54,144 nt of DNA from positions 1 through 54,144 of the forward strand of contig JANXUU010000095.1 in assembly GCA_025356055.1 (NCBI GenBank), in the 5' to 3' direction. Position numbers and translations under genes: made by a program. A model generated the notes under the pieces. It saw only the letters and a program-made list of their open reading frames with translations. It made no database searches and was not told the origin of the DNA. Positions within the stretch are counted from its first letter, which is position 1. Every line of letters begins with the position of its first letter. This document shows positions 1 through 54,144 of this stretch, piece by piece. This DNA comes from Sphingomonas sp. (GTDB lineage Bacteria > Pseudomonadota > Alphaproteobacteria > Sphingomonadales > Sphingomonadaceae).

Positions 1-47
1 CTGCTTGCGCCTCCGGTCGGGCTACGCCCTCCCTACGCCGCAAGCAG
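1..47. repeat. Inverted repeat at the left edge of the window
   Basis: ctgcttgcg at 1-9 pairs with cgcaagcag at 39-47 around a GC-rich 29-base interior. It lies inside the presumed insertion sequence. A run of five A (53-57) follows, so on the minus strand the hairpin is preceded, not followed, by a T run; a terminator role is not supported. Role unknown. Confidence 0.55.
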
Positions 48-89
48 GGCAAAAAGCGCACCACTCGATCGACCTACACCTTGTGCCAA

Positions 90-133
90 GGGGTCCCTTT
101 TGGACGCCGATCGGGGGTCCCTTTTGGACGCCG
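90..133. repeat. Tandem 20-base terminal repeat, two copies
   Basis: The unit ggggtcccttttggacgccg occurs at 90-109 and 114-133, a 24-base period with 4 bases between copies. The copies are identical. In the methyltransferase frame they read through as a duplicated RRPKGTP peptide, which has no place in the enzyme family, so they belong to the inserted element rather than to the gene. Confidence 0.85.
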
Positions 134-140
134 TTTGACA

Positions 141-1879
141 GCTTCGAAGATCGGCGCTTTCAAATTCAATAGCTCCAAAACTCTACGATCAGCACCCGAA
201 CGAATCGCATTTGTCGTGACAAAGCCAACGAGAGTGCCCGTCCGCTTCTCGCACGCAGCTTTGGCGCGCTCCAACCAATAGCAAACTAGGTTTGCACCGC
301 CCGGGACCGAGCCATGGAAGGCTTACCTAAGCGAGCCGGTGTAGGCTTCGCCGAGCTCGCGGATCATTTTCTTGTCACCGAGAAAAGGCGGATTACTGAC
401 CACCACGTCCGCCACCGGCCATTCCGCCCGCGAGCCATCTTCGTTCAGCACGGCATCCCTGCACTCAATCGTGTCGAGTGGCCGCAGTATCGGATTGCGC
501 GCAGCATCAAACCCATTGCGCCGCATCCACTGGATCTCACCGATCCACACCGACACCCGCGCCAGTTCAGCGGCGTAGGGGTTGAGTTCGATCCCCAGCA
601 CGCATTCCGGCCCGACCCTCGGGAAGCCGCGTGGCAGGCCTAACGCTTCGGCGTCGAGGTTGGCGCGATGCTCGATGTCCTTCAGCGCGCGCAACGAGAC
701 ATAGAGGAAATTTCCCGAGCCGCACGCCGGGTCGAGCACGCGGAATTGGGCGAGCCGCTCAATGAAGGCGGAATGGATCGCCGCCGCTTCGCCCAGAACC
801 TTCTCGGCCTTGCGCTTCTCGGCTGGCGAAAGCAGTTTCTCCGCCGTGCGCTTCGGCGCGCTCTCGACCAGCGCCGTGATCTTCGCCAGCGCTGCGGCCC
901 ACTCGGCCTCCAGCGGGTCGATGATCACCGGCTGGACAATCATCATGATCTTGGCGCGGTCGGTGTAGTGCGCGCCCAGCTGGCTGCGCTTGGCGGGGTC
1001 GAGACCGCGTTCGAACAAGGTGCCGAGGATCGACGGATCAATCGCCGACCAGTCGCGTCGCGCGGCGCTGAGCAGCGCCTCGATATCCTCGCCGGTGACC
1101 GGGAGCGCGTGATTGTCCTCGAACAGGCCGCCGTTGAATTAGTCGACCTTTTCAAACCCGACCTTGCCGCCTTGGCTGGCCATCGCGCCAAACAGGGTTT
1201 CGGTGTGATCCCTGAACGCCGCCGGGTCCGACCGGCTGAGTTCGAGCATTCGTGTGAACAGATTGTTTGGAAGCAATCCGACATCCTCGGCGAACATGCA
1301 GAAGACGAGCTGATTTACGAAATGGGCGACGCGCTGCGGGTCGTGTTTGCGCTCGCGCAAACGCTGGGCGAGGCCGGCGAACTCTGCGGCGGTTTCCTCG
1401 CTCAGCTCCTGCCGGGTCTTGGCGGGCTTGAAGCTGTCGGGATCGAGGAAGGCGGCGCGCAGCCGGTCGCGCTTTGCCCCGTCGAGCAAATCTTCGAGAG
1501 TGAAGTCGTGGACCTCCTGCACCGTGTTGGTCCAGTTGGTGTGGAGGCGGATGGTGTCCATGTCGGACACGATCAGCAGCGGCGGGTTTTCGAGTGCGAC
1601 GCTGTACTGGAGGAGCTGGTTGAAGGCGGCCTTCAGGTCCTTGCCCTTGCCCTTATACTCCCACGCGAAGCTGCCCTTGCGCCAGACGTCGGCCCAGCCC
1701 TCGCCGCCGCTGGTCTTGCTTGCGCCCTTTTTGAAGGTGAACCAGTCGCCCGTCGGGTCGGCCCCGATTGGATCGAGCACACCAAGCAGCGCGCACAAGT
1801 CGTTGAAGTGGCTCTGGGAGGCGGTGCGCTCCTTGAGTTCGTGGTTGCGCCACTTTTTGAGGAAGTCGTGCGGGTTCAT
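141..1879 (-). pseudogene. Decayed MmeI-like (type IIL) DNA methyltransferase/endonuclease fusion
   Basis: One frame runs from ATG at 1879 (AAGG upstream) with two in-frame TAA codons, at 1139-1141 (codon 247) and 323-325 (codon 519), and is cut by the insertion at 140. The N-terminal part has a PD-ExK-like nuclease signature (D64, E74-Y-K76). After the first stop the frame resumes with FNGGLFED, then carries methyltransferase motif I (DPACGSGNFLY) and motif IV (SNPPF). After the second stop it reads VPGGANLVCYW and FVTTNAIRSGA, both family-typical. Intact relatives are single proteins of roughly 900 residues or more that both methylate and cut DNA. The target-recognition C-terminus is absent. 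No active enzyme is expected unless the stops are sequencing errors. Confidence 0.85.
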
Positions 1880-2411
1880 CGGTCGCCTTGTAACGATCAC
1901 GCTACGTCTGACAAATAGCCCCCTGCAGACAAATAGTTTTCCTACATGGTTCGCCTGTGGTAGGGAAAATACCATGACAGTGGCTCGTCATAGTCCAGCT
2001 GCTGCGAAGCTCGGGACACGACCTATCCGGGGCGTGAAGGCTTCCGTCTTGAATGGCAATATCGCCACAACAGCGACGATCGTGACAAAGCTGACGCCCC
2101 TTAGCAGCTCATATTTCGAGGCACCGTCAAGCACGGCGACTAATATCCTGAAAACATGACAGAATTCTTACCGCCATCGGCCCGGCCCGGACCTCGCAAA
2201 ACGCCCCGCACCGTCAACCGTGTCCAAAACTCCCGCCCGACAGCCCGCGAATGTTCACAAAAACATGCTCATCAGTGCGAACATTCGGGGGTTCGCTTGC
2301 ACCCTCCCCCTTCCTCCGCGGTTGACAGCCAACGGCCCCTTGCCTAGTCGGCACGCTTTCCCGCGCGGGTCTCCCGCTGCGGTCCAGTTTCGTTGAAGAA
2401 AGAAGAAGCCA
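1880..2411. other. Intergenic stretch between the broken methyltransferase and rplU
   Basis: About 530 bases without a convincing gene. The open frames here start inside the antisense strand of the methyltransferase and have no family-like peptide. The right part (about 2320-2411) holds a sigma-70-type promoter candidate and the rplU leader. The left part probably holds the old methyltransferase promoter; nothing else was recognised. Confidence 0.6.
2322..2350 (+). promoter_or_regulatory. Candidate sigma-70 promoter of rplU-rpmA
   Basis: TTGACA at 2322-2327 is a perfect -35 box; 17 bases later comes TAGTCG (2345-2350), a weak -10. Transcription would start near 2357, giving a leader of about 55 bases before the rplU ATG. 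Position and spacing fit; the poor -10 lowers certainty. Confidence 0.5.
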
Positions 2412-2933
2412 ATGTTCGCAGTCCTGCGCACGGGCGGCAAGCAATATCGCGTTGCCCCGGGAGACAAGATCGTTGTCGAGAAGCTTGCCGGCAATGCTGG
2501 CGACCAAATCTCGTTGACCGACATCCTGCTCGCCGGCGAGGGCGCCGAGCTCAAGTCGCTCGAGGGGCTGACCGTCGGCGCCGAGATCATCGCCCAGGCG
2601 AAGGCCGACAAGGTCACCGTCTTCAAGAAACGCCGCCGCCACAATTATCGTCGCAAGGCCGGCCATCGCCAGCAACACACGATCCTGCGCATCGTCTCGA
2701 TCGGCGACCAGAAGGCGGAAAAGAAGGCTCCGGCCAAGGCCGCCGCCGCCGAGACGGCTCCGGCTTCAATCGCCGAGAAACCGGCAAAGGCGGCCAAGGC
2801 CAATGCGCCCGTCGCCAAGCCGGCGCCTAAGGCCGACGCGCCCGCCGCGAAGGCTGAAAAGCCCGCCAAAACCTCGACAAAGGATGCTGCGCCTGCTAAG
2901 GCCGCGGCCAAGAAGACCCCGAAAGCGAAGTAA
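2412..2933 (+). CDS. rplU: 50S ribosomal protein L21 with long Ala/Lys/Pro tail
   Basis: Component of the large ribosomal subunit that binds 23S rRNA. Residues 1-102 are a standard L21 (start [14 protein letters not shown], with [17 protein letters not shown] near residues 75-91). The protein is 173 residues against about 103 in the family; the extra 70 residues are a low-complexity, strongly basic tail of Ala, Lys and Pro. Such tails are known on L21 of some alphaproteobacteria. A GAAG-rich stretch just upstream serves as ribosome binding site. rpmA follows 6 bases after the stop, the usual rplU-rpmA pair, and obgE lies a short way downstream as in many bacteria. Confidence 0.97.
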
Positions 2934-2939
2934 TCCAGC

Positions 2940-3224
2940 ATGGCACATAAGAAAGCAGGCGGCTCGAGCCGCAACGGTCGCGACTCCGAATCGAAGCGCC
3001 TCGGCGTCAAGAAATTCGGCAGCGAAGCCGTTCGCGCCGGCAACATCATCGTCCGCCAGCGCGGCACGCGTGTCTATCCGGGCGCCGGCGTCGGCATCGG
3101 CAAGGACCATACGCTGTTCGCGCTGACCGACGGCCGCGTCTCGTTCAAGAGCGGGCGCCAAGGCCGCAAATTCGCGTGCGTCGATGTGATTAATATGCCG
3201 GCAGCAGCGCAAGCAGCCGAATAG
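2940..3224 (+). CDS. rpmA: 50S ribosomal protein L27
   Basis: Large-subunit protein whose N-terminal tail reaches toward the peptidyl transferase centre. The 94 residues start [16 protein letters not shown], the canonical N-terminus without the cleavable extension seen in Firmicutes, and carry the conserved [20 protein letters not shown] block. The last residues (AAAQAAE) are a short Ala-rich tail. Co-transcribed with rplU. Confidence 0.98.
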
Positions 3225-3280
3225 GGACGGTCACTTCACGGCGGCTCCACGAGGGAAAATATCTCTCGGGCCGCGGCTGG

Positions 3281-4132
3281 CTAGGAGGCAGGCTGAGCCT
3301 CATATGCTGCGATCAGCGCGCGATCGTCCTCGTTCCACGGGTGGAAGCCGGGCAGGAAGAATTTGGCCCAGGCGGCGAAAATCTTGCGCATCATCCCCGG
3401 ACGAATCCACATGTACCAGATGAGGTTCGCCCACGCCTTCACGCCGGTAATCCCGTCCTGCCTGAGCAACTCGAGCGACCCTGCCGTCCGATCGACGACG
3501 AAGTTGCGCGTGACGAGCAGCATGACCTTGGCCTTGACCTTCCAGCGCTTGGCGCGCGGCCACGCCCTGGTCGCGTGGAGCCACGTGTCATAAGCGACAC
3601 CCTTATGCTCGATTTCCTCGGTCGCGTGCCACCGCCATAAGTCGGCGGTCGCCTGGTCGGCACCGGCAAGGTGGCGTGGATCGGCGAGCAGCTCGTGGGC
3701 CAGGATCGCGGTGAAATGCTCGAGCGCCATGGTTGCCGCAAGGCTGACGATCGGCGGGCGTTCGCGGGTCAGCGCAAGGCGATCGGCGACCTTGGCCTCG
3801 AGCGGTTTCAGGTCATAACCGGCATCGGCGGCGCGGCGGTTGAACGCCAGATGCTCGCGGCTGTGGATCACCTCTTGAGTAGTGAACGCGCGAATTTCTG
3901 TCGCCAACGGCTCGGGCGCACCGTCACGGAACTTGCGCACACTCTCGACGAAATAGGCCTCGCCCAGCGGGAAGGTCGCCGACAGCGCATTGTACAGCGC
4001 GCTCGCATAAGGGTTGCCGCCGTGCCACCAGCGCGGAGTCGCCTCGTTGCGCCCGAAGCGGCGGTCGCGCGGGGTTATGGTCAGGTCTGACGGCGTCGAA
4101 CCGTCGATTCGGATGTGAGCGTTCATGCGCAT
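3281..4132 (-). CDS. PF10118-type predicted metal-dependent hydrolase
   Basis: 283 residues resembling the Metal_hydrol family (PF10118, COG3687), an all-helical protein set with a ferritin-like arrangement of Glu and His. Candidate metal ligands are visible in QEVIHSREHLAFN (about residues 87-99), in ALEHFTAILAHELL (about 135-148) and in WHATEEIEHKGVAYD (about 167-181). No characterised reaction is firmly assigned to the family. The start could be ATG at 4132 or the ATG at 4126. The gene is divergent from a TetR regulator across 76 bases that contain a perfect palindrome, so it is probably that regulator's target. It ends 56 bases from rpmA, convergently. Confidence 0.8.
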   Translation of the reverse strand: MRMNAHIRIDGSTPSDLTITPRDRRFGRNEATPRWWHGGNPYASALYNALSATFPLGEAYFVESVRKFRDGAPEPLATEIRAFTTQEVIHSREHLAFNRRAADAGYDLKPLEAKVADRLALTRERPPIVSLAATMALEHFTAILAHELLADPRHLAGADQATADLWRWHATEEIEHKGVAYDTWLHATRAWPRAKRWKVKAKVMLLVTRNFVVDRTAGSLELLRQDGITGVKAWANLIWYMWIRPGMMRKIFAAWAKFFLPGFHPWNEDDRALIAAYEAQPAS

Positions 4133-4146
4133 GATCTGGCCTTAGC

Positions 4147-4160
4147 TGACATAAATGTCA
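4147..4160. promoter_or_regulatory. Palindromic operator candidate between PF10118 gene and tetR
   Basis: TGACATAAATGTCA has perfect 6-base arms with a 2-base centre. It lies between the divergent starts at 4132 and 4209, 14 bases from the hydrolase start codon. TetR proteins bind such palindromes and often control a divergent neighbour. Binding by the adjacent regulator is inference. Confidence 0.5.
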
Positions 4161-4208
4161 ATAGCGAAGGATATGCTGCAGACACAATCGCTCGATTGCG
4201 ACTAGAGC

Positions 4209-4778
4209 ATGTCCATGATCCGCCGCCGCCAGTCCCCCGACGATGCCCGCGCCGCCGCCGTCGAGGCTGCGCATACGCTGTTGATCGAGGACGGAGTTGC
4301 CGCGGTCACCCTCAAGGCGGTTGCTGCGAAAATTAGTCGGACCCACGCCAATCTGCTCTACCACTTCGGTTCGGTCGCGGGCCTCCATCGCGCGCTGGCC
4401 GAGGAAATCGCGCGCCGCGTATCGACCTCGATCACCGCCGCGATCGCCAGCCGTCGCCGCGGCGAGGCGACCCCCCGCGATGTCGTCGACGCCATGTTCG
4501 ACGCCTTCCGCCGCGAGCGGGTCGGCGAGATGGTCGGCTGGATCGCGCTTACCCGCCAGCGAGAGGCGCTTCTGCCAGTGACCGAGACCGTCGCCGCGAT
4601 CCTCGCGGACTTCCGCGCGGCGGGGGATAGCAGGCCGATGGACAAGGTCATCCTCGGCCTCGTCCTCCTCGCCATAGGAGACAGCCTCGTCGGCGAAGAA
4701 GTCGCCGCTGCGACCGGCGACCAGCCTTCCGACGTCCGCGACATTGCCGTGATGCAGATCGCGGCGTTGATCGGCTGA
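4209..4778 (+). CDS. TetR/AcrR family transcriptional regulator
   Basis: 189 residues. The N-terminal helix-turn-helix spans about residues 12-58, with VTLKAVAAKISRTHANLLYH matching the TetR recognition region including the usual LYHHF-like end (LLYHFGS). The C-terminal ligand domain is not conserved enough to name a ligand. Divergent from the PF10118 hydrolase and probably its repressor; the palindrome at 4147-4160 is the likely site. Downstream obgE starts 38 bases after the stop, so some read-through into obgE is possible, but obgE is more likely expressed separately. Confidence 0.85.
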   Translation: MSMIRRRQSPDDARAAAVEAAHTLLIEDGVAAVTLKAVAAKISRTHANLLYHFGSVAGLHRALAEEIARRVSTSITAAIASRRRGEATPRDVVDAMFDAFRRERVGEMVGWIALTRQREALLPVTETVAAILADFRAAGDSRPMDKVILGLVLLAIGDSLVGEEVAAATGDQPSDVRDIAVMQIAALIG

Positions 4779-4815
4779 ACTTGGGTTCTCGCCGTCCTTG
4801 GACTAAGGCGCGCCG

Positions 4816-5865
4816 ATGCATTTTCTCGACCAGGCCAAGATCTTCGTCCGCTCGGGTGCCGGTGGCCCCGGCGCGGTCAGTTTCCGGCGCGAAAAGTTCG
4901 CCGAATATGGTGGCCCCAACGGAGGCCATGGCGGCAAGGGGGCGGACATCATCTTCGAGGCCGTCGCGGGGCTCAATACTCTGATCGACTTTCGCTACAC
5001 CCAGCATTTCCGCGCCCAACGGGGCAAGGGCGGCGCCGGGCAGAACCGCACCGGCGCTGGCGGCGAGGACCTGATCATCAAGGTGCCCGTCGGCACTCAA
5101 GTCCTTGCCGACGACGAGGAGCGCTCGCTGCTGATTGACATGACCGAGGTCGGCCAGCGCGTGATCCTGCTTCGCGGGGGGGACGGCGGGCGCGGCAACG
5201 CGAGCTACAAGACCTCGACCAACCGCGCCCCGCGCCAGCACGGCACCGGCTGGCCGAGCGAGGAAATGTACGTCTGGCTCAGGCTCAAGCTGATGGCCGA
5301 CGTCGGCATCGTCGGGCTGCCAAATGCCGGCAAGTCGACCCTGCTCAATCGCGTCACCAACGCCGTCGCCAAGGTCGGCGACTATCCGTTCACTACCCTC
5401 AAGCCGCAGCTCGGAGTCGTCAGCCACAAGCAGCGCGAGTTCGTCCTGGCCGACATTCCCGGCTTGATCGAGGGTGCGGCCGAGGGCGCCGGGATCGGCG
5501 ACCGTTTCCTCGGTCACGTCGAGCGCTGCCGGGCGCTGCTCCACCTCGTCGACGCCGAGGGCGAGGACCCCGTCGAGGCGTGGCGCGTCGTTCGCGGCGA
5601 ACTCGATGCCTATGGCGCGGGGCTCGAGGACAAGCCCGAGCTGATCGCGCTGAGCCGCACCGACCTGGTCGAGCCCAAGTTACTGGCCAAGATAGCCAGG
5701 AAGCTCGCCAAGGCCTCGGGCTCGACCCCGCACATCATTTCCGCCGCGACCGGCGACGGGGTCGAGCCGCTGATCGAAGCCTTGTTCGAACTCATCGGCG
5801 ACGCAGCGATTGCCGCCGCCGAGGCCGAGCCCGAACCCGCAATTCCGTGGTCGCCGCTCGCATGA
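4816..5865 (+). CDS. obgE: Obg family GTPase
   Basis: Ribosome-associated GTPase acting in 50S assembly and growth control. Residues 1-158 form the glycine-rich Obg domain (VRSGAGGPGAVSFRREKF near the start). The G domain has GLPNAGKST (P-loop, about 166-174), FTT (G2), DIPGLIEGA (G3) and ALSRTDLV in place of the usual NKxD G4 motif. The G4 Lys is Arg here and the Asn is Ser, which is unusual on general family knowledge, though relatives with Ser are known to me. 349 residues, within family range, without a long C-terminal tail. The stop overlaps the start of the following dehydrogenase gene (ATGA), implying translational coupling. Confidence 0.96.
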   Translation: MHFLDQAKIFVRSGAGGPGAVSFRREKFAEYGGPNGGHGGKGADIIFEAVAGLNTLIDFRYTQHFRAQRGKGGAGQNRTGAGGEDLIIKVPVGTQVLADDEERSLLIDMTEVGQRVILLRGGDGGRGNASYKTSTNRAPRQHGTGWPSEEMYVWLRLKLMADVGIVGLPNAGKSTLLNRVTNAVAKVGDYPFTTLKPQLGVVSHKQREFVLADIPGLIEGAAEGAGIGDRFLGHVERCRALLHLVDAEGEDPVEAWRVVRGELDAYGAGLEDKPELIALSRTDLVEPKLLAKIARKLAKASGSTPHIISAATGDGVEPLIEALFELIGDAAIAAAEAEPEPAIPWSPLA

Positions 5866-6764
5866 CGATCGCGCTGACGGGCGCGACCGGGTTCGTCGGC
5901 GGCCACGTGCTGCGCCACCTGATCGAGGTAGGCCATGACGTTCGCGCCCTGACGCGCCGGGCGCAACCGCCCGCGGCGCACGTCGAATGGATCGCCGGCG
6001 ACCTCGCCGACGGCTTCGCGCTAGACCGGCTGGTGAGCGGCTGCTCGGCGGTGATTCATGTTGCAGGCGTGCTCAACGCCTCAGACCGCGCCGGGTTCGA
6101 GACGGGCAATGTCGCGGGAACGGCGGCAATCCTCAAGGCCGCGACCAGCGCCGGCGTCCACCGCTTTGTCCACGTTTCCTCACTCACCGCGCGCGAGCCG
6201 AAGCTGTCGCTCTACGGCGCGTCGAAATCACGGTCCGAAGAAATCGTTGCGGCGAGCCCCCTGCCCTTCGCGATCGTCCGTCCACCCGCCGTCTATGGCC
6301 CCGGCGACCGCGAGACGCTCGACCTGTTCCGCATGGCCGCAAAAGGGTTCGTGCTCCTTCCTCCCGCCGGCCGCCTGTCACTGATCCACGTCGATGACCT
6401 CGCCCGCCTGCTGGTCACGCTCGCCGACCCAGCGAGCGAGAGCGGCCTCACCATCGAGCCCGACGACGGCCAGCCCCACGGCTATTCGCACCTCGAGTTT
6501 GGCCGCATGCTCGGTGTCGCGGTCGGGCGTAAGGTGCGCACGATTCCGACCCCCCAGCCCCTCCTCCGCCTCGCCGCCGGCTTCGACCGACTGGCGCGGG
6601 GAAAGGGTGCCAAGCTCACCCCCGACCGCGTCGCTTATTTCTGCCATCCCGATTGGGTTGTCTCCCCCGCCTACCCCGCCCCCGTCCTGTGGGCGCCGCG
6701 CATCGACACGATCGAAGGGCTTGATAACACCGCCGACTGGTATCGCGCCCAAGGCTGGCTGTGA
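5862..6764 (+). CDS. NAD-dependent epimerase/dehydratase, CerR-like (candidate ceramide reductase)
   Basis: 300-residue extended short-chain dehydrogenase. The Rossmann motif TGATGFVGGHVL is at residues 6-17; the catalytic pair is Y118 and K122 (LYGASKSRSEE), with SS at 106-107. It starts at an ATG overlapping the obgE stop. The next genes are an acyl carrier protein and serine palmitoyltransferase. In Caulobacter crescentus an epimerase-like dehydrogenase beside acpR and spt (the CC_1162-1164 region) is CerR, which reduces the 3-keto group during ceramide formation. By context and family I infer the same step here. NAD or NADP preference cannot be read from sequence. Confidence 0.8.
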   Translation: MTIALTGATGFVGGHVLRHLIEVGHDVRALTRRAQPPAAHVEWIAGDLADGFALDRLVSGCSAVIHVAGVLNASDRAGFETGNVAGTAAILKAATSAGVHRFVHVSSLTAREPKLSLYGASKSRSEEIVAASPLPFAIVRPPAVYGPGDRETLDLFRMAAKGFVLLPPAGRLSLIHVDDLARLLVTLADPASESGLTIEPDDGQPHGYSHLEFGRMLGVAVGRKVRTIPTPQPLLRLAAGFDRLARGKGAKLTPDRVAYFCHPDWVVSPAYPAPVLWAPRIDTIEGLDNTADWYRAQGWL

Positions 6765-6825
6765 TCCCGCCGCGGTTGTGCCCCAATTCGTTGCGAAAGC
6801 CGCCCCTCAACCTTAAGGCCAACTC

Positions 6826-7071
6826 ATGACCGACCGCGACACCACCCTCGACATCGTCCAGCGCCTGATCGAACCGTTCAACACGAAGGGCGTTGCGGTC
6901 ACCGAAGCAACACGCTTCTCGCAGGATCTTGAATGGGACAGTCTCACGGTGCTCGACTTCGTTGCCAACGTCGAGGACGAGTTCGACATCCTCATCACCA
7001 TGAACCAGCAGGCCGAGATCGAAACCGTTGGCCAGTTGGTCGACGCGGTCGCCGAGATGAAGGGCGAGTAA
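6826..7071 (+). CDS. acpR: Acyl carrier protein dedicated to sphingolipid synthesis (AcpR-like)
   Basis: 81 residues. The phosphopantetheine attachment Ser is S39 in LEWDSLTVLDFV; in housekeeping AcpP the motif is GADSLDTVE, so this is a divergent ACP. It is followed without a gap by serine palmitoyltransferase: its TAA at 7069-7071 abuts the GTG at 7072. In Caulobacter the matching ACP presents the acyl chain used in long-chain base synthesis. AAGG precedes the ATG by 7 bases. No biotin or condensation domain is attached. Name given by context. Confidence 0.88.
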   Translation: MTDRDTTLDIVQRLIEPFNTKGVAVTEATRFSQDLEWDSLTVLDFVANVEDEFDILITMNQQAEIETVGQLVDAVAEMKGE

Positions 7072-8271
7072 GTGGACGACCTGTTCTCAAAGTTTGATCC
7101 GATCATTGAAACTCGGCGAGCCTTGCTCTCGACCGGCATGACCGATCCATTCAACCTCGTGATGGAGCGGGTCGAAAGCCCGACCGTGGCGATCTGTAAC
7201 GGCCAGCGCACAATCCTGCTCGGTACCTATAACTACATGGGAATGACCTTTGACCCCGACGTGATCGAGGCGGGCAAGCAGGCGCTCGACGACTATGGCT
7301 CGGGCACGACCGGCAGCCGCGTGCTCAACGGCACCTATGCCGGGCACAAGGCCTGCGAAGAGGCACTCAAGGAATTCTACGGGATGGACCATGCGATGGT
7401 CTTCTCGACCGGTTACCAGGCCAATTTGGGGATCATCTCGACCATCGCCGGCAAGGATGACTACATCATCCTCGACATCGACAGCCACGCCTCGATCTAC
7501 GACGGCTGCGCGCTCGGCAACGCTAATATCGTGCCGTTTCGTCACAATGACATCGAGGCGCTCGAGAAGCGGCTGAAGCGCCTTCCTGAAGGTGCCAAGT
7601 CGCTGGTTATCCTCGAAGGCGTCTATTCAATGCTTGGCGACATCGCGCCGCTCAAGGAAATGGTCGCGGTTGCCAAGGCGCACGGCGCGATGGTGCTGGT
7701 CGACGAGGCGCATTCGATGGGCTTCATTGGCGAAAACGGCCGCGGGGTCGCCGAGGCGCAGGGCGTGCTCGACGACGTCGACTTCATTATCGGCACCTTC
7801 TCGAAATCGGTCGGCACGGTCGGCGGCTTCTGCGTCTCGAACCATCCCAAGTTCGAGATCCTGCGCCTTGTCTGCCGCCCCTATGTCTTCACCGCTTCGC
7901 TGCCCCCTTCGGTCGTCGCCACTGCGGCGGTTTCGATTCGTAAGCTGATGCACGGTGGCAACAAGCGCGCGCATCTGCTCGAGAATTCGAGAACTTTACA
8001 TCGCGGGCTCAAGGGCCTCGGCTTCACGCTTGGTACCGAAGAGCCGCAGTCTGCGATCATCGCGGTGATTATGCCCGACCTCCAGACCGGCGCTGCGATG
8101 TGGGAAGCGCTCCTCAACGAGGGGCTCTACGTCAACCTTGCCCGTCCGCCGGCCACGCCCGCCAACATGACACTGCTGCGCTGCTCACTGTGCGCCGAGC
8201 ATAGCACAGAGCAAGTCGAGCAGATCCTCGGCATGTTCGCCGCTGCGGGCCGTGCGACGGGCTGTATCTGA
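7072..8271 (+). CDS. spt: Serine palmitoyltransferase
   Basis: PLP enzyme of the alpha-oxoamine synthase family that condenses L-serine with an activated C16 acyl chain to 3-ketosphinganine, the first step of sphingolipid synthesis; the bacterial enzymes are soluble homodimers. 399 residues. PLP lysine K245 in GTFSKSVGTVGGF, D211 in DEAHSMGF, H139 in DSHAS. The whole chain closely matches the sphingomonad enzyme as I know it (for example LLGTYNYMGMTFDPDVI), which is about 20 residues longer at the N-terminus. The start is GTG immediately after the ACP stop, with AAGGGCGAG as ribosome binding site; no ATG fits better. Confidence 0.95.
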   Translation: MDDLFSKFDPIIETRRALLSTGMTDPFNLVMERVESPTVAICNGQRTILLGTYNYMGMTFDPDVIEAGKQALDDYGSGTTGSRVLNGTYAGHKACEEALKEFYGMDHAMVFSTGYQANLGIISTIAGKDDYIILDIDSHASIYDGCALGNANIVPFRHNDIEALEKRLKRLPEGAKSLVILEGVYSMLGDIAPLKEMVAVAKAHGAMVLVDEAHSMGFIGENGRGVAEAQGVLDDVDFIIGTFSKSVGTVGGFCVSNHPKFEILRLVCRPYVFTASLPPSVVATAAVSIRKLMHGGNKRAHLLENSRTLHRGLKGLGFTLGTEEPQSAIIAVIMPDLQTGAAMWEALLNEGLYVNLARPPATPANMTLLRCSLCAEHSTEQVEQILGMFAAAGRATGCI

Positions 8272-8324
8272 GAACAGGTCAGCTGACTCTTCCGCTTTAC
8301 GCGCCGAGGGGGTAGGCTGGCGCC

Positions 8325-10304
8325 ATGACTTCGGGGGATGACAGCAAGTTCGACTGGGGTCGCGGATGGGCCGCCGCAGGGGCGTTCGTCGCCGCTCTGA
8401 TCCTCATAACCATGGTCGTGCTGGTTGCCGTTTCCAATCAGGCGCGCGACACCGCGCTCGAGACCGAGCGCCACGCCTACGACGTTAACCTATTGACTCG
8501 CAACGTCGACGCCACCTTGCTCCGCTCACAGGCCGCGCTCGGCACTTTCGTACTCGACGAGCAGGCGCGGACCAGTGGCAACATCTACTACAGCCAGTGG
8601 CGGCTTGCCGGTGAGCAAATCGCCCAGCTTGACCGGCTGGTTACGCACGATGACGCGCAAAGCCGCCGGGTCGATCAACTCGAAAAGCTTTACGCCCAAC
8701 GCGGGATCGAATTAGCAACCGCCGCCCGCGCCGTATCGGGCAAGAATGGGACGACCGCGATTAACTTCTACTACGCGGCTACCCAGTCCCCGACTGGCCC
8801 TGCGCTCGCGGGCAAGCTGATGGAAATCGCCGACAGCGAGCGCGCCGCGCTGCAGCAGCGTATTGTCCAGACCCAGTTTTTCTCCGCTAGGGCAGACCGC
8901 CTGACCGATTATTTGAGCTGGCTTGGGGTGCTCGCCGGGATTGGCGGGATCGTACTCGGCGCGGTCGCAATCCAGGCGCTCCGCCAAAACGCTGCCGCGC
9001 GCCGGGAAGCCGACAGCGAATATGAGCGCTCTTCCGTGCTTGAACAGGCCGTCGCCGAACGCACCCGCGAACTGAGCCTCGCCAACGAGGCGCTCAAAGC
9101 CGAGGCGATCGAGCGCCAGTCGGCCGAGGCCCAACTCCGCCAAGTCCAGAAAATGGAAGCCGTCGGCCAACTGACCGGCGGAATCGCGCACGACTTTAAC
9201 AATATGCTCGCAGTCGTCGTCGGCGGAATCGACCTTGCCCGGCGCCGCCTCAACGGCCCGCGACGCGAGGTCATGGTTCACCTCACCAACGCGATGGAGG
9301 GCGCGGTGCGAGCCGCCGCGCTCACTCGCCGCCTGCTGTCTTTCGCCCGCTCTGAACCCTTGCTTCCCGAGCGGGTCGATACGTCGGCGCTCGTCGAAGG
9401 CATGTCCGACCTACTCGATCGCACACTTGGGGAGCGGGTCACCGTGCGCAACCATCTCTCGCCCGGCGCCTGGCCGACGTTTGTCGACCCGCATCAGCTC
9501 GAAAACGCAATCGTCAATCTCGCCGTCAACGCGCGCGACGCAATGGATGGAGTTGGAACGCTGGTGATCGAGACCGTCAACGTCACGCTCGGCGCCAACG
9601 CCGTCGGTGACATCCAGCCCGGCGATTATGTTCGCATTTCGGTTATCGATACCGGTACGGGCATGTCTCCCGAGACGATCGAGCGCGCGTTCGAGCCTTT
9701 CTTCACTACCAAGCCGGTCGGCAAGGGGACCGGGCTAGGGCTCAGCCAGATCTTCGGTTTCGCGCATCAGTCGGGCGGTGAGGTCGGCATCGAAAGCGAG
9801 CCCGGTCGCGGCACTTCCGTCTCGATCTATCTGCCCCGCACGGAAGTCGCAGCGACGATTCGGCTCCATCCCATGGCCCAGCGCGGCGAGGTCGAGGCGA
9901 CGGTTCCCGGCGCGCGCATCCTGCTGGTGGAGGACGACCCCCGCGTCCGATCGGCGACAATGGGCGCGCTTGAGGATCTCGATTACGAACCCATCGCCTG
10001 TTCAAGCGGGGCCGAGGCAATCAACCTGTTTGACGGGCAGATCTTCGACCTCGTCATCTCCGACGTGATCATGCCCGAGATGACCGGTCCGGAGCTCGTC
10101 CGCATCCTCAAGGCCAAGCGCGACGAGATCGCGATCCTGTTTGTCACCGGCTATGTCGGCGAGGGTGAAAGCGACGACCTCGCGGGCTACGAGTTGCTGC
10201 GCAAACCCTTTACCGTCAACGGGCTGGCGAACGCGGTTGTCGCGGCCCTTTCGCGAAGCTTCAACGAATCGCACCTGAGCGGAGGAGCCGCGGCAGCAGG
10301 CTGA
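8325..10304 (+). CDS. Hybrid sensor histidine kinase/response regulator
   Basis: 659 residues. Transmembrane helices at about 18-38 and 198-220 flank a periplasmic helical domain of about 160 residues of the CHASE3-like size. A coiled coil (about 225-275) leads to a HisKA region with H289 in [11 protein letters not shown], then an ATP-binding domain with N box ([10 protein letters not shown]), DTGTGM and GTGLGLSQ. The C-terminal receiver domain (about 525-645) has LVEDD and the phosphorylatable Asp in [11 protein letters not shown]. Signal and partner are unknown. It lies 53 bases after spt, so it may be co-transcribed with the sphingolipid genes. Its 3' end overlaps the convergent Tam41-like gene by 44 bases. 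Confidence 0.92.
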
Positions 10305-11118
10305 TCGCGGCGAGCAAGGGATGGTTGCGCTGCCACGATGTCAATTCGATTTTCGTCCCCGCGTGGCGGTTGATCTTCCACACGATATACTCGACCCCGC
10401 CGGCGTAGGTAGCGCTCGCCTTGGCGAGCCGAATGACCGAAAGCGCCTTGCCCTCTATACGGCGCCGGCCCCAGCCGCTGCGGGTGGGCGTCGCGGCGGC
10501 CAGCGCTGGGCCGGTGAATGCGCGATACCGCTCGGGGTCGGCATCGACCACGGAATTGCTGCGCGCCTTGCGCTCCGCGCGAAGCTCGGCCGAGTAGGTC
10601 AGCGCGAACGACTGGCGCCAGATGTCGATCTCATCGCTGACTGACCGGACGTAGGGCATCGCCGTGCCGAGCAGCGTCGGGGCCGCCCGGGCGACCGCCG
10701 CGATCGCCTTGGCGCGCGCCGCGTCGTTGCTCGCCCAGACCAGCCGTGACGGTTGAGCAAAGCGCGCCCATACCGAGACGTTGCGCGTTTCCGGGCCGTT
10801 GAGCCGATGAAAGTCAGCCTCGCTCAGCACGGCATATTTGGCGGCTAGGCCACCATGCTCGAAGGGGAAGACGTTGGGCGGGACGAGCTTGTTCGCGGTC
10901 GCCAGCCAGCGCTTTGGATAAGCAGCGCGATAGTCAGATACGATCAGGTAGAAATCGAGCATCAGCCCGTCGAGCTGAACCTCGCGCAAGCACGATCCAT
11001 AGAATAGCACCGCTCGGCTCGCCGCGCCATGCTTCGCCGCGATTGCCCTTGCCATCGCATCGACTCTTGGATCGACCGGTACCGCCAGCTCGGCACGGAC
11101 CAGCTGGTCGAGCGTCAT
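10261..11118 (-). CDS. Tam41-like nucleotidyltransferase (candidate CDP-lipid synthase)
   Basis: 285 residues. LFYGSCLREVQLDGLMLDFY places G41-S42 and D50/D55 in a nucleotidyltransferase-fold arrangement. A later segment, GGLAAKYAVLSEADFHRL followed by VWARFAQPSRLVW, resembles the KYGVVS...L..W...AGRLQKPV pattern of Tam41, which makes CDP-diacylglycerol from phosphatidate and CTP in mitochondria; bacterial homologues exist. It has no membrane segment of the CdsA type. It begins 4 bases after the lipid kinase stop, so the two are an operon that would make a lipid phosphate and then activate it. The substrate (phosphatidate or ceramide phosphate) is not determined. Family assignment is from motif reading only. 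Confidence 0.6.
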   Translation of the reverse strand: MTLDQLVRAELAVPVDPRVDAMARAIAAKHGAASRAVLFYGSCLREVQLDGLMLDFYLIVSDYRAAYPKRWLATANKLVPPNVFPFEHGGLAAKYAVLSEADFHRLNGPETRNVSVWARFAQPSRLVWASNDAARAKAIAAVARAAPTLLGTAMPYVRSVSDEIDIWRQSFALTYSAELRAERKARSNSVVDADPERYRAFTGPALAAATPTRSGWGRRRIEGKALSVIRLAKASATYAGGVEYIVWKINRHAGTKIELTSWQRNHPLLAAISLLPRLLRSGAIR

Positions 11119-11122
11119 GGGT

Positions 11123-12097
11123 TCAGGCAGCGAGGCGGACGAACGACAGCGGCGCGGCCGTGGTCAACCGGATCGGCTGGCCAATCTCCGCGCGGAAGGT
11201 CTCGCCGTCGAGGATGACGTCAGAGGCATGGCCTTCGATCGAAATCTCGTCGGCACCCTCGAGGTGAACACCCGCCATCTTGGTGCGGCCCAGCTTGCCG
11301 AACAGGCTCATGGTGAAGGCGCGAAGGAGGAGGAATGGACGTTGCTCGACCGCGATCAGGCGCAACCGCCCTTGCGATTGGCCACCAAGGTCATTGGTCA
11401 ACAACAATTTCTCGAGCGTTGTGACTAGCAATAGCGCAAACTTGCCCGAAATTTTGCCGTCACGGCGCACCAGGACCTTGAGCGGGGTCGGCGCGGGCGG
11501 AAGAAAACTCATTTTCAGCCCCGACAGCTGACGGAACATCAGGGCCAGCGCGGCCAACACGTGGCTGACCCCGTTGGGCAGGCCGAGCGGGTAAATCTTG
11601 TGCCTGCAATAGAGCATTGTGTCGGCCAGCCCGGCGCCGCCGAGGAACATGCCGATCACCGGTTTGCCCCCGCTGGCCCCATGGCGAAGCGCAATCAACT
11701 CGCGGGCGACGAGGTGAGAGGCGAGATCGCCCTGCGCGAGATTAACGAGCTGCTCGAGCGATTCGAGCACGTCACCATGCGCGCCGAGGTCGAGGGCGAT
11801 GAGATTAGTCTTGCCGTTGGGCAGCACCGCGACCGGCGGCGGGGAATCGCCGAAGTGGCCGCCGTTGTAGAGCTCGGTCAGCGCCGCCTGGACCGTCCCG
11901 TCGCCTCCGTTGATGACCAGCACCGCTGGCTTCACCTGCGCGATGGTGCGCAGCGCCTCGCCGATCTGCCCGACCGCCTCGACCTCATAATGAAAAATGT
12001 CCGGATGCTCGGCGCAATAGGCGCGCACCCGCGGTAGCTGCGCGACATTGCCGGTCGACTTGGGGTTCGACAGCAAGGCGATGCGCGCGCGGCCCAT
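11123..12097 (-). CDS. Diacylglycerol kinase-family lipid kinase
   Basis: 324 residues with the DAGK catalytic domain: the nucleotide-binding GGDGT at 64-68, NPKSTGN near the N-terminus and LPNGKTNLIALDLGA at about 110-124 (the usual GTxNxxA loop is changed to GKTNLIA). These soluble enzymes phosphorylate diacylglycerol, sphingoid bases or ceramide. In Caulobacter a member of this family, CpgB, is a ceramide kinase. The proximity to serine palmitoyltransferase makes a sphingolipid substrate plausible, but that is inference. Upstream on the other strand, 220 bases away, is lptF. Confidence 0.85.
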   Translation of the reverse strand: MGRARIALLSNPKSTGNVAQLPRVRAYCAEHPDIFHYEVEAVGQIGEALRTIAQVKPAVLVINGGDGTVQAALTELYNGGHFGDSPPPVAVLPNGKTNLIALDLGAHGDVLESLEQLVNLAQGDLASHLVARELIALRHGASGGKPVIGMFLGGAGLADTMLYCRHKIYPLGLPNGVSHVLAALALMFRQLSGLKMSFLPPAPTPLKVLVRRDGKISGKFALLLVTTLEKLLLTNDLGGQSQGRLRLIAVEQRPFLLLRAFTMSLFGKLGRTKMAGVHLEGADEISIEGHASDVILDGETFRAEIGQPIRLTTAAPLSFVRLAA

Positions 12098-12317
12098 CAG
12101 CCCGAGATCCTCATCAACACCGCGCAGCCGTCCGCTCTCGCCGTGGAGGCGGGCGGCAGGCTCGGCAGGACAGCGACGAATTTCCGCATGATTTTCCGGA
12201 CGGCTTCGCTATGGACGGGAACGGCCCGCCCAAGCGCGGGGACAGACCCGTTCGATAATCGAATGGCCGGGCTTTGCGGCCAAATCATGGTGTGAGGACG
12301 ACCTAATCTTGCCGGCG

Positions 12318-13526
12318 ATGATTGACCGTTACCTCGCCCGCAGCATCGCGGTCCCGCTGGTCGGCACGCTGATCATCGCGTCTATGCTGTTCGTGCTCGA
12401 CAAAATGCTGAAATTGTTCAGCTTTGTCATCGACGCTGGCGGCCCGGTGCGGATCGTGTTCCAGATGCTGGCAAATCTGCTCCCGGAATATTTTGCCCTT
12501 GGCATCCCGATCGGCCTCCTCTTGGGCATCCTCATTGCCTTCCGCAAGTTGGCAACCTCATCCGAACTGGATGCGCTTCGTGGCATTGGCGTTAGCTTCG
12601 GTCGGATGCTGCGCGTGCCCTATTTCTACGCCATCGTGCTGACCCTGCTGAACCTTGGCATCGTCGGCTATATCGAGCCGTGGGCGCGTTATCGTTATGA
12701 ACGGCTTCGCTTCGACCTCACCTCGGGCGCGCTCGGCGCGGCCATCAAAGTCGGCGAATTCAACCATCTTGGCAAACGCATGACGATGCGCGTCGAGAGC
12801 AGCGAGAAGGATGGCACCCGTTTGCGCGGCATTTTCCTGCAGGTCGACGAGAAGCCCGGCTCGATAGTTTCCGCAACTGCGGAGGAAGGGCGCTTCCTCG
12901 CCACCGATGACCCCAACACGATCCTCTTCCGCCTCAAAAAAGGCCGGTTGATTCAGCAGATGGACAAGTTCGCGACTCCGCGAAGCCTTGCCTTCGACAG
13001 TTACGACCTGCCGATCAACCTCCCCGCATTGGAGAAATTCCGCGGCCGCGGCCAGAATGAGGACGAACTCACGCTGATCGAGGTATTCCGACGCGGCTAC
13101 GCCCAGCGGCACTCCACCGACGATCGCAACCGTGCTCAGGCCAACACCAATTACCGACTCGTCGAGGCACTGATGATGCTAATGCTGCCGCTGCTGGCGG
13201 TCGCTCTCGCAGTGCCGCCCAAGCGAAGCACCTCGTCGCTCGGTATCTTCGTGGCAATCGTGATGGTCGTGACCTATCACAAGATCAACCAGTACGGCGA
13301 GCAAATGGGCGCGCAGGGTCGGCTCGATCCGCTGCTGGCGCTGTGGGGGCCGTTCCTGCTGCTGATGGCGCTGATCGGCTGGATGTACCACGTCGTCGCC
13401 CACCGCCCCGGTGGCCAGCCAATCGGCGCGCTGGAACGGTTCTTCGCCAAAATCGGAAAGTGGGTGAAGCGGCTGCTCAAGCGGCGCGATCGCGGCCTCG
13501 CCAAGGCCGAGAGGCCGGCCCAATGA
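12318..13526 (+). CDS. lptF: LPS export permease LptF
   Basis: Inner-membrane permease subunit of the LptB2FG transporter, which extracts lipopolysaccharide from the inner membrane. About 402 residues in the LptF/LptG (YjgP/YjgQ) family: N-terminal helices (MIDRYLARSIAVPLVGTL, two more to residue about 120), a periplasmic beta-jellyroll region, and three C-terminal helices. The ATG at 12318 gives the family-typical N-terminus MIDRYLAR; a TTG at 12309 with GAGG 11 bases upstream is an alternative. The stop overlaps the lptG start (ATGA). In sphingomonads that contain glycosphingolipids in the outer membrane, the cargo might not be classical LPS; this is inference. Confidence 0.92.
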   Translation: MIDRYLARSIAVPLVGTLIIASMLFVLDKMLKLFSFVIDAGGPVRIVFQMLANLLPEYFALGIPIGLLLGILIAFRKLATSSELDALRGIGVSFGRMLRVPYFYAIVLTLLNLGIVGYIEPWARYRYERLRFDLTSGALGAAIKVGEFNHLGKRMTMRVESSEKDGTRLRGIFLQVDEKPGSIVSATAEEGRFLATDDPNTILFRLKKGRLIQQMDKFATPRSLAFDSYDLPINLPALEKFRGRGQNEDELTLIEVFRRGYAQRHSTDDRNRAQANTNYRLVEALMMLMLPLLAVALAVPPKRSTSSLGIFVAIVMVVTYHKINQYGEQMGAQGRLDPLLALWGPFLLLMALIGWMYHVVAHRPGGQPIGALERFFAKIGKWVKRLLKRRDRGLAKAERPAQ

Positions 13527-14635
13527 TCAATTTCGACTTCATGCCGTCGGGCAACATCGCGCGTTACACCATGCGACTGTTTATCACCCGCACGCTGGCC
13601 GTGCTGGTGAGCCTGGTGCTCATCCTGATGACGCTCGACCTGCTTGGCGAGAGCGGCAAGATTCTCGCCGTACCAGGTAATGGTCAGGCCGAACTGGGGC
13701 ATTATGTCGTGCTTCGCCTGCCGCTGCTTATCTCGCGCTTCCTTCCCTTCTCGGCGCTGCTCGGAACGCTGATCGCCTTTGCCGGTCTGAATCAGCACAG
13801 TGAAGTCATCGCGATGAAGGCGGCAGGGATTTCAGCACACCAGATCCTTGCCCCGCTGATCGTCGCCAGCAGCATTCTTGCGCTGGTCACGTTCGCCTTC
13901 AACGAAACCGTCGTTGTTCATTCCGCGCGCACGGTGAACGCGTGGAGCGACGCGGACTATCACACTGTCCCGGCCGAAAGCGATATCCTGTCGAACGTGT
14001 GGGTCCTCGATGGGACAAACCTCGTCCGCGCCCGACACGTCGGCGGCAGCGGACGTCAGCTACACCTCGAACGGACCACCATTTACGAGCGCGACCGCGG
14101 CACATTGCAGCGTGTCATCGACGTCGCCCGTGCCGACCAGCTGCCCGGCGGTGGCGCGACGCAGGGCTGGCTGCTGCAAGGGCTGACCAGCTACGACGCG
14201 GCCCAAGGCGTGGTTAGCCACTCCGACCACGCGATCGGCCTGAAAGGCATCGACCCGCTGCGCTTCACGCTCGCGAAGGTCGATCCGACCGAACTGGATT
14301 ATTGGCAGCTCAAGCGTTCGATCGCCGAACTGGAGACCGCTGGCCGTCAAACCGACGAGGCGCGTGCCGGCCTGTGGCACAAGCTCGCCGCGCCCGCATC
14401 GACCATGTTAATGCCGCTGCTCGCCGCGATCGCTGCCTTCGGGCTCGCCCGCTCGAGGCAGGTGCTGCTGCGCGCGAGTGTCGGCATGGCGCTCGGCTTC
14501 AGTTATTTTGTGATCGACAACTTCAGTCTGTCGATGGGCAATGTAGGCATCTATCCGCCATTTCTCGCGGCCTGGGCGCCAGTTTTGCTGTTCTTCCTCA
14601 TCGGCGAGACCGTCCTCATCCGCAGCGAGGAATGA
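13523..14635 (+). CDS. lptG: LPS export permease LptG
   Basis: Second permease subunit of the Lpt transporter, 370 residues, same family and topology as LptF. The ATG at 13523 overlaps the lptF stop. The N-terminal helix follows MRLFITRTLAVLVSLVLILM; the third helix region LLISRFLPFSALLGTLIAFAGLNQHSEV carries the family-typical polar end. C-terminal helices occupy about 290-365. It ends 8 bases from the convergent desaturase gene. Confidence 0.92.
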   Translation: MINFDFMPSGNIARYTMRLFITRTLAVLVSLVLILMTLDLLGESGKILAVPGNGQAELGHYVVLRLPLLISRFLPFSALLGTLIAFAGLNQHSEVIAMKAAGISAHQILAPLIVASSILALVTFAFNETVVVHSARTVNAWSDADYHTVPAESDILSNVWVLDGTNLVRARHVGGSGRQLHLERTTIYERDRGTLQRVIDVARADQLPGGGATQGWLLQGLTSYDAAQGVVSHSDHAIGLKGIDPLRFTLAKVDPTELDYWQLKRSIAELETAGRQTDEARAGLWHKLAAPASTMLMPLLAAIAAFGLARSRQVLLRASVGMALGFSYFVIDNFSLSMGNVGIYPPFLAAWAPVLLFFLIGETVLIRSEE

Positions 14636-14643
14636 TCCGAACC

Positions 14644-15744
14644 CTAGCGCGCAGCCCCGCGTCGCCACGAGCTCGCGGCGAGCCGACCAATCAGCGGACG
14701 CAGCCCGCGATGGCTCGACGCGTGGTAGACACTATCTTCGCCAAGCTCGTTGCATAGACGACGATGTGCCTTGCCGAGCGCGTGGTAAGGAACGCTCGGA
14801 AGCAGATGATGGAGTCCGTGGTAGCGCAAGCCCACCGGCGCCCATAGCTCGGGCAGCGAACCCGGTGGGGGCACGTTGACGCTGTCGAGATATTGCGCGG
14901 TGACGCTCATCGCATCACCCTCATTCTCCCACAGATGCGCGACTAGCGTGCGAACCTGGTTGAGCAGCATTACGCCTGACGCAACGGCGAGGAAGATCGC
15001 AAACAGCCGCAGCGGGATGGCACCGGAGACGACCAGCGCAACAAGGCTGATCGCCCACAGGCTTGCGGCCCCTTCCTGCCAACGCCAATGGTCGGCGAGG
15101 ACGCCTTCGGCCGGGCGGCGGCGGAATTCGGGGTTGATCTGCAGCCCCGAGAAACGCTCGACGACGACCGTCCGCAACCGCTTCGACAGCAGCGACAGTG
15201 GAGCCACCACGGCAAAGCGGAAGATCAGTGCGACGGGCGCAAGGATCGACGCGACGACGAACAGGGGCAACGTCCATGGCCGCATCAGCGCCAGCGGGAG
15301 ATATTCGGGATCCTCGACCGTGCCATAGCGCGTCTTGGCGTGATGGAGCGTGTGCACGCCCTCATAAAGGAAGCTCGGCACCAGCAGCGGCACGCCGACG
15401 ATCGCATTCCAGCCCAGTCGAAAACCGGGGACCGCATTCGGGCGGAGATGGGTGAGCTCGTGGATGAAGCTACCCGCGCGATAGAGGGCGAGGATCGACA
15501 CAATCCCCGTAAGGATCGCAATCGGCGTCGAGTGAAGCGTCATCGCCCCAGCCAGCGCGACATAGCCAAGCGTCGCCGACCCGAGCATGTCAGCCCAGTA
15601 TATCCGCGGATTCGCTGTGCTGTGGTCGCGAGTCACGTTGGCAGCGGCGCGGAGTAGCGCCTTGTCATCGGCACGCCCCGACGAACGCTGCGGCGAAGGC
15701 GCGGGATGCGCGTTGTCGCGCTCAAGGGAAGTCATCTGGTTCAT
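14644..15744 (-). CDS. Membrane fatty acid desaturase
   Basis: 366 residues in the membrane FA_desaturase family, which uses a di-iron centre held by histidine boxes. Visible boxes: HELTH (about residue 97), HTLHH (about 133) and HGLHH (about 317). Four or more hydrophobic helices surround them. Substrate (acyl-lipid, carotenoid or sphingoid base) cannot be told from the sequence. Start chosen at the ATG at 15744 (MNQMTSLERD); the ATG at 15735 is also possible. Convergent with lptG, and 71 bases downstream of the DUF445 gene. Confidence 0.85.
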   Translation of the reverse strand: MNQMTSLERDNAHPAPSPQRSSGRADDKALLRAAANVTRDHSTANPRIYWADMLGSATLGYVALAGAMTLHSTPIAILTGIVSILALYRAGSFIHELTHLRPNAVPGFRLGWNAIVGVPLLVPSFLYEGVHTLHHAKTRYGTVEDPEYLPLALMRPWTLPLFVVASILAPVALIFRFAVVAPLSLLSKRLRTVVVERFSGLQINPEFRRRPAEGVLADHWRWQEGAASLWAISLVALVVSGAIPLRLFAIFLAVASGVMLLNQVRTLVAHLWENEGDAMSVTAQYLDSVNVPPPGSLPELWAPVGLRYHGLHHLLPSVPYHALGKAHRRLCNELGEDSVYHASSHRGLRPLIGRLAASSWRRGAAR

Positions 15745-15815
15745 CGATTGTGCCAAGTGCCGCAAGATAGTGGCGCCATCATGGCGTTGCAATGAACGGT
15801 CGCAGCGTTCCGACG

Positions 15816-17072
15816 CTACAATCGGTCCAACAAGTGAAGCACTAGTCCCACCAGCCCCCCGACCAGCGTCCCGTTGATGCGAATATATTGTAGGTCGCGC
15901 CCGACCGCGCCCTCGAGCCGGTCGGTGACCGTGCGTGCATCCCACCCGCGCACCGTCTCGCTGACCAGCTTGACGATCGAACCGCCATAACTTGCCGCCA
16001 TGCCCGCGACCGCCCGCCTCGCGAATTGGTTGATCGAGCGCCGCATCCCGGGATCGCGCTCCAGGCTCTGGCCCATCGAGCGGAGCACCTCGCCCATCTT
16101 CCCAGCCATCGCCGCATCGGGATTGCGCGCCGCACTGATGATCGCCGCCCGTCCCTTCTGCCACATCGTGTCAATCCACAGACCGACCGAGCGATTGGCA
16201 AGGAGATCATCTTTCATCGTCTCGACCCGGGCGCGGGTATCGGCGTTGGTCTGGAGGTCGTTGGCGAGCTGGACCAGCGCCGCCTCGACCCTGACCCGCA
16301 CCGGGTGCGCCGGATCGGTGCCCATCTCGATCGTTAGTTTCTTGAGCCCATCGACGATCGAGTCGGCGATGCGGCCGTCGATCCCGGCCAGCTTGAGCAC
16401 CCAATTGGCCCGCTTGTGGACCATCTCGCGGATGAGTTCCTCGTTGGCGTCGAGCGCGCGCGCCATCCAGCGGATCGCAGCTTCAAGCAACGGCACGTGA
16501 CGGTCCTCGTTGATCGCGCTCGCCAGCGCATGGCCGAGCAGCGGCGCAACCTCCATTTTCTTGAGTCGCGCCGAGATTGCACCCTTGACCAGCCCGCCCA
16601 GTCGCTCGTCGTCGAGGCTCTCGGCCAAATCCCCAATGAGCCGCGACGCCCCGCGCCGAATCCGCGTCTCCTGCCCCTGCGGCGCCTGGAGGAACCGCCC
16701 CGCCGCCCCAGCAAGGTCAATATTCCGCATCCGCCGCGCCACCACCGGCGCGATCAGGAAATTCTCCTTCAGGAAATTGGCCAGCGCCTCGCCGATGCGA
16801 TCCTTGTTGCGCGGGATGATCGCGGTGTGCGGGATCGGCAGGCCCAGTGGATGACGGAACAGCGCGGTAACCGCGAACCAGTCGGCCATCCCGCCGACCA
16901 TTCCGGCCTCGGCGAACGCCTTGACCCAAGACGCGGCGGGATAGGCGTGCTCAACTGCGCGAGCCGCGACGAACAGCAGGGCCATCACCACCAGCAGGCC
17001 AGTCGCAACGACCTTCATCCCCGCCGCGCCGGGCTGGGCGGGGTTGAAGCGGGACAAGGGACGCCGGGTCAT
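15816..17072 (-). CDS. DUF445 domain protein (YjiN-like)
   Basis: 418 residues. An N-terminal membrane helix (about 20-40) is followed by the DUF445 start signature VGGMADWFAVTALFRHPLG (about 59-77) and IPHTAIIPRNKDRIG; the C-terminus ends in another hydrophobic segment (VGGLVGLVLHLLDRL). The middle is long, helical and charged. The family is widespread in bacteria and has no settled function. It lies between the RND pump genes and the desaturase on the same strand, with 32 and 71-base gaps, so a common transcript is possible. Confidence 0.88.
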   Translation of the reverse strand: MTRRPLSRFNPAQPGAAGMKVVATGLLVVMALLFVAARAVEHAYPAASWVKAFAEAGMVGGMADWFAVTALFRHPLGLPIPHTAIIPRNKDRIGEALANFLKENFLIAPVVARRMRNIDLAGAAGRFLQAPQGQETRIRRGASRLIGDLAESLDDERLGGLVKGAISARLKKMEVAPLLGHALASAINEDRHVPLLEAAIRWMARALDANEELIREMVHKRANWVLKLAGIDGRIADSIVDGLKKLTIEMGTDPAHPVRVRVEAALVQLANDLQTNADTRARVETMKDDLLANRSVGLWIDTMWQKGRAAIISAARNPDAAMAGKMGEVLRSMGQSLERDPGMRRSINQFARRAVAGMAASYGGSIVKLVSETVRGWDARTVTDRLEGAVGRDLQYIRINGTLVGGLVGLVLHLLDRL

Positions 17073-17104
17073 CGGGCTCTTCTAGGGGAGCAATTGCGCG
17101 CTTG

Positions 17105-20100
17105 TCACTCCGCCGGCAAGGGCACCGGAACAGGCATCGGCGCATGTTCCTCTCCATTGTCGATAATTCGTCCAAATCGCCGCGCGACCCAGCTCTCGAC
17201 ATCAATCGCGATCGAGAACAGCGCGGGCACGAGCAACAGCGTTAGCACGGTCGAGAACAGCAGCCCGCCGATCACGGTTACCCCCATCGGCGCACGCCAG
17301 CTGCCATCGCCGCTCAGCGATAGCGCGATCGGCAACATTCCCGCTACCATCGCAACCGTGGTCATGACGATCGGCTGGGCCCGCTTGTGACCGGCTTCGT
17401 AGATCGCTTGGTCCTTGGTCATGCCGTGGTTGATCATCTCGACTGCGAAATCGATCAGCAAAATAGAGTTTTTGGCAACGATCCCGAATAACATCAGCAG
17501 TCCGATAAACACAGGCAGCGACAGCGGCTGTCCCGCGATGTGGAGTGCGATCGCGGCTCCAAGCGGGGCGAGCAACAGCGACCCCATGTTGACGAATGGC
17601 GCGAGGAATCGCCGATAGAGCAGTACGAGTACCGCAAAGACGAGCAGGATGCCTGAACCGAGCGCGATGATGAATGACACGATCAGTTCACCCTGCCATT
17701 TCTGATCGCCGAGTTTAAGCCGGGTAATGCCGTGAGGCAGGTTCGTGACCGTCGGCAGGGCCTCGATCTTCTTCCAGGCATCGCCGCTGACGAGGCCGGG
17801 TGCCAGATCGGCGCCGACCGCGATCCGCCGCACCTGGTTGGTGCGCTGAACCGTCGTCGGACCCGCCCCGAAGCCGATTGTGGCGACGGCTTTGAGCGGC
17901 ACCGACCCGCCGTTGGTCGTCGGAACGGGCAGATTCTCGAGGGTCGACAGGTTGCGCCGGGCGTCTTCGGAGAGCGAGACGGTGATTGGCACCTGGCGGT
18001 CGGCGAGTGAGAATTTCGCGCTGTTCTGGGCGATGTCGCCAAGTGTCGCGATGCGGATCGTTTGGCTAAGCGCAGCGGTCGTGACGCCGAGGTCTGCGGC
18101 AAGGTCAAAGTGTGGCGCGATAGTGATCTCGGGCCGCACGAGGTCCCCCGCGACGCGCGGGGCTCGCAGTTGTGGCAGGTGCTGCATTTCGTCCGCAATC
18201 TTTTGTGCCGTGGTTTCGAGCAGGGCGGGATCCTCCCCACCGAGGAACAGCATGATGTCGCGGCCAGGTCCGCCACCGGGGCCACCGCCAGACTGACTGA
18301 CGAAGTTAACCTGCCCGTCAGGGATTTTTTGGAGCGCCGGTGTCAGCGAGCGCTCGAACTCGACCGAGGTCTGGCTACGCTTCTTCTTGAGCACGATATT
18401 GAGACTACCGTTGCCGACCCTTACCCGCTGGAACACCAGGTCGACGTTCGGATTGCGGCCGACGATATCAGCCACACGTTGCACCACTGCCTCCGTCTGG
18501 GCCAGCGTTGAGCCGGGCGCGAGACCGACTCTGACCGACGAGGTGTCGACATTTTGCACCGGCTCGAATGCCAGCGACAACGTCGCGATGAGGACAACCG
18601 TCAGCGCGAGGCTGCCGAGACTTCCGACTACCGCGACCCAGCGATGCCGGAGCGTCCAATTGAGGATCGACAGATATGATTCCATGATCCGGCCCGAAGC
18701 GTGTGGTTCTTCGCCGTGCGCCTTCAGGAAATAGGCCGCGATCAGCGGGGTGATCATCCGCGCGACGAGCAGGCTCATCAACACCGAGATGACGACAGTG
18801 TAGCCAAAATTCCTGAAGAACTGCCCAGATATGCCCGGCATCAGCGCCACTGGCAGGAACACCGCAACGATCGCCATCGTCGTTGCCAGCACCGCCAGCC
18901 CAATTTCGTCGGCGGCATCGATCGACGCCTGGTACGCGGATTTGCCCATCCGCATGTGCCGCACGATGTTCTCGATCTCAACGATCGCGTCATCGACCAG
19001 CACGCCAGCGACCAGGCTCATCGCCAGCAGCGACAGAAAGTTGAGGTTAATCCCGATTAGGCTCATGAACCAGAAAGATGGGATCGCCGACAGTGGGATC
19101 GCCAGCGCCGAAATCGCCGTCGCGCGCTTGTCTCGCAGGAAAAGGAATACGACCAGCACCGCGAGCAGTGCTCCTTCGATCAATGCCTCAATCGACGAGC
19201 GATATTGCGACTTGGTGTAGTCGACTGAATTGTTAATCTCGCGGAAACGGATGCGCGGATTTTCGCGCTCCATCTTGTGGAGCGTTTTCCAAGCTCCGTC
19301 ATAGACACTGACGTCGCTGCTGCCCTTGGCGCGCTGGATGTTGAAGCTTACGACTTGGTGGCCACCGAGTTTCGACAGCGATCGTTGCTCGGAATAGCTG
19401 TCCTCGACCCGCGCGATGTCGGCCAGGCGCACCGTCCGGCCACCGCCGGCGACAATCTGGGTCTGCGACAGGTCGTAGGCACTGCGCGCATTGCCGAGTA
19501 CGCGAACCGATTGTTCAGAGCCGGCAATCTCAGCGCGGCCGCCGGTGGCGTTGAGATTGACCGCGCGCAGCTGCTGGTTGACTTGCGCAGCGGTGAGTCC
19601 CTGCGACTGAAGTGCGGCCGGATCGACGATCACTCGGATAACCCGGTCAACCCCGCCCTCACGCGATACCGCCGCGACACCCGGCACCCCGCGCAGCTGC
19701 TTGGCGACATCATTGTCGACAAACCAGCTCAGCTCCTCGAGACTCATGTCGCTAGTTTCGGCGGCGATGAAGGTGATCGGCTCGCCGGATATGTCGATTC
19801 GCTCGATCTGCGGCTCGAGGACTGCCTCGGGAAGGTCGCCGCGAATTTGCGAGATTGCGTCGCGAACGTCGTTGACGCCGCGGTCGATATTGGTGCCGAT
19901 CTGCAGTTGAACGAACGTCTGGCTGGTGCCTTCGCGAACGGTGCTGTCTATCTCGTCGACGCCGTTGACGCCGCGCACGGCCGCCTCGACCTTCTGCGTG
20001 ACCTGCTTTTCCATTTCCGACGGCGCGGCACCTGGCTGCGAGACGCTGACGATGACTGCGGGGAAGTCGATGTCGGGCTTGTTGTTGACCGTCAAGCTTG

Positions 20101-20197
20101 CAAACGCGATCACGCCGGCCAGCATCAGCGCGATGAACAGCACGATTGGCGGCACCGGGTTGCGGATACACCATGACGAGATGTTGCGGAAGGTCAT
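17105..20197 (-). CDS. RND efflux transporter permease, AcrB/HAE1 type
   Basis: 1030 residues, the standard size for an inner-membrane RND pump trimer subunit driven by protons. The N-terminus MTFRNISSWCIRNPV leads into helix 1; a proton-relay DD lies in VAGVLVDDAIVEIENIVRHM. Two large periplasmic loops follow helices 1 and 7. The sequence is of the MdtB/MdtC or nodulation-transporter kind rather than the heavy-metal kind, since no metal-export motif was seen. It works with the adaptor encoded 30 bases upstream. No outer-membrane factor gene lies in the window. Confidence 0.94.
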   Translation of the reverse strand: MTFRNISSWCIRNPVPPIVLFIALMLAGVIAFASLTVNNKPDIDFPAVIVSVSQPGAAPSEMEKQVTQKVEAAVRGVNGVDEIDSTVREGTSQTFVQLQIGTNIDRGVNDVRDAISQIRGDLPEAVLEPQIERIDISGEPITFIAAETSDMSLEELSWFVDNDVAKQLRGVPGVAAVSREGGVDRVIRVIVDPAALQSQGLTAAQVNQQLRAVNLNATGGRAEIAGSEQSVRVLGNARSAYDLSQTQIVAGGGRTVRLADIARVEDSYSEQRSLSKLGGHQVVSFNIQRAKGSSDVSVYDGAWKTLHKMERENPRIRFREINNSVDYTKSQYRSSIEALIEGALLAVLVVFLFLRDKRATAISALAIPLSAIPSFWFMSLIGINLNFLSLLAMSLVAGVLVDDAIVEIENIVRHMRMGKSAYQASIDAADEIGLAVLATTMAIVAVFLPVALMPGISGQFFRNFGYTVVISVLMSLLVARMITPLIAAYFLKAHGEEPHASGRIMESYLSILNWTLRHRWVAVVGSLGSLALTVVLIATLSLAFEPVQNVDTSSVRVGLAPGSTLAQTEAVVQRVADIVGRNPNVDLVFQRVRVGNGSLNIVLKKKRSQTSVEFERSLTPALQKIPDGQVNFVSQSGGGPGGGPGRDIMLFLGGEDPALLETTAQKIADEMQHLPQLRAPRVAGDLVRPEITIAPHFDLAADLGVTTAALSQTIRIATLGDIAQNSAKFSLADRQVPITVSLSEDARRNLSTLENLPVPTTNGGSVPLKAVATIGFGAGPTTVQRTNQVRRIAVGADLAPGLVSGDAWKKIEALPTVTNLPHGITRLKLGDQKWQGELIVSFIIALGSGILLVFAVLVLLYRRFLAPFVNMGSLLLAPLGAAIALHIAGQPLSLPVFIGLLMLFGIVAKNSILLIDFAVEMINHGMTKDQAIYEAGHKRAQPIVMTTVAMVAGMLPIALSLSGDGSWRAPMGVTVIGGLLFSTVLTLLLVPALFSIAIDVESWVARRFGRIIDNGEEHAPMPVPVPLPAE

Positions 20198-20227
20198 GGT
20201 CAGTTGGCTTTCGGTGCTAGCATCGGA

Positions 20228-21427
20228 TCAGCGCGGAGGCGCGGCGGAGCGGACCGCATTGACGGCCTGTCCGGGATTGAGGAAAGGACCGGCCGAAACG
20301 ACCACCGCTTCGTGTCCCGATAGCCCTTGGGTGACGGTTACGCCCTGATCGTTGACTGTGCCGATTTTTATCGCGCGGCGCTCGACCTTGTGTTGATCAT
20401 TGATGACGTAAACGTAATTGCCTTTCTCATCGCTCAGCACGGCGCTTTGCGGTAGCAGCGGCGCAGTCGTTGCGCCTGCCGCTATCGCCACTTCGGCAAA
20501 CCCGCCCGGACGAATTGCCGGGCTGTAGGGAATAGCGACTTTGACCTCTCCCTGACGCGACTGGGGATCGATCACCGGCGATACCTGCCACACCGATCCC
20601 TTAATCGATTGCTGCAGCCCGAGCGGGGTGACCGTCGCGGGCATGCCGACATTGACCTGAACCAAGTCCTGCTGCGCGAGCGAGGCGCGCATTTCCATCT
20701 CGCCGCCCAGCGCCAGCCGGAACAGCGCGCCCGATGCTGGGCTGACGATTTGACCGACCTCGATCGAACGCACCAGGATTAGCCCCGAGGTCGGTGCGCG
20801 AATATCCAGCTGACCGATCTGTGCGCGCGTCGCGCCAAGCTGGGCCTGAGCAACGCGAACTTGTGCCGTGGCGGAATCGCGCGCCGCACGCTTGGCATCG
20901 AGGTCAGCCTTCGACACGAACCCGCCGCCGACCAATGCCTGCGCGCGCGCAAGGTTTGACTGGGCGAGGGCGGCATTGGCCTGCGCCGCCGAAACTTGAG
21001 CGGCGAGCTGGGCTGCGGTCTGTGCCTGGACCGAGCGGTCGATCGTTGCCAATACCTGCCCCGCGCGAACCCAGTTGCCCGCATCGACCAGCACGCGTGT
21101 GACGCGCCCACCCTGCCCCGCAATCCCAACCGGCTGGTCGTGCCGAGCTGCCAGCGCACCCGACGCGGTCACCATCCGGGATACCGCCGACTGGCCGGGG
21201 ACAATCACGCTGACCGTCGGGATTTGCCCGTTCTTGCCACCGTCGGCTCCTGCTGCGGCTGCGGCCGGTGCATCGGCGCGCTTGCCGCTGTTCATTATTT
21301 TAGCCAGCGCAATCGCCGCCACGACTATCGCAATGACGGCCGCGACTATGATGATGTTCCGCCGCCGGTTGGTGCGGTCGACGACCACCAGATTGTCCGA
21401 ACCTTCAAAGCGGGTCTCGCGATTCAT
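20228..21427 (-). CDS. RND efflux periplasmic adaptor (membrane fusion protein)
   Basis: 399 residues. A positively charged cytoplasmic stub and single helix (about 26-44) anchor it; then a linker, biotinyl-lipoyl-like halves (VGIAGQGGRVTRVLVDAGNW and IDIRAPTSGLIL-like APTSGL), an Ala/Gln-rich coiled-coil hairpin between them (about 130-200), and beta-barrel domains. Bridges the inner-membrane pump to an outer-membrane channel. The ATG at 21427 has GAGAAAGA upstream; a TTG at 21442 is in frame but has no better signal. First gene of the pump operon, divergent from glsB. Confidence 0.92.
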   Translation of the reverse strand: MNRETRFEGSDNLVVVDRTNRRRNIIIVAAVIAIVVAAIALAKIMNSGKRADAPAAAAAGADGGKNGQIPTVSVIVPGQSAVSRMVTASGALAARHDQPVGIAGQGGRVTRVLVDAGNWVRAGQVLATIDRSVQAQTAAQLAAQVSAAQANAALAQSNLARAQALVGGGFVSKADLDAKRAARDSATAQVRVAQAQLGATRAQIGQLDIRAPTSGLILVRSIEVGQIVSPASGALFRLALGGEMEMRASLAQQDLVQVNVGMPATVTPLGLQQSIKGSVWQVSPVIDPQSRQGEVKVAIPYSPAIRPGGFAEVAIAAGATTAPLLPQSAVLSDEKGNYVYVINDQHKVERRAIKIGTVNDQGVTVTQGLSGHEAVVVSAGPFLNPGQAVNAVRSAAPPR

Positions 21428-21583
21428 TTCGATCTTTCTCAAATGTCTCTGGCCCTGGCCCGCGCCGCGTCAGCGATACTGTATTATCTGAATAAGTCAG
21501 CTACGGCAACTGGCCTGACACAATGGCCTGCCAAAAGCTTTTTTCGACCAACGGCCGCACTCGTGATACGAACCGGCGTCGGG

Positions 21584-21597
21584 GGCCCACGTGGGCC
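21584..21597. promoter_or_regulatory. Perfect 14-base palindrome between RND operon and glsB
   Basis: GGCCCACGTGGGCC is fully self-complementary. It lies 30 bases before the glsB start in the 199-base divergent region between the adaptor gene and glsB. It could be an operator for either side. No cognate regulator gene is adjacent, so the assignment is tentative. Confidence 0.35.
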
Positions 21598-21626
21598 TGT
21601 TTCGACGATCAGACAGGGGTATCGAT

Positions 21627-21893
21627 ATGCTTGGAGCACACGGAATTCTGGGGTGGATTATCGTCGGCGGGCTCGCCGGGTTGATCGCGAAAGCATTGAT
21701 GCCGGGTCGCGATCCGGGCGGCTGCATCATCACCATCCTGCTCGGCATCGCCGGCGCGGTGGTCGCGGGCTACCTTGGGCAGATGCTTCACTTTTACGGC
21801 CCCCATGACGCCGTCGGTTTCATCGGCGCGATCATCGGCGCATTCATCATCCTGTTCATCTATCGCCTGATCGCAGGCCGCCGCCGCCTCTGA
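21627..21893 (+). CDS. GlsB/YeaQ/YmgE family stress-response membrane protein
   Basis: 88 residues made of three Gly-rich membrane helices: GILGWIIVGGLAGLIAKALM, then GGCIITILLGIAGAVVAGYLG and VGFIGAIIGAFIILFIYRL. This matches the transglycosylase-associated (Transgly_assoc) family, small inner-membrane proteins raised under stress in several bacteria. Start at ATG 21627 after AGGGG; an upstream in-frame GTG would add residues outside the family pattern. A second copy of the family lies at 22747-23004. Confidence 0.88.
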   Translation: MLGAHGILGWIIVGGLAGLIAKALMPGRDPGGCIITILLGIAGAVVAGYLGQMLHFYGPHDAVGFIGAIIGAFIILFIYRLIAGRRRL

Positions 21894-21968
21894 CTGGTTG
21901 CCCACATTCACAATATAGCCATCCGGCGGCGCCCAGCGAGGCGGGATGGTTTTCGTGAGGAGAAGGTG

Positions 21969-22685
21969 ATGAACAGACTGATGGCGGCGCTGATGGTCAG
22001 CACGCTCGCACTGCCGATGGTTGCGACCGCGCAGGTGACGACGACGCTTGCGCAGCCGATCACGGGCACCCGTCTCGATATAAGCGCGGCCGGCGAAGTC
22101 ACGCGAGTTCCCGACATCGCGACCATTTCGGCCGGCGTGACGACTCAGGCGGCGACTGCGGTTGAGGCGATCGGTCAGAACGCGACCCGGATGGAGCGCG
22201 TGCGCTCTGCGTTGAAGCGCGCGGGCATTGCCGACCGCGACATCCAGACCGCGTCGATGAACCTCTCGCCGCAATATCGCTATGTCGAGAACCAATCTCC
22301 GGTGCTGACGGGCTATCAGGCGTCGAACCAGCTAAGCGTGCGTTTCCGCGACATCCGTGCGTCCGGCAAGATTCTCGACGCGCTGGTCGGCGAGGGAGCC
22401 AACCAGATCAGCGGCCCCAATCTTTCGATCGAGCATCCCGAATCCGCGCTTGACGAGGCCCGCACCAAGGCAGTCGGCGCCGCCCGCGCCCGCGCCGAGC
22501 TTTACGCGCACGCGCTCGGTTTGCGGGTCGTGCGGGTAATCTCGGTCAGCGAAAGCGGCGGCGACGTCCCGCGCCCAATCAGCCCTATGTATGCCCGGGC
22601 ACAGGTGGCCGAAGCCAAGACTCCGGTCGACCCCGGAGAACAGCAGCTCCAGATCAGCGTCGCGATGACCTTCGAGCTGCAATAA
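21969..22685 (+). CDS. SIMPL domain protein (DUF541), exported
   Basis: 238 residues. An N-terminal signal peptide (MNRLMAALMVSTLALPMVATAQ) is followed by a SIMPL/DUF541 domain with ISAAGEVTRVPDIATISAGV at its start, as in E. coli YggE. Members sit in the periplasm or outer membrane and have been linked to oxidative stress; no enzymatic activity is established. ATG at 21969 has AGGAGAAGG upstream; a GTG directly before it is possible. A strong hairpin terminator follows the stop. Confidence 0.9.
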   Translation: MNRLMAALMVSTLALPMVATAQVTTTLAQPITGTRLDISAAGEVTRVPDIATISAGVTTQAATAVEAIGQNATRMERVRSALKRAGIADRDIQTASMNLSPQYRYVENQSPVLTGYQASNQLSVRFRDIRASGKILDALVGEGANQISGPNLSIEHPESALDEARTKAVGAARARAELYAHALGLRVVRVISVSESGGDVPRPISPMYARAQVAEAKTPVDPGEQQLQISVAMTFELQ

Positions 22686-22697
22686 GCAAACGAAAGA

Positions 22698-22722
22698 GGC
22701 CGCGCGGTCATCCCGCGCGGCC
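22698..22722. terminator. Bidirectional hairpin between SIMPL gene and glsB copy 2
   Basis: GGCCGCGCGG (22698-22707) pairs perfectly with CCGCGCGGCC (22713-22722) around a 5-base loop, exactly between two convergent genes. There is only a poor T run on either side, so a rho-independent terminator is likely but not classic. Confidence 0.6.
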
Positions 22723-22746
22723 CCTCGTTAAGCGATCAAGACTGGT

Positions 22747-23004
22747 CTAGCGAACCGAACCGCGACGAACCAGATTAACGATGGCGAGGAGCACAACGGC
22801 GCCAAGCAACGAGTAAAGGAAAGTTTGTAGCGTGATGCCGTTGTTCAACGAAGCACTGCCACCAAAGATGAAACCGGCGATAGCTGCGCCAACGATACCG
22901 ACGACGACGTTGAGGATGATGCCCTGTTGACCATCGGTGCGCATGATCATGCTGGCGAGCCAGCCACAGATGCCGCCAACAACCAGCCAAATGATGATAC
23001 CCAT
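22747..23004 (-). CDS. GlsB/YeaQ/YmgE family stress-response membrane protein, second copy
   Basis: 85 residues with the family start MGIIIWLVVGGICGWLASM, a polar turn (MRTDGQQG), and two further helices (IILNVVVGIVGAAIAGFIFG and the C-terminal LLGAVVLLAIVNLV). ATG at 23004 has a strong AGGAGGGAACG ribosome binding site. Upstream is a GGAAC-N17-CGTC element resembling the general stress sigma factor EcfG promoter. The two copies in this window share the family pattern but are divergent in sequence, so they are not a recent duplication. Confidence 0.9.
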   Translation of the reverse strand: MGIIIWLVVGGICGWLASMIMRTDGQQGIILNVVVGIVGAAIAGFIFGGSASLNNGITLQTFLYSLLGAVVLLAIVNLVRRGSVR

Positions 23005-23055
23005 GATACGTTCCCTCCTGTTCATGGTCGTCCGAGGACGACCTTCCGGCATCAA

Positions 23056-23081
23056 GACGCGTGATGCCCGCATCTTGTTCC
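23056..23081 (-). promoter_or_regulatory. Candidate EcfG-type (general stress) promoter of glsB copy 2
   Basis: Read on the minus strand: GGAAC at 23081-23077, 17 bases, CGTC at 23059-23056. The alphaproteobacterial EcfG consensus is GGAAC-N16/17-CGTT, so one -10 base differs. The start codon is 52 bases further. It suits a stress-protein gene. Confidence 0.45.
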
Positions 23082-23139
23082 GCATCAGGAACGCTATGTC
23101 TAGTATCGGATTCGAAACGACTCTTTCGAGCAATTTCGG

Positions 23140-23439
23140 TCAATAGCGCTGCTGGCGCTCATACTGGTCGCGGTAATGCTTGATCCGCGTGACGCGCAGG
23201 CCGGGCATTCCACTACGGTCGACCGCGCGCTGCCAGCTCGTGAACTCCTCAATACTAAGCGTGTAGCGCTGGCACACGTCGTCGACACTGAGCAGCCCGC
23301 CGGCTACCGCCGCGACGACCTCGGCCTTGCGCCGAACGACCCAGCGGGTGGTGTGGGGAGGCGGCAGCGAATCGAGCGTTAGCGGTTCGCCGAGCGGACC
23401 GATAACCTGTGCTGGCCGAAATTTCTGGTTCTCAAGCAT
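23140..23439 (-). CDS. sciP: CtrA inhibitor SciP (DUF1153)
   Basis: 99 residues. The family core is clear: VIGPLGEPLTLDSLPPPHTT at about residues 12-31, RWVVRRKAEVVAAVAGGLLS, and the second helix-turn-helix part YTLSIEEFTSWQRAVDRSG. In Caulobacter SciP binds DNA and the master regulator CtrA to restrain CtrA-dependent promoters in G1, among them flagellar genes. The gene stands alone; 398 bases without a sure gene lie between its start and mnmA. Confidence 0.95.
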   Translation of the reverse strand: MLENQKFRPAQVIGPLGEPLTLDSLPPPHTTRWVVRRKAEVVAAVAGGLLSVDDVCQRYTLSIEEFTSWQRAVDRSGMPGLRVTRIKHYRDQYERQQRY

Positions 23440-23837
23440 GCCTTGTTAGACCTTCATGTCCTGTTGCCGTGCCATCGAATTAACGGTCGCGCTCGAAGAT
23501 AAAGGTAAGGCTGCTGGTAAATGTCAGAGTCATTGTTCCTTACCTCCGTTTAACCCTGTCCTGTCGGCGATCGCCGCAATCCCGAATGCGCCACCAAGAA
23601 TCACCGCGGCCTCGCGCCATCCGACCCCTGCGCAGAGATAGCGCGCCACCAGTTCTGATCGGCGCAAGCTTGTCGAAGACCCTTCGCTGACCAGCGCGAG
23701 CAAGTCACGGTCGTCCAGCGCGCCACCGGCATCCGCTTCAAATTTGCCCTCCAACCGCGCCAAGACGAACCTCTCACTGCTCTCGATCCCCCGATCCCTA
23801 GACCAACAGGGTGAACATCGGGTAAAGGCGATCTGCC
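23440..23837. other. Intergenic region between sciP and mnmA
   Basis: About 400 bases holding both divergent promoters. Apart from the doubtful small frame at 23530-23763 I see no gene, repeat or hairpin that stands out. No CtrA full site (TTAA-N7-TTAA) is present although TTAA half-sites are. Confidence 0.5.
23530..23763 (-). CDS. Uncertain small hypothetical protein
   Basis: An open frame of about 77 residues from a TTG at 23763 to TGA at 23530. It contains a charged helix-like stretch (LARLEGKFEADAGGALDDRD) and then a short hydrophobic part (WREAAVILGGAFGIAAIA). Third-position GC is lower than in the neighbours, and no ATG gives a start outside mnmA. I recognise no family. It may be real or chance. 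Confidence 0.25.
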   Translation of the reverse strand: MARLEGKFEADAGGALDDRDLLALVSEGSSTSLRRSELVARYLCAGVGWREAAVILGGAFGIAAIADRTGLNGGKEQ

Positions 23838-24956
23838 ATGTCACCCCAGCCCCCGATCGACTTCGGCCTCCCCAGGGTGGCCGCAGAGACGCGCATCGTC
23901 GTCGCCATGTCGGGCGGAGTCGACAGCTCGGTCGTCGCCGCGCTCGCCGCCCGGACAGGGGCGGAAGTCATCGGCATCACGCTCCGGCTCTACGATCATG
24001 GGGAAGCCGTGAAGCGCAGCGGTTCGTGCTGTGCGGGGCAGGACATCTATGATGCTAAAACCGTCTGCGATCGGCTCGGCGTTGCGCATTATGTCCTAGA
24101 TTATGAGAGCCGCTTCCGCACCGGCGTGATCGACCGCTTCGCCGATGAGTATGCCGCCGGACGAACCCCGGTCCCGTGCTCACTATGCAACCAGGGGGTG
24201 AAATTCACCGATCTCATCGCTTTCGCGCGCGAGCTTGGCGCCGATTGTCTGGCGACCGGCCACTATGTCCGCCGCGTGGTCGGCGAGAACGGTTGTGCGC
24301 AGCTGTGGAAGGGCCGCGACCCGGCGCGCGACCAGAGCTATTTCCTTTACGGGACGACCCCTGATCAGCTCGAATTTCTGCGCTTTCCCTTAGGCAACCT
24401 GCCCAAGAGCCAGGTCCGCGAACTGGCGGGCGAAGCCGGGCTTGCTGTTGCCAGCAAGCCCGATAGCCAAGACATCTGCTTCGTTCCTGACGGAGACTAT
24501 GCCGGGCTCGTCAAACGGCTCCGTCCCGAAACCGCAGCGCCGGGCGAGATCGTCGATCTTGGCGGGCGCGTTTTGGGCAGCCACCAGGGCGTCGTCCACT
24601 TCACTATAGGCCAGCGCCGCGGGATCGAAATCGGCGGACAGTCCGAACCTCTCTTCGTCGTGCGAATCGAGCCCGACTCGCGTCGCTTGGTGGTCGGACC
24701 GCGCGCCGCGCTGGCCGTGAGCTCGGCGCGGGTCGAGGGGCTCAACTGGCTTGGTGAAGACCAATGCAAGGTTATGGCCAAGGTCCGCTCGCTGGCACAG
24801 CCCGTGGCCGCCCAATGGGACGGTCAATGGTTGAGCTTCATGGTGAACGAATACGGTGTCGCGCCAGGTCAATCGGCCGTATTTTACGATGAAGAGAGGT
24901 TGATCGGCGGCGGAACGATTGCCGAGACCCGCCCGGTCTTTGCTGAAGCGGCCTGA
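23838..24956 (+). CDS. mnmA: tRNA 2-thiouridine(34) synthase MnmA
   Basis: 372 residues. ATP-dependent enzyme that thiolates U34 of tRNAs for Lys, Glu and Gln, taking sulfur relayed from a cysteine desulfurase. PP-loop [11 protein letters not shown] lies at about 24-34; catalytic cysteines are in [10 protein letters not shown] (about 115-124) and [14 protein letters not shown] (about 210-223). Start ATG at 23838, shortly before the N-terminal residues typical of the alphaproteobacterial form. Monocistronic in appearance; the pilin gene follows 61 bases later. Confidence 0.95.
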
Positions 24957-25017
24957 CCGAAAGATTTCCTTAACGCGCTCAGCGACATCTCATGGCCGGA
25001 CCCGGGAGGACCAGTTG

Positions 25018-25173
25018 ATGTTTAAAAGCCTGTTGCGCAACGAACGCGGCGCCAATGCCATCGAATATGCGCTCATCGCCGGACTGATCGCTACCGCCGC
25101 AGTGGCCGCGTTCATCAACCTGGGGTCGAACATCAACAACATGTACGTGAGCGTCTCGAACAATCTCGGTTGA
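25018..25173 (+). CDS. Flp-family type IVb pilin
   Basis: 51 residues: a short basic leader MFKSLLRNERG, then ANAIEYALIAGLIATAAVAA, the Flp prepilin core with Glu five residues after the cleavage site, and a short polar tail. Prepilin peptidase would cut after the Gly. GGGAGGA lies 8 bases before the ATG at 25018. No tad/cpa assembly genes are in this window, so the pilin is an orphan here and would need a machine encoded elsewhere. Confidence 0.9.
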   Translation: MFKSLLRNERGANAIEYALIAGLIATAAVAAFINLGSNINNMYVSVSNNLG

Positions 25174-25213
25174 TCGCCTACGTATCGCGCATCGATCAGC
25201 GCGGGATGACTGC

Positions 25214-26044
25214 ATGACCAATTACCAACTCGTCGACGTATTCGGCAGCGCTCCGTGTTCGGGCAATCCGCTGCCTGTCATTGCTGGGGCCGACCATCTG
25301 TCAACCGAGGAGATGCAGCGCATCACCCGCTGGTTCAGCTATTCCGAGACGGCCTTCCTACTGCCCCCAACCGATCCTGCCGCAGACTACCACGTTCGCA
25401 TCTTCACCCTTGACCGCGAGCTGCCGTTCGCCGGCCATCCGACGCTGGGCAGCTGCCATGCATGGCTCGCGGACGGCGGTGTGCCACGCGGCGCGGGCCG
25501 GATCATTCAGCAATGCGGCGCCGGCCTCGTTGAGCTTCGCCAAACCGACATACTCGCCTTCGCCGCGCCGCCGCTCATCCGATCGGGCGATGTCGACGGG
25601 GCCGATCTCACCATGATCGCCCACTTCCTGCGCATCGACCATTCGGCGATCCTCGAGGCGCAGTGGGTCGACAATGGGCCCGGCTGGGTCAGCGTAATGC
25701 TCGAATCCGCAGACGCCGTCCTCGCCCTTGACCCACACGGGCATTGGCCGAAGCGAATCGAGCTCGGAGTCGTCGGCAGCCACCCGCGCGGGCACGACGC
25801 CGCCTACGAAGTCCGCTCCTTCTTCAGTGGCGAGCGCGGCGTGATCATCGAGGATCCAATCACCGGCAGCCTCAATGCCTCGATTGCCCAATGGCTTGCG
25901 GGCCGGTTTCCCGCCAGATATGTTGTGAGCCAGGGCACCGCGCTCGGCCGACAGGGACGAGTCACCATCGACGCCGATGGTGACACCATCTGGGTCGGCG
26001 GGCGGACCATCACCATCGCCGAGGGAACGACGATCCTCGCCTAG
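25214..26044 (+). CDS. PhzF-family isomerase-like protein
   Basis: 276 residues with the two-fold PhzF/YddE (diaminopimelate epimerase-like) fold. Family marks: N-terminal YQLVDVFGSAPCSGNPLPV, catalytic Glu in YSETAFLLPP (about residue 45), ELPFAGHPTLGS (about 73-84) and, in the second half, EDPITGSLNASIAQWL. The true phenazine PhzF isomerises dihydro-hydroxyanthranilate, but most bacterial relatives have unknown substrates, and no phenazine genes are nearby. Its stop overlaps the convergent CDF gene stop (CTAG). Confidence 0.88.
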   Translation: MTNYQLVDVFGSAPCSGNPLPVIAGADHLSTEEMQRITRWFSYSETAFLLPPTDPAADYHVRIFTLDRELPFAGHPTLGSCHAWLADGGVPRGAGRIIQQCGAGLVELRQTDILAFAAPPLIRSGDVDGADLTMIAHFLRIDHSAILEAQWVDNGPGWVSVMLESADAVLALDPHGHWPKRIELGVVGSHPRGHDAAYEVRSFFSGERGVIIEDPITGSLNASIAQWLAGRFPARYVVSQGTALGRQGRVTIDADGDTIWVGGRTITIAEGTTILA

Positions 26045-27015
26045 CGGGTCTCGGTCAGCGTCGACGACAGCATCGTCTCGCGGTCGGTGTGACCCTCGGG
26101 ATCGAAGTGCATGAGTATCTCCGTATTGGGAAAATGCTGCTGCAGCTGCTCCTCGATCGGGTCCATGCGATCGTGCGCCTGGCGCACCGTCCACTTGCCC
26201 GGCACCCACACGTGAAACTGGACGAAACGATGTGTGCCGCTCGACCGGGTGCGCAGGTCGTGCAACCCCGCCAGCTCGGGATATTTGGCCGCTTCGGCCA
26301 GGAATTCGGCGCGCTGCTCCTCGGGCCATTCCTCGTCCATCAGCTGGGCGAGCGCATGTTTCGAACTTTTCCACGCCCCCCACGCGAGCCACGCCGCCAG
26401 CAGCAGACCGAACGCCGCATCGGTCCCGCGCAGGTGCAGATATTGATCGAGCACCAGCGCGACGATGACCGTGCCGTTGAGCAGCAAGTCCGACTGATAA
26501 TGAAGATGGTCGGTAGCGATCGCGACCGATCCGGTGCGCTTGACGACATGCTTCTGGTACGTCGTCAGCGCCAGCGTCGCGACAATCGCGACCAGCGAAA
26601 TACCGATCCCGAGTTCGGCGTTTGAAGTCTCCGCGCGATTAAGCAACCGGTCGACCGAGCGCCATGCAATGCCCACCGCAGAGAAGCTGATCACGATTAC
26701 CTGGACCAAAGCGACCAGCGCCTCGGCCTTGCCATGACCGAAGCGGTGGTCGCGGTCGGCCGGCTGGGCAGCGATCCGCACGCCGAACAGCGTCACCAAA
26801 CTGGCGAGCAAATCCAGCGCGGTGTCGGCGAGGCTGCCGAGCATTGCCACCGATCCCGTCGCCGCCGCACCCCACGCCTTGAGCCCGAGCAGCAGCACCC
26901 CCATCGTCACGCTCGCCAACGCGGCTCTGGTCGACAGCGCAGAGCGCTCGTCATGCGCCATGTGCGGATGGTGCCCGTGCCCGTGCCCGTGCCCATTCCC
27001 GTGCGCGCCGCTCAT
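26041..27015 (-). CDS. Cation diffusion facilitator transporter (FieF-like)
   Basis: 324-residue inner-membrane metal/proton antiporter exporting divalent cations such as Zn or Fe. An N-terminal His/Gly-rich stretch ([14 protein letters not shown]) may buffer metal. Six helices follow; site A residues are in [11 protein letters not shown] (helix 2) and [12 protein letters not shown] (helix 5). The cytoplasmic C-terminal domain holds the VQFHVWVPG part of the CDF fold. ATG at 27015 overlaps the pdxH stop (ATGA), so the two are coupled. Confidence 0.9.
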
Positions 27016-27590
27016 GGGTAAAGCAGTCCTTCGCTCCACCCGTTGCCGGCGCGCGTGAGCAGGCGGCGATGGTGGAGCCGATGATCGCCATCTTCCCAAA
27101 ATTCAATAGCGCGCGGGGTCACTCGGAAGCCCGACCAGCGCGGCGGCCGCGGTACGTCCTGTCCTTCGAACTTCGCGCGCATTTCCTCGACTCGGCCGGC
27201 AAAGGTCTCGCGAGCGTCGAGCGGCCGCGACTGGTCGCTCGCCCACGCCCCGATCCGCGAATTCCGCCCGCGGCTTGCAAAATAGGTGTTGGCCTCGGCT
27301 TCGCTCACCGCGCTTACCGGCCCCTCAATTCGCACTTGGCGGCGCAGCGACTTCCAGTGGAACAGCAACGCCGCCTCGGGATTGGCGGCAAGCTCACCGC
27401 CCTTGCGACTGTCGAGGTTGGTGTAGAAAACGAAGCCGCGCTGATCATGCCCCTTGAGCAGCACCATGCGCACCGACGGCCGACCCGCAGCATCCACCGT
27501 CGCCAGCGCCATCGCGTCGGGATCGTTGGGCTCGGACGCCTTGGCCTCCAAGAACCAGGATTCGAATATCGCGAAAGGATCGTTGGCCAT
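27012..27590 (-). CDS. pdxH: Pyridoxamine 5'-phosphate oxidase
   Basis: 192-residue FMN enzyme that oxidises pyridoxine or pyridoxamine phosphate to pyridoxal phosphate. Family marks: [20 protein letters not shown] near residue 22, [16 protein letters not shown] (about 43-58), [16 protein letters not shown] (about 77-92), and C-terminal [20 protein letters not shown]. Upstream and coupled to the CDF gene. Divergent from the dnaJ-like gene across about 100 bases. Confidence 0.95.
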
Positions 27591-27692
27591 GGCACCGTCT
27601 TAGTCGGTGGCCATGGTGCACCGCAACAGGCTTGCCAGCATCGCCGATCCAACCCATCTGGCAGCCATCATATTATCCGACTAGGGAACCGC

Positions 27693-28649
27693 ATGGACCT
27701 GTATCAACGCCTGGGGATCAAGCGCGGCGCGACCGAGGCCGAGATCAAGAAGGCTTATCGAAGCCTCGCGAAACAGCTTCACCCCGACCGCAACAAGGAC
27801 AATCCCAAGGCGAACGAACGGTTTTCGCAGATCACCCATGCCTATGACCTGCTGTCCGACAAGGACAAGCGCGCCAAATATGACCGTGGCGAGATCGACG
27901 AGGACGGCAATCCCAAATACGCCAACTTCGGCGGCGGCAGTGGCGGCGGGCCTCGCCCGGGCGGCAGCCCCTTCGGCGGCGGTCCGCCCCCCGGCGGCGG
28001 CTTCGACACCGCCCAGGCGGCTGACCTCAGCGACTTGTTCGAAGGCTTGTTCGGCGGTGCTCAGCCCGGTGGCGGCGGCCGTGCCGGGGGCGGATCGCCC
28101 TTTGGCCGGCGCAGCCCCCCTCCCCCACAGAAAGGGGCCGATGTTGCCTATCGCCTCAAAGTCTCGTTCGTCGACGCCGCCACGCTCAAGCCACAGCGCG
28201 CAACGCTGTCGGGCGGCAAGACGTTCGACCTCAAGCTCCCCAATGGCGTCGAGGATGGCACCAAGATCCGGCTCGGTGGCCAGGGCCAGGACGGTTCCGG
28301 CGGCAAGGGTGACGCGATCGTCCAGATCGAGATCGCCCCCCACCCCTTCTACACCCGCGACGGCACCACCGTCCGCCTGACCCTCCCGGTGACCCTGCCC
28401 GAGGCGGTGCTCGGCGCCAAGGTCAAGGTGCCCACCCCCGACGGACCGGTCATGCTTTCGATCCCCAAGGGAGCAAACTCGGGCAAGGTCATGCGCCTCA
28501 AGGAACGCGGCTTTACCGACAAGAGCGGCAAGCGCGGCGACGTGCTCGTCATCCTTGCCATCGACCTCCCCGCCGGCAACACCGCGCTCGAAGCATTTGC
28601 GACCGAATGGACGGGCGGAGGCAACCCGCGGGCATCGCTCGGGGTTTGA
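27693..28649 (+). CDS. DnaJ-class (CbpA-like) co-chaperone without zinc finger
   Basis: 318 residues. J domain at 2-68 with H30-P31-D32 for stimulating DnaK; then a Gly/Phe/Pro-rich linker (about 75-140); then two C-terminal peptide-binding domains, starting [16 protein letters not shown]. No CxxCxGxG zinc repeats, so this is not DnaJ itself but the CbpA class. Starts at ATG 27693, preceded by TAGGGAA. Followed after 7 bases by the YihY-family gene and then fabI, a likely operon. Confidence 0.92.
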
Positions 28650-28656
28650 GCATCGC

Positions 28657-29715
28657 ATGAAGAATTCCAACCCCCAGTCCCCCGAGGAGCGGCGCAAGCG
28701 GCTGGCCGATCTCAAGGCCAAGTTCGGGAGCGACGTCGCCGAGAAGTTCAGACCGACCAACACCCCGTGGGTAATCACCAAGCGGGTCGCGACCGGCGTG
28801 TATTCGGACGGCTTCATCCACGCCGGCAATCTCGCCTATCTCGCCGTTCTTGCGCTATTTCCCTTTTTCATTCTCGCCGCCGCGATCGCGCACCTGCTTG
28901 GCCAAAGCCAGGACGCGATCCTGACCGTCAACAGCGTTCTCCAGCGCCTTCCCCCCAACGTCGCCGACCTGATGCGCGACCCCATCCGCGAGGTCCTGAC
29001 CCAGCGCACCGGCGCCCTGCTGTGGTTCGGCGGGCTCGTCGGGCTGTGGACCGCGGCAAGCTTTATCGAAACCATCCGCGACATCCTCCGCCGCTCCTAC
29101 GGCGTCGAATATTCCGCCCCTTTCTGGACTTATCGCTTAAGCTCGATCGCTCTCATCCTCGGCGCGGTCGTGCTGATGATGGTCGCGCTTGGCGCCTCGG
29201 TGCTGCTTGCCTCGGTGCACGAAGCGGTGACAACCTGGTTCCCTTTCGCCAGCGGGCTTGGCACCACGCTCGGTTTCTACCGCATCGCGCCGGGGCTGAC
29301 CCTCTACGTCACCTTTTACTTCCTGTTCCTCGCGCTGACTCCGTCACGGTATCGCACGATGAGCTGCCGCAAATGGCCCGGCGCGTTGTTTGTCACCGCC
29401 TGGTGGCTGGCGGTGGTCGAGCTGCTCCCGCGCATTATCAGCTGGTTCGGTGGCTACCAGAAGACCTACGGCAGTCTTGCCGGGATCATGGTCGCATTGA
29501 TCTTCTTCTATTTCGCCGGGCTGGGGGTCACGATCGGCGCCGAGCTAAACGCTGCGCTGGCGGATTCCGGCGGCAAGGCGCTAAGGGGCGAAGTCTATAC
29601 CGGGCCGTACAGCGACGAGCTTGAGGTGGTCGAGCCGCAACCGGGCGAGGATACGACGCCCGAGCTCGTCAGCCACCGCACCGTCACGCCGACCTTGAAG
29701 GGGAGTGAAATATGA
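28657..29715 (+). CDS. YihY/BrkB family inner-membrane protein
   Basis: 352 residues with about six helices of the YihY (Virul_fac_BrkB) family. A 60-residue charged N-terminal arm precedes FIHAGNLAYLAVLALFPFFIL, the family's first helix signature; KTYGSLAGIMVALIFFYFAG and the following VTIGAELNAAL mark the C-terminal helices. Early reports of RNase BN activity for this family were not upheld; function is unknown. The stop overlaps the fabI start (ATGA). Confidence 0.9.
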   Translation: MKNSNPQSPEERRKRLADLKAKFGSDVAEKFRPTNTPWVITKRVATGVYSDGFIHAGNLAYLAVLALFPFFILAAAIAHLLGQSQDAILTVNSVLQRLPPNVADLMRDPIREVLTQRTGALLWFGGLVGLWTAASFIETIRDILRRSYGVEYSAPFWTYRLSSIALILGAVVLMMVALGASVLLASVHEAVTTWFPFASGLGTTLGFYRIAPGLTLYVTFYFLFLALTPSRYRTMSCRKWPGALFVTAWWLAVVELLPRIISWFGGYQKTYGSLAGIMVALIFFYFAGLGVTIGAELNAALADSGGKALRGEVYTGPYSDELEVVEPQPGEDTTPELVSHRTVTPTLKGSEI

Positions 29716-30515
29716 GTGGCTTGATGGCGGGGAAACGCGGGTTGATCATGGGCCTCGCCAATGATCGCTCGCTGGCGTGGGGCATTGCCAAGCAACTCGC
29801 CGAGCATGGAGCCGAGCTCGCCTTCGCCTATCAGGGCGAAGCGATCGAGAAGCGCGTCCGTCCGCTCGCTGCCGAACTCGGTTCCAACCTGCTGATCGAC
29901 TGCGACGTCAGCGACATGGCCAGGCTCGACGCCGCCTTCGCGACCCTCCAACAAAGTTGGGACAGCCTCGATTTCGTGGTCCACGCCATCGGCTTTTCTG
30001 ACAAGAACGAGCTGCGCGGCAAATATGTCGAGACCAGCCTCGACAACTTCCTGATGACGATGAACATCTCGGTCTATAGCTTCGTCGCCGTCGCCGAGCG
30101 CGCGCGCAAGATGATGAAGCCTGGCGGCTCGCTTCTAACGCTGACCTATTATGGCGCCGAAAAGGTCATCCCCCACTACAACGTCATGGGCGTCGCCAAG
30201 GCCGCGCTAGAAGCCTCGGTCAAATACCTTGCCGCCGACCTTGGCCCCGACGGGCTGCGCGTCAACGCGATCAGCGCCGGCCCGATCAAGACCCTCGCCG
30301 CGTCAGGAATCGGCGATTTCCGCTACATCATGAAGTGGAACGAATATAACAGCCCGCTCCGCCGCAACGTCACCATCGAGGATGTCGGCGGCGCGGGCCT
30401 CTATTTGCTGAGTGATCTCGCCAGCGGAGTCACCGGCGAAATCCACCACGTCGACGCCGGCTACAACGTCATCGGCATGAAAGCCGAAGACGCCCCCGAT
30501 ATCGCGACGGTGTGA
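29712..30515 (+). CDS. fabI: Enoyl-ACP reductase (NADH), FabI
   Basis: 267 residues. Reduces trans-2-enoyl-ACP in each cycle of fatty acid elongation and is the target of triclosan. Marks: N-terminal GLIMGLANDRSLAWGIA nucleotide-binding loop, and the catalytic Tyr-x6-Lys in HYNVMGVAKAALE with the further upstream Tyr in LTYYGAEKV. Coupled to the YihY-family gene by ATGA overlap. Convergent with purA, with a small hairpin between. Confidence 0.96.
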   Translation: MSGLMAGKRGLIMGLANDRSLAWGIAKQLAEHGAELAFAYQGEAIEKRVRPLAAELGSNLLIDCDVSDMARLDAAFATLQQSWDSLDFVVHAIGFSDKNELRGKYVETSLDNFLMTMNISVYSFVAVAERARKMMKPGGSLLTLTYYGAEKVIPHYNVMGVAKAALEASVKYLAADLGPDGLRVNAISAGPIKTLAASGIGDFRYIMKWNEYNSPLRRNVTIEDVGGAGLYLLSDLASGVTGEIHHVDAGYNVIGMKAEDAPDIATV

Positions 30516-30519
30516 CCCC

Positions 30520-30535
30520 CTCCCTTTTCAGGGAG
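30520..30535. terminator. Small hairpin between fabI and purA
   Basis: CTCCC (30520-30524) pairs with GGGAG (30531-30535) around ttttca between two convergent stops. The stem is only 5 bases and no T run follows, so it is a weak candidate placed mainly by location. Confidence 0.3.
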
Positions 30536-30540
30536 TGGAG

Positions 30541-31830
30541 TTACCCGGCGAACGGGTCGCGCACGAGTATAGTGTCGTCGCGTTCGGGACTGGTCGAAAC
30601 CAACGCCACCGGGCATCTGATCAGCTCCTCGATGCGACGGACATATTTGATCGCCTGCGCCGGGAGATCGGCCCATGACCGCGCGCCCGCCGTCGTGCCT
30701 TCCCAACCCGCCATCTCCTCATAGACCGGCTCAAGCCGCTCCTGATCGAAGGAGTGCGGTGGGAGATAGTCGTAGTCGCGCCCGGCGATGCGATAGCCGG
30801 TGCAGATCTTGACCGTCTCGAACCCGTCGAGCACGTCGATCTTGGTCAGCGCGATCCCGGTGATGCCCGACACCGCCGCCGACTGGCGCACCAGCACCGC
30901 GTCGAACCAGCCACAGCGCCGCTTGCGCCCGGTGACCGTCCCGAATTCATGCCCTCGCTCGCCAAGCCGCTGCCCCGTTTCGTCCCCAAGCTCGGTCGGG
31001 AACGGCCCGCTGCCGACCCGCGTCGTATAGGCCTTGACGATCCCCAGCACGAAGCCCGCGGCTGACGGCCCCATCCCGCTCCCCGGCCCGGTAGTCCCGG
31101 CGACTGTATTCGATGAGGTCACGAACGGGTACGTCCCGTGATCGACGTCGAGCAGAACGCCCTGCGCGCCCTCAAACAGGATGCGCTTGCCCGCGCGCTG
31201 CGCCACGTCGAGGTCGCGCCACACGGGTTTGGCGAACGGCAGCACGAATCCCGCGATCTCCGACAGTTCGGCCCGCAGCGCCTCGCGATCGGTCGCGGGC
31301 TGCCCAAACCCCGCCCGCAACGCGTCATGGTGCGCGCACAGCCGGTCGAGCAGCGGGTCGAGCTCGTCGAGATGCGCCAGATCGCACACGCGAATCGCAC
31401 GACGCCCGACCTTGTCCTCATACGCCGGCCCGATCCCCCGCCGCGTCGTCCCGATCTTGCCCGCGCCCGACGCGTCCTCGCGCAACGCATCGAGGTCGCG
31501 GTGGATCGGCAAAATCAGAGGGCAGGTCTCGGCAATCCGCAGCACGTCGGGCGTGATCACCACCCCCTGCGCCGACAGCTTCTCGACCTCGGCTTTCAGC
31601 GCCCAGGGGTCGAGCACCACGCCATTGCCGATCACCGACGGCGTGCCGCGCACGATCCCCGACGGCAGCAGCGACAGCTTGTAGACCTTGTCCCCCACCA
31701 CCAGCGTGTGCCCGGCATTATGCCCGCCCTGAAAGCGCACCACAACATCGGCGCGGCTGGCGAGCCAGTCGACGATCTTGCCCTTCCCCTCGTCGCCCCA
31801 CTGCGCGCCGATGACGGTCACATTGCCCAC
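30541..31830 (-). CDS. purA: Adenylosuccinate synthetase
   Basis: 429 residues. Couples IMP and aspartate with GTP hydrolysis on the way to AMP. N-terminal [18 protein letters not shown] holds the P-loop and catalytic Asp; [11 protein letters not shown] contains the catalytic His; [16 protein letters not shown] and the C-terminal [10 protein letters not shown] are also family marks. Standard length. It lies 59 bases downstream of serA on the same strand. Confidence 0.97.
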
Positions 31831-31889
31831 ATAAATTCCTTTGATTGCGGCGGCGCTCTAGGCGAGGGCACGGGAAGGGTCAAAGACAG

Positions 31890-33476
31890 TTAAAACTTCA
31901 GCGGCCGCACCAGTCGCACCCCCGGAAGCGCCTCGACCTTGCTGACCACGTCCGGCCCGACCGGCTCGTCGAGCGACAGCAGCAGCACCGCGTCGCCGCC
32001 GCCTTCGGCCAGCCGGCCCAGATGGAACGTCCCGATATTGATGTTCGCTTTGCCCAGCAGCGTGCCCAGCCGACCGATAAACCCGGGGCGATCCTCGTTG
32101 ACGATGTAGAGCATGTCGCCGACCAGATCGGCCTCGACCTTGACCCCGAACAGCTCGACCAGGCGCGGCGCGGAATTGCCGAACAACGTCCCGGCCACGG
32201 TCCGCTCTCCCGCCAGGGTCCGCGCCGAAACGCGCAGCAGCGTGTGATAATCGCCCTCGCGGTCATGGCGAACCTCGCGCACGTCGAGCCCGCGCTCCTT
32301 GGCCAGCACCGGCGCGTTGACCATGTTCACGCTGTCCGAGTGAACGCGCATGAAACCCGCCAGCACGGCGCCGGTGATCGGCTTCATGTTGAGCGCGGCG
32401 GCGGCACCTTCGGTTTCGATCGACAGGCAGCCGATCGAGCCATGCGCGAGCTGCCCGACAAGGCTGCCGAGCTTTTCCGCAAGCGCCATGTAGGGCTTCA
32501 GCCGCGGCGCTTCCTCGGCCGACAGGCTCGGCATGTTCATCGCGTTGGTGACCCCGCCAAGCAGCAGATAATCGCTCATCTGCTCGGCGACCTGGATCGC
32601 GACATTGACCTGCGCCTCGTTGGTCGACGCGCCAAGGTGCGGGGTCGAAATGAAATTGGGGGTGTTGAACAGGGGAGACGACTTTGCTGGCTCGCTCTCG
32701 AACACATCGAGTGCGGCGCCGCCGACCTGGCCGCTATCGAGCGCCTCCTTTAGCGCTGCCTCGTCGATCAGGCCGCCGCGCGCGCAGTTGATGATCCGAA
32801 CGCCCTTTTTCGTCTTTGCAATATTTGCTCTGCTCAAAATATTGCGGGTCTGATCGGTCAGCGGCGTGTGGAGCGTAATGAAGTCGGCGCGACCGAGCAG
32901 CTGATCCAGCTCGACCTTCTCGACGCCCATCTCGATCGCCCGCTCTGGCGTCAGAAAAGGATCAAAAGCGACGACCTTCATCCTGAGCCCCAGCGCACGC
33001 GATGCCACGATCGACCCGATGTTGCCCGCCCCGATCAGCCCGAGCGTCTTGCCCGTCACCTCGACCCCCATGAAGCGGTTCTTCTCCCACTTGCCGGCCT
33101 GGGTCGACGCATCGGCCTCGGGCAATTGGCGGGCGAGCGCGAACATCAGCGCAATGGCGTGCTCGGCGGTAGTGATCGAGTTTCCGAACGGGGTGTTCAT
33201 GACCACGACCCCGCGAGCCGTGGCGGCAGGAATATCAATATTGTCGACCCCGATCCCGGCCCGCCCGACAACCTTCAACCTGGTCGCGGCCTCGAGAATT
33301 GCCTTGGTCACCTTCGTCGACGAGCGGATCGCAAGCCCGTCATACTCGCCGATGATCGCGGCCAGCTCGTCAGGGGTCTTGCCGGTGATTTCATCGACCT
33401 GAATCCCCCGCTCGCGGAAGATCGCGGCGGCGCGCGGGTCCATGGAATCGGAAATGAGGACTTTGACTTGAGTCAT
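31890..33476 (-). CDS. serA: D-3-phosphoglycerate dehydrogenase, long form with ACT domain
   Basis: 528 residues. Oxidises 3-phosphoglycerate with NAD in the first step of serine synthesis. Rossmann motif GLIGAGNIGSIVA (about 146-158); catalytic Arg in INCARGGLIDEAAL, and His in STPHLGAST. After the catalytic part come an allosteric substrate-binding domain and a C-terminal ACT domain (VNEDRPGFIGRLGTLLGKAN) that normally binds serine. Downstream of serC with a repeat element between. Confidence 0.97.
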   Translation of the reverse strand: MTQVKVLISDSMDPRAAAIFRERGIQVDEITGKTPDELAAIIGEYDGLAIRSSTKVTKAILEAATRLKVVGRAGIGVDNIDIPAATARGVVVMNTPFGNSITTAEHAIALMFALARQLPEADASTQAGKWEKNRFMGVEVTGKTLGLIGAGNIGSIVASRALGLRMKVVAFDPFLTPERAIEMGVEKVELDQLLGRADFITLHTPLTDQTRNILSRANIAKTKKGVRIINCARGGLIDEAALKEALDSGQVGGAALDVFESEPAKSSPLFNTPNFISTPHLGASTNEAQVNVAIQVAEQMSDYLLLGGVTNAMNMPSLSAEEAPRLKPYMALAEKLGSLVGQLAHGSIGCLSIETEGAAAALNMKPITGAVLAGFMRVHSDSVNMVNAPVLAKERGLDVREVRHDREGDYHTLLRVSARTLAGERTVAGTLFGNSAPRLVELFGVKVEADLVGDMLYIVNEDRPGFIGRLGTLLGKANINIGTFHLGRLAEGGGDAVLLLSLDEPVGPDVVSKVEALPGVRLVRPLKF

Positions 33477-33498
33477 GAAGTGGCTCCTTGTGAGCGCC

Positions 33499-33589
33499 CG
33501 TCACCCCGGCAAAGGCCGGGGCCCAGCGCGACAGCAATTGAAAGCGTTTCTGAATAGATATTGGGGTCCTAGCCTTCGCCGGGAGGACG
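33499..33589. repeat. REP-like inverted repeat element between serC and serA
   Basis: The left part contains CCCCGGC (33504-33510) and GCCGGGG (33515-33521), a 7-base hairpin, following CGTCA. The right part (about 33571-33589, ccttcgccgggaggacg) is an imperfect inverted copy of the left start. The whole is a 91-base element with ends in inverse orientation. Elements of this appearance are common between genes in sphingomonads. It does not encode protein. Confidence 0.6.
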
Positions 33590-33601
33590 TTAGGGATGCC
33601 G

Positions 33602-34720
33602 TTACGAGTTGAGCGTAGCCCACGCCCAGTCGAACCACGGCCCGAGTGCTTCGATATCGGCGGTGTCGACCGTCGCCCCGCACCAGATGCGCAAGCCGGG
33701 CGGCGCATCGCGGTAACCGGCGATGTCAAACGCCACGCCCTCGGCCTCGAGCAGCCCCGCGAACGTCTTGATCATCGCCTCGTCCGCGCCCTCGACCGTC
33801 AGGCACACCGAGGTGGTCGACCGGCTCGCCGGATCGGCCGCGAGATGCCCTAGCCATGACCGCTCCTGGACAATCCGGTCGAGCGCCGCCGCACTGGCAT
33901 CGGAGCGCGCAATCAAGCCGTCCGCGCCGCCCACCGACCGCGCCCACTCGAGCGCGAAGATTGCATCCTCGACCGCCAGCATCGACGGCGTGTTGATCGT
34001 CTCGCCCTTGAACACGCCCTCGGTCAGCTTGCCTTTCGACACCAGGCGAAACAGCTTCGGCAACGGCCAGGCGGGCGTGTAGCTTTCCAGCCGCTCGACC
34101 GCCCTTGGCCCAAGGATCAGCACGCCATGCGCGCCCTCCCCGCCGAGCACCTTCTGCCACGAGAAGGTCGCGACATCGATCTTGTCCCAAGGCAGCGGGT
34201 AAGCGAACACCGCGCTGGTCGCGTCGGCGAAACTCAGTCCCTCGCGATCATCCGCGATCCAGTCGCCGTCCGGCACCCGCACCCCCGAGGTCGTTCCGTT
34301 CCAGGTGAACAGCACGTCACTCTGCCAGTCGACCTGCGACAAGTCCGGCAATTGCCCATAATCGGCGCGAATCACGGTTGGATCGAGCTTCAACTGCTTG
34401 ACCGCATCGGTCACCCAGCCCTCGCCGAAACTCTCCCACGCCAGCGTCGTCACGGCGCGCTGCCCAAGCATCGTCCACATTGCCATTTCATAGGCGCCGG
34501 TGTCCGATCCGGGCACGATCCCGATGCGATGCGTGTCGGGCAGCCGCAGCAATTCGCGCATCAGATTGATGCTGTATTGCAGGCGCGCCTTGCCGATCTT
34601 CGACCGGTGCGAGCGCCCAAGCGATTCGGTAGCGAGTTTGGAAGCTTCCCATCCCGGCGGCTTGGCGCACGGTCCAGACGAGAAAAACGCGCGCTCGGGG
34701 CGCGTGGCAGGCTGTAACAA
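33602..34720 (-). CDS. serC: Phosphoserine transaminase, alphaproteobacterial type
   Basis: 372 residues. PLP enzyme making phosphoserine from phosphohydroxypyruvate and glutamate. The N-terminal FFSSGPCAKPPGW is typical of the alphaproteobacterial group; the PLP lysine is in TFSWQKVLGGEGAHG (about residue 191). No ATG fits the N-terminus: the start appears to be TTG at 34720 with GAGGAGAG seven bases upstream, inside a small hairpin. First gene of serC-serA. Confidence 0.95.
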   Translation of the reverse strand: MLQPATRPERAFFSSGPCAKPPGWEASKLATESLGRSHRSKIGKARLQYSINLMRELLRLPDTHRIGIVPGSDTGAYEMAMWTMLGQRAVTTLAWESFGEGWVTDAVKQLKLDPTVIRADYGQLPDLSQVDWQSDVLFTWNGTTSGVRVPDGDWIADDREGLSFADATSAVFAYPLPWDKIDVATFSWQKVLGGEGAHGVLILGPRAVERLESYTPAWPLPKLFRLVSKGKLTEGVFKGETINTPSMLAVEDAIFALEWARSVGGADGLIARSDASAAALDRIVQERSWLGHLAADPASRSTTSVCLTVEGADEAMIKTFAGLLEAEGVAFDIAGYRDAPPGLRIWCGATVDTADIEALGPWFDWAWATLNS

Positions 34721-34726
34721 AATAGT

Positions 34727-34780
34727 CTCTCCTCACAGAGAGCTCGCGCCGCGTTGGGACGGCGTGGCCCGTTGCCGTCC
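34727..34780 (-). promoter_or_regulatory. Structured serC leader with ribosome-site-sequestering hairpin
   Basis: Two hairpins in the minus-strand leader: GGACGGC at 34780-34774 pairs with GCCGTCC at 34763-34757, and CTCTC at 34742-34738 pairs with GAGAG at 34731-34727. The second covers the GAGGAGAG ribosome binding site just before the TTG start. A conserved serC RNA motif upstream of serC is known from alphaproteobacteria; position and form fit, but I could not check the consensus. Confidence 0.5.
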
Positions 34781-34963
34781 TTAACGATGGATCCCGTTTG
34801 TGCAAGTGCGAGAAAATCCGAAACAACCGCTCTTGAGGTTCGACGAGTCTAACTTCCCGCAACTCGTTGGAACGGTTCACCGCAAGACCCGGACGGTTCA
34901 TCCCGTGCAGAGGAACGATCGGTTGATATGCTTAACCTTTCGGGGTCTGAAGTCTTTGCCACT

Positions 34964-34984
34964 GTTCGAAAGGCAAATTCGAAC
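34964..34984. promoter_or_regulatory. Inverted repeat upstream of the M23 peptidase gene
   Basis: GTTCGAA (34964-34970) and TTCGAAC (34978-34984) are perfect 7-base arms around aggcaaa, 85 bases before the peptidase start. The 348 bases between the serC and peptidase starts hold this, the serC leader and nothing gene-like. It may be an operator; no regulator is adjacent. Confidence 0.35.
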
Positions 34985-35068
34985 GGCGCGTGACGGGGCT
35001 GGGGAGCTCCTTGCAATCGGGACGAAACGGCGAAGCGATTCGGCGTGGCGGACAAGTTTGGAGCATCG

Positions 35069-36094
35069 ATGACTGCAGTAATAGCCATGTCCCAGTCGCT
35101 CATTCGTGACCGTGACTTCTTCGTTCACGACGGATCCAGCCTTCGCCGGCTGCGCCTGTCGGCACCGATGCAGCTGCTGTTCCTCGCCATCCTCTCCGCG
35201 CTAATCGCTTTCTCGGGCTACTCTGCCTCCCAGCTATTCACGGCCACCAGCGCCCGGGCCGCGACGGTTTCGGCGTCGACCGAAGCGCGCACCCGCAAGA
35301 TCGAACAGCGTCAGGCCTTGATTGAAGCGGCCCTGACCGGCCGCGCACTCGACCCCGCTCTCGTCACCGGCACGGACCCGCTGGCCCGCGTCGAGACCGC
35401 CCAGCTGCAGCAGGCCGCCCTGGTCGCCCGCGCGCTCGACGTTCGTTACCAGGTCACTAATGCCGAACTGAAACGCCTCGGCCTGACCCCCGCCCGCCTC
35501 GGCCAGACGGGCGAAGGCGGCCCGTTCGAGAGCGTGTCGATGAGCAGTGTCCGCGCTGACCCCACCTTCAAGGCTCTCTTCACCAGCTGGAAAAAGCTCG
35601 ACAGCCTCCAGGACGGAGCCATCGCCGTTCCTTCCGAAAAGCCGGTCAAGACTGCTTCCTTCACCTCGGGCTTCGGCGTTCGCACCGACCCGTTCCAGGC
35701 GCGCGCCGCGATGCACCCGGGAATTGACCTCGCCGGCCCGATGGGCACCCCCATTTACGCCACCGCCGACGGCACCGTGCTCCGCGCCGGGTGGAACTCG
35801 GGCGGCTACGGCAATCTCGTCGAGATCGACCATGGCAAGGGCATCGCCACTCGCTATGGCCACATGTCGGCGATCCTCGTTTCGGCCGGACAGCATATCA
35901 CGCGCGGGCAGCAGATTGGCCGCATGGGCTCGACCGGCCGCTCGACCGGCAGCCACCTTCACTATGAAGTCCGCGTCGACGGCCGCCCGGTCAACCCGAT
36001 CCCGTTCATGAAGTCGACCGATTACCTGCTCGCCATGACCGCCGGTTCGGGCGCCTCGCTCGACCAGGTCGCGATGGGCGGACCGCAACGGTAA
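35069..36094 (+). CDS. M23 family metallopeptidase (LytM-like)
   Basis: 341 residues. One membrane helix at about 36-56 (MQLLFLAILSALIAFSGYSA), a periplasmic coiled-coil-like region, then an M23 domain: H and D zinc ligands in MHPGIDLAGPMGTPIYA, and HLHYEV with the third ligand in the second HxH motif. The first motif is HxxxD, so the zinc site appears complete. Such enzymes cut peptidoglycan cross-bridges or activate amidases. ATG at 35069 has GGAG six bases upstream; a GTG at 35045 is an alternative. Confidence 0.9.
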   Translation: MTAVIAMSQSLIRDRDFFVHDGSSLRRLRLSAPMQLLFLAILSALIAFSGYSASQLFTATSARAATVSASTEARTRKIEQRQALIEAALTGRALDPALVTGTDPLARVETAQLQQAALVARALDVRYQVTNAELKRLGLTPARLGQTGEGGPFESVSMSSVRADPTFKALFTSWKKLDSLQDGAIAVPSEKPVKTASFTSGFGVRTDPFQARAAMHPGIDLAGPMGTPIYATADGTVLRAGWNSGGYGNLVEIDHGKGIATRYGHMSAILVSAGQHITRGQQIGRMGSTGRSTGSHLHYEVRVDGRPVNPIPFMKSTDYLLAMTAGSGASLDQVAMGGPQR

Positions 36095-36140
36095 GTCCGC
36101 GCTGCTTGCCGCTGGCCTCTGCGGCCCCTATCTTCTGTCC

Positions 36141-36464
36141 ATGACCGACATCGAGTTAACCGTGAGCGCTGCCAAACGCGTCGCCGCGATTGCCGCCAAG
36201 CAGGAACGCCCCGCCGTGCTGCGCCTCGCGGTTGAGGGCGGCGGATGTGCCGGCTTCAGCTACAAGTTCGCGCTCGGCGAGCCGGAGGCTGGCGATACCG
36301 CAACCGAGACGGACGGCGTGCGCCTCGTCGTCGACCAGATGACGCTCGACCTCGTCCGTGGGTCGGCGGTCGATTTCGTTGAAGACATGGGCGGGTCCGC
36401 GTTTAAGGTGACGAACCCGAATGCGGCGAGCGGCTGCGGCTGCGGTTCCAGCTTCTCGATCTGA
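36141..36464 (+). CDS. erpA: A-type iron-sulfur cluster carrier (ErpA/IscA family)
   Basis: 107 residues. The three cluster-binding cysteines are in EGGGCAGFSYKF (about residue 37) and SGCGCGSSF near the end. Delivers Fe-S clusters to target apo-enzymes. ErpA versus IscA/SufA cannot be settled by eye; the isolated location outside an isc or suf operon favours ErpA. Upstream of xth and separated from it by a hairpin. Confidence 0.88.
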   Translation: MTDIELTVSAAKRVAAIAAKQERPAVLRLAVEGGGCAGFSYKFALGEPEAGDTATETDGVRLVVDQMTLDLVRGSAVDFVEDMGGSAFKVTNPNAASGCGCGSSFSI

Positions 36465-36469
36465 CGGTC

Positions 36470-36488
36470 GCCCGCTACGGAAGCGGGC
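36470..36488. terminator. Hairpin directly before the xth start codon
   Basis: GCCCGCT (36470-36476) and AGCGGGC (36482-36488) form a 7-base stem with a 5-base loop. It ends at the base before the xth ATG. It may weakly terminate erpA transcription, or hide the xth ribosome site (the only GGA is in the loop and stem). No T run follows. Confidence 0.4.
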
Positions 36489-37262
36489 ATGAAAATTGCG
36501 ACCTACAACGTCAACGGCATCCGCGCCCGCCTTCCCCGCCTGCTCGACTGGCTGGAGCGCGAGGCCCCCGACGTCGCCTGCCTCCAGGAACTCAAATGCG
36601 CCGATGATTCGCTCCCCATCGGCGACATCGAGGCGGCGGGCTACGGCGCGGTGTGGCACGGCCAGAAGGGCTTCAACGGAGTTGCCATTCTGGCGAAGGG
36701 CGACTCGCCGGCATTGCGCCAGGTCGGCCTTCCCGGCGATCCCGACGACAGCCACAGCCGCTATATCGAGGCCGAGGTCGCGGGCACGGTCGTCGCCTCG
36801 CTGTACCTTCCCAACGGCAACCCGGTCGGCACCGAAAAGTTCGTCTACAAACTCGCCTGGATGGAGCGGCTGCGCACCCACGCCGCCGCCCTGCTCGCCG
36901 AGGAAAAGCCGACGATCCTCGCCGGCGACTGGAACGTCATCCCCGAAGACCGCGACGTTTTCTCCGCCAAGGCTGTCGCGAAAGACGCCCTCATCCAGCC
37001 CGAAACCCGCGCCGCCTATCGCCAGATTCTCTACCAGGGCTGGACCGACGCCCTGCGTGCGCTCCACCCGCACGACCCCAAGCTGTGGACCTTCTGGGAT
37101 TACACCATGGGCGCGTGGCAGCGCGACCTCGGCTTCCGCATCGACCACCTCCTGTGCAGCCCGCAAGCCGTCGACCGCCTCCGCGCCGCCGGCGTCGATC
37201 GCTGGCCCCGCGGCGAGGAAAAGGCGAGCGACCACACCCCCGTCTGGATCGATCTCGCCTAA
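36489..37262 (+). CDS. xth: Exodeoxyribonuclease III
   Basis: 257 residues of the exonuclease/endonuclease/phosphatase family; AP endonuclease and 3' to 5' exonuclease in base excision repair. Marks: MKIATYNVNGIRARL start, metal-binding Glu in CLQELKCAD, GDWNVIPEDRD, and the final His in SDHTPVWID. The ATG follows a hairpin with no separate ribosome site. The stop overlaps the stop of the convergent GNAT-fold gene. Confidence 0.95.
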   Translation: MKIATYNVNGIRARLPRLLDWLEREAPDVACLQELKCADDSLPIGDIEAAGYGAVWHGQKGFNGVAILAKGDSPALRQVGLPGDPDDSHSRYIEAEVAGTVVASLYLPNGNPVGTEKFVYKLAWMERLRTHAAALLAEEKPTILAGDWNVIPEDRDVFSAKAVAKDALIQPETRAAYRQILYQGWTDALRALHPHDPKLWTFWDYTMGAWQRDLGFRIDHLLCSPQAVDRLRAAGVDRWPRGEEKASDHTPVWIDLA

Positions 37263-38395
37263 AGCGCTTTCTCGTAAATCCGGTAAATGTGGTTGACCGT
37301 CGCGCCGGGCAATTGCGCGATCGACATCATTCCCTGATTATCCTCGAGGATCCAGCCGAACTCGCCGTGGGTCGCACCGAAATCGGCGACGATCGCGCGG
37401 CGGATATGCTCGATCAGCATGAACGCCAGCTGCCCCGCCATTCGCGTCCCGTGCAGCTTCTTCGCCACCCCCATCAGCGGCACCCGCACCCGCGCCGTCC
37501 GCGGCTTGCGCAACCGCCACAGCAATTTGATGAAATTGAACGGGAATAGCTCACCGTTCAGATCCTTGGTCAGGTCGTTGATGTCGGGAATGGTCAGCAT
37601 GAACGCCACCGGCTCGCCGTCGAGCTCGGCGATCAGCACCATCTCGGGAAAAATGATCGGCTTCAATTTCTTGCCGGCATAGGCAATCTCGTCAGGCGTG
37701 AGCGGCACATAACCCCAATTGTCCGACCAGGCGTCGTTCAGCAGATTCAGGATGATCGCCGAATCGCGCTCGAAGTTCGACTTGTCGACCGGGCGCAACA
37801 CGATGCGCGGGTTCTTCTCCCCCGCCGCCACCAGCCGCGCCATGACCCCCTCGGCGGGCGGGCGGATATCGACCTCATAGGTCAGCAAGTCCTTCGCCTT
37901 CGCGTAACCGGCGCCCTCGATCCACGCCTGATAGGCGGGGCGGTGATGCCCCATCATCACCATCGGCGGCTGATCGAAGCCCGAAATCAGCAGCCCCGGC
38001 TCGTCCCAGATCGACAGGCTGATCGGCCCCATCGACCGCGTCATCCCCTCGCCCCGCAACCACTCTTCGGCCGTGGCGATCAACACCGTCGCCACCTCGC
38101 CGTCGAGCGCCTCGAACATGCCCCACTGGCCCGTCCCCGCGCCCATATGCTCAAGCACCAGCTGGTCGACCTGCGCGCTGATCCGTCCGACGACCTTGCC
38201 GCCGCGCTCGGCCAGCCACAGTTGCGCCTTGGCGTGCCCGAACCACGGGTTCTTCTTGGGATCGATCAGCCCGTGGACTTCGTCCTTCAACGGCGGGACC
38301 CAGGCGGGATCATCCTTGTAGACCGTCCAGGCAAGGTCGACGAATTGCTTGCGGTCTGCCTTGGTGACGACCGGACGAATGGTGATGCTGCTCAT
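37259..38395 (-). CDS. GNAT-fold N-acyltransferase-like protein (candidate bacterial ceramide synthase)
   Basis: 378 residues. Starts SITIRPVVTKADRKQFVDL, then DPAWVPPLKDEVHGLIDPKK, followed by an acyltransferase-like core (VVGRISAQVDQL), a motif MGPISLSIWDEPGLL, and PPMVMMGHHRPAYQ. It belongs to a large, poorly annotated family often listed as N-acetyltransferase or dATP pyrophosphohydrolase. The Caulobacter ceramide synthase bCerS (CC_1154) is a GNAT-fold N-acyltransferase of about this kind, and this genome has the rest of the route, so that role is plausible, but I could not align them. It is 29 bases downstream of murA on the same strand. Confidence 0.65.
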   Translation of the reverse strand: MSSITIRPVVTKADRKQFVDLAWTVYKDDPAWVPPLKDEVHGLIDPKKNPWFGHAKAQLWLAERGGKVVGRISAQVDQLVLEHMGAGTGQWGMFEALDGEVATVLIATAEEWLRGEGMTRSMGPISLSIWDEPGLLISGFDQPPMVMMGHHRPAYQAWIEGAGYAKAKDLLTYEVDIRPPAEGVMARLVAAGEKNPRIVLRPVDKSNFERDSAIILNLLNDAWSDNWGYVPLTPDEIAYAGKKLKPIIFPEMVLIAELDGEPVAFMLTIPDINDLTKDLNGELFPFNFIKLLWRLRKPRTARVRVPLMGVAKKLHGTRMAGQLAFMLIEHIRRAIVADFGATHGEFGWILEDNQGMMSIAQLPGATVNHIYRIYEKAL

Positions 38396-38424
38396 GGAGC
38401 GAAGGCTAGCGATCCCTCGCGGTC

Positions 38425-39708
38425 TTAGCCAGCGGTTCGACGCTCGATCGTCGCGCCGACGGCGGAGAGCTTCTCCTCCAGGCGCTCATAACCCCGGTCA
38501 AGGTGATACACCCTCAGCACCTCAGTCTCGCCCTTCGCCACCAACCCCGCCAGCACCAGGCTCATCGACGCGCGCAAGTCCGTCGCCATGGCCTGCGCCC
38601 CGGTCAGCCCCCCCACCCCGTGAACGATTGCCGATCGCCCGCGCACGTCGATGTTCGCCCCCATCCGGCGCAATTCCGGAACATGCATGTAGCGGTTTTC
38701 GAAGATCGTTTCCTCGAGGAAACTTTCGCCCTGCGCGAGGCATAACATCGCCATGAATTGCGCCTGCATGTCGGTCGGGAAACCGGGGTAAGGCGCGGTC
38801 GAAATCGCCAGCGGCTTCAATGGCTTGTCGGCGGTGACCCGGATTCCCTTCTCAATAAATTCGACCACCAGCCCCGCCGCGGAAAGGGCATTGGTGATCG
38901 CCAGCATGTCCGCCGCGCGCGCGCCGACCAGCTCGATCGACCCGCCGGTAATCCCCGCCGCGCAGGCATAGCTGCCCGCCTCGATCCGATCCGGCATCAC
39001 GTCATAGTCGCACCCGTGAAGCCCCTCGACTCCGTCGATAATTAGGTGGGACGACCCGATGCCGCCGATCCTGCCCCCCATCGCCACCAGCAGATTGCAC
39101 AGGTCGACAATCTCGGGCTCGCGGGCGGCGTTGAACAACTGCGTCCGGCCGGTCGCCAGTACCGCCGCCATCAGCGCATTCTCGGTCGCGCCAACTGACA
39201 CCACCGGAAAACTATAGTCCCCACCCGGCAACCGTCCCTTGGGCGCGACTGCCTTCACGTAGCCCGCCGCCAACTCGATCTCGGCGCCCATTGCCTCCAA
39301 TGCGCGCAGGTGCAAATCGATCGGCCGGTCGCCGATCGCGCAGCCGCCGGGCAGCGACACCGTCGCCTCACCCGCGCGCGCCAGCATCGGCCCCAGCACG
39401 AGGATCGACGCGCGCATCTTGCGCACCATGTCATAGGGCGCGACGGTCGAGGCGATGTCCTTCGCCTCCAGCGTCATCCGCCGCCCGATCTCGCCCTTCT
39501 TGACCCCCTCGACCTTGGTCGAAGCGCCGAGTCCGTTGAGCAGATGCGAGAAATTGTCGACGTCGGCGAGCCGCGGCAGATTGCCGAGCGTCAGCTTCTC
39601 GTCGGTCAGCAGCGCACACGGCAACAGCGTCAGCGCCGCATTCTTTGCCCCCGAGATCGAGATTTTCCCCTCGAGCCGCTGTCCGCCGACGATGTGAATT
39701 GAGTCCAT
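38425..39708 (-). CDS. murA: UDP-N-acetylglucosamine 1-carboxyvinyltransferase
   Basis: 427 residues. First committed step of peptidoglycan synthesis: transfers enolpyruvate from PEP to UDP-GlcNAc; fosfomycin target. The reactive Cys is in [17 protein letters not shown] (about residue 122) and is present, so fosfomycin sensitivity at this site is expected. [15 protein letters not shown] carries the catalytic Asp. Standard length. Followed by the GNAT-fold gene; preceded by clpS after 48 bases. Confidence 0.97.
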
Positions 39709-39756
39709 GGACGCGGGTTAGATTCTATCTCCCGTCCCCGCAAGGGAGGGGTTAAT

Positions 39757-40122
39757 TCACGCCTTCTCCAGCGTGCACTGCAGCGGATGCTGGCTCTCGC
39801 GCGCGAAATCGATCACTTGGGCGACCTTGGTCTCAGCCACCTCGTAAGTGAACACCCCGCAAACCGCGAGGCCATGCTGGTGGACCTGCAGCATCACCCG
39901 CGTCGCATCCTCGATCCCCATCGAGAAGAAGCGCTGCAGGCACAGCACGACAAACTCCATCGGCGTATAATCGTCGTTGAGCATCAGCACCTTGTAATCG
40001 CTCGGCTTCTTGGTGCGCGGGCGGGTGCGGGTGACGACCCCGGTTTCGCCCTCATCGCGACCTCCACCACCACGACCGTCATCATCGACGCCGCCGCCAC
40101 GCCCGGGCTCATCGCCGCTCAT
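39757..40122 (-). CDS. clpS: ATP-dependent Clp protease adaptor ClpS
   Basis: 121 residues from the ATG at 40122. Delivers N-degron substrates to ClpAP. Core: [42 protein letters not shown]. The N-terminal 40 residues are a Gly/Asp/Arg-rich disordered arm. The chosen ATG has AGGA upstream; ATGs at 40137 and 40140 would add a few residues but lack a site. Same strand as murA. A ClpA gene is not in the window. Confidence 0.94.
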
Positions 40123-40231
40123 CTGAATCCTGCTCATCATAGAGGGTGAATATGGCAATGCGCCGCTCGCCTGCAAGGCACTTGCGTGACGATCGTCTCT
40201 GCGACGTATATCCCAGCCCCCAAAACGGAAA

Positions 40232-40270
40232 CGGCCCGCATTTCCCCATACATCGGGGAAACGCGGGCCG
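40232..40270 (-). terminator. Rho-independent terminator of the phasin gene
   Basis: A 16-base stem (40232-40247 with 40255-40270) with one mismatch and a 7-base loop. On the minus strand it is followed by TTTCCGTTTTGG, a T-rich tail. It lies 42 bases after the phasin stop. Confidence 0.8.
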
Positions 40271-40312
40271 CTGGACTGGGGACCGAGGAGAGGAGGTCCG
40301 CCAGTCTGTTCG

Positions 40313-41122
40313 TTAGGAAGTCAGTTCGCTGAACTTCTCGGCGTTGACGCTGGCGCGGTTCGACAGCGGCTGGACCGCTTCGCCGGTCAGCTTGACCATC
40401 TGCTCGGTCAGCTTCGAACCGTCAGCGACCATGCGGTCGAACGAGGCGCGCATCAAATCCGACTGAAGCTGGAAGAACTCGGTCGGCGACTTGCATTGCG
40501 TCAGCGACTTGATGGCGGTCTGGGCATGCTCGATGCCCGACTTGGTCGTGGCGACGATCTCGGTGCCGAGGTCACGCGCACCAGCTGTGGCGATCTTGCT
40601 CGACTCGACGACCGCTTCCAGATTGGCCTTGGCAGCGTCGGTCAGCTGCTCGGCGAATGCCTGGGTCTTTTTGACCGCGTCTTGGCCCTTGACGCTCACG
40701 TCGCCGAACAGCGACTGAAACTTGTCGGCACCGGGCACGGTTGGCATCGCGAAAAACATGTTGGTATCGGTCATGGTCTTGGTTCCTTTTATGAAGGGAG
40801 CCGTGACGGTTTTCACGGCAGCAACGGTCTTGCGAACATATTTGCGGCGAACGATGCTCGTCTCGGCCTTGACGCTCGACTTGCGTGTCGGCTTTTGAGC
40901 AGAGATCGCAACGGCTGGTTTGGCAGCGACAGCAACCTTGGTCGCGGCCTTGGCGCGCGCTTTCGGGGCGGCCTTGGCGCGCGGCTTGGCATCGGGCTTG
41001 GCTGCCTTGGCCAGGTTTTTGCTGACCGTCTCAGCGGAGACCTGGGTCGGCGCGATGACCTTGGCGGCGGCGTCCACCGACGCGTCGACCACGTTTTCAA
41101 TCTGATTGGATACTTCGCTCAT
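40313..41122 (-). CDS. Phasin family protein with Ala/Lys-rich N-terminal extension
   Basis: 269 residues. The C-terminal half (about 125-265) is a phasin_2 domain: long amphipathic helices that coat polyhydroxyalkanoate granules, with [18 protein letters not shown] typical. The first 110 residues are Ala/Lys/Val-rich and basic, like the DNA-binding tails of PhaM-type or histone-like phasins; this may link granules to the nucleoid (inference). ATG at 41122 has AAGGAG upstream. Paired operator-like sites lie in front. A PHA synthase gene, apparently broken, is at 47001-48746. Confidence 0.85.
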
Positions 41123-41138
41123 GCAACTTGCTCCTTGT

Positions 41139-41193
41139 TGCAGTGCACAATATGCGATTCGGATCGCGATTACAAGGAAAATGTTGCACTGCA
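41139..41193. promoter_or_regulatory. Paired TGCAGTGCA sites upstream of phasin (PhaR-like operator)
   Basis: TGCAGTGCA at 41139-41147 and its reverse complement TGCACTGCA at 41185-41193, embedded in TTGTTGCAGTGCACAA and TGTTGCACTGCAGCA. PhaR regulators of PHA genes bind TGC/GCA-type palindromes in this kind of position. The 116-base region also holds the gmk promoter on the other side. Confidence 0.55.
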
Positions 41194-41238
41194 GCATAGC
41201 CAGCTTGACGACGTCCGGCCGGCGCGGCAACAGCAGTC

Positions 41239-41898
41239 ATGGACCTCGACCAGAACCAGCCGATCGGGCGCCCCCGACGCGGGCTGCTGATCGTCCTTTC
41301 CTCTCCCTCGGGCGCGGGCAAATCGACCATCAGCCGGATGCTGCTTGCCGCCGACCGCGACGTGACGATGTCGGTCTCCGCCACCACCCGCCCGATCCGC
41401 CCCGGCGAAGTCGAAGGCCGCGACTATCATTTTGTCAGCGATGCCCAGTTCAAGGCGATGGCCGACGAGGGCGAATTCGCCGAATGGGCTCCCGTATTCG
41501 ATCATCAGTATGGCTCGCCCCAAACCCCGATCAAGGCCGCGCTGAAGGCTGGCCGCGACGTCCTGTTCGACATTGACTGGCAGGGCACGCAGCAACTTCA
41601 CGCGGCGATGGGCGAAGATCTTGTCCGGGTCTTCATCCTGCCCCCATCGATCCCCGAGCTCGCCCGTCGCCTTCACCACCGCGCGACCGACAGCGAGGCA
41701 ACGATCGCCGACCGGATGAGCCGCGCCGCGGGTGAAATCAGCCACTGGGCCGAATATGATTATGTCTTGATCAACGAGGACATGGACGAATGCCTCGCCG
41801 ATGTTCGCGCGATCCTCGCCGCCGAGCGTCTGAAGCGCTGGCGCCAAGGCGGTCTCGTCGCCTTCGTCCGCGACCTGGTGGCTAGCGCAAGAGGCTGA
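41239..41898 (+). CDS. gmk: Guanylate kinase
   Basis: 219 residues. Phosphorylates GMP to GDP with ATP. P-loop SSPSGAGKSTISRML (about 17-31), GMP-binding TTRPIRPGEVEGRDYHFV and EFAEWAPVFDHQYGS. The C-terminal part has the usual lid region. ATG at 41239 follows the divergent phasin promoter. The last 17 bases overlap the convergent ATP12 gene. Confidence 0.96.
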   Translation: MDLDQNQPIGRPRRGLLIVLSSPSGAGKSTISRMLLAADRDVTMSVSATTRPIRPGEVEGRDYHFVSDAQFKAMADEGEFAEWAPVFDHQYGSPQTPIKAALKAGRDVLFDIDWQGTQQLHAAMGEDLVRVFILPPSIPELARRLHHRATDSEATIADRMSRAAGEISHWAEYDYVLINEDMDECLADVRAILAAERLKRWRQGGLVAFVRDLVASARG

Positions 41899-42586
41899 TG
41901 AAGCGCGCCGCCGCGGCATAATCGGCGCGGCGATGTTCGAGTGATGCGACCGCCTCGTGATCGTCGCCCCACATTTCGATCTGCCACCGCTCGTCGAGGC
42001 TGACCGCTGACCAGATCGTGTCGAGCGGCATGGCGCCCTCGACTACCGCAAGGGCGGCGACGAGCGATCCGCCGATTGTCACTAGCGGCGACAATGCCGC
42101 CAACCGATAGGCATCGAGAACCGCCACTTCATGCGAAAGTCGCGCGACCGTCGCCGGCGGCTGGGGGGCATGAACAATCGCATTCGTCACCACGAAATCG
42201 ACATCGAACCGCCGCCGCGCCCAGCCGAGCATCGCGTCCCACTCCGCCGACTGCCATTTGACCAGGCCCGCCGGCCCCTCGGCGCGATAGCAAAACAAGT
42301 CAGCTTCGGCATATTTGGCGAGATTCGAGGCGAAAAGAGGCACATTTGGCGCCACCCGATCGATCGCCGCATTGGCCAGCCCGGTCAGCGGCATCGCCCT
42401 TGGATCAATCTCTCCGACCGTCTCCGACCACTCACTTTTGATCGCCCCTGCCAGTGCCTCCGTCGGCACCCAAAGCGCCACCCGAGCAGGCGTTTTCAGC
42501 GGCTTGGCATCAAGCTCTATCCCCCACCCACCGTCCCGCACGGCTACCCGAACCTCGCTCCAGAACCGCCTCACTTCCCCTTCCAC
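41882..42586 (-). CDS. ATP12 family chaperone
   Basis: 234 residues of the ATP12 family, known in mitochondria for F1 ATPase alpha-subunit assembly and widespread in alphaproteobacteria. Marks: RFWSEVRVAV...IELDAKPLKTPAR at the N-terminus, EWSETVGEIDPRAMPLTGLANAAID, LFCYRAEGP. The start is GTG at 42586, inside the end of the preceding small membrane gene (16-base overlap), suggesting coupling. Fourth and last gene of the rluA operon. Confidence 0.88.
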   Translation of the reverse strand: MEGEVRRFWSEVRVAVRDGGWGIELDAKPLKTPARVALWVPTEALAGAIKSEWSETVGEIDPRAMPLTGLANAAIDRVAPNVPLFASNLAKYAEADLFCYRAEGPAGLVKWQSAEWDAMLGWARRRFDVDFVVTNAIVHAPQPPATVARLSHEVAVLDAYRLAALSPLVTIGGSLVAALAVVEGAMPLDTIWSAVSLDERWQIEMWGDDHEAVASLEHRRADYAAAARFISLLR

Positions 42587-42792
42587 CGCCGCCGGAAGAG
42601 AGTCGGCACGACAAGTCCGTCAATCGCCCCGGTCACCCCAAGAATGACCCCCAGCACCGGCATCCCGCCCGGCCGCAACAGGTCGGTCATCCCGACAAAG
42701 GCTCCGGTCAGCATCATCGCCAGCCCGGTCACCCGCAGGATCGCGAAGATCCCGAAGCGCCGCTTCCACTCTTCTTCGCCGACCTCGCTCAT
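42571..42792 (-). CDS. Small hypothetical membrane protein (two helices)
   Basis: 73 residues from ATG 42792, overlapping the HAD stop (ATGA). MSEVGEEEWKRRFGIFAILR is a charged start; two hydrophobic helices follow (about 20-40 and 46-64, ILRVTGLAMMLTGAFVGMTD and VLGVILGVTGAIDGLVVP), and the end RRRWKGK is basic. I do not recognise a characterised family. Coupled on both sides, so probably made together with the HAD hydrolase and ATP12. Confidence 0.75.
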   Translation of the reverse strand: MSEVGEEEWKRRFGIFAILRVTGLAMMLTGAFVGMTDLLRPGGMPVLGVILGVTGAIDGLVVPTLFRRRWKGK

Positions 42793-43466
42793 GCCGCCCT
42801 CACCAGCCACGCCTGCGCCATTTCGATAACCTCGCTCGGCTCAGTAGCGATGCAATCCGCGCCTGCCGCCAGCAGTTCGTCATCGTCATGATAGCCCCAG
42901 CCGACGCCGATCGCCCCGACCCCGGCGCCCCGCGCGCAGCCCATGTCCCAGCCGGTGTCGCCAATCATCACCGTCTGCGAAGAGAGGGCCCCGGCCTCGG
43001 CCATCGCCGCCAGTGCCATCGCCGGATGCGGTTTCGACGGATGCCGATCGGCGGTCTGCAGCGACACGAAGCGATCGCCAAGACCATGCGCCGCAAGACA
43101 ATGTCGCAATCCCCGATCGGACTTGCCCGTCGCCACCGCCAGCGCCCAGCCATCGCTGACCATCGCCTCGATCAGCTCGGATATTCCCTCGAACAACGGC
43201 TCCTCGACCTCACCCGCCGCGCGCATTCCCTGGAATGCCTGCCTGTACGTCTCCGCCATCGCCGAGAGCTCATCAGCCGGAGCTCCCGGCACCAGCATCT
43301 CCATCGCCTGGAACAGGCTCAGCCCGACCACCCGCCGCGCCTCGCGCGCCGGCGGCACCACGCGGCCATGCGCCTCCAGGGTGGACTTTAGCGCCGCAAA
43401 GATCGTCGCCCCGCTGTCGACCAGCGTCCCGTCACAGTCGAAGATCGCGAGCTTCACCGCGCTCAC
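42789..43466 (-). CDS. HAD-IA family phosphatase (phosphoglycolate phosphatase-like)
   Basis: 225 residues. HAD motif I DCDGTLVDS with nucleophile and acid Asp, motif II in AVATGKSDR, Lys of motif III in PSKPHPAMALAAM, motif IV in MIGDTGWDM. Cap domain of the IA type between motifs I and II. Substrate unknown; Gph-like or pyrophosphatase are options. The start is GTG at 43466, overlapping the rluA stop (GTGA). Confidence 0.9.
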   Translation of the reverse strand: MSAVKLAIFDCDGTLVDSGATIFAALKSTLEAHGRVVPPAREARRVVGLSLFQAMEMLVPGAPADELSAMAETYRQAFQGMRAAGEVEEPLFEGISELIEAMVSDGWALAVATGKSDRGLRHCLAAHGLGDRFVSLQTADRHPSKPHPAMALAAMAEAGALSSQTVMIGDTGWDMGCARGAGVGAIGVGWGYHDDDELLAAGADCIATEPSEVIEMAQAWLVRAA

Positions 43467-44626
43467 TTGCGCTTCACCGGCTTGCCTTTGGCGGGCGGCT
43501 TATCCGGCTTGCCGCGCGGCGCCTCGGACTGCACTCCACGCGAGCGCCGCTCGCCCTTGCGGGCCTTGCGCGCGGTCTTGGCCGCCGCCGCGACGCGCTT
43601 CATCCTGACCTCGGTCGATTTCGCCGGGTCGGGCGTGTCCATCGGCAACATGTCGCCCAGCATCACTTCGAACCCAAGCATGCCGAGCGTTTCGGAAAAG
43701 TGCGGCGGCAGTTCGGCGGTGACGTCGATCGGCTTGCCGTCGGGCCCATCGACCCTCAGCCGCCGCGCATGCAAATGCATCTTGCGGCTGACCCCGCCGG
43801 TCAGGAACGCATCCGCCCCGCCATATTTCGCATCTCCGACGATCGGGTGGCCAATCGCCGCCATGTGTGCGCGCAGCTGGTGGGTCCGCCCGGTCAGCGG
43901 CTGCAGTTCGACCCAAGCGCAGCGATTGCCCGCGACGTCGATCGTCCGGAAACGCGTCCTCGACGGCAGCCCATTCTCCTCGTCGACCTGCATCTTCTCG
44001 CCGCCGCTTCCCGGCTGTTTGGCGAGCGGCGCGTCGATCTGCCCTTCCTCGGGCGAGGGCACGCCGATCACCAGCGCCCAATAGACCTTCCGTGCCGTCC
44101 TGCTCGAAAAGGTCTTGGCGAAATGCCCCGCCGCCCGCGCCGACCGCGCGACAAGCAGCACTCCCGACGTATCCTTGTCGAGCCGATGCACCAGCTTGGG
44201 CCGCTGCCTCCCCGATCCGTCTTTGGCATCATCCGCCAGCCCGTCGAGCAGCCGGTCGAGATGCTGGTGGGTCTTGGTCCCGCCCTGCGTCGCGAGTCCC
44301 GGCGGCTTGTTGAGCACCAGTGCATCGCGTGTTCGCTCGATCACCATCTCCTGGACGTACCGCTCTTCCTCCTCGGTCAGCGGCACCACGGCGCGTACCG
44401 CGCGCGCGCCCTCGGCGGGTGCGGCTTCGGCGGGCGGGACGGACAGCACCTGTCCGGTGGCCACCCGGTCACCCGGCGCGGCCTTCTTCCCGTCGACCCT
44501 CAGCGCGCCGGTCCGCGCCCAGCGCGAGACAATGTTGAAGCTGGTGTCGGCCAGATGCCGCTTGAACCAGCGGTCAAGGCGGATTCCGTCGTCGTCCTCG
44601 GCGACGGTGAAAGTGCGGTCGGTCAT
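43463..44626 (-). CDS. RluA family pseudouridine synthase
   Basis: 387 residues. An S4-like RNA-binding region (about 1-70) leads to the catalytic domain with HRLDKDTSGVLLVARS, whose Asp is the nucleophile, and LQPLTGRTHQLRAH. Isomerises uridines in 23S rRNA or tRNA; whether it is RluC- or RluD-type cannot be told. The C-terminal 55 residues are a Lys/Arg-rich tail after the catalytic fold. First gene of a four-gene coupled operon. Confidence 0.92.
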   Translation of the reverse strand: MTDRTFTVAEDDDGIRLDRWFKRHLADTSFNIVSRWARTGALRVDGKKAAPGDRVATGQVLSVPPAEAAPAEGARAVRAVVPLTEEEERYVQEMVIERTRDALVLNKPPGLATQGGTKTHQHLDRLLDGLADDAKDGSGRQRPKLVHRLDKDTSGVLLVARSARAAGHFAKTFSSRTARKVYWALVIGVPSPEEGQIDAPLAKQPGSGGEKMQVDEENGLPSRTRFRTIDVAGNRCAWVELQPLTGRTHQLRAHMAAIGHPIVGDAKYGGADAFLTGGVSRKMHLHARRLRVDGPDGKPIDVTAELPPHFSETLGMLGFEVMLGDMLPMDTPDPAKSTEVRMKRVAAAAKTARKARKGERRSRGVQSEAPRGKPDKPPAKGKPVKRK

Positions 44627-44653
44627 TTGCGGGCGCTTAGCGTAGCTGTGGTC

Positions 44654-45019
44654 CTAACGCGAGCGCTCGCCCCAAAACGCGAACGCCGCGCTCTGCAGTC
44701 GCTTGACCAGCGCGCCCGCCTTTGGCCCCTCCCACGGCCCGATATAATCATGATCGCTCGCCCCGCCGGCGACCCACCAGCCCTGCCCCGGAAGCCCGTC
44801 CGACTGCCGCACGACCAACACCGCAAGCTCGGGCTCGCCGCGCGCCGCTCCCTCCCGATCGACCACCCCCAGCGTGACGCACAGCGCCCGCATCTTGGGC
44901 CGAGAAAAACTGTACCCCAGCCGCTCGAGCAATTCCGAATAGGTCAGCGCATGCCCCGCCGCGGCCGCCGCGACGAGGTGCGCGCGAACCTCGTCCACAT
45001 CGCCGATCGGCGGGGTCAC
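44654..45019 (-). CDS. Conserved hypothetical protein, about 121 residues
   Basis: Begins with a winged-helix-like half (ALTYSELLERLGYSFSRPKM, about 24-43) and a second part with ELAVLVVRQSDGLPGQGWW (about 83-101), then a C-terminal WEGPKAGALVKRLQ. I recognise the shape of a small family but no function. The start is GTG at 45019, 10 bases after the DUF4893 stop, without a clear ribosome site. It ends 27 bases before the rluA gene starts. Confidence 0.7.
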   Translation of the reverse strand: MTPPIGDVDEVRAHLVAAAAAGHALTYSELLERLGYSFSRPKMRALCVTLGVVDREGAARGEPELAVLVVRQSDGLPGQGWWVAGGASDHDYIGPWEGPKAGALVKRLQSAAFAFWGERSR

Positions 45020-45029
45020 TTGATCAAAG

Positions 45030-45710
45030 TCACTTGGGCTGTTCGGCCACGGGGGTCAGTTCGAACACGTCGAGCTTGGCCCCGTTGCGCGGACTTGGGA
45101 TGACCAGCCGCCACACGAACGGCGCGACCCGCTCGACCACCCCCGCCATGTCGCGCGACGGGTCCTCGCCATAGGCCTTGGGCTGCTCCTCGTTGCCGAG
45201 CGCGAGAGTGCCGAGATAGACCATCCGGGTCGCGACATCATCCTCCCACAACCGCCCGGCGGGGCGCTGGCTGCCCGTCTGCTTGACGATCGTCAGCAGC
45301 TCGCCCTCGACCTCGACGTAGCAGAAGAAAGGGTTGAACCGCTCGAAAGCCGCCTTTCGCACGGGCGTCGCGCCGAGCTCGACGAGACGGCACGAATAAC
45401 TACCTGGACTCGGCGCGGGACGGGCGAGCGCGGCGTCTGGTTTCAGCAGTGCGCCCTCCTTCCTGACCTCGTCCCTCGACCCGCGGCTGCGCGCTTCGCC
45501 GAGTGCCGCGCTCCACGCGGCACCGATCCGCGCGATCCGCTCGGCATCGGCCGCACTCGCAACATGCTGCCAGACGTCGGCCTTGGTCGGCGCCGCTACC
45601 GTCACCTCGGCGCGGGGCTGCAGCAACGACTTGGTCGCGCACCCTCCCAGCCCGGGGAACAGCAGCAGCGACAGGATTGGGGTCGTGGCTCGGACGACAG
45701 CACTCGGCAC
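45030..45710 (-). CDS. DUF4893 lipoprotein
   Basis: 226 residues. Signal peptide with lipobox LGGC (C24) followed by ATKS; mature protein anchored in the membrane, probably the outer one. The DUF4893 domain features ADVWQHVASAADAERIARIG and PSPGSYSCRLVELGA. Found mostly in sphingomonads, function unknown. GTG start at 45710 with AAGGAAT seven bases upstream. Likely transcribed with the next small gene. Confidence 0.85.
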   Translation of the reverse strand: MPSAVVRATTPILSLLLFPGLGGCATKSLLQPRAEVTVAAPTKADVWQHVASAADAERIARIGAAWSAALGEARSRGSRDEVRKEGALLKPDAALARPAPSPGSYSCRLVELGATPVRKAAFERFNPFFCYVEVEGELLTIVKQTGSQRPAGRLWEDDVATRMVYLGTLALGNEEQPKAYGEDPSRDMAGVVERVAPFVWRLVIPSPRNGAKLDVFELTPVAEQPK

Positions 45711-45828
45711 GAATTTATTCCTTCACGGACGCTCCGGCCACCGTGGCACCCGCGCGGCGCGCTTTCAACCAAGGTCGCGCTAACCCAGACGGTTGACTTC
45801 GCCTTTGTGCGCCCTAGCAAAGCGCCCG

Positions 45829-46776
45829 GTGAACGATCCCTCGCCCCCGACCCGCACCGCTCATCCCGAACGGGTCGGTTACCTTCTCGGTATAGGCGCC
45901 TACGCCTATTGGGGTTTCCTCCCGATCTATTTCAAAATGGTGAAGTCGGTCGAACCGATCGCCATCGTCGCTCAGCGCGTCGTCTGGTCGTTGCTCGTCC
46001 TTAGCTTCCTGGTTGGCGCGGTTCGCGGCTGGCCGGCGGTTCGCAAAGCGCTCGCCAACCGCCGCGCGCGCAGCCTCCTCGCGCTCAGTGCGCTGCTCAT
46101 TGCGGTCAACTGGCTGTTCTACGTCTACGCCGTCAACAGCGGCCACATTCTCGCCGGCAGCCTCGGCTATTATCTCAACCCGCTCGCCAACATTTTGCTC
46201 GGCCGCTTCTTCCTCAAGGAAAAAGTCTCGCGACTGCAGTGGATCGCGGTCGCCATCGCCGCGGCGGGAATCGCGGTCCTCGCCGCCGGCGCGCTAGGCC
46301 AGCTGTGGATCAGCCTCATCCTCTGCGCCAGCTTCTCCAGCTACGGCCTCGTCCGCAAAATCGTCGCCGCCGACGCGCTCACCGGCCTGGCGATAGAGAC
46401 CGGCTTCCTGTTGCCCGCCGCGTTGACGTACCTGGTCCTGACCCACGTTCCCGACAGCCCTTTGCTCGCCCCCACTCCGCACGTTAGCCTTCTTCTCGGT
46501 TTAAGCGGCATCATCTCGACCATCCCGCTCCTGCTCTTTGCCGGGGCCGCCCGCCGCCTGCCTTACTCGACGCTGGGCATGCTTCAATTCCTCGCCCCGA
46601 CGCTGCAGTTTCTGCTTGCCGTTTTCCTCTATGGCGAGCCGTTCACTCGCGCCCACGCGATTGCCTTTGCCGCGATCTGGACAGCGCTCGCGCTCTATGT
46701 TGCCGCGCTGTTCACCGCCGCGCGCCGCGAACGCTTGTCTAAAGAGGGCGAGGCGGTCATGCTTGGCGAATGTTGA
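45829..46776 (+). CDS. rarD: EamA family transporter RarD
   Basis: 315 residues, ten predicted helices of the drug/metabolite transporter (EamA) type. RarD marks: GAYAYWGFLPIYFK near the N-terminus, NWLFYVYAVNSGHILAGSLGYYLNPL, and the late GMLQFLAPTLQFLLAVFLYGE. Substrate unknown. The likely start is GTG at 45829 (MNDPSPPTR); a TTG at 45793 would add 12 residues. The stop overlaps the start of the small frameshifted membrane gene. Confidence 0.88.
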   Translation: MNDPSPPTRTAHPERVGYLLGIGAYAYWGFLPIYFKMVKSVEPIAIVAQRVVWSLLVLSFLVGAVRGWPAVRKALANRRARSLLALSALLIAVNWLFYVYAVNSGHILAGSLGYYLNPLANILLGRFFLKEKVSRLQWIAVAIAAAGIAVLAAGALGQLWISLILCASFSSYGLVRKIVAADALTGLAIETGFLLPAALTYLVLTHVPDSPLLAPTPHVSLLLGLSGIISTIPLLLFAGAARRLPYSTLGMLQFLAPTLQFLLAVFLYGEPFTRAHAIAFAAIWTALALYVAALFTAARRERLSKEGEAVMLGEC

Positions 46777-46990
46777 ACCTCGTCTCGCTCGTCATCGGCC
46801 TTATCGCCTTCCTATGCGCACTGGTTGCGTTCATTCCGCTACTCGGCTGGCTGAACTGGCTGATTATCCACTAGCGCTGATTGGGACCCTTATCGGAGCG
46901 ATGAGCGCGGCAAAGAGCGGTCGCAACCTCAACCTTTTCGTGATCGTCGTGGGGGTGATCCGCCTGATGCTCGGTGGCGGCATCCTCTAG
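46773..46990 (+). pseudogene. Small two-part membrane protein with a frameshift
   Basis: From TTG at 46773 (overlapping the rarD stop) frame one reads MNLVSLVIGLIAFLCALVAF then IPLLGWLNWLII and stops at TAG 46872-46874. In the next frame, from 46869 on, PLALIGTLIGAMSAAKSGRN continues with LNLFVIVVGVIRLMLGGGIL and stops at 46988. Joined, they form a 72-residue two-helix protein of a type I know from sphingomonads. One missing C near 46867-46869 (ATCCACTA for ATCCCACTA) explains the break. Function unknown. Confidence 0.75.
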
Positions 46991-47000
46991 GTCACCTCGC

Positions 47001-48746
47001 CTAGCGCGACTTCACATAGCGCCCGGGCGCATCCTCGATCGCCTTGTGCTTGCCCGCCCCCGGCACCCTCGCACCATCCGCCTTGACCGTCTCCGGCGCC
47101 TGCCCGCGCAGCCACTCGATCCAGTCGGGCCACCAACTGCCCTTGTGCTCGGTCGCACCGGCGATGAATTCGTCGAGGCTCGCGGGATCGGCATCGTTGC
47201 GCCAATATTGATATTTGCCCGCCGCCGGAGGGTTGACCACGCCCGCGATATGACCCGAACCCGCCAGCACGAAGCGCTTCGGTCCCGACAGGTGATCCAT
47301 CAGCCGCCACACGCTTTCCGCCGGGGCGATATGGTCCTCGCGTCCCGCTTGGATATAGGCCGGGGTCTCGATCTTCCTGAGGTCGATCGGCGTTCCGTCG
47401 ACCACGATCGCGCCCGCCTTGACCAGCAGATTCTGCCGGTACAGCGTCTCGAGATAATTGCGGTGCCAATCCGCCGGCAGGTTCGTCGTGTCGCCATTCC
47501 AGTGGAGCAGGTCGAACGGCGTCGGCTCCTGCCCCATCAGGTAGTTGTTGACGACATAGTTCCAGATCAGGTCGCGCCCGCGCAGCAGGTTGAAGGTCGC
47601 CGCCATATACCGCCCGTCGAGATAGCCCTTGTCCTCGGTCATTTGCCCGAGCAACCCCATCACCTCGTCGCCGAGAAACAGCGTCAGGTCGCCGGCCTTT
47701 TCGAAGTCGACCTGAGCGGTGAAGAAGGTCACCGACGCCACCTTGTCCGCCTCGCCCCGCGCCGCAAGCAGCGCCAGTGTCGCCGCCAGCGTCGTTCCCG
47801 CCACGCAATAGCCGATGGTGTGGACGCTCTTCACGCCAAGCTGCTCGCGGATGACGTCGACCGCCTCGATCTGCGCGGCGACATAATCGTCGAGCGTCAC
47901 GTCGGCGAGGCTCTCGTCGGCCGACTTCCAGCTGACCATGAACAGCGACACGCCCTGCTCGACGGTCCACCGCACAAAGCTTTTCTCTGGCGTCAGGTCG
48001 AGGATGTAGAAGCGGTTGATCCACGGCGGGAACACCACCAGCGGCGTCTCGAGCACCTTCGCGGTCGTCGGCGCATAATGGATCAGCTGGAACAATCGCG
48101 TCTCGTGGATAACCTTGCCCGGGGTCATCGCCAGGTTGCGCCCGACCTCGAACGCCCCGGCCTTGCTCTGGCTCATCTGCCCGGCCTTGATATCGCCGAG
48201 CATGTTCTTGAGCCCGCCAAGCAGATTGTCGCCGCGCGTCTCGATCGTGCGCTTCATCACCTCGGGATTGGTCAACGCGAAATTGGCCGGCGACATGGCA
48301 TCGACAAAGCTCTTCGTCGAAAAACGCAGCTGCTGCCGCGCGGCCTAGTCGAGCCCGTCGATCTTGTCGACCGAACCGAGCAGCTGGTCCGAAATCGCCA
48401 GATAGCTTTGCCGGATCGTGTCGAACACCGGATTATCGCGCCATTCCGACGCGCCGAACCGGCGGTCCTTGGCCTCGCCCGCCTTGGCAAACCCGCCGAG
48501 CATCTGGCCCCACGCCTCGAGCCCCTTCGACCAGGCCTCGGCCCCGGCCGCGAGCCACGGCATCGGGTCGGGCAGGCCAGACTTGGGTGCCAAGATATCC
48601 TTGCTCAACCCGTCCGCCCACGCGTCCATCAGCATCTGCTGCGCGCGGCCCATCACCAGCGTCCAATGCTGCCAGTCCTCGAGTCCTGGGATGGTCCCGG
48701 GTGAAGGGTCCTCCACAGTCGTCGTCGAATCGGCTTGATCGGTCAT
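47001..48746 (-). pseudogene. phaC: Class I poly(R)-hydroxyalkanoate synthase split by an amber codon
   Basis: Full frame from ATG 48746 (AGAGGTGA upstream) to the stop at 47001 would give about 581 residues, normal for PhaC class I, which polymerises hydroxyacyl-CoA into granules. TAG at 48345-48347 (codon 134) interrupts it between KIDGLD and AARQQLRF; reading continues in frame with MSPANFALTNPEV. The catalytic Cys is at about 314 in GYCVAG, with Asp in GREDHIAP and His in GSGHIAGVVNP. A single base change of a CAG, AAG or GAG codon would explain it. A fragment starting at ATG 48296 could be made but lacks 150 residues. Confidence 0.85.
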
Positions 48747-48795
48747 CGGCTCACCTCTTGGTCGAACTCTACCATGGAACGCGCTAGGAGGGAGC

Positions 48796-49428
48796 ATGTC
48801 TCCCGCGCTGCCCACCCCGTCGCTTCCCGACGCGCTCTACCTGCTCGACTATTTCGGGCTCGCAGTATTCGCCATCTCGGGCGCGCTGCTTGCCGCCGAG
48901 CGGCGCCAGACGCTGGTCACTTTCCTGTTCTTCGCGGTCGTGACGGGCGTTGGCGGTGGCACAATGAGGGACCTGCTGATCGGCGCGCCGGTATTCTGGG
49001 TGCACAAGAATTTGACCCTTGCGATCTGCCTCTCGGCCGGGCTCGCCGTATGGCTGACCGCACGCCACCGCTGGAACGAGCGCGCTCTGCTATGGTTCGA
49101 TGCGCTTGGGCTCGCCGCTTACTCGGCCTATGGCGCGTCCAAGGCGCTGGCCTATGGCGTCGCCCCCATACCCGCCTTCGTTATGGGCGTGCTGACCGCC
49201 TGCGCCGGCGGGATTATCCGCGACGTGCTTGCGGGCGAGCCGTCGATCCTGATGCGTCCCGAGATATACGTCACCGCCGCCGCGCTCTCATCGGCGCTGT
49301 TCGTTACGCTGACCGTTGTCGGCCTCGCCGCCCTCCCCGCTGCGGCGATTGCCTTCGTCGCCGCCTTCCTGCTGCGCGGGATGGCCATCGCGAAGGGGCT
49401 CAAGCTTCCTGGCTACGCGGGTCGTTAG
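48796..49428 (+). CDS. Trimeric intracellular cation channel (TRIC/YicG, UPF0126) protein
   Basis: 210 residues with two repeated UPF0126 units of three helices each. The first ends GGGTMRDLLIG (about 54-64), the second GGIIRDVLAGEPSIL. Bacterial TRIC proteins are potassium-permeable channels or transporters of small amino acids such as glycine; the cargo is not clear from sequence. AGGAGGGAG lies just before the ATG. Divergent from phaC across 49 bases. Confidence 0.9.
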   Translation: MSPALPTPSLPDALYLLDYFGLAVFAISGALLAAERRQTLVTFLFFAVVTGVGGGTMRDLLIGAPVFWVHKNLTLAICLSAGLAVWLTARHRWNERALLWFDALGLAAYSAYGASKALAYGVAPIPAFVMGVLTACAGGIIRDVLAGEPSILMRPEIYVTAAALSSALFVTLTVVGLAALPAAAIAFVAAFLLRGMAIAKGLKLPGYAGR

Positions 49429-49468
49429 ACCTCTTTCGCAGCGCAGCAAAATCGGCCAACAGGATCCC

Positions 49469-50647
49469 ATGGACGAAGAATTCTACCGCATCCGTCGCCT
49501 ACCCCCCTACGTGTTCGCCGAAGTGAATGCGCTGAAAGCGGCGGCACGCGCACGCGGCGAGGACATCATCGATCTTGGCATGGGCAACCCCGACGGTGCT
49601 CCACCGAAACACGTCATCGACAAGCTGTGCGAGGTCGCATCGAAGCCCACCGCGCACCGCTACTCCGCCTCAAAAGGGATCCCGGGGCTGCGCAAGGCCC
49701 AAGCCGCCTATTACAAGCGCCGCTGGAACGTCGACCTCGATCCTGACAGCGAAGTCATCGTGACGCTGGGCTCGAAGGAGGGTCTCGCCAACCTCGCCCA
49801 GGCCATCACCGCGCCCGGCGACGTCGTGCTCGCGCCCAACCCGTCCTATCCGATCCACACCTTCGGCTTCATCATCGCCGGCGCCGCGATCCGCTCGATC
49901 CCGGCAGCTCCCGGCCCGGAATTCTTCGAACGACTCAAAATGGCGATGCGCTACACCGTGCCGCGCCCCAAAGTGCTGGTCGTCGGCTATCCGTCGAATC
50001 CGACGGCCTACGTCGCCGACCTCCCCTTCTACCAGCGCCTCGTCGACTTCGCCCGCGCCCACGACCTCATCGTCATCTCCGACCTCGCCTACGCCGAAAT
50101 CTACTTCGGTGATGAGCCCACCCCCTCGATCCTGCAGGCGACGGGCGCCAAGGAGGTCGCGGTCGAGTTCACCTCGATGTCCAAGACATACTCGATGGCC
50201 GGCTGGCGAATGGGCTTTGCGGTCGGCAATACCCGCCTCATCGGTGCGCTGACCCGCGTCAAATCCTACCTCGACTACGGCGCCTTCACCCCCATCCAGG
50301 CCGCCGCCACCGCCGCTCTCAATGGCCCGCAGGACATTATCGCCGAGAACCGCGCGCTTTATAAGAACCGCCGCGACGTGCTCGTCAAAAGCTTTGGCAA
50401 TGCCGGCTGGGACATCCCGTTGCCCCAAGCGAGCATGTTTGCCTGGGCCCCGATCCCCGAACAGTTCCGCGAGCTCGGCAGCATGGAGTTCTCAAAGCGC
50501 CTGCTGACCGAAGCGCACGTCGCGGTCGCGCCTGGAGTGGGCTTCGGTGAGGAAGGCGAAGGCTTCGTCCGCATCGCGCTGGTCGAGAACGAGCAACGCC
50601 TCCGCCAGGCCGCGCGCGGCGTGAAGAAATTGCTGGCCAAGGGTTGA
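49469..50647 (+). CDS. alaC: PLP aminotransferase class I/II (AlaC/LL-DAP aminotransferase-like)
   Basis: 392 residues. N-terminal FYRIRRLPPYVFAEVNALK and IIDLGMGNPDGAPP are typical of the alanine transaminase AlaC group, often annotated as LL-diaminopimelate aminotransferase. PLP lysine in FTSMSKTYSMAGWRMGF (about 237). GSKEGLANLAQAI and PSNPTAY also fit. Substrate likely alanine/glutamate; not certain. ATG at 49469 follows CAGGATCC. It ends 61 bases before a terminator hairpin shared with the convergent flagellin gene. Confidence 0.9.
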   Translation: MDEEFYRIRRLPPYVFAEVNALKAAARARGEDIIDLGMGNPDGAPPKHVIDKLCEVASKPTAHRYSASKGIPGLRKAQAAYYKRRWNVDLDPDSEVIVTLGSKEGLANLAQAITAPGDVVLAPNPSYPIHTFGFIIAGAAIRSIPAAPGPEFFERLKMAMRYTVPRPKVLVVGYPSNPTAYVADLPFYQRLVDFARAHDLIVISDLAYAEIYFGDEPTPSILQATGAKEVAVEFTSMSKTYSMAGWRMGFAVGNTRLIGALTRVKSYLDYGAFTPIQAAATAALNGPQDIIAENRALYKNRRDVLVKSFGNAGWDIPLPQASMFAWAPIPEQFRELGSMEFSKRLLTEAHVAVAPGVGFGEEGEGFVRIALVENEQRLRQAARGVKKLLAKG

Positions 50648-50707
50648 TGCCTTCCGGCCTGCTCGCGCTTGGCGCCGCACGCGATAACTCCAACGCAAAA
50701 GCAAAAA

Positions 50708-50733
50708 GGTCGGGACGATTGCTCGTCCCGACC
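50708..50733 (-). terminator. Rho-independent terminator of the flagellin gene
   Basis: GGTCGGGACGA (50708-50718) and TCGTCCCGACC (50723-50733) form an 11-base perfect stem with a 4-base loop. On the minus strand TTTTTGCTTTTGC follows. It lies 37 bases after the flagellin stop, and is also between the convergent aminotransferase and flagellin genes. Confidence 0.9.
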
Positions 50734-50770
50734 CCCATTCGCCTGCCCCGTCAGGGTTCGGCCGCTGCCG

Positions 50771-51625
50771 TTATCGGAACAGCGACATGATCGCCTGCGG
50801 CGCCTGATTGGCGATCGACAGCGCCTGGATGCCCAGCTGTTGCTTGACCTGCAACGCCTGGAGGTGCGCCGATTCCTTGGCGAGATCTGCGTCGACAAGA
50901 TTGCCGATGCCCCCTTCGATCACGTCGCTCAACTTATTGGAGAACGAAGACTGAGCATCAATCCGACGTGATGCCGCACCAAGCGTGCTGAGCGACGCCT
51001 TGAGGTTGGTCTGAGTCGTCGTCAACGTGTCGATCATCGCCTGCGCATTGGCCTGCGTGTCGACTTTACCGGTTGCGGCGACGGTGATCACCGAGCCACC
51101 CAGGTCAAGCCCCTGGTTGGCGACGGCCAACGAGTCAGGCTGCCATCCGGTGGTTACGGAGTCGCCGTCCTGAAGCGACTGAAGGGCCGACACGGTGCCG
51201 CCGCCACTCTTGAGGATATTGGTTCCGTTGAAGTCGGACGAGTTGACGATGGTCGTGATGCGGTCGCGCAGGGCAACAAAGTCCTGGTTGATCGCATCGC
51301 GGCTCGCCTGATCGATGCCCGCATCCGACGATTCATAGGCTTTCTTCTTCATTTCGTTGATGACGTCGGAGACTTGCTCCGCGCCCGCAACGGCCACGTC
51401 GGTCACGCTCTTGGCGCGGTTGAGCGAAGAACTTACCGCCTTGAGGCCGCCAAGGTCACCGCGCAGGCCTTGGGCAATGGTGTACGACGCTGAGTCGTCC
51501 TTGGTTGAGGCAACGTTGAGACCAGTGTTGATCCGGCTCTGGGTCACTGACATCGCCTTTCCGGTCACCGAAAGGCTTTGGAGGGCGGCCATTGCGCCGA
51601 CATTGGTGTTGACTGAAAACGACAT
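50771..51625 (-). CDS. Flagellin, short form
   Basis: 284 residues. N-terminal D0/D1 (MSFSVNTNVGAMAALQSL, ...RINTGLNVASTKDDSASYTI) and C-terminal D1/D0 (SSFSNKLSDVIEGGIGNLVD ... QQLGIQALSIANQAPQAIMSLFR) are complete, with only a small central domain, as in alphaproteobacterial short flagellins. Filament subunit, exported by the flagellar type III system. ATG at 51625 has AGAAGGAAAT upstream. The leader holds two strong hairpins. Separated from flgH by 183 bases, so it has its own promoter. Confidence 0.94.
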   Translation of the reverse strand: MSFSVNTNVGAMAALQSLSVTGKAMSVTQSRINTGLNVASTKDDSASYTIAQGLRGDLGGLKAVSSSLNRAKSVTDVAVAGAEQVSDVINEMKKKAYESSDAGIDQASRDAINQDFVALRDRITTIVNSSDFNGTNILKSGGGTVSALQSLQDGDSVTTGWQPDSLAVANQGLDLGGSVITVAATGKVDTQANAQAMIDTLTTTQTNLKASLSTLGAASRRIDAQSSFSNKLSDVIEGGIGNLVDADLAKESAHLQALQVKQQLGIQALSIANQAPQAIMSLFR

Positions 51626-51669
51626 GGATAATTTCCTTCTGGATGATAGGCGTCGCGTTCTGCGGCACC

Positions 51670-51717
51670 GGACCAGAAACGCTGGTCCCCGGCAGGCAGG
51701 AATGGTTTCCTGCCTGC
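51670..51717 (-). promoter_or_regulatory. Double-hairpin leader of the flagellin mRNA
   Basis: GCAGGCAGGAA (51692-51702) and TTCCTGCCTGC (51707-51717) form an 11-base stem with a 4-base loop; GGACCAG (51670-51676) and CTGGTCC (51682-51688) form a second 7-base stem. Both lie in the 5' leader, 45-92 bases before the ATG. Caulobacter flagellin leaders are bound by FlbT; a similar role is suggested. No T tract follows, so a terminator is unlikely. An A/T-rich promoter region lies further upstream (about 51724-51800). Confidence 0.6.
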
Positions 51718-51808
51718 ATTTCAATCATGGAAAAATAATCGTCACCGCCGTTCGATCCTGCCCAAATTATTGTAGCTAATTGCTAATTTACCATTTTGGC
51801 AGTCGCCG

Positions 51809-52579
51809 CTAGAACGGAAACAGCATATTGAAAATCTGTTGGCCATAGCGCGCCTGCTGCGCCTGAGTCAGTTGGCCGTGCCCTCCATACGCGACGCGCG
51901 CTTCGGCAATCTGAGTGTGGCGGATCGAATTGTCGCGTGCGATATCCTGGGGGCGGATCAAGCCCGTGATGGTTAGCTCGCGAAGCTCGTAATTAACCCG
52001 CATTTCCTGTCGTCCGCGGATCATCATATTGCCGTTCGGAAGAACATCGATGACGATCGCTGACAGTGTCAGGTTAATCGTTGCCGACCGATGTGTGCTG
52101 CCCTGCCCCGACGATTTCGAAGTTGAGTCAGCGCCCGGGCTCGCCGTCTGCTTGCCCGGCAGGATCTTGTCGATCAACTTGTCAATGCCGAGCAGGCTTG
52201 CGATGCTGGCGCTTTCCGATCCCGTCCGGCTGCGATCGCTGGCGTTGTCGAACGCAGCCTTGTCCGCAACATTGATCCGCACCGTCAATATGTCGCCGCG
52301 TTGATGCGCGCGCTGGTCCTGAAACAGGCCCGCCGCCCCGGCGCGGAACAATGATGCGCTCGACGACGCGAGCGATGCGGGAGCTGTCGACGAGGCTGAG
52401 GGCACAGCAATATCGTCGCGCATGCCCGAACTCGCCAGCGAACGCTCGACCGTCGGCGCGGGCACGGCCTCAGCCTTCGAAAAGCGCGGCGTCCGGCCGA
52501 CGTTGGCCAGTTCGCCAGCCACTGAACAGCCGGCTAAAGTTACCGCGATGAGCAGCAACGGAACGAAAGGATGACGCAT
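51809..52579 (-). CDS. flgH: Flagellar L-ring protein FlgH
   Basis: 256 residues from ATG 52579 (GGAGAG upstream). Lipoprotein signal with lipobox LAGC (C17). Conserved parts: SLFRAGAAGLFQDQRAHQRGDILTVRINV and GRQEMRVNYELRELTITGLIRPQDI and VAYGGHGQL. Forms the outer-membrane ring around the flagellar rod. Follows flgA after 28 bases. Confidence 0.94.
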   Translation of the reverse strand: MRHPFVPLLLIAVTLAGCSVAGELANVGRTPRFSKAEAVPAPTVERSLASSGMRDDIAVPSASSTAPASLASSSASLFRAGAAGLFQDQRAHQRGDILTVRINVADKAAFDNASDRSRTGSESASIASLLGIDKLIDKILPGKQTASPGADSTSKSSGQGSTHRSATINLTLSAIVIDVLPNGNMMIRGRQEMRVNYELRELTITGLIRPQDIARDNSIRHTQIAEARVAYGGHGQLTQAQQARYGQQIFNMLFPF

Positions 52580-52607
52580 AAAAGCTCTCCCCGCATGGCA
52601 AGAATGT

Positions 52608-53030
52608 TTAGTTGGCAATGTCGACGAGAACTGATCCGCCATCCTCAACAAATCCGTCAATTGTACGGCTCGTGGCAGGGAGCACGACTCGTATGTCGTC
52701 GCCTTTGCGGCTATCTGCCAAGGCGCGCCCGGAGGTCGTGATTGTTAGCCCCCCACTGCGCGCCCGCACTGTCACCGGCTCGCCGCGCTTGACCAGTCGC
52801 GGGGTGGCAACATCGTTACCGCGCACCACATGGCCGATCGAGAGCCGCCGCACAGCCTCGAGCCCGATCGCGGTTTCGGCCTCAATTCCTCCAGTATAGG
52901 CGTCCCCATTGACCGGCCCGTCGGCGAAATCCGCGGCGGCCAGGATCGCACCTCGTTCGATATCGTGTACAAGTACCGGCGGGTGCGAACTCGCTCCAGC
53001 CAGCGCCGCGAAGAGCGCTAGAATGCTCAT
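52608..53030 (-). CDS. flgA: P-ring assembly chaperone FlgA, short form
   Basis: 140 residues against about 220 for enteric FlgA. A short signal peptide (MSILALFAALAGASS) leads directly into the C-terminal SAF-like part: VRRLSIGHVVRGNDVATPRLVKRGEPVTVRARSGGLTI. The N-terminal wing domain appears shortened. Assists FlgI polymerisation in the periplasm. Starts inside the flgG stop (ATGA). Confidence 0.88.
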   Translation of the reverse strand: MSILALFAALAGASSHPPVLVHDIERGAILAAADFADGPVNGDAYTGGIEAETAIGLEAVRRLSIGHVVRGNDVATPRLVKRGEPVTVRARSGGLTITTSGRALADSRKGDDIRVVLPATSRTIDGFVEDGGSVLVDIAN

Positions 53031-53812
53031 CGCATCTGGCTCGTCGTCGCCAGCATTTCGTCGGCGGTCTTCACGACTCGGCTGTTCATTTCGTAGGCCC
53101 GCTGTGCGGTAATCAGCGCGGTGATCTCTGACACCGGATTGACGTTCGACGCCTCGAGAAATCCTTGGCGCAGAGATCCGGTCCCCGGATCGCCCGGCGC
53201 AGCGACGTTGGGCTGCCCGGAGGCCGAGGTGGCGAGGAACAGGTTTCCGCCCTGCGCCTCGAGCCCGGCTTCGTTGACGAAGGTCGCCAGCTGCAACTGC
53301 CCCACGTCCTGCATTTGGGTCTGCCCGTCGAGCTTGACCTGGACCTGGCCGGTGCGGCTGATCGTCACGTCGACTGCCTGCGGTGGCACCGTAATCGCCG
53401 GCTCGACCGTGAAGCCGTCGGCGGTGACCAGCTCGCCCTGGTCCGACAGCTGGAACGATCCGGCGCGGGTATAGCCGGTCTCGCCCGAGGGCAGTTTCAC
53501 CTGGAAATAGCCGTTGCCCTCGATCGCCACGTCGTAGCGATTGCTGGTCGTGGTCAGCGCGCCCTGCTCGGCGATGCGATAGACGCCGCCGGTGCGCACC
53601 CCCGCGCCGATCTGGATGCCCGACGGAGAACGCGAATCCGGTCCTCCGGTCGCTGCGCCGGGGCGGACCACCTGCTCATAGAGCAGGTCCTCAAACTCGG
53701 CGCGCTGGCGCTTGAACGCGGTCGTGTTCATGTTCGCGATATTGTTGGAAATGACGTCGACATTGGTCTGCTGCGCCAGCATTCCGGTGCCGGCAATCGA
53801 TAGCGATCGCAT
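53027..53812 (-). CDS. flgG: Flagellar distal rod protein FlgG
   Basis: 261 residues, the standard length. N-terminal MRSLSIAGTGMLAQQTNVDV then ISNNIANMNTTAFKRQRAEF; C-terminal FLEASNVNPVSEITALITAQRAYE. Forms the distal rod of the basal body. Translation coupled to flgA. Preceded by the end of flgF on the same strand. Confidence 0.97.
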   Translation of the reverse strand: MRSLSIAGTGMLAQQTNVDVISNNIANMNTTAFKRQRAEFEDLLYEQVVRPGAATGGPDSRSPSGIQIGAGVRTGGVYRIAEQGALTTTSNRYDVAIEGNGYFQVKLPSGETGYTRAGSFQLSDQGELVTADGFTVEPAITVPPQAVDVTISRTGQVQVKLDGQTQMQDVGQLQLATFVNEAGLEAQGGNLFLATSASGQPNVAAPGDPGTGSLRQGFLEASNVNPVSEITALITAQRAYEMNSRVVKTADEMLATTSQMR

Positions 53813-53840
53813 CAGTTTCTCCTTTGTCGTGACAGGAAAT

Positions 53841-54144
53841 CAATTGCCGAGCCGGCCGAGCCGCCCGATCGCCTGACGGCGCATTTCGGACAGGCTGTCG
53901 ACCATCTTCTGGCTTGCTTGGTAGGCGCGTAATATTTCGACCATCTGGGTCGTCTCGGCGATCGGCTGGACATTGGAGGACTCGAGTCCGCCACTCCTCA
54001 ACACTGACCGGCCCCCATCGAGTGGTCCAGCTTGATTGTTAGTGCATTGCCACCTCCATCGCCAGTGTTGGCCGGAGGTGAAGCGTAGCGGAACCGTAGG
54101 GCGGCACTGGCGATGGAACAGCTTCCGGTGCCGGTGGTCGGTAG
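53841..54144 (-). CDS. flgF: Flagellar proximal rod protein FlgF, 3' part, cut by window end
   Basis: The last 50 or so codons read VLRSGGLESSNVQPIAETTQ, then MVEILRAYQASQKMVDSL and a stop at 53841-53843, a normal rod-protein C-terminus, 28 bases before flgG. Beyond about 54020 the same frame stays open but no longer resembles FlgF (Trp/His/Arg-rich), while another frame reads a protein-like end (FRYASPPANTGDGGGNALTI...). So only the C-terminal part is supported, and the junction is suspicious. Confidence 0.6.
54056..54116. repeat. 12-base inverted repeat at the right edge
   Basis: CCATCGCCAGTG (54056-54067) and CACTGGCGATGG (54105-54116) are exact inverse copies with 37 bases between. They lie in the stretch upstream of flgF that does not look like FlgF. 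Origin unknown: an assembly edge, a repeat or an insertion. Confidence 0.7.

Follow-up and report, generated by a model that had tools for sequence, protein, structure and literature searches.

A CpgB-CpgC-type Gene Pair in a Sphingomonad and Its Proposed Entry into Phosphosphingolipid Head Groups through CDP-ceramide

Results

The window, a 54,144-nucleotide stretch of Sphingomonas DNA, carries two adjacent genes on the reverse strand that bear on sphingolipid synthesis. The first (positions 11123–12097, reverse strand) encodes 324 amino acids from an ATG and proved, as originally predicted, to be a DAGK-type lipid kinase: it matched PF00781 (DAGK_cat) at an E-value of 5.6e-14 and has GGDGT at residue 64, the domain and motif expected of a CpgB-type kinase. 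The second gene (10261–11118, reverse strand) begins 4 bases past the kinase stop and encodes 285 amino acids from an ATG, with FYGS at residues 39–42 and an aspartate at residue 55. Its highest 19-residue hydropathy mean was only 1.18 (Kyte-Doolittle), and therefore no membrane span is expected, in agreement with the earlier description of a soluble protein with GS...D nucleotidyltransferase residues. A contig search returned 128 relatives, and the best 80 of the 128 were 57–80% identical and aligned across most or all of the length, so this is not a matter of chance. Both genes were confirmed as real and correctly placed. By synteny the kinase was assigned as a CpgB-type ceramide kinase, and the second product as a CpgC-type, Tam41-fold nucleotidyltransferase by predicted structure and synteny.

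Serine palmitoyltransferase (SPT), which catalyzes the first sphingolipid step, is encoded on the forward strand at 7072–8271 (NF047603 at 799.4 bits, the cut-off being 670; GTG start as listed). Upstream of spt lies a forward-strand SDR/epimerase gene (5862–6764; PF01370, E 5.9e-25), a CerR-like reductase by position and similarity, which was 39–45% identical to the SDR that directly precedes spt in the distant clusters L117, L118, L119, L121 and L123; its ATG was taken from the translation, and the searches used 5859–6764. The pair had been described as close to spt, and it is, but the genes are not directly adjacent: a forward-strand open reading frame (8325–10304), hybrid histidine kinase/receiver-like as judged from its translation alone, lies between spt and the cpgC-type gene and has a homologue in 71 of the 80 sphingomonad loci (best 80 of 128 relatives). 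This frame overlaps the 3′ end of the cpgC-type gene by 44 bases.

On the other side, divergent from the kinase gene, are lptF (12309–13526, forward; PF03739, E 7.1e-66; first start codon TTG) and lptG (13523–14635, forward; 370 amino acids from the ATG at 13523; PF03739, E 2.7e-68 in the search of its own genome). They are the sole LptFG pair found in the genome, in which we found no LpxC. A reverse-strand gene at 14644–15735 encodes a fatty-acid desaturase/hydroxylase family protein (PF00487, E 8.8e-25) with a homologue in 28 of the 80 loci (best 80 of 128 relatives); by analogy to CC_0202, as described in PMC11324152, it is a candidate sphingolipid acyl hydroxylase. Farther away, a GNAT-like protein (37259–38395, reverse; Acetyltransf_1 match just below the cut-off) was 45.7 and 44.3% identical to GNAT-like genes of L123 and L122, two distant cpg clusters, and we take it to be a candidate for the bacterial ceramide synthase (CerS).

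We then compared this arrangement across 385 Alphaproteobacteria genomes. SPT was called at a gap in the scores: 49 genomes reach at least 362 bits, and the next best stands at 277. The threshold of the tool itself would have admitted 337 of the 385, mostly through related enzymes. CpgC was present in 42 genomes, all but one of which (G334) have a clear SPT, and 8 of the 49 SPT-positive genomes had no CpgC. The Fisher p value for this association, 6e-46, ignores genome relatedness and is not a true probability. In 28 of the 42 genomes CpgC and SPT are no more than 5 kb apart, on opposite strands in 27. Of the 29 distant loci that were read, 26 have the kinase next to CpgC, and in the other three it was not detected there; it is encoded in all 30 sphingomonad genomes in which it is unlinked. 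The expectation that the pair would be conserved beside spt was thus borne out, and the order kinase, CpgC-type protein, opposing SPT recurs across the class.

One distant cluster, L117, has the order SDR, ACP-like, SPT, CpgC, kinase, CpgA-like, phosphoesterase, LptF, LptG (the ACP-like frames judged by eye), which repeats the Caulobacter crescentus order given in PMC11324152. The BLAST partners of the window kinase were those kinases of distant genomes that adjoin cpgC (L117, L121 and L123 at E 8.6e-19 to 5.8e-40, L124 at 7.5e-9), whereas L081, the other DAGK-family protein of this genome, matched the window, L117, L121 and L123 kinases at only 0.001 to 0.005. Like C. crescentus CpgB (CCNA_01218/CC_1160), the window kinase is of the DAGK type and is encoded directly upstream of cpgC in the published cluster order; it is 25–34% identical to its counterparts in the distant clusters. 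The second protein occupies the place of CpgC (CCNA_01219/CC_1161): its gene adjoins cpgB, converges with spt and belongs to a cluster that also has SDR, ACP and lptFG genes. It is 42–46% identical to the CpgC-position proteins of L117, L118 and L119. Two features differ from Caulobacter: the histidine-kinase-like gene separates cpgC from spt, and CpgA was not found. Because the gene order equals the published cpgB-cpgC-spt of C. crescentus, CpgB and CpgC are the best reading of the pair, which is orthologous, on the basis of gene order, to the known Caulobacter pair. It is therefore not new.

To place the CpgC-type protein in a fold family, we used structure prediction. For the AlphaFold2 model (mean pLDDT 86.4), Foldseek ranked 7ecd first (E 1.4e-6), a structure of a bacterial Tam41 with CTP-Mg. 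VIA-align superposed 215 residues, between residues 13 and 238, on 7ecd at Z 16.5 and an rmsd of 3.1 Å, thereby covering both the nucleotidyltransferase domain and the helical/winged-helix domain that make up Tam41 (described in PMC7018664); the final 47 residues lie outside this alignment. Schizosaccharomyces pombe Tam41 scored Z 13.7, compared with 7.7 for the best non-Tam41 fold among those listed. The model thus resembles Tam41 far better than any other fold listed, as had been predicted of the protein.

Sequence searches were silent on this assignment. No Pfam or NCBIfam model matched the 285-residue protein, and neither single-sequence nor profile queries connected it to Tam41 in Pfam, NCBIfam or PDB sequences. 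PF09139 (Tam41) matched none of 25 close relatives (A1) and 12 diverse members (A3) at E-values up to 10, so that the profile test originally proposed was negative, and matched nothing in this genome or in the control genomes. A profile comparison of the 12 A3 members with three Tam41 sequences gave a probability of 70.7 over 168 columns at 21% identity and paired YGS, D55, K94-Y95, R119, F120, P123 and Y175-x-x-[DE]-x-R with Tam41; with the close relatives only it was weak (11.8). Because the pairwise E-values of these comparisons are uncalibrated, the Tam41 assignment relies mainly on the match in structure.

YGS (40–42) and D55-F-Y57 are invariant in all 12 A3 members, Tam41 sequences having D-x-[I/V/L] at the latter position. 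Only one of the three acids usual in this fold is evident (DFY, 55–57), and a single catalytic acid is stated to be a Tam41 trait in PMC11646218. The protein thus shares with Tam41/TAMM41 (S. pombe 6ig2/6ig4; Firmicutes 7ecd) the nucleotidyltransferase domain, a helical second domain, no membrane span, and the motifs YGS, KY, RFx[QK]P and Yxx[DE]xR. It differs in its low identity (about 15% by structure), in missing about 17 residues ahead of the GVYYN segment, and in its link to sphingolipid rather than cardiolipin genes. Tam41 is further characterized by an amphipathic, positively charged helix at the C terminus that binds membranes; in the CpgC-type protein residues 216–285 carry a net charge of +10 and contain the 18-residue segment of highest hydrophobic moment (266–283, 0.49), although an internal stretch reaches 0.48.

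The fold is versatile: at Z about 6 to 7.7 the model also resembles aminoglycoside nucleotidyltransferases and the antitoxin MntA. On a rival reading, the enzyme would act on a different nucleotide, a protein or a small molecule and affect ceramide phosphoglycerate (CPG) only indirectly. We consider this very unlikely, as such matches mostly cover 90–120 residues, largely of the first domain, against 215 for 7ecd, and as the gene is tightly paired with the kinase and SPT.

Finally, we searched for an enzyme that could act after CpgC. CpgA had no match at E 1e-5 in this genome and was ruled out here; CPG but not CPG2 would therefore be expected. A strong CpgA match (at least 265 bits) occurs in 23 of the 42 CpgC-positive genomes; of the others, 18 have no match and G334 has a weak one of 26 bits. 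Of the 8 genomes with SPT but no CpgC, G246 has a weak match (33 bits) and the other 7 have none. A PF01066 survey revealed no dedicated CDP-alcohol transferase for CDP-ceramide, and of 17 genomes with CpgC but no strong match to CpgA, 7 have just two PF01066 proteins. A third CDP-alcohol transferase of this genome (C124:21142-21831) was rejected as a CPG synthase: relatives (E 1e-6) occur in only 6 of the 385 genomes, and just two of those six, its own and G039, have CpgC.

Discussion

Phosphosphingolipids help Caulobacter survive without lipopolysaccharide. In C. crescentus, CpgB is a proven ceramide kinase (PMC10331486). According to PMC11324152, CC_1161 mutants and CC_1159/CC_1160 mutants make no CPG, the defect of the CC_1159/CC_1160 mutants is repaired by CC_1160 alone, and an "NDP-activated ceramide" was already proposed in 2024 as the CC_1161 product, so that the idea of an activated ceramide also has a precedent. 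CpgC is required for CPG; two recent papers describe its mechanism as unidentified, and the step from ceramide phosphate to CPG is a gap in the pathway. Within the literature searched, we found no activity data for CpgC and no paper reporting CDP-ceramide as an intermediate. CpgD, a CTP:phosphoglycerate cytidylyltransferase, belongs to the same pathway and is likewise a cytidylyltransferase, but it is reported to be related to inositol- and choline-phosphate cytidylyltransferases, its substrate is the head group, and it is dispensable for CPG. CPG is still made in a cpgD mutant, in which the enzyme for CDP-glycerate is missing, so the most straightforward alternative is that the ceramide is the partner activated.

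We propose that CpgC is a CTP:ceramide-1-phosphate cytidylyltransferase, with CDP-ceramide as its best-supported product. The module of lipid phosphorylation and CTP activation predicted earlier is partly supported: its kinase, Tam41 fold, pairing and SPT link are borne out, the PF09139 profile test is negative, and the pair is not new. Of the outcomes named beforehand as refuting it, neither a missing nucleotidyltransferase fold nor a lack of conservation of the gene pair was observed. The sphingomonad pair would then probably be the entry to phosphosphingolipid head groups, a reading we favor with some reservation. CpgB would convert ceramide and ATP to ceramide-1-phosphate, as shown in Caulobacter; CpgC, as a peripheral enzyme, would convert CTP and ceramide-1-phosphate to CDP-ceramide and pyrophosphate; in a further enzyme, glycerate or phosphoglycerate would displace CMP to give CPG; and the adjacent LptF-LptG pair would probably carry the completed sphingolipid out to the outer membrane, in a cell for which no LpxC was found.

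The nearest solved structures are CDP-diacylglycerol synthases, and CpgB phosphorylates diacylglycerol comparably in vitro (PMC10331486). The kinase and the Tam41-like protein could thus act in succession on diacylglycerol, the former giving phosphatidate and the latter CDP-diacylglycerol, as Tam41 does in mitochondria and Firmicutes. We regard this soluble phosphatidate route as unlikely. The genome encodes its own CdsA for CDP-diacylglycerol, separate from the window protein, which disfavors CpgC as a plain CDP-diacylglycerol synthase; CpgC tracks SPT (41 of 42 genomes); deletion of cpgB leaves phosphatidate unchanged (PMC10331486); and CPG is abolished by deletion of CC_1161 (PMC11324152). 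CdsA (PF01148), the CDP-diacylglycerol synthase usual in bacteria, would share the proposed reaction type, CTP and a lipid phosphate, but it is an integral membrane protein that is homologous to Tam41 in neither sequence nor structure (PMC7018664), and the window protein has neither a CTP_transf_1 match in Pfam nor the hydropathy of such a protein.

A different solution is that CpgC itself joins ceramide-1-phosphate to glycerate or phosphoglycerate through a transient nucleotide, free CDP-ceramide never accumulating. The literature searched names only cpgB, cpgC and ceramide synthesis as needed for CPG, and with only two PF01066 proteins in several CpgC-positive genomes, a single enzyme would remove the problem of the missing transferase. 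The matched Tam41 structures, however, are plain cytidylyltransferases, and the Pfam/NCBIfam search gave no added transferase domain, although the best alignment leaves out the last 47 residues; we judge this solution improbable. If instead the Tam41-fold enzyme makes CDP-ceramide, then in genomes without CpgA and with only two CDP-alcohol transferases, these two, look-alikes of the housekeeping PgsA and PssA, might accept it, so that glycerophospholipid machinery would be borrowed for sphingolipid head groups. Glycerate is the hydroxyl analogue of serine, which makes PssA a natural candidate for making CPG. We offer this extension tentatively and hold it to be rather doubtful.

The cpgB-cpgC pair is already known; what is added here is the Tam41 fold of CpgC and the genome context, namely no LpxC found, LptFG beside cpgB, no CpgA, and no spare CDP-alcohol transferase in several CpgC genomes. 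The fold gives CpgC one specific, testable reaction, CTP + ceramide-1-phosphate → CDP-ceramide. If true, this would extend CDP-activation from glycerolipids to sphingolipids and would explain the role of the pair in sphingomonads like the present one, in which we found no LpxC and no LptF-LptG pair other than that beside the kinase.

Gene Order Identifies the Second Protein and Kinase as CpgC and CpgB

The window encodes, exactly where the original prediction had placed them, a 324-residue kinase (11123-12097, minus strand; PF00781, E 5.6e-14; GGDGT at residue 64) and, 4 bases away on the same strand, a 285-residue protein (10261-11118) that gave zero matches in Pfam or NCBIfam searches. To name these genes, we used a distant reference cluster (L117), in which the order is SDR, ACP-like ORF, SPT, CpgC, kinase, CpgA-like CDP-alcohol transferase, metallophosphoesterase, LptF, and LptG. 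This order matches the Caulobacter crescentus cpg cluster, where, in the portion of PMC11324152 consulted, the ceramide genes end at CC_1162 (spt) and are followed by CC_1161, CC_1160, CC_1159, CC_1158, and LptF2/LptG2 (CC_1156/CC_1155). The agreement identifies the second protein as CpgC (CC_1161, CCNA_01219) and the kinase as CpgB (CC_1160, CCNA_01218); we are highly confident of this orthology by gene order and of the Tam41 fold of CpgC described below. The pair is thus a new member of an already known kind of system.

Some genomes carry two more CpgA-like CDP-alcohol transferases besides CpgA in or near the cluster (17615-18826 in L117; G263:C4:302615-303418), which possibly serve longer or different head groups.

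The Pair Is Conserved and Linked to Serine Palmitoyltransferase

We examined the best 80 of 128 CpgC relatives found in named genome records; every locus with a named lineage was from a sphingomonad, and some loci end at contig ends. Among these 80, SPT was present in 69, a homologue of the histidine-kinase-like gene in 71, the lipid kinase in 50, LptF in 48, and LptG in 48. Where the kinase-to-CpgC gap was measurable, it was below 150 bases in 46 of 48 loci, and all 30 loci without a nearby kinase had one encoded elsewhere in the genome. L026 and L028, together with 28 other loci from sphingomonads (chiefly Sphingobium), retain the histidine-kinase-like gene and spt at cpgC, with the kinase elsewhere in the genome and lptFG absent from the stretch examined around cpgC.

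A profile search found CpgC in 42 of 385 Alphaproteobacteria genomes. Short stretches were read for 29 of the 41 besides the source genome: the kinase adjoined CpgC in 26, SPT was visible in 20, and no kinase was detected beside CpgC in three (L103, a short contig end, L109, and L110). These results show that the kinase-CpgC pair is a real, conserved module.

CpgC also occurs on plasmids (13 of 17 such records from Roseomonas and 2 from Pseudomonas; one record inspected). On plasmid p1-HV1 of Roseomonas mucosa (1634-11588), CpgC, annotated as "hypothetical protein," lies together with a DAGK-family kinase, a CDP-alcohol transferase, permeases of the LptF/LptG family, and a PLP enzyme resembling SPT.

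A clear gap in the scores defined SPT presence (49 of the 385 genomes at 362 bits or more, the next at 277). By this measure, 41 of 42 CpgC genomes have SPT, the exception being G334, where no clear SPT was seen, and CpgC is missing from 8 of the 49 SPT genomes, two of them of the same family. CpgC lies within 5 kb of SPT in 28 of 42 genomes, on opposite strands in 27. In the window, SPT is close to the pair but not adjacent to it: a histidine-kinase-like ORF converges on cpgC, the ends of the two genes share 44 bases, and SPT lies beyond this ORF. This hybrid histidine kinase/receiver-like gene (8325-10304, plus strand) adjoins cpgC and in sphingomonads usually sits between cpgC and spt; it may be a regulator of sphingolipid synthesis or a passenger.

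CpgC Has a Predicted Tam41-like Fold

An AlphaFold2 model of CpgC built with 25 family members had a mean pLDDT of 86.4. Its best Foldseek match in the PDB was 7ecd, a Firmicutes Tam41 with CTP-Mg (E 1.4e-6), followed by Schizosaccharomyces pombe Tam41. In VIA-align, 7ecd scored Z 16.5 (215 residues aligned, 3.1 A) and S. pombe Tam41 scored Z 13.7, whereas the best other nucleotidyltransferase, an aminoglycoside-modifying enzyme, reached Z 7.7 over 113 residues. The 7ecd alignment spans CpgC residues 13-238, so both domains are covered, with the last 47 residues outside.

Profile comparison of 12 diverse CpgC members with three Tam41 sequences, one of them possibly inexact, aligned 168 columns at a probability of 70.7. 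Shared positions were YGS (40-42), D55, KY (94-95), R119, F120, and P123, the last three within WARFxQP of CpgC (GRFQKP in Tam41), and TYxxELR was paired with SYxGDxR. Most nucleotidyltransferases carry a D-x-D acid pattern. CpgC has a single acid in its place, as does Tam41, to which the part of PMC11646218 consulted attributes this trait. The anticipated nucleotidyltransferase fold was thus recovered by structure prediction, but the Pfam Tam41 model PF09139 matched none of the CpgC members scanned; CpgC is accordingly classed as Tam41-like by fold and not as a PF09139 member.

A CDP-ceramide Route Is Proposed

The joining of glycerate to ceramide phosphate requires energy, which would most simply come from activating the ceramide phosphate. 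CpgD does not pre-activate the head group for CPG, since CPG is made in its absence: in the excerpt of PMC12275187 consulted, CpgD (CCNA_01210) is the enzyme that forms CDP-glycerate, and a strain lacking it loses CPG2 and keeps CPG. The predicted fold of CpgC is that of an enzyme which activates phosphatidate in just this way, and we therefore infer that CpgB would convert ceramide to ceramide-1-phosphate with ATP, a step demonstrated in another species only, that CpgC would convert this to CDP-ceramide with CTP, and that a further enzyme would yield CPG. We lean toward the CpgC reaction as somewhat probable.

Published work, as far as the sections consulted go, bears on these steps. Ceramide kinase activity is proven for CpgB, which also accepts DAG in vitro (PMC10331486). 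CPG is absent from CC_1161 and CC_1159/CC_1160 mutants, is restored to the latter by CC_1160 alone, and is still formed in CC_1152 and CC_1153 mutants (PMC11324152). The same sections report that InterPro assigns CC_1161 a CDP-DAG-synthase domain, and they suggest an NDP-activated ceramide; the word Tam41 does not occur in them. The CpgC mechanism is termed unidentified in the parts of PMC12275187 and PMC13228409 consulted. The literature searched, which holds few subscription papers, so that absence is not proof, yielded no paper on CDP-ceramide and none on Tam41 together with Caulobacter.

Candidates for the Next Enzyme

What chiefly weakens the CDP-ceramide reading is the missing acceptor enzyme. 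CpgA was not detected in the source genome, and a strong CpgA match occurs in 23 of 42 CpgC genomes. We counted PF01066 proteins in 17 of the 19 others: seven have only two, and ten have 3 to 5. Compared with other genomes, six of the seven have scores and sizes consistent with a PgsA-type plus a PssA-type protein; the exception is G159, whose second protein looks different. The third PF01066 protein of the source genome (G000:C124:21142-21831), an unusual CDP-alcohol phosphatidyltransferase, has clear relatives in only 3 of 384 other genomes, with weak matches in another 2, and among other CpgC carriers it is common to G039 only. Three routes to CPG are conceivable: CDP-ceramide may be an additional substrate of PgsA or PssA, an enzyme that is outside PF01066 or undetected may act, or CpgC itself may complete CPG. 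This acceptor question is the most testable consequence of the CDP-ceramide reading.

Genome Context and a Possible Lpt Bridge for Sphingolipids

The window also contains CerR-like, CerS-like, and desaturase-family genes, and CdsA is present in the source genome. LpxC was not found in this genome (97% complete; 4 of 14 control genomes were positive), and the window LptF/LptG genes (12309-14635, plus strand), beside and divergent from cpgB, are the only pair found in it. Taken together, the sole LptF/LptG pair beside cpgB and the undetected LpxC suggest an Lpt bridge carrying sphingolipids, which fits a picture in which sphingolipids would replace lipopolysaccharide in this organism and travel on that bridge.
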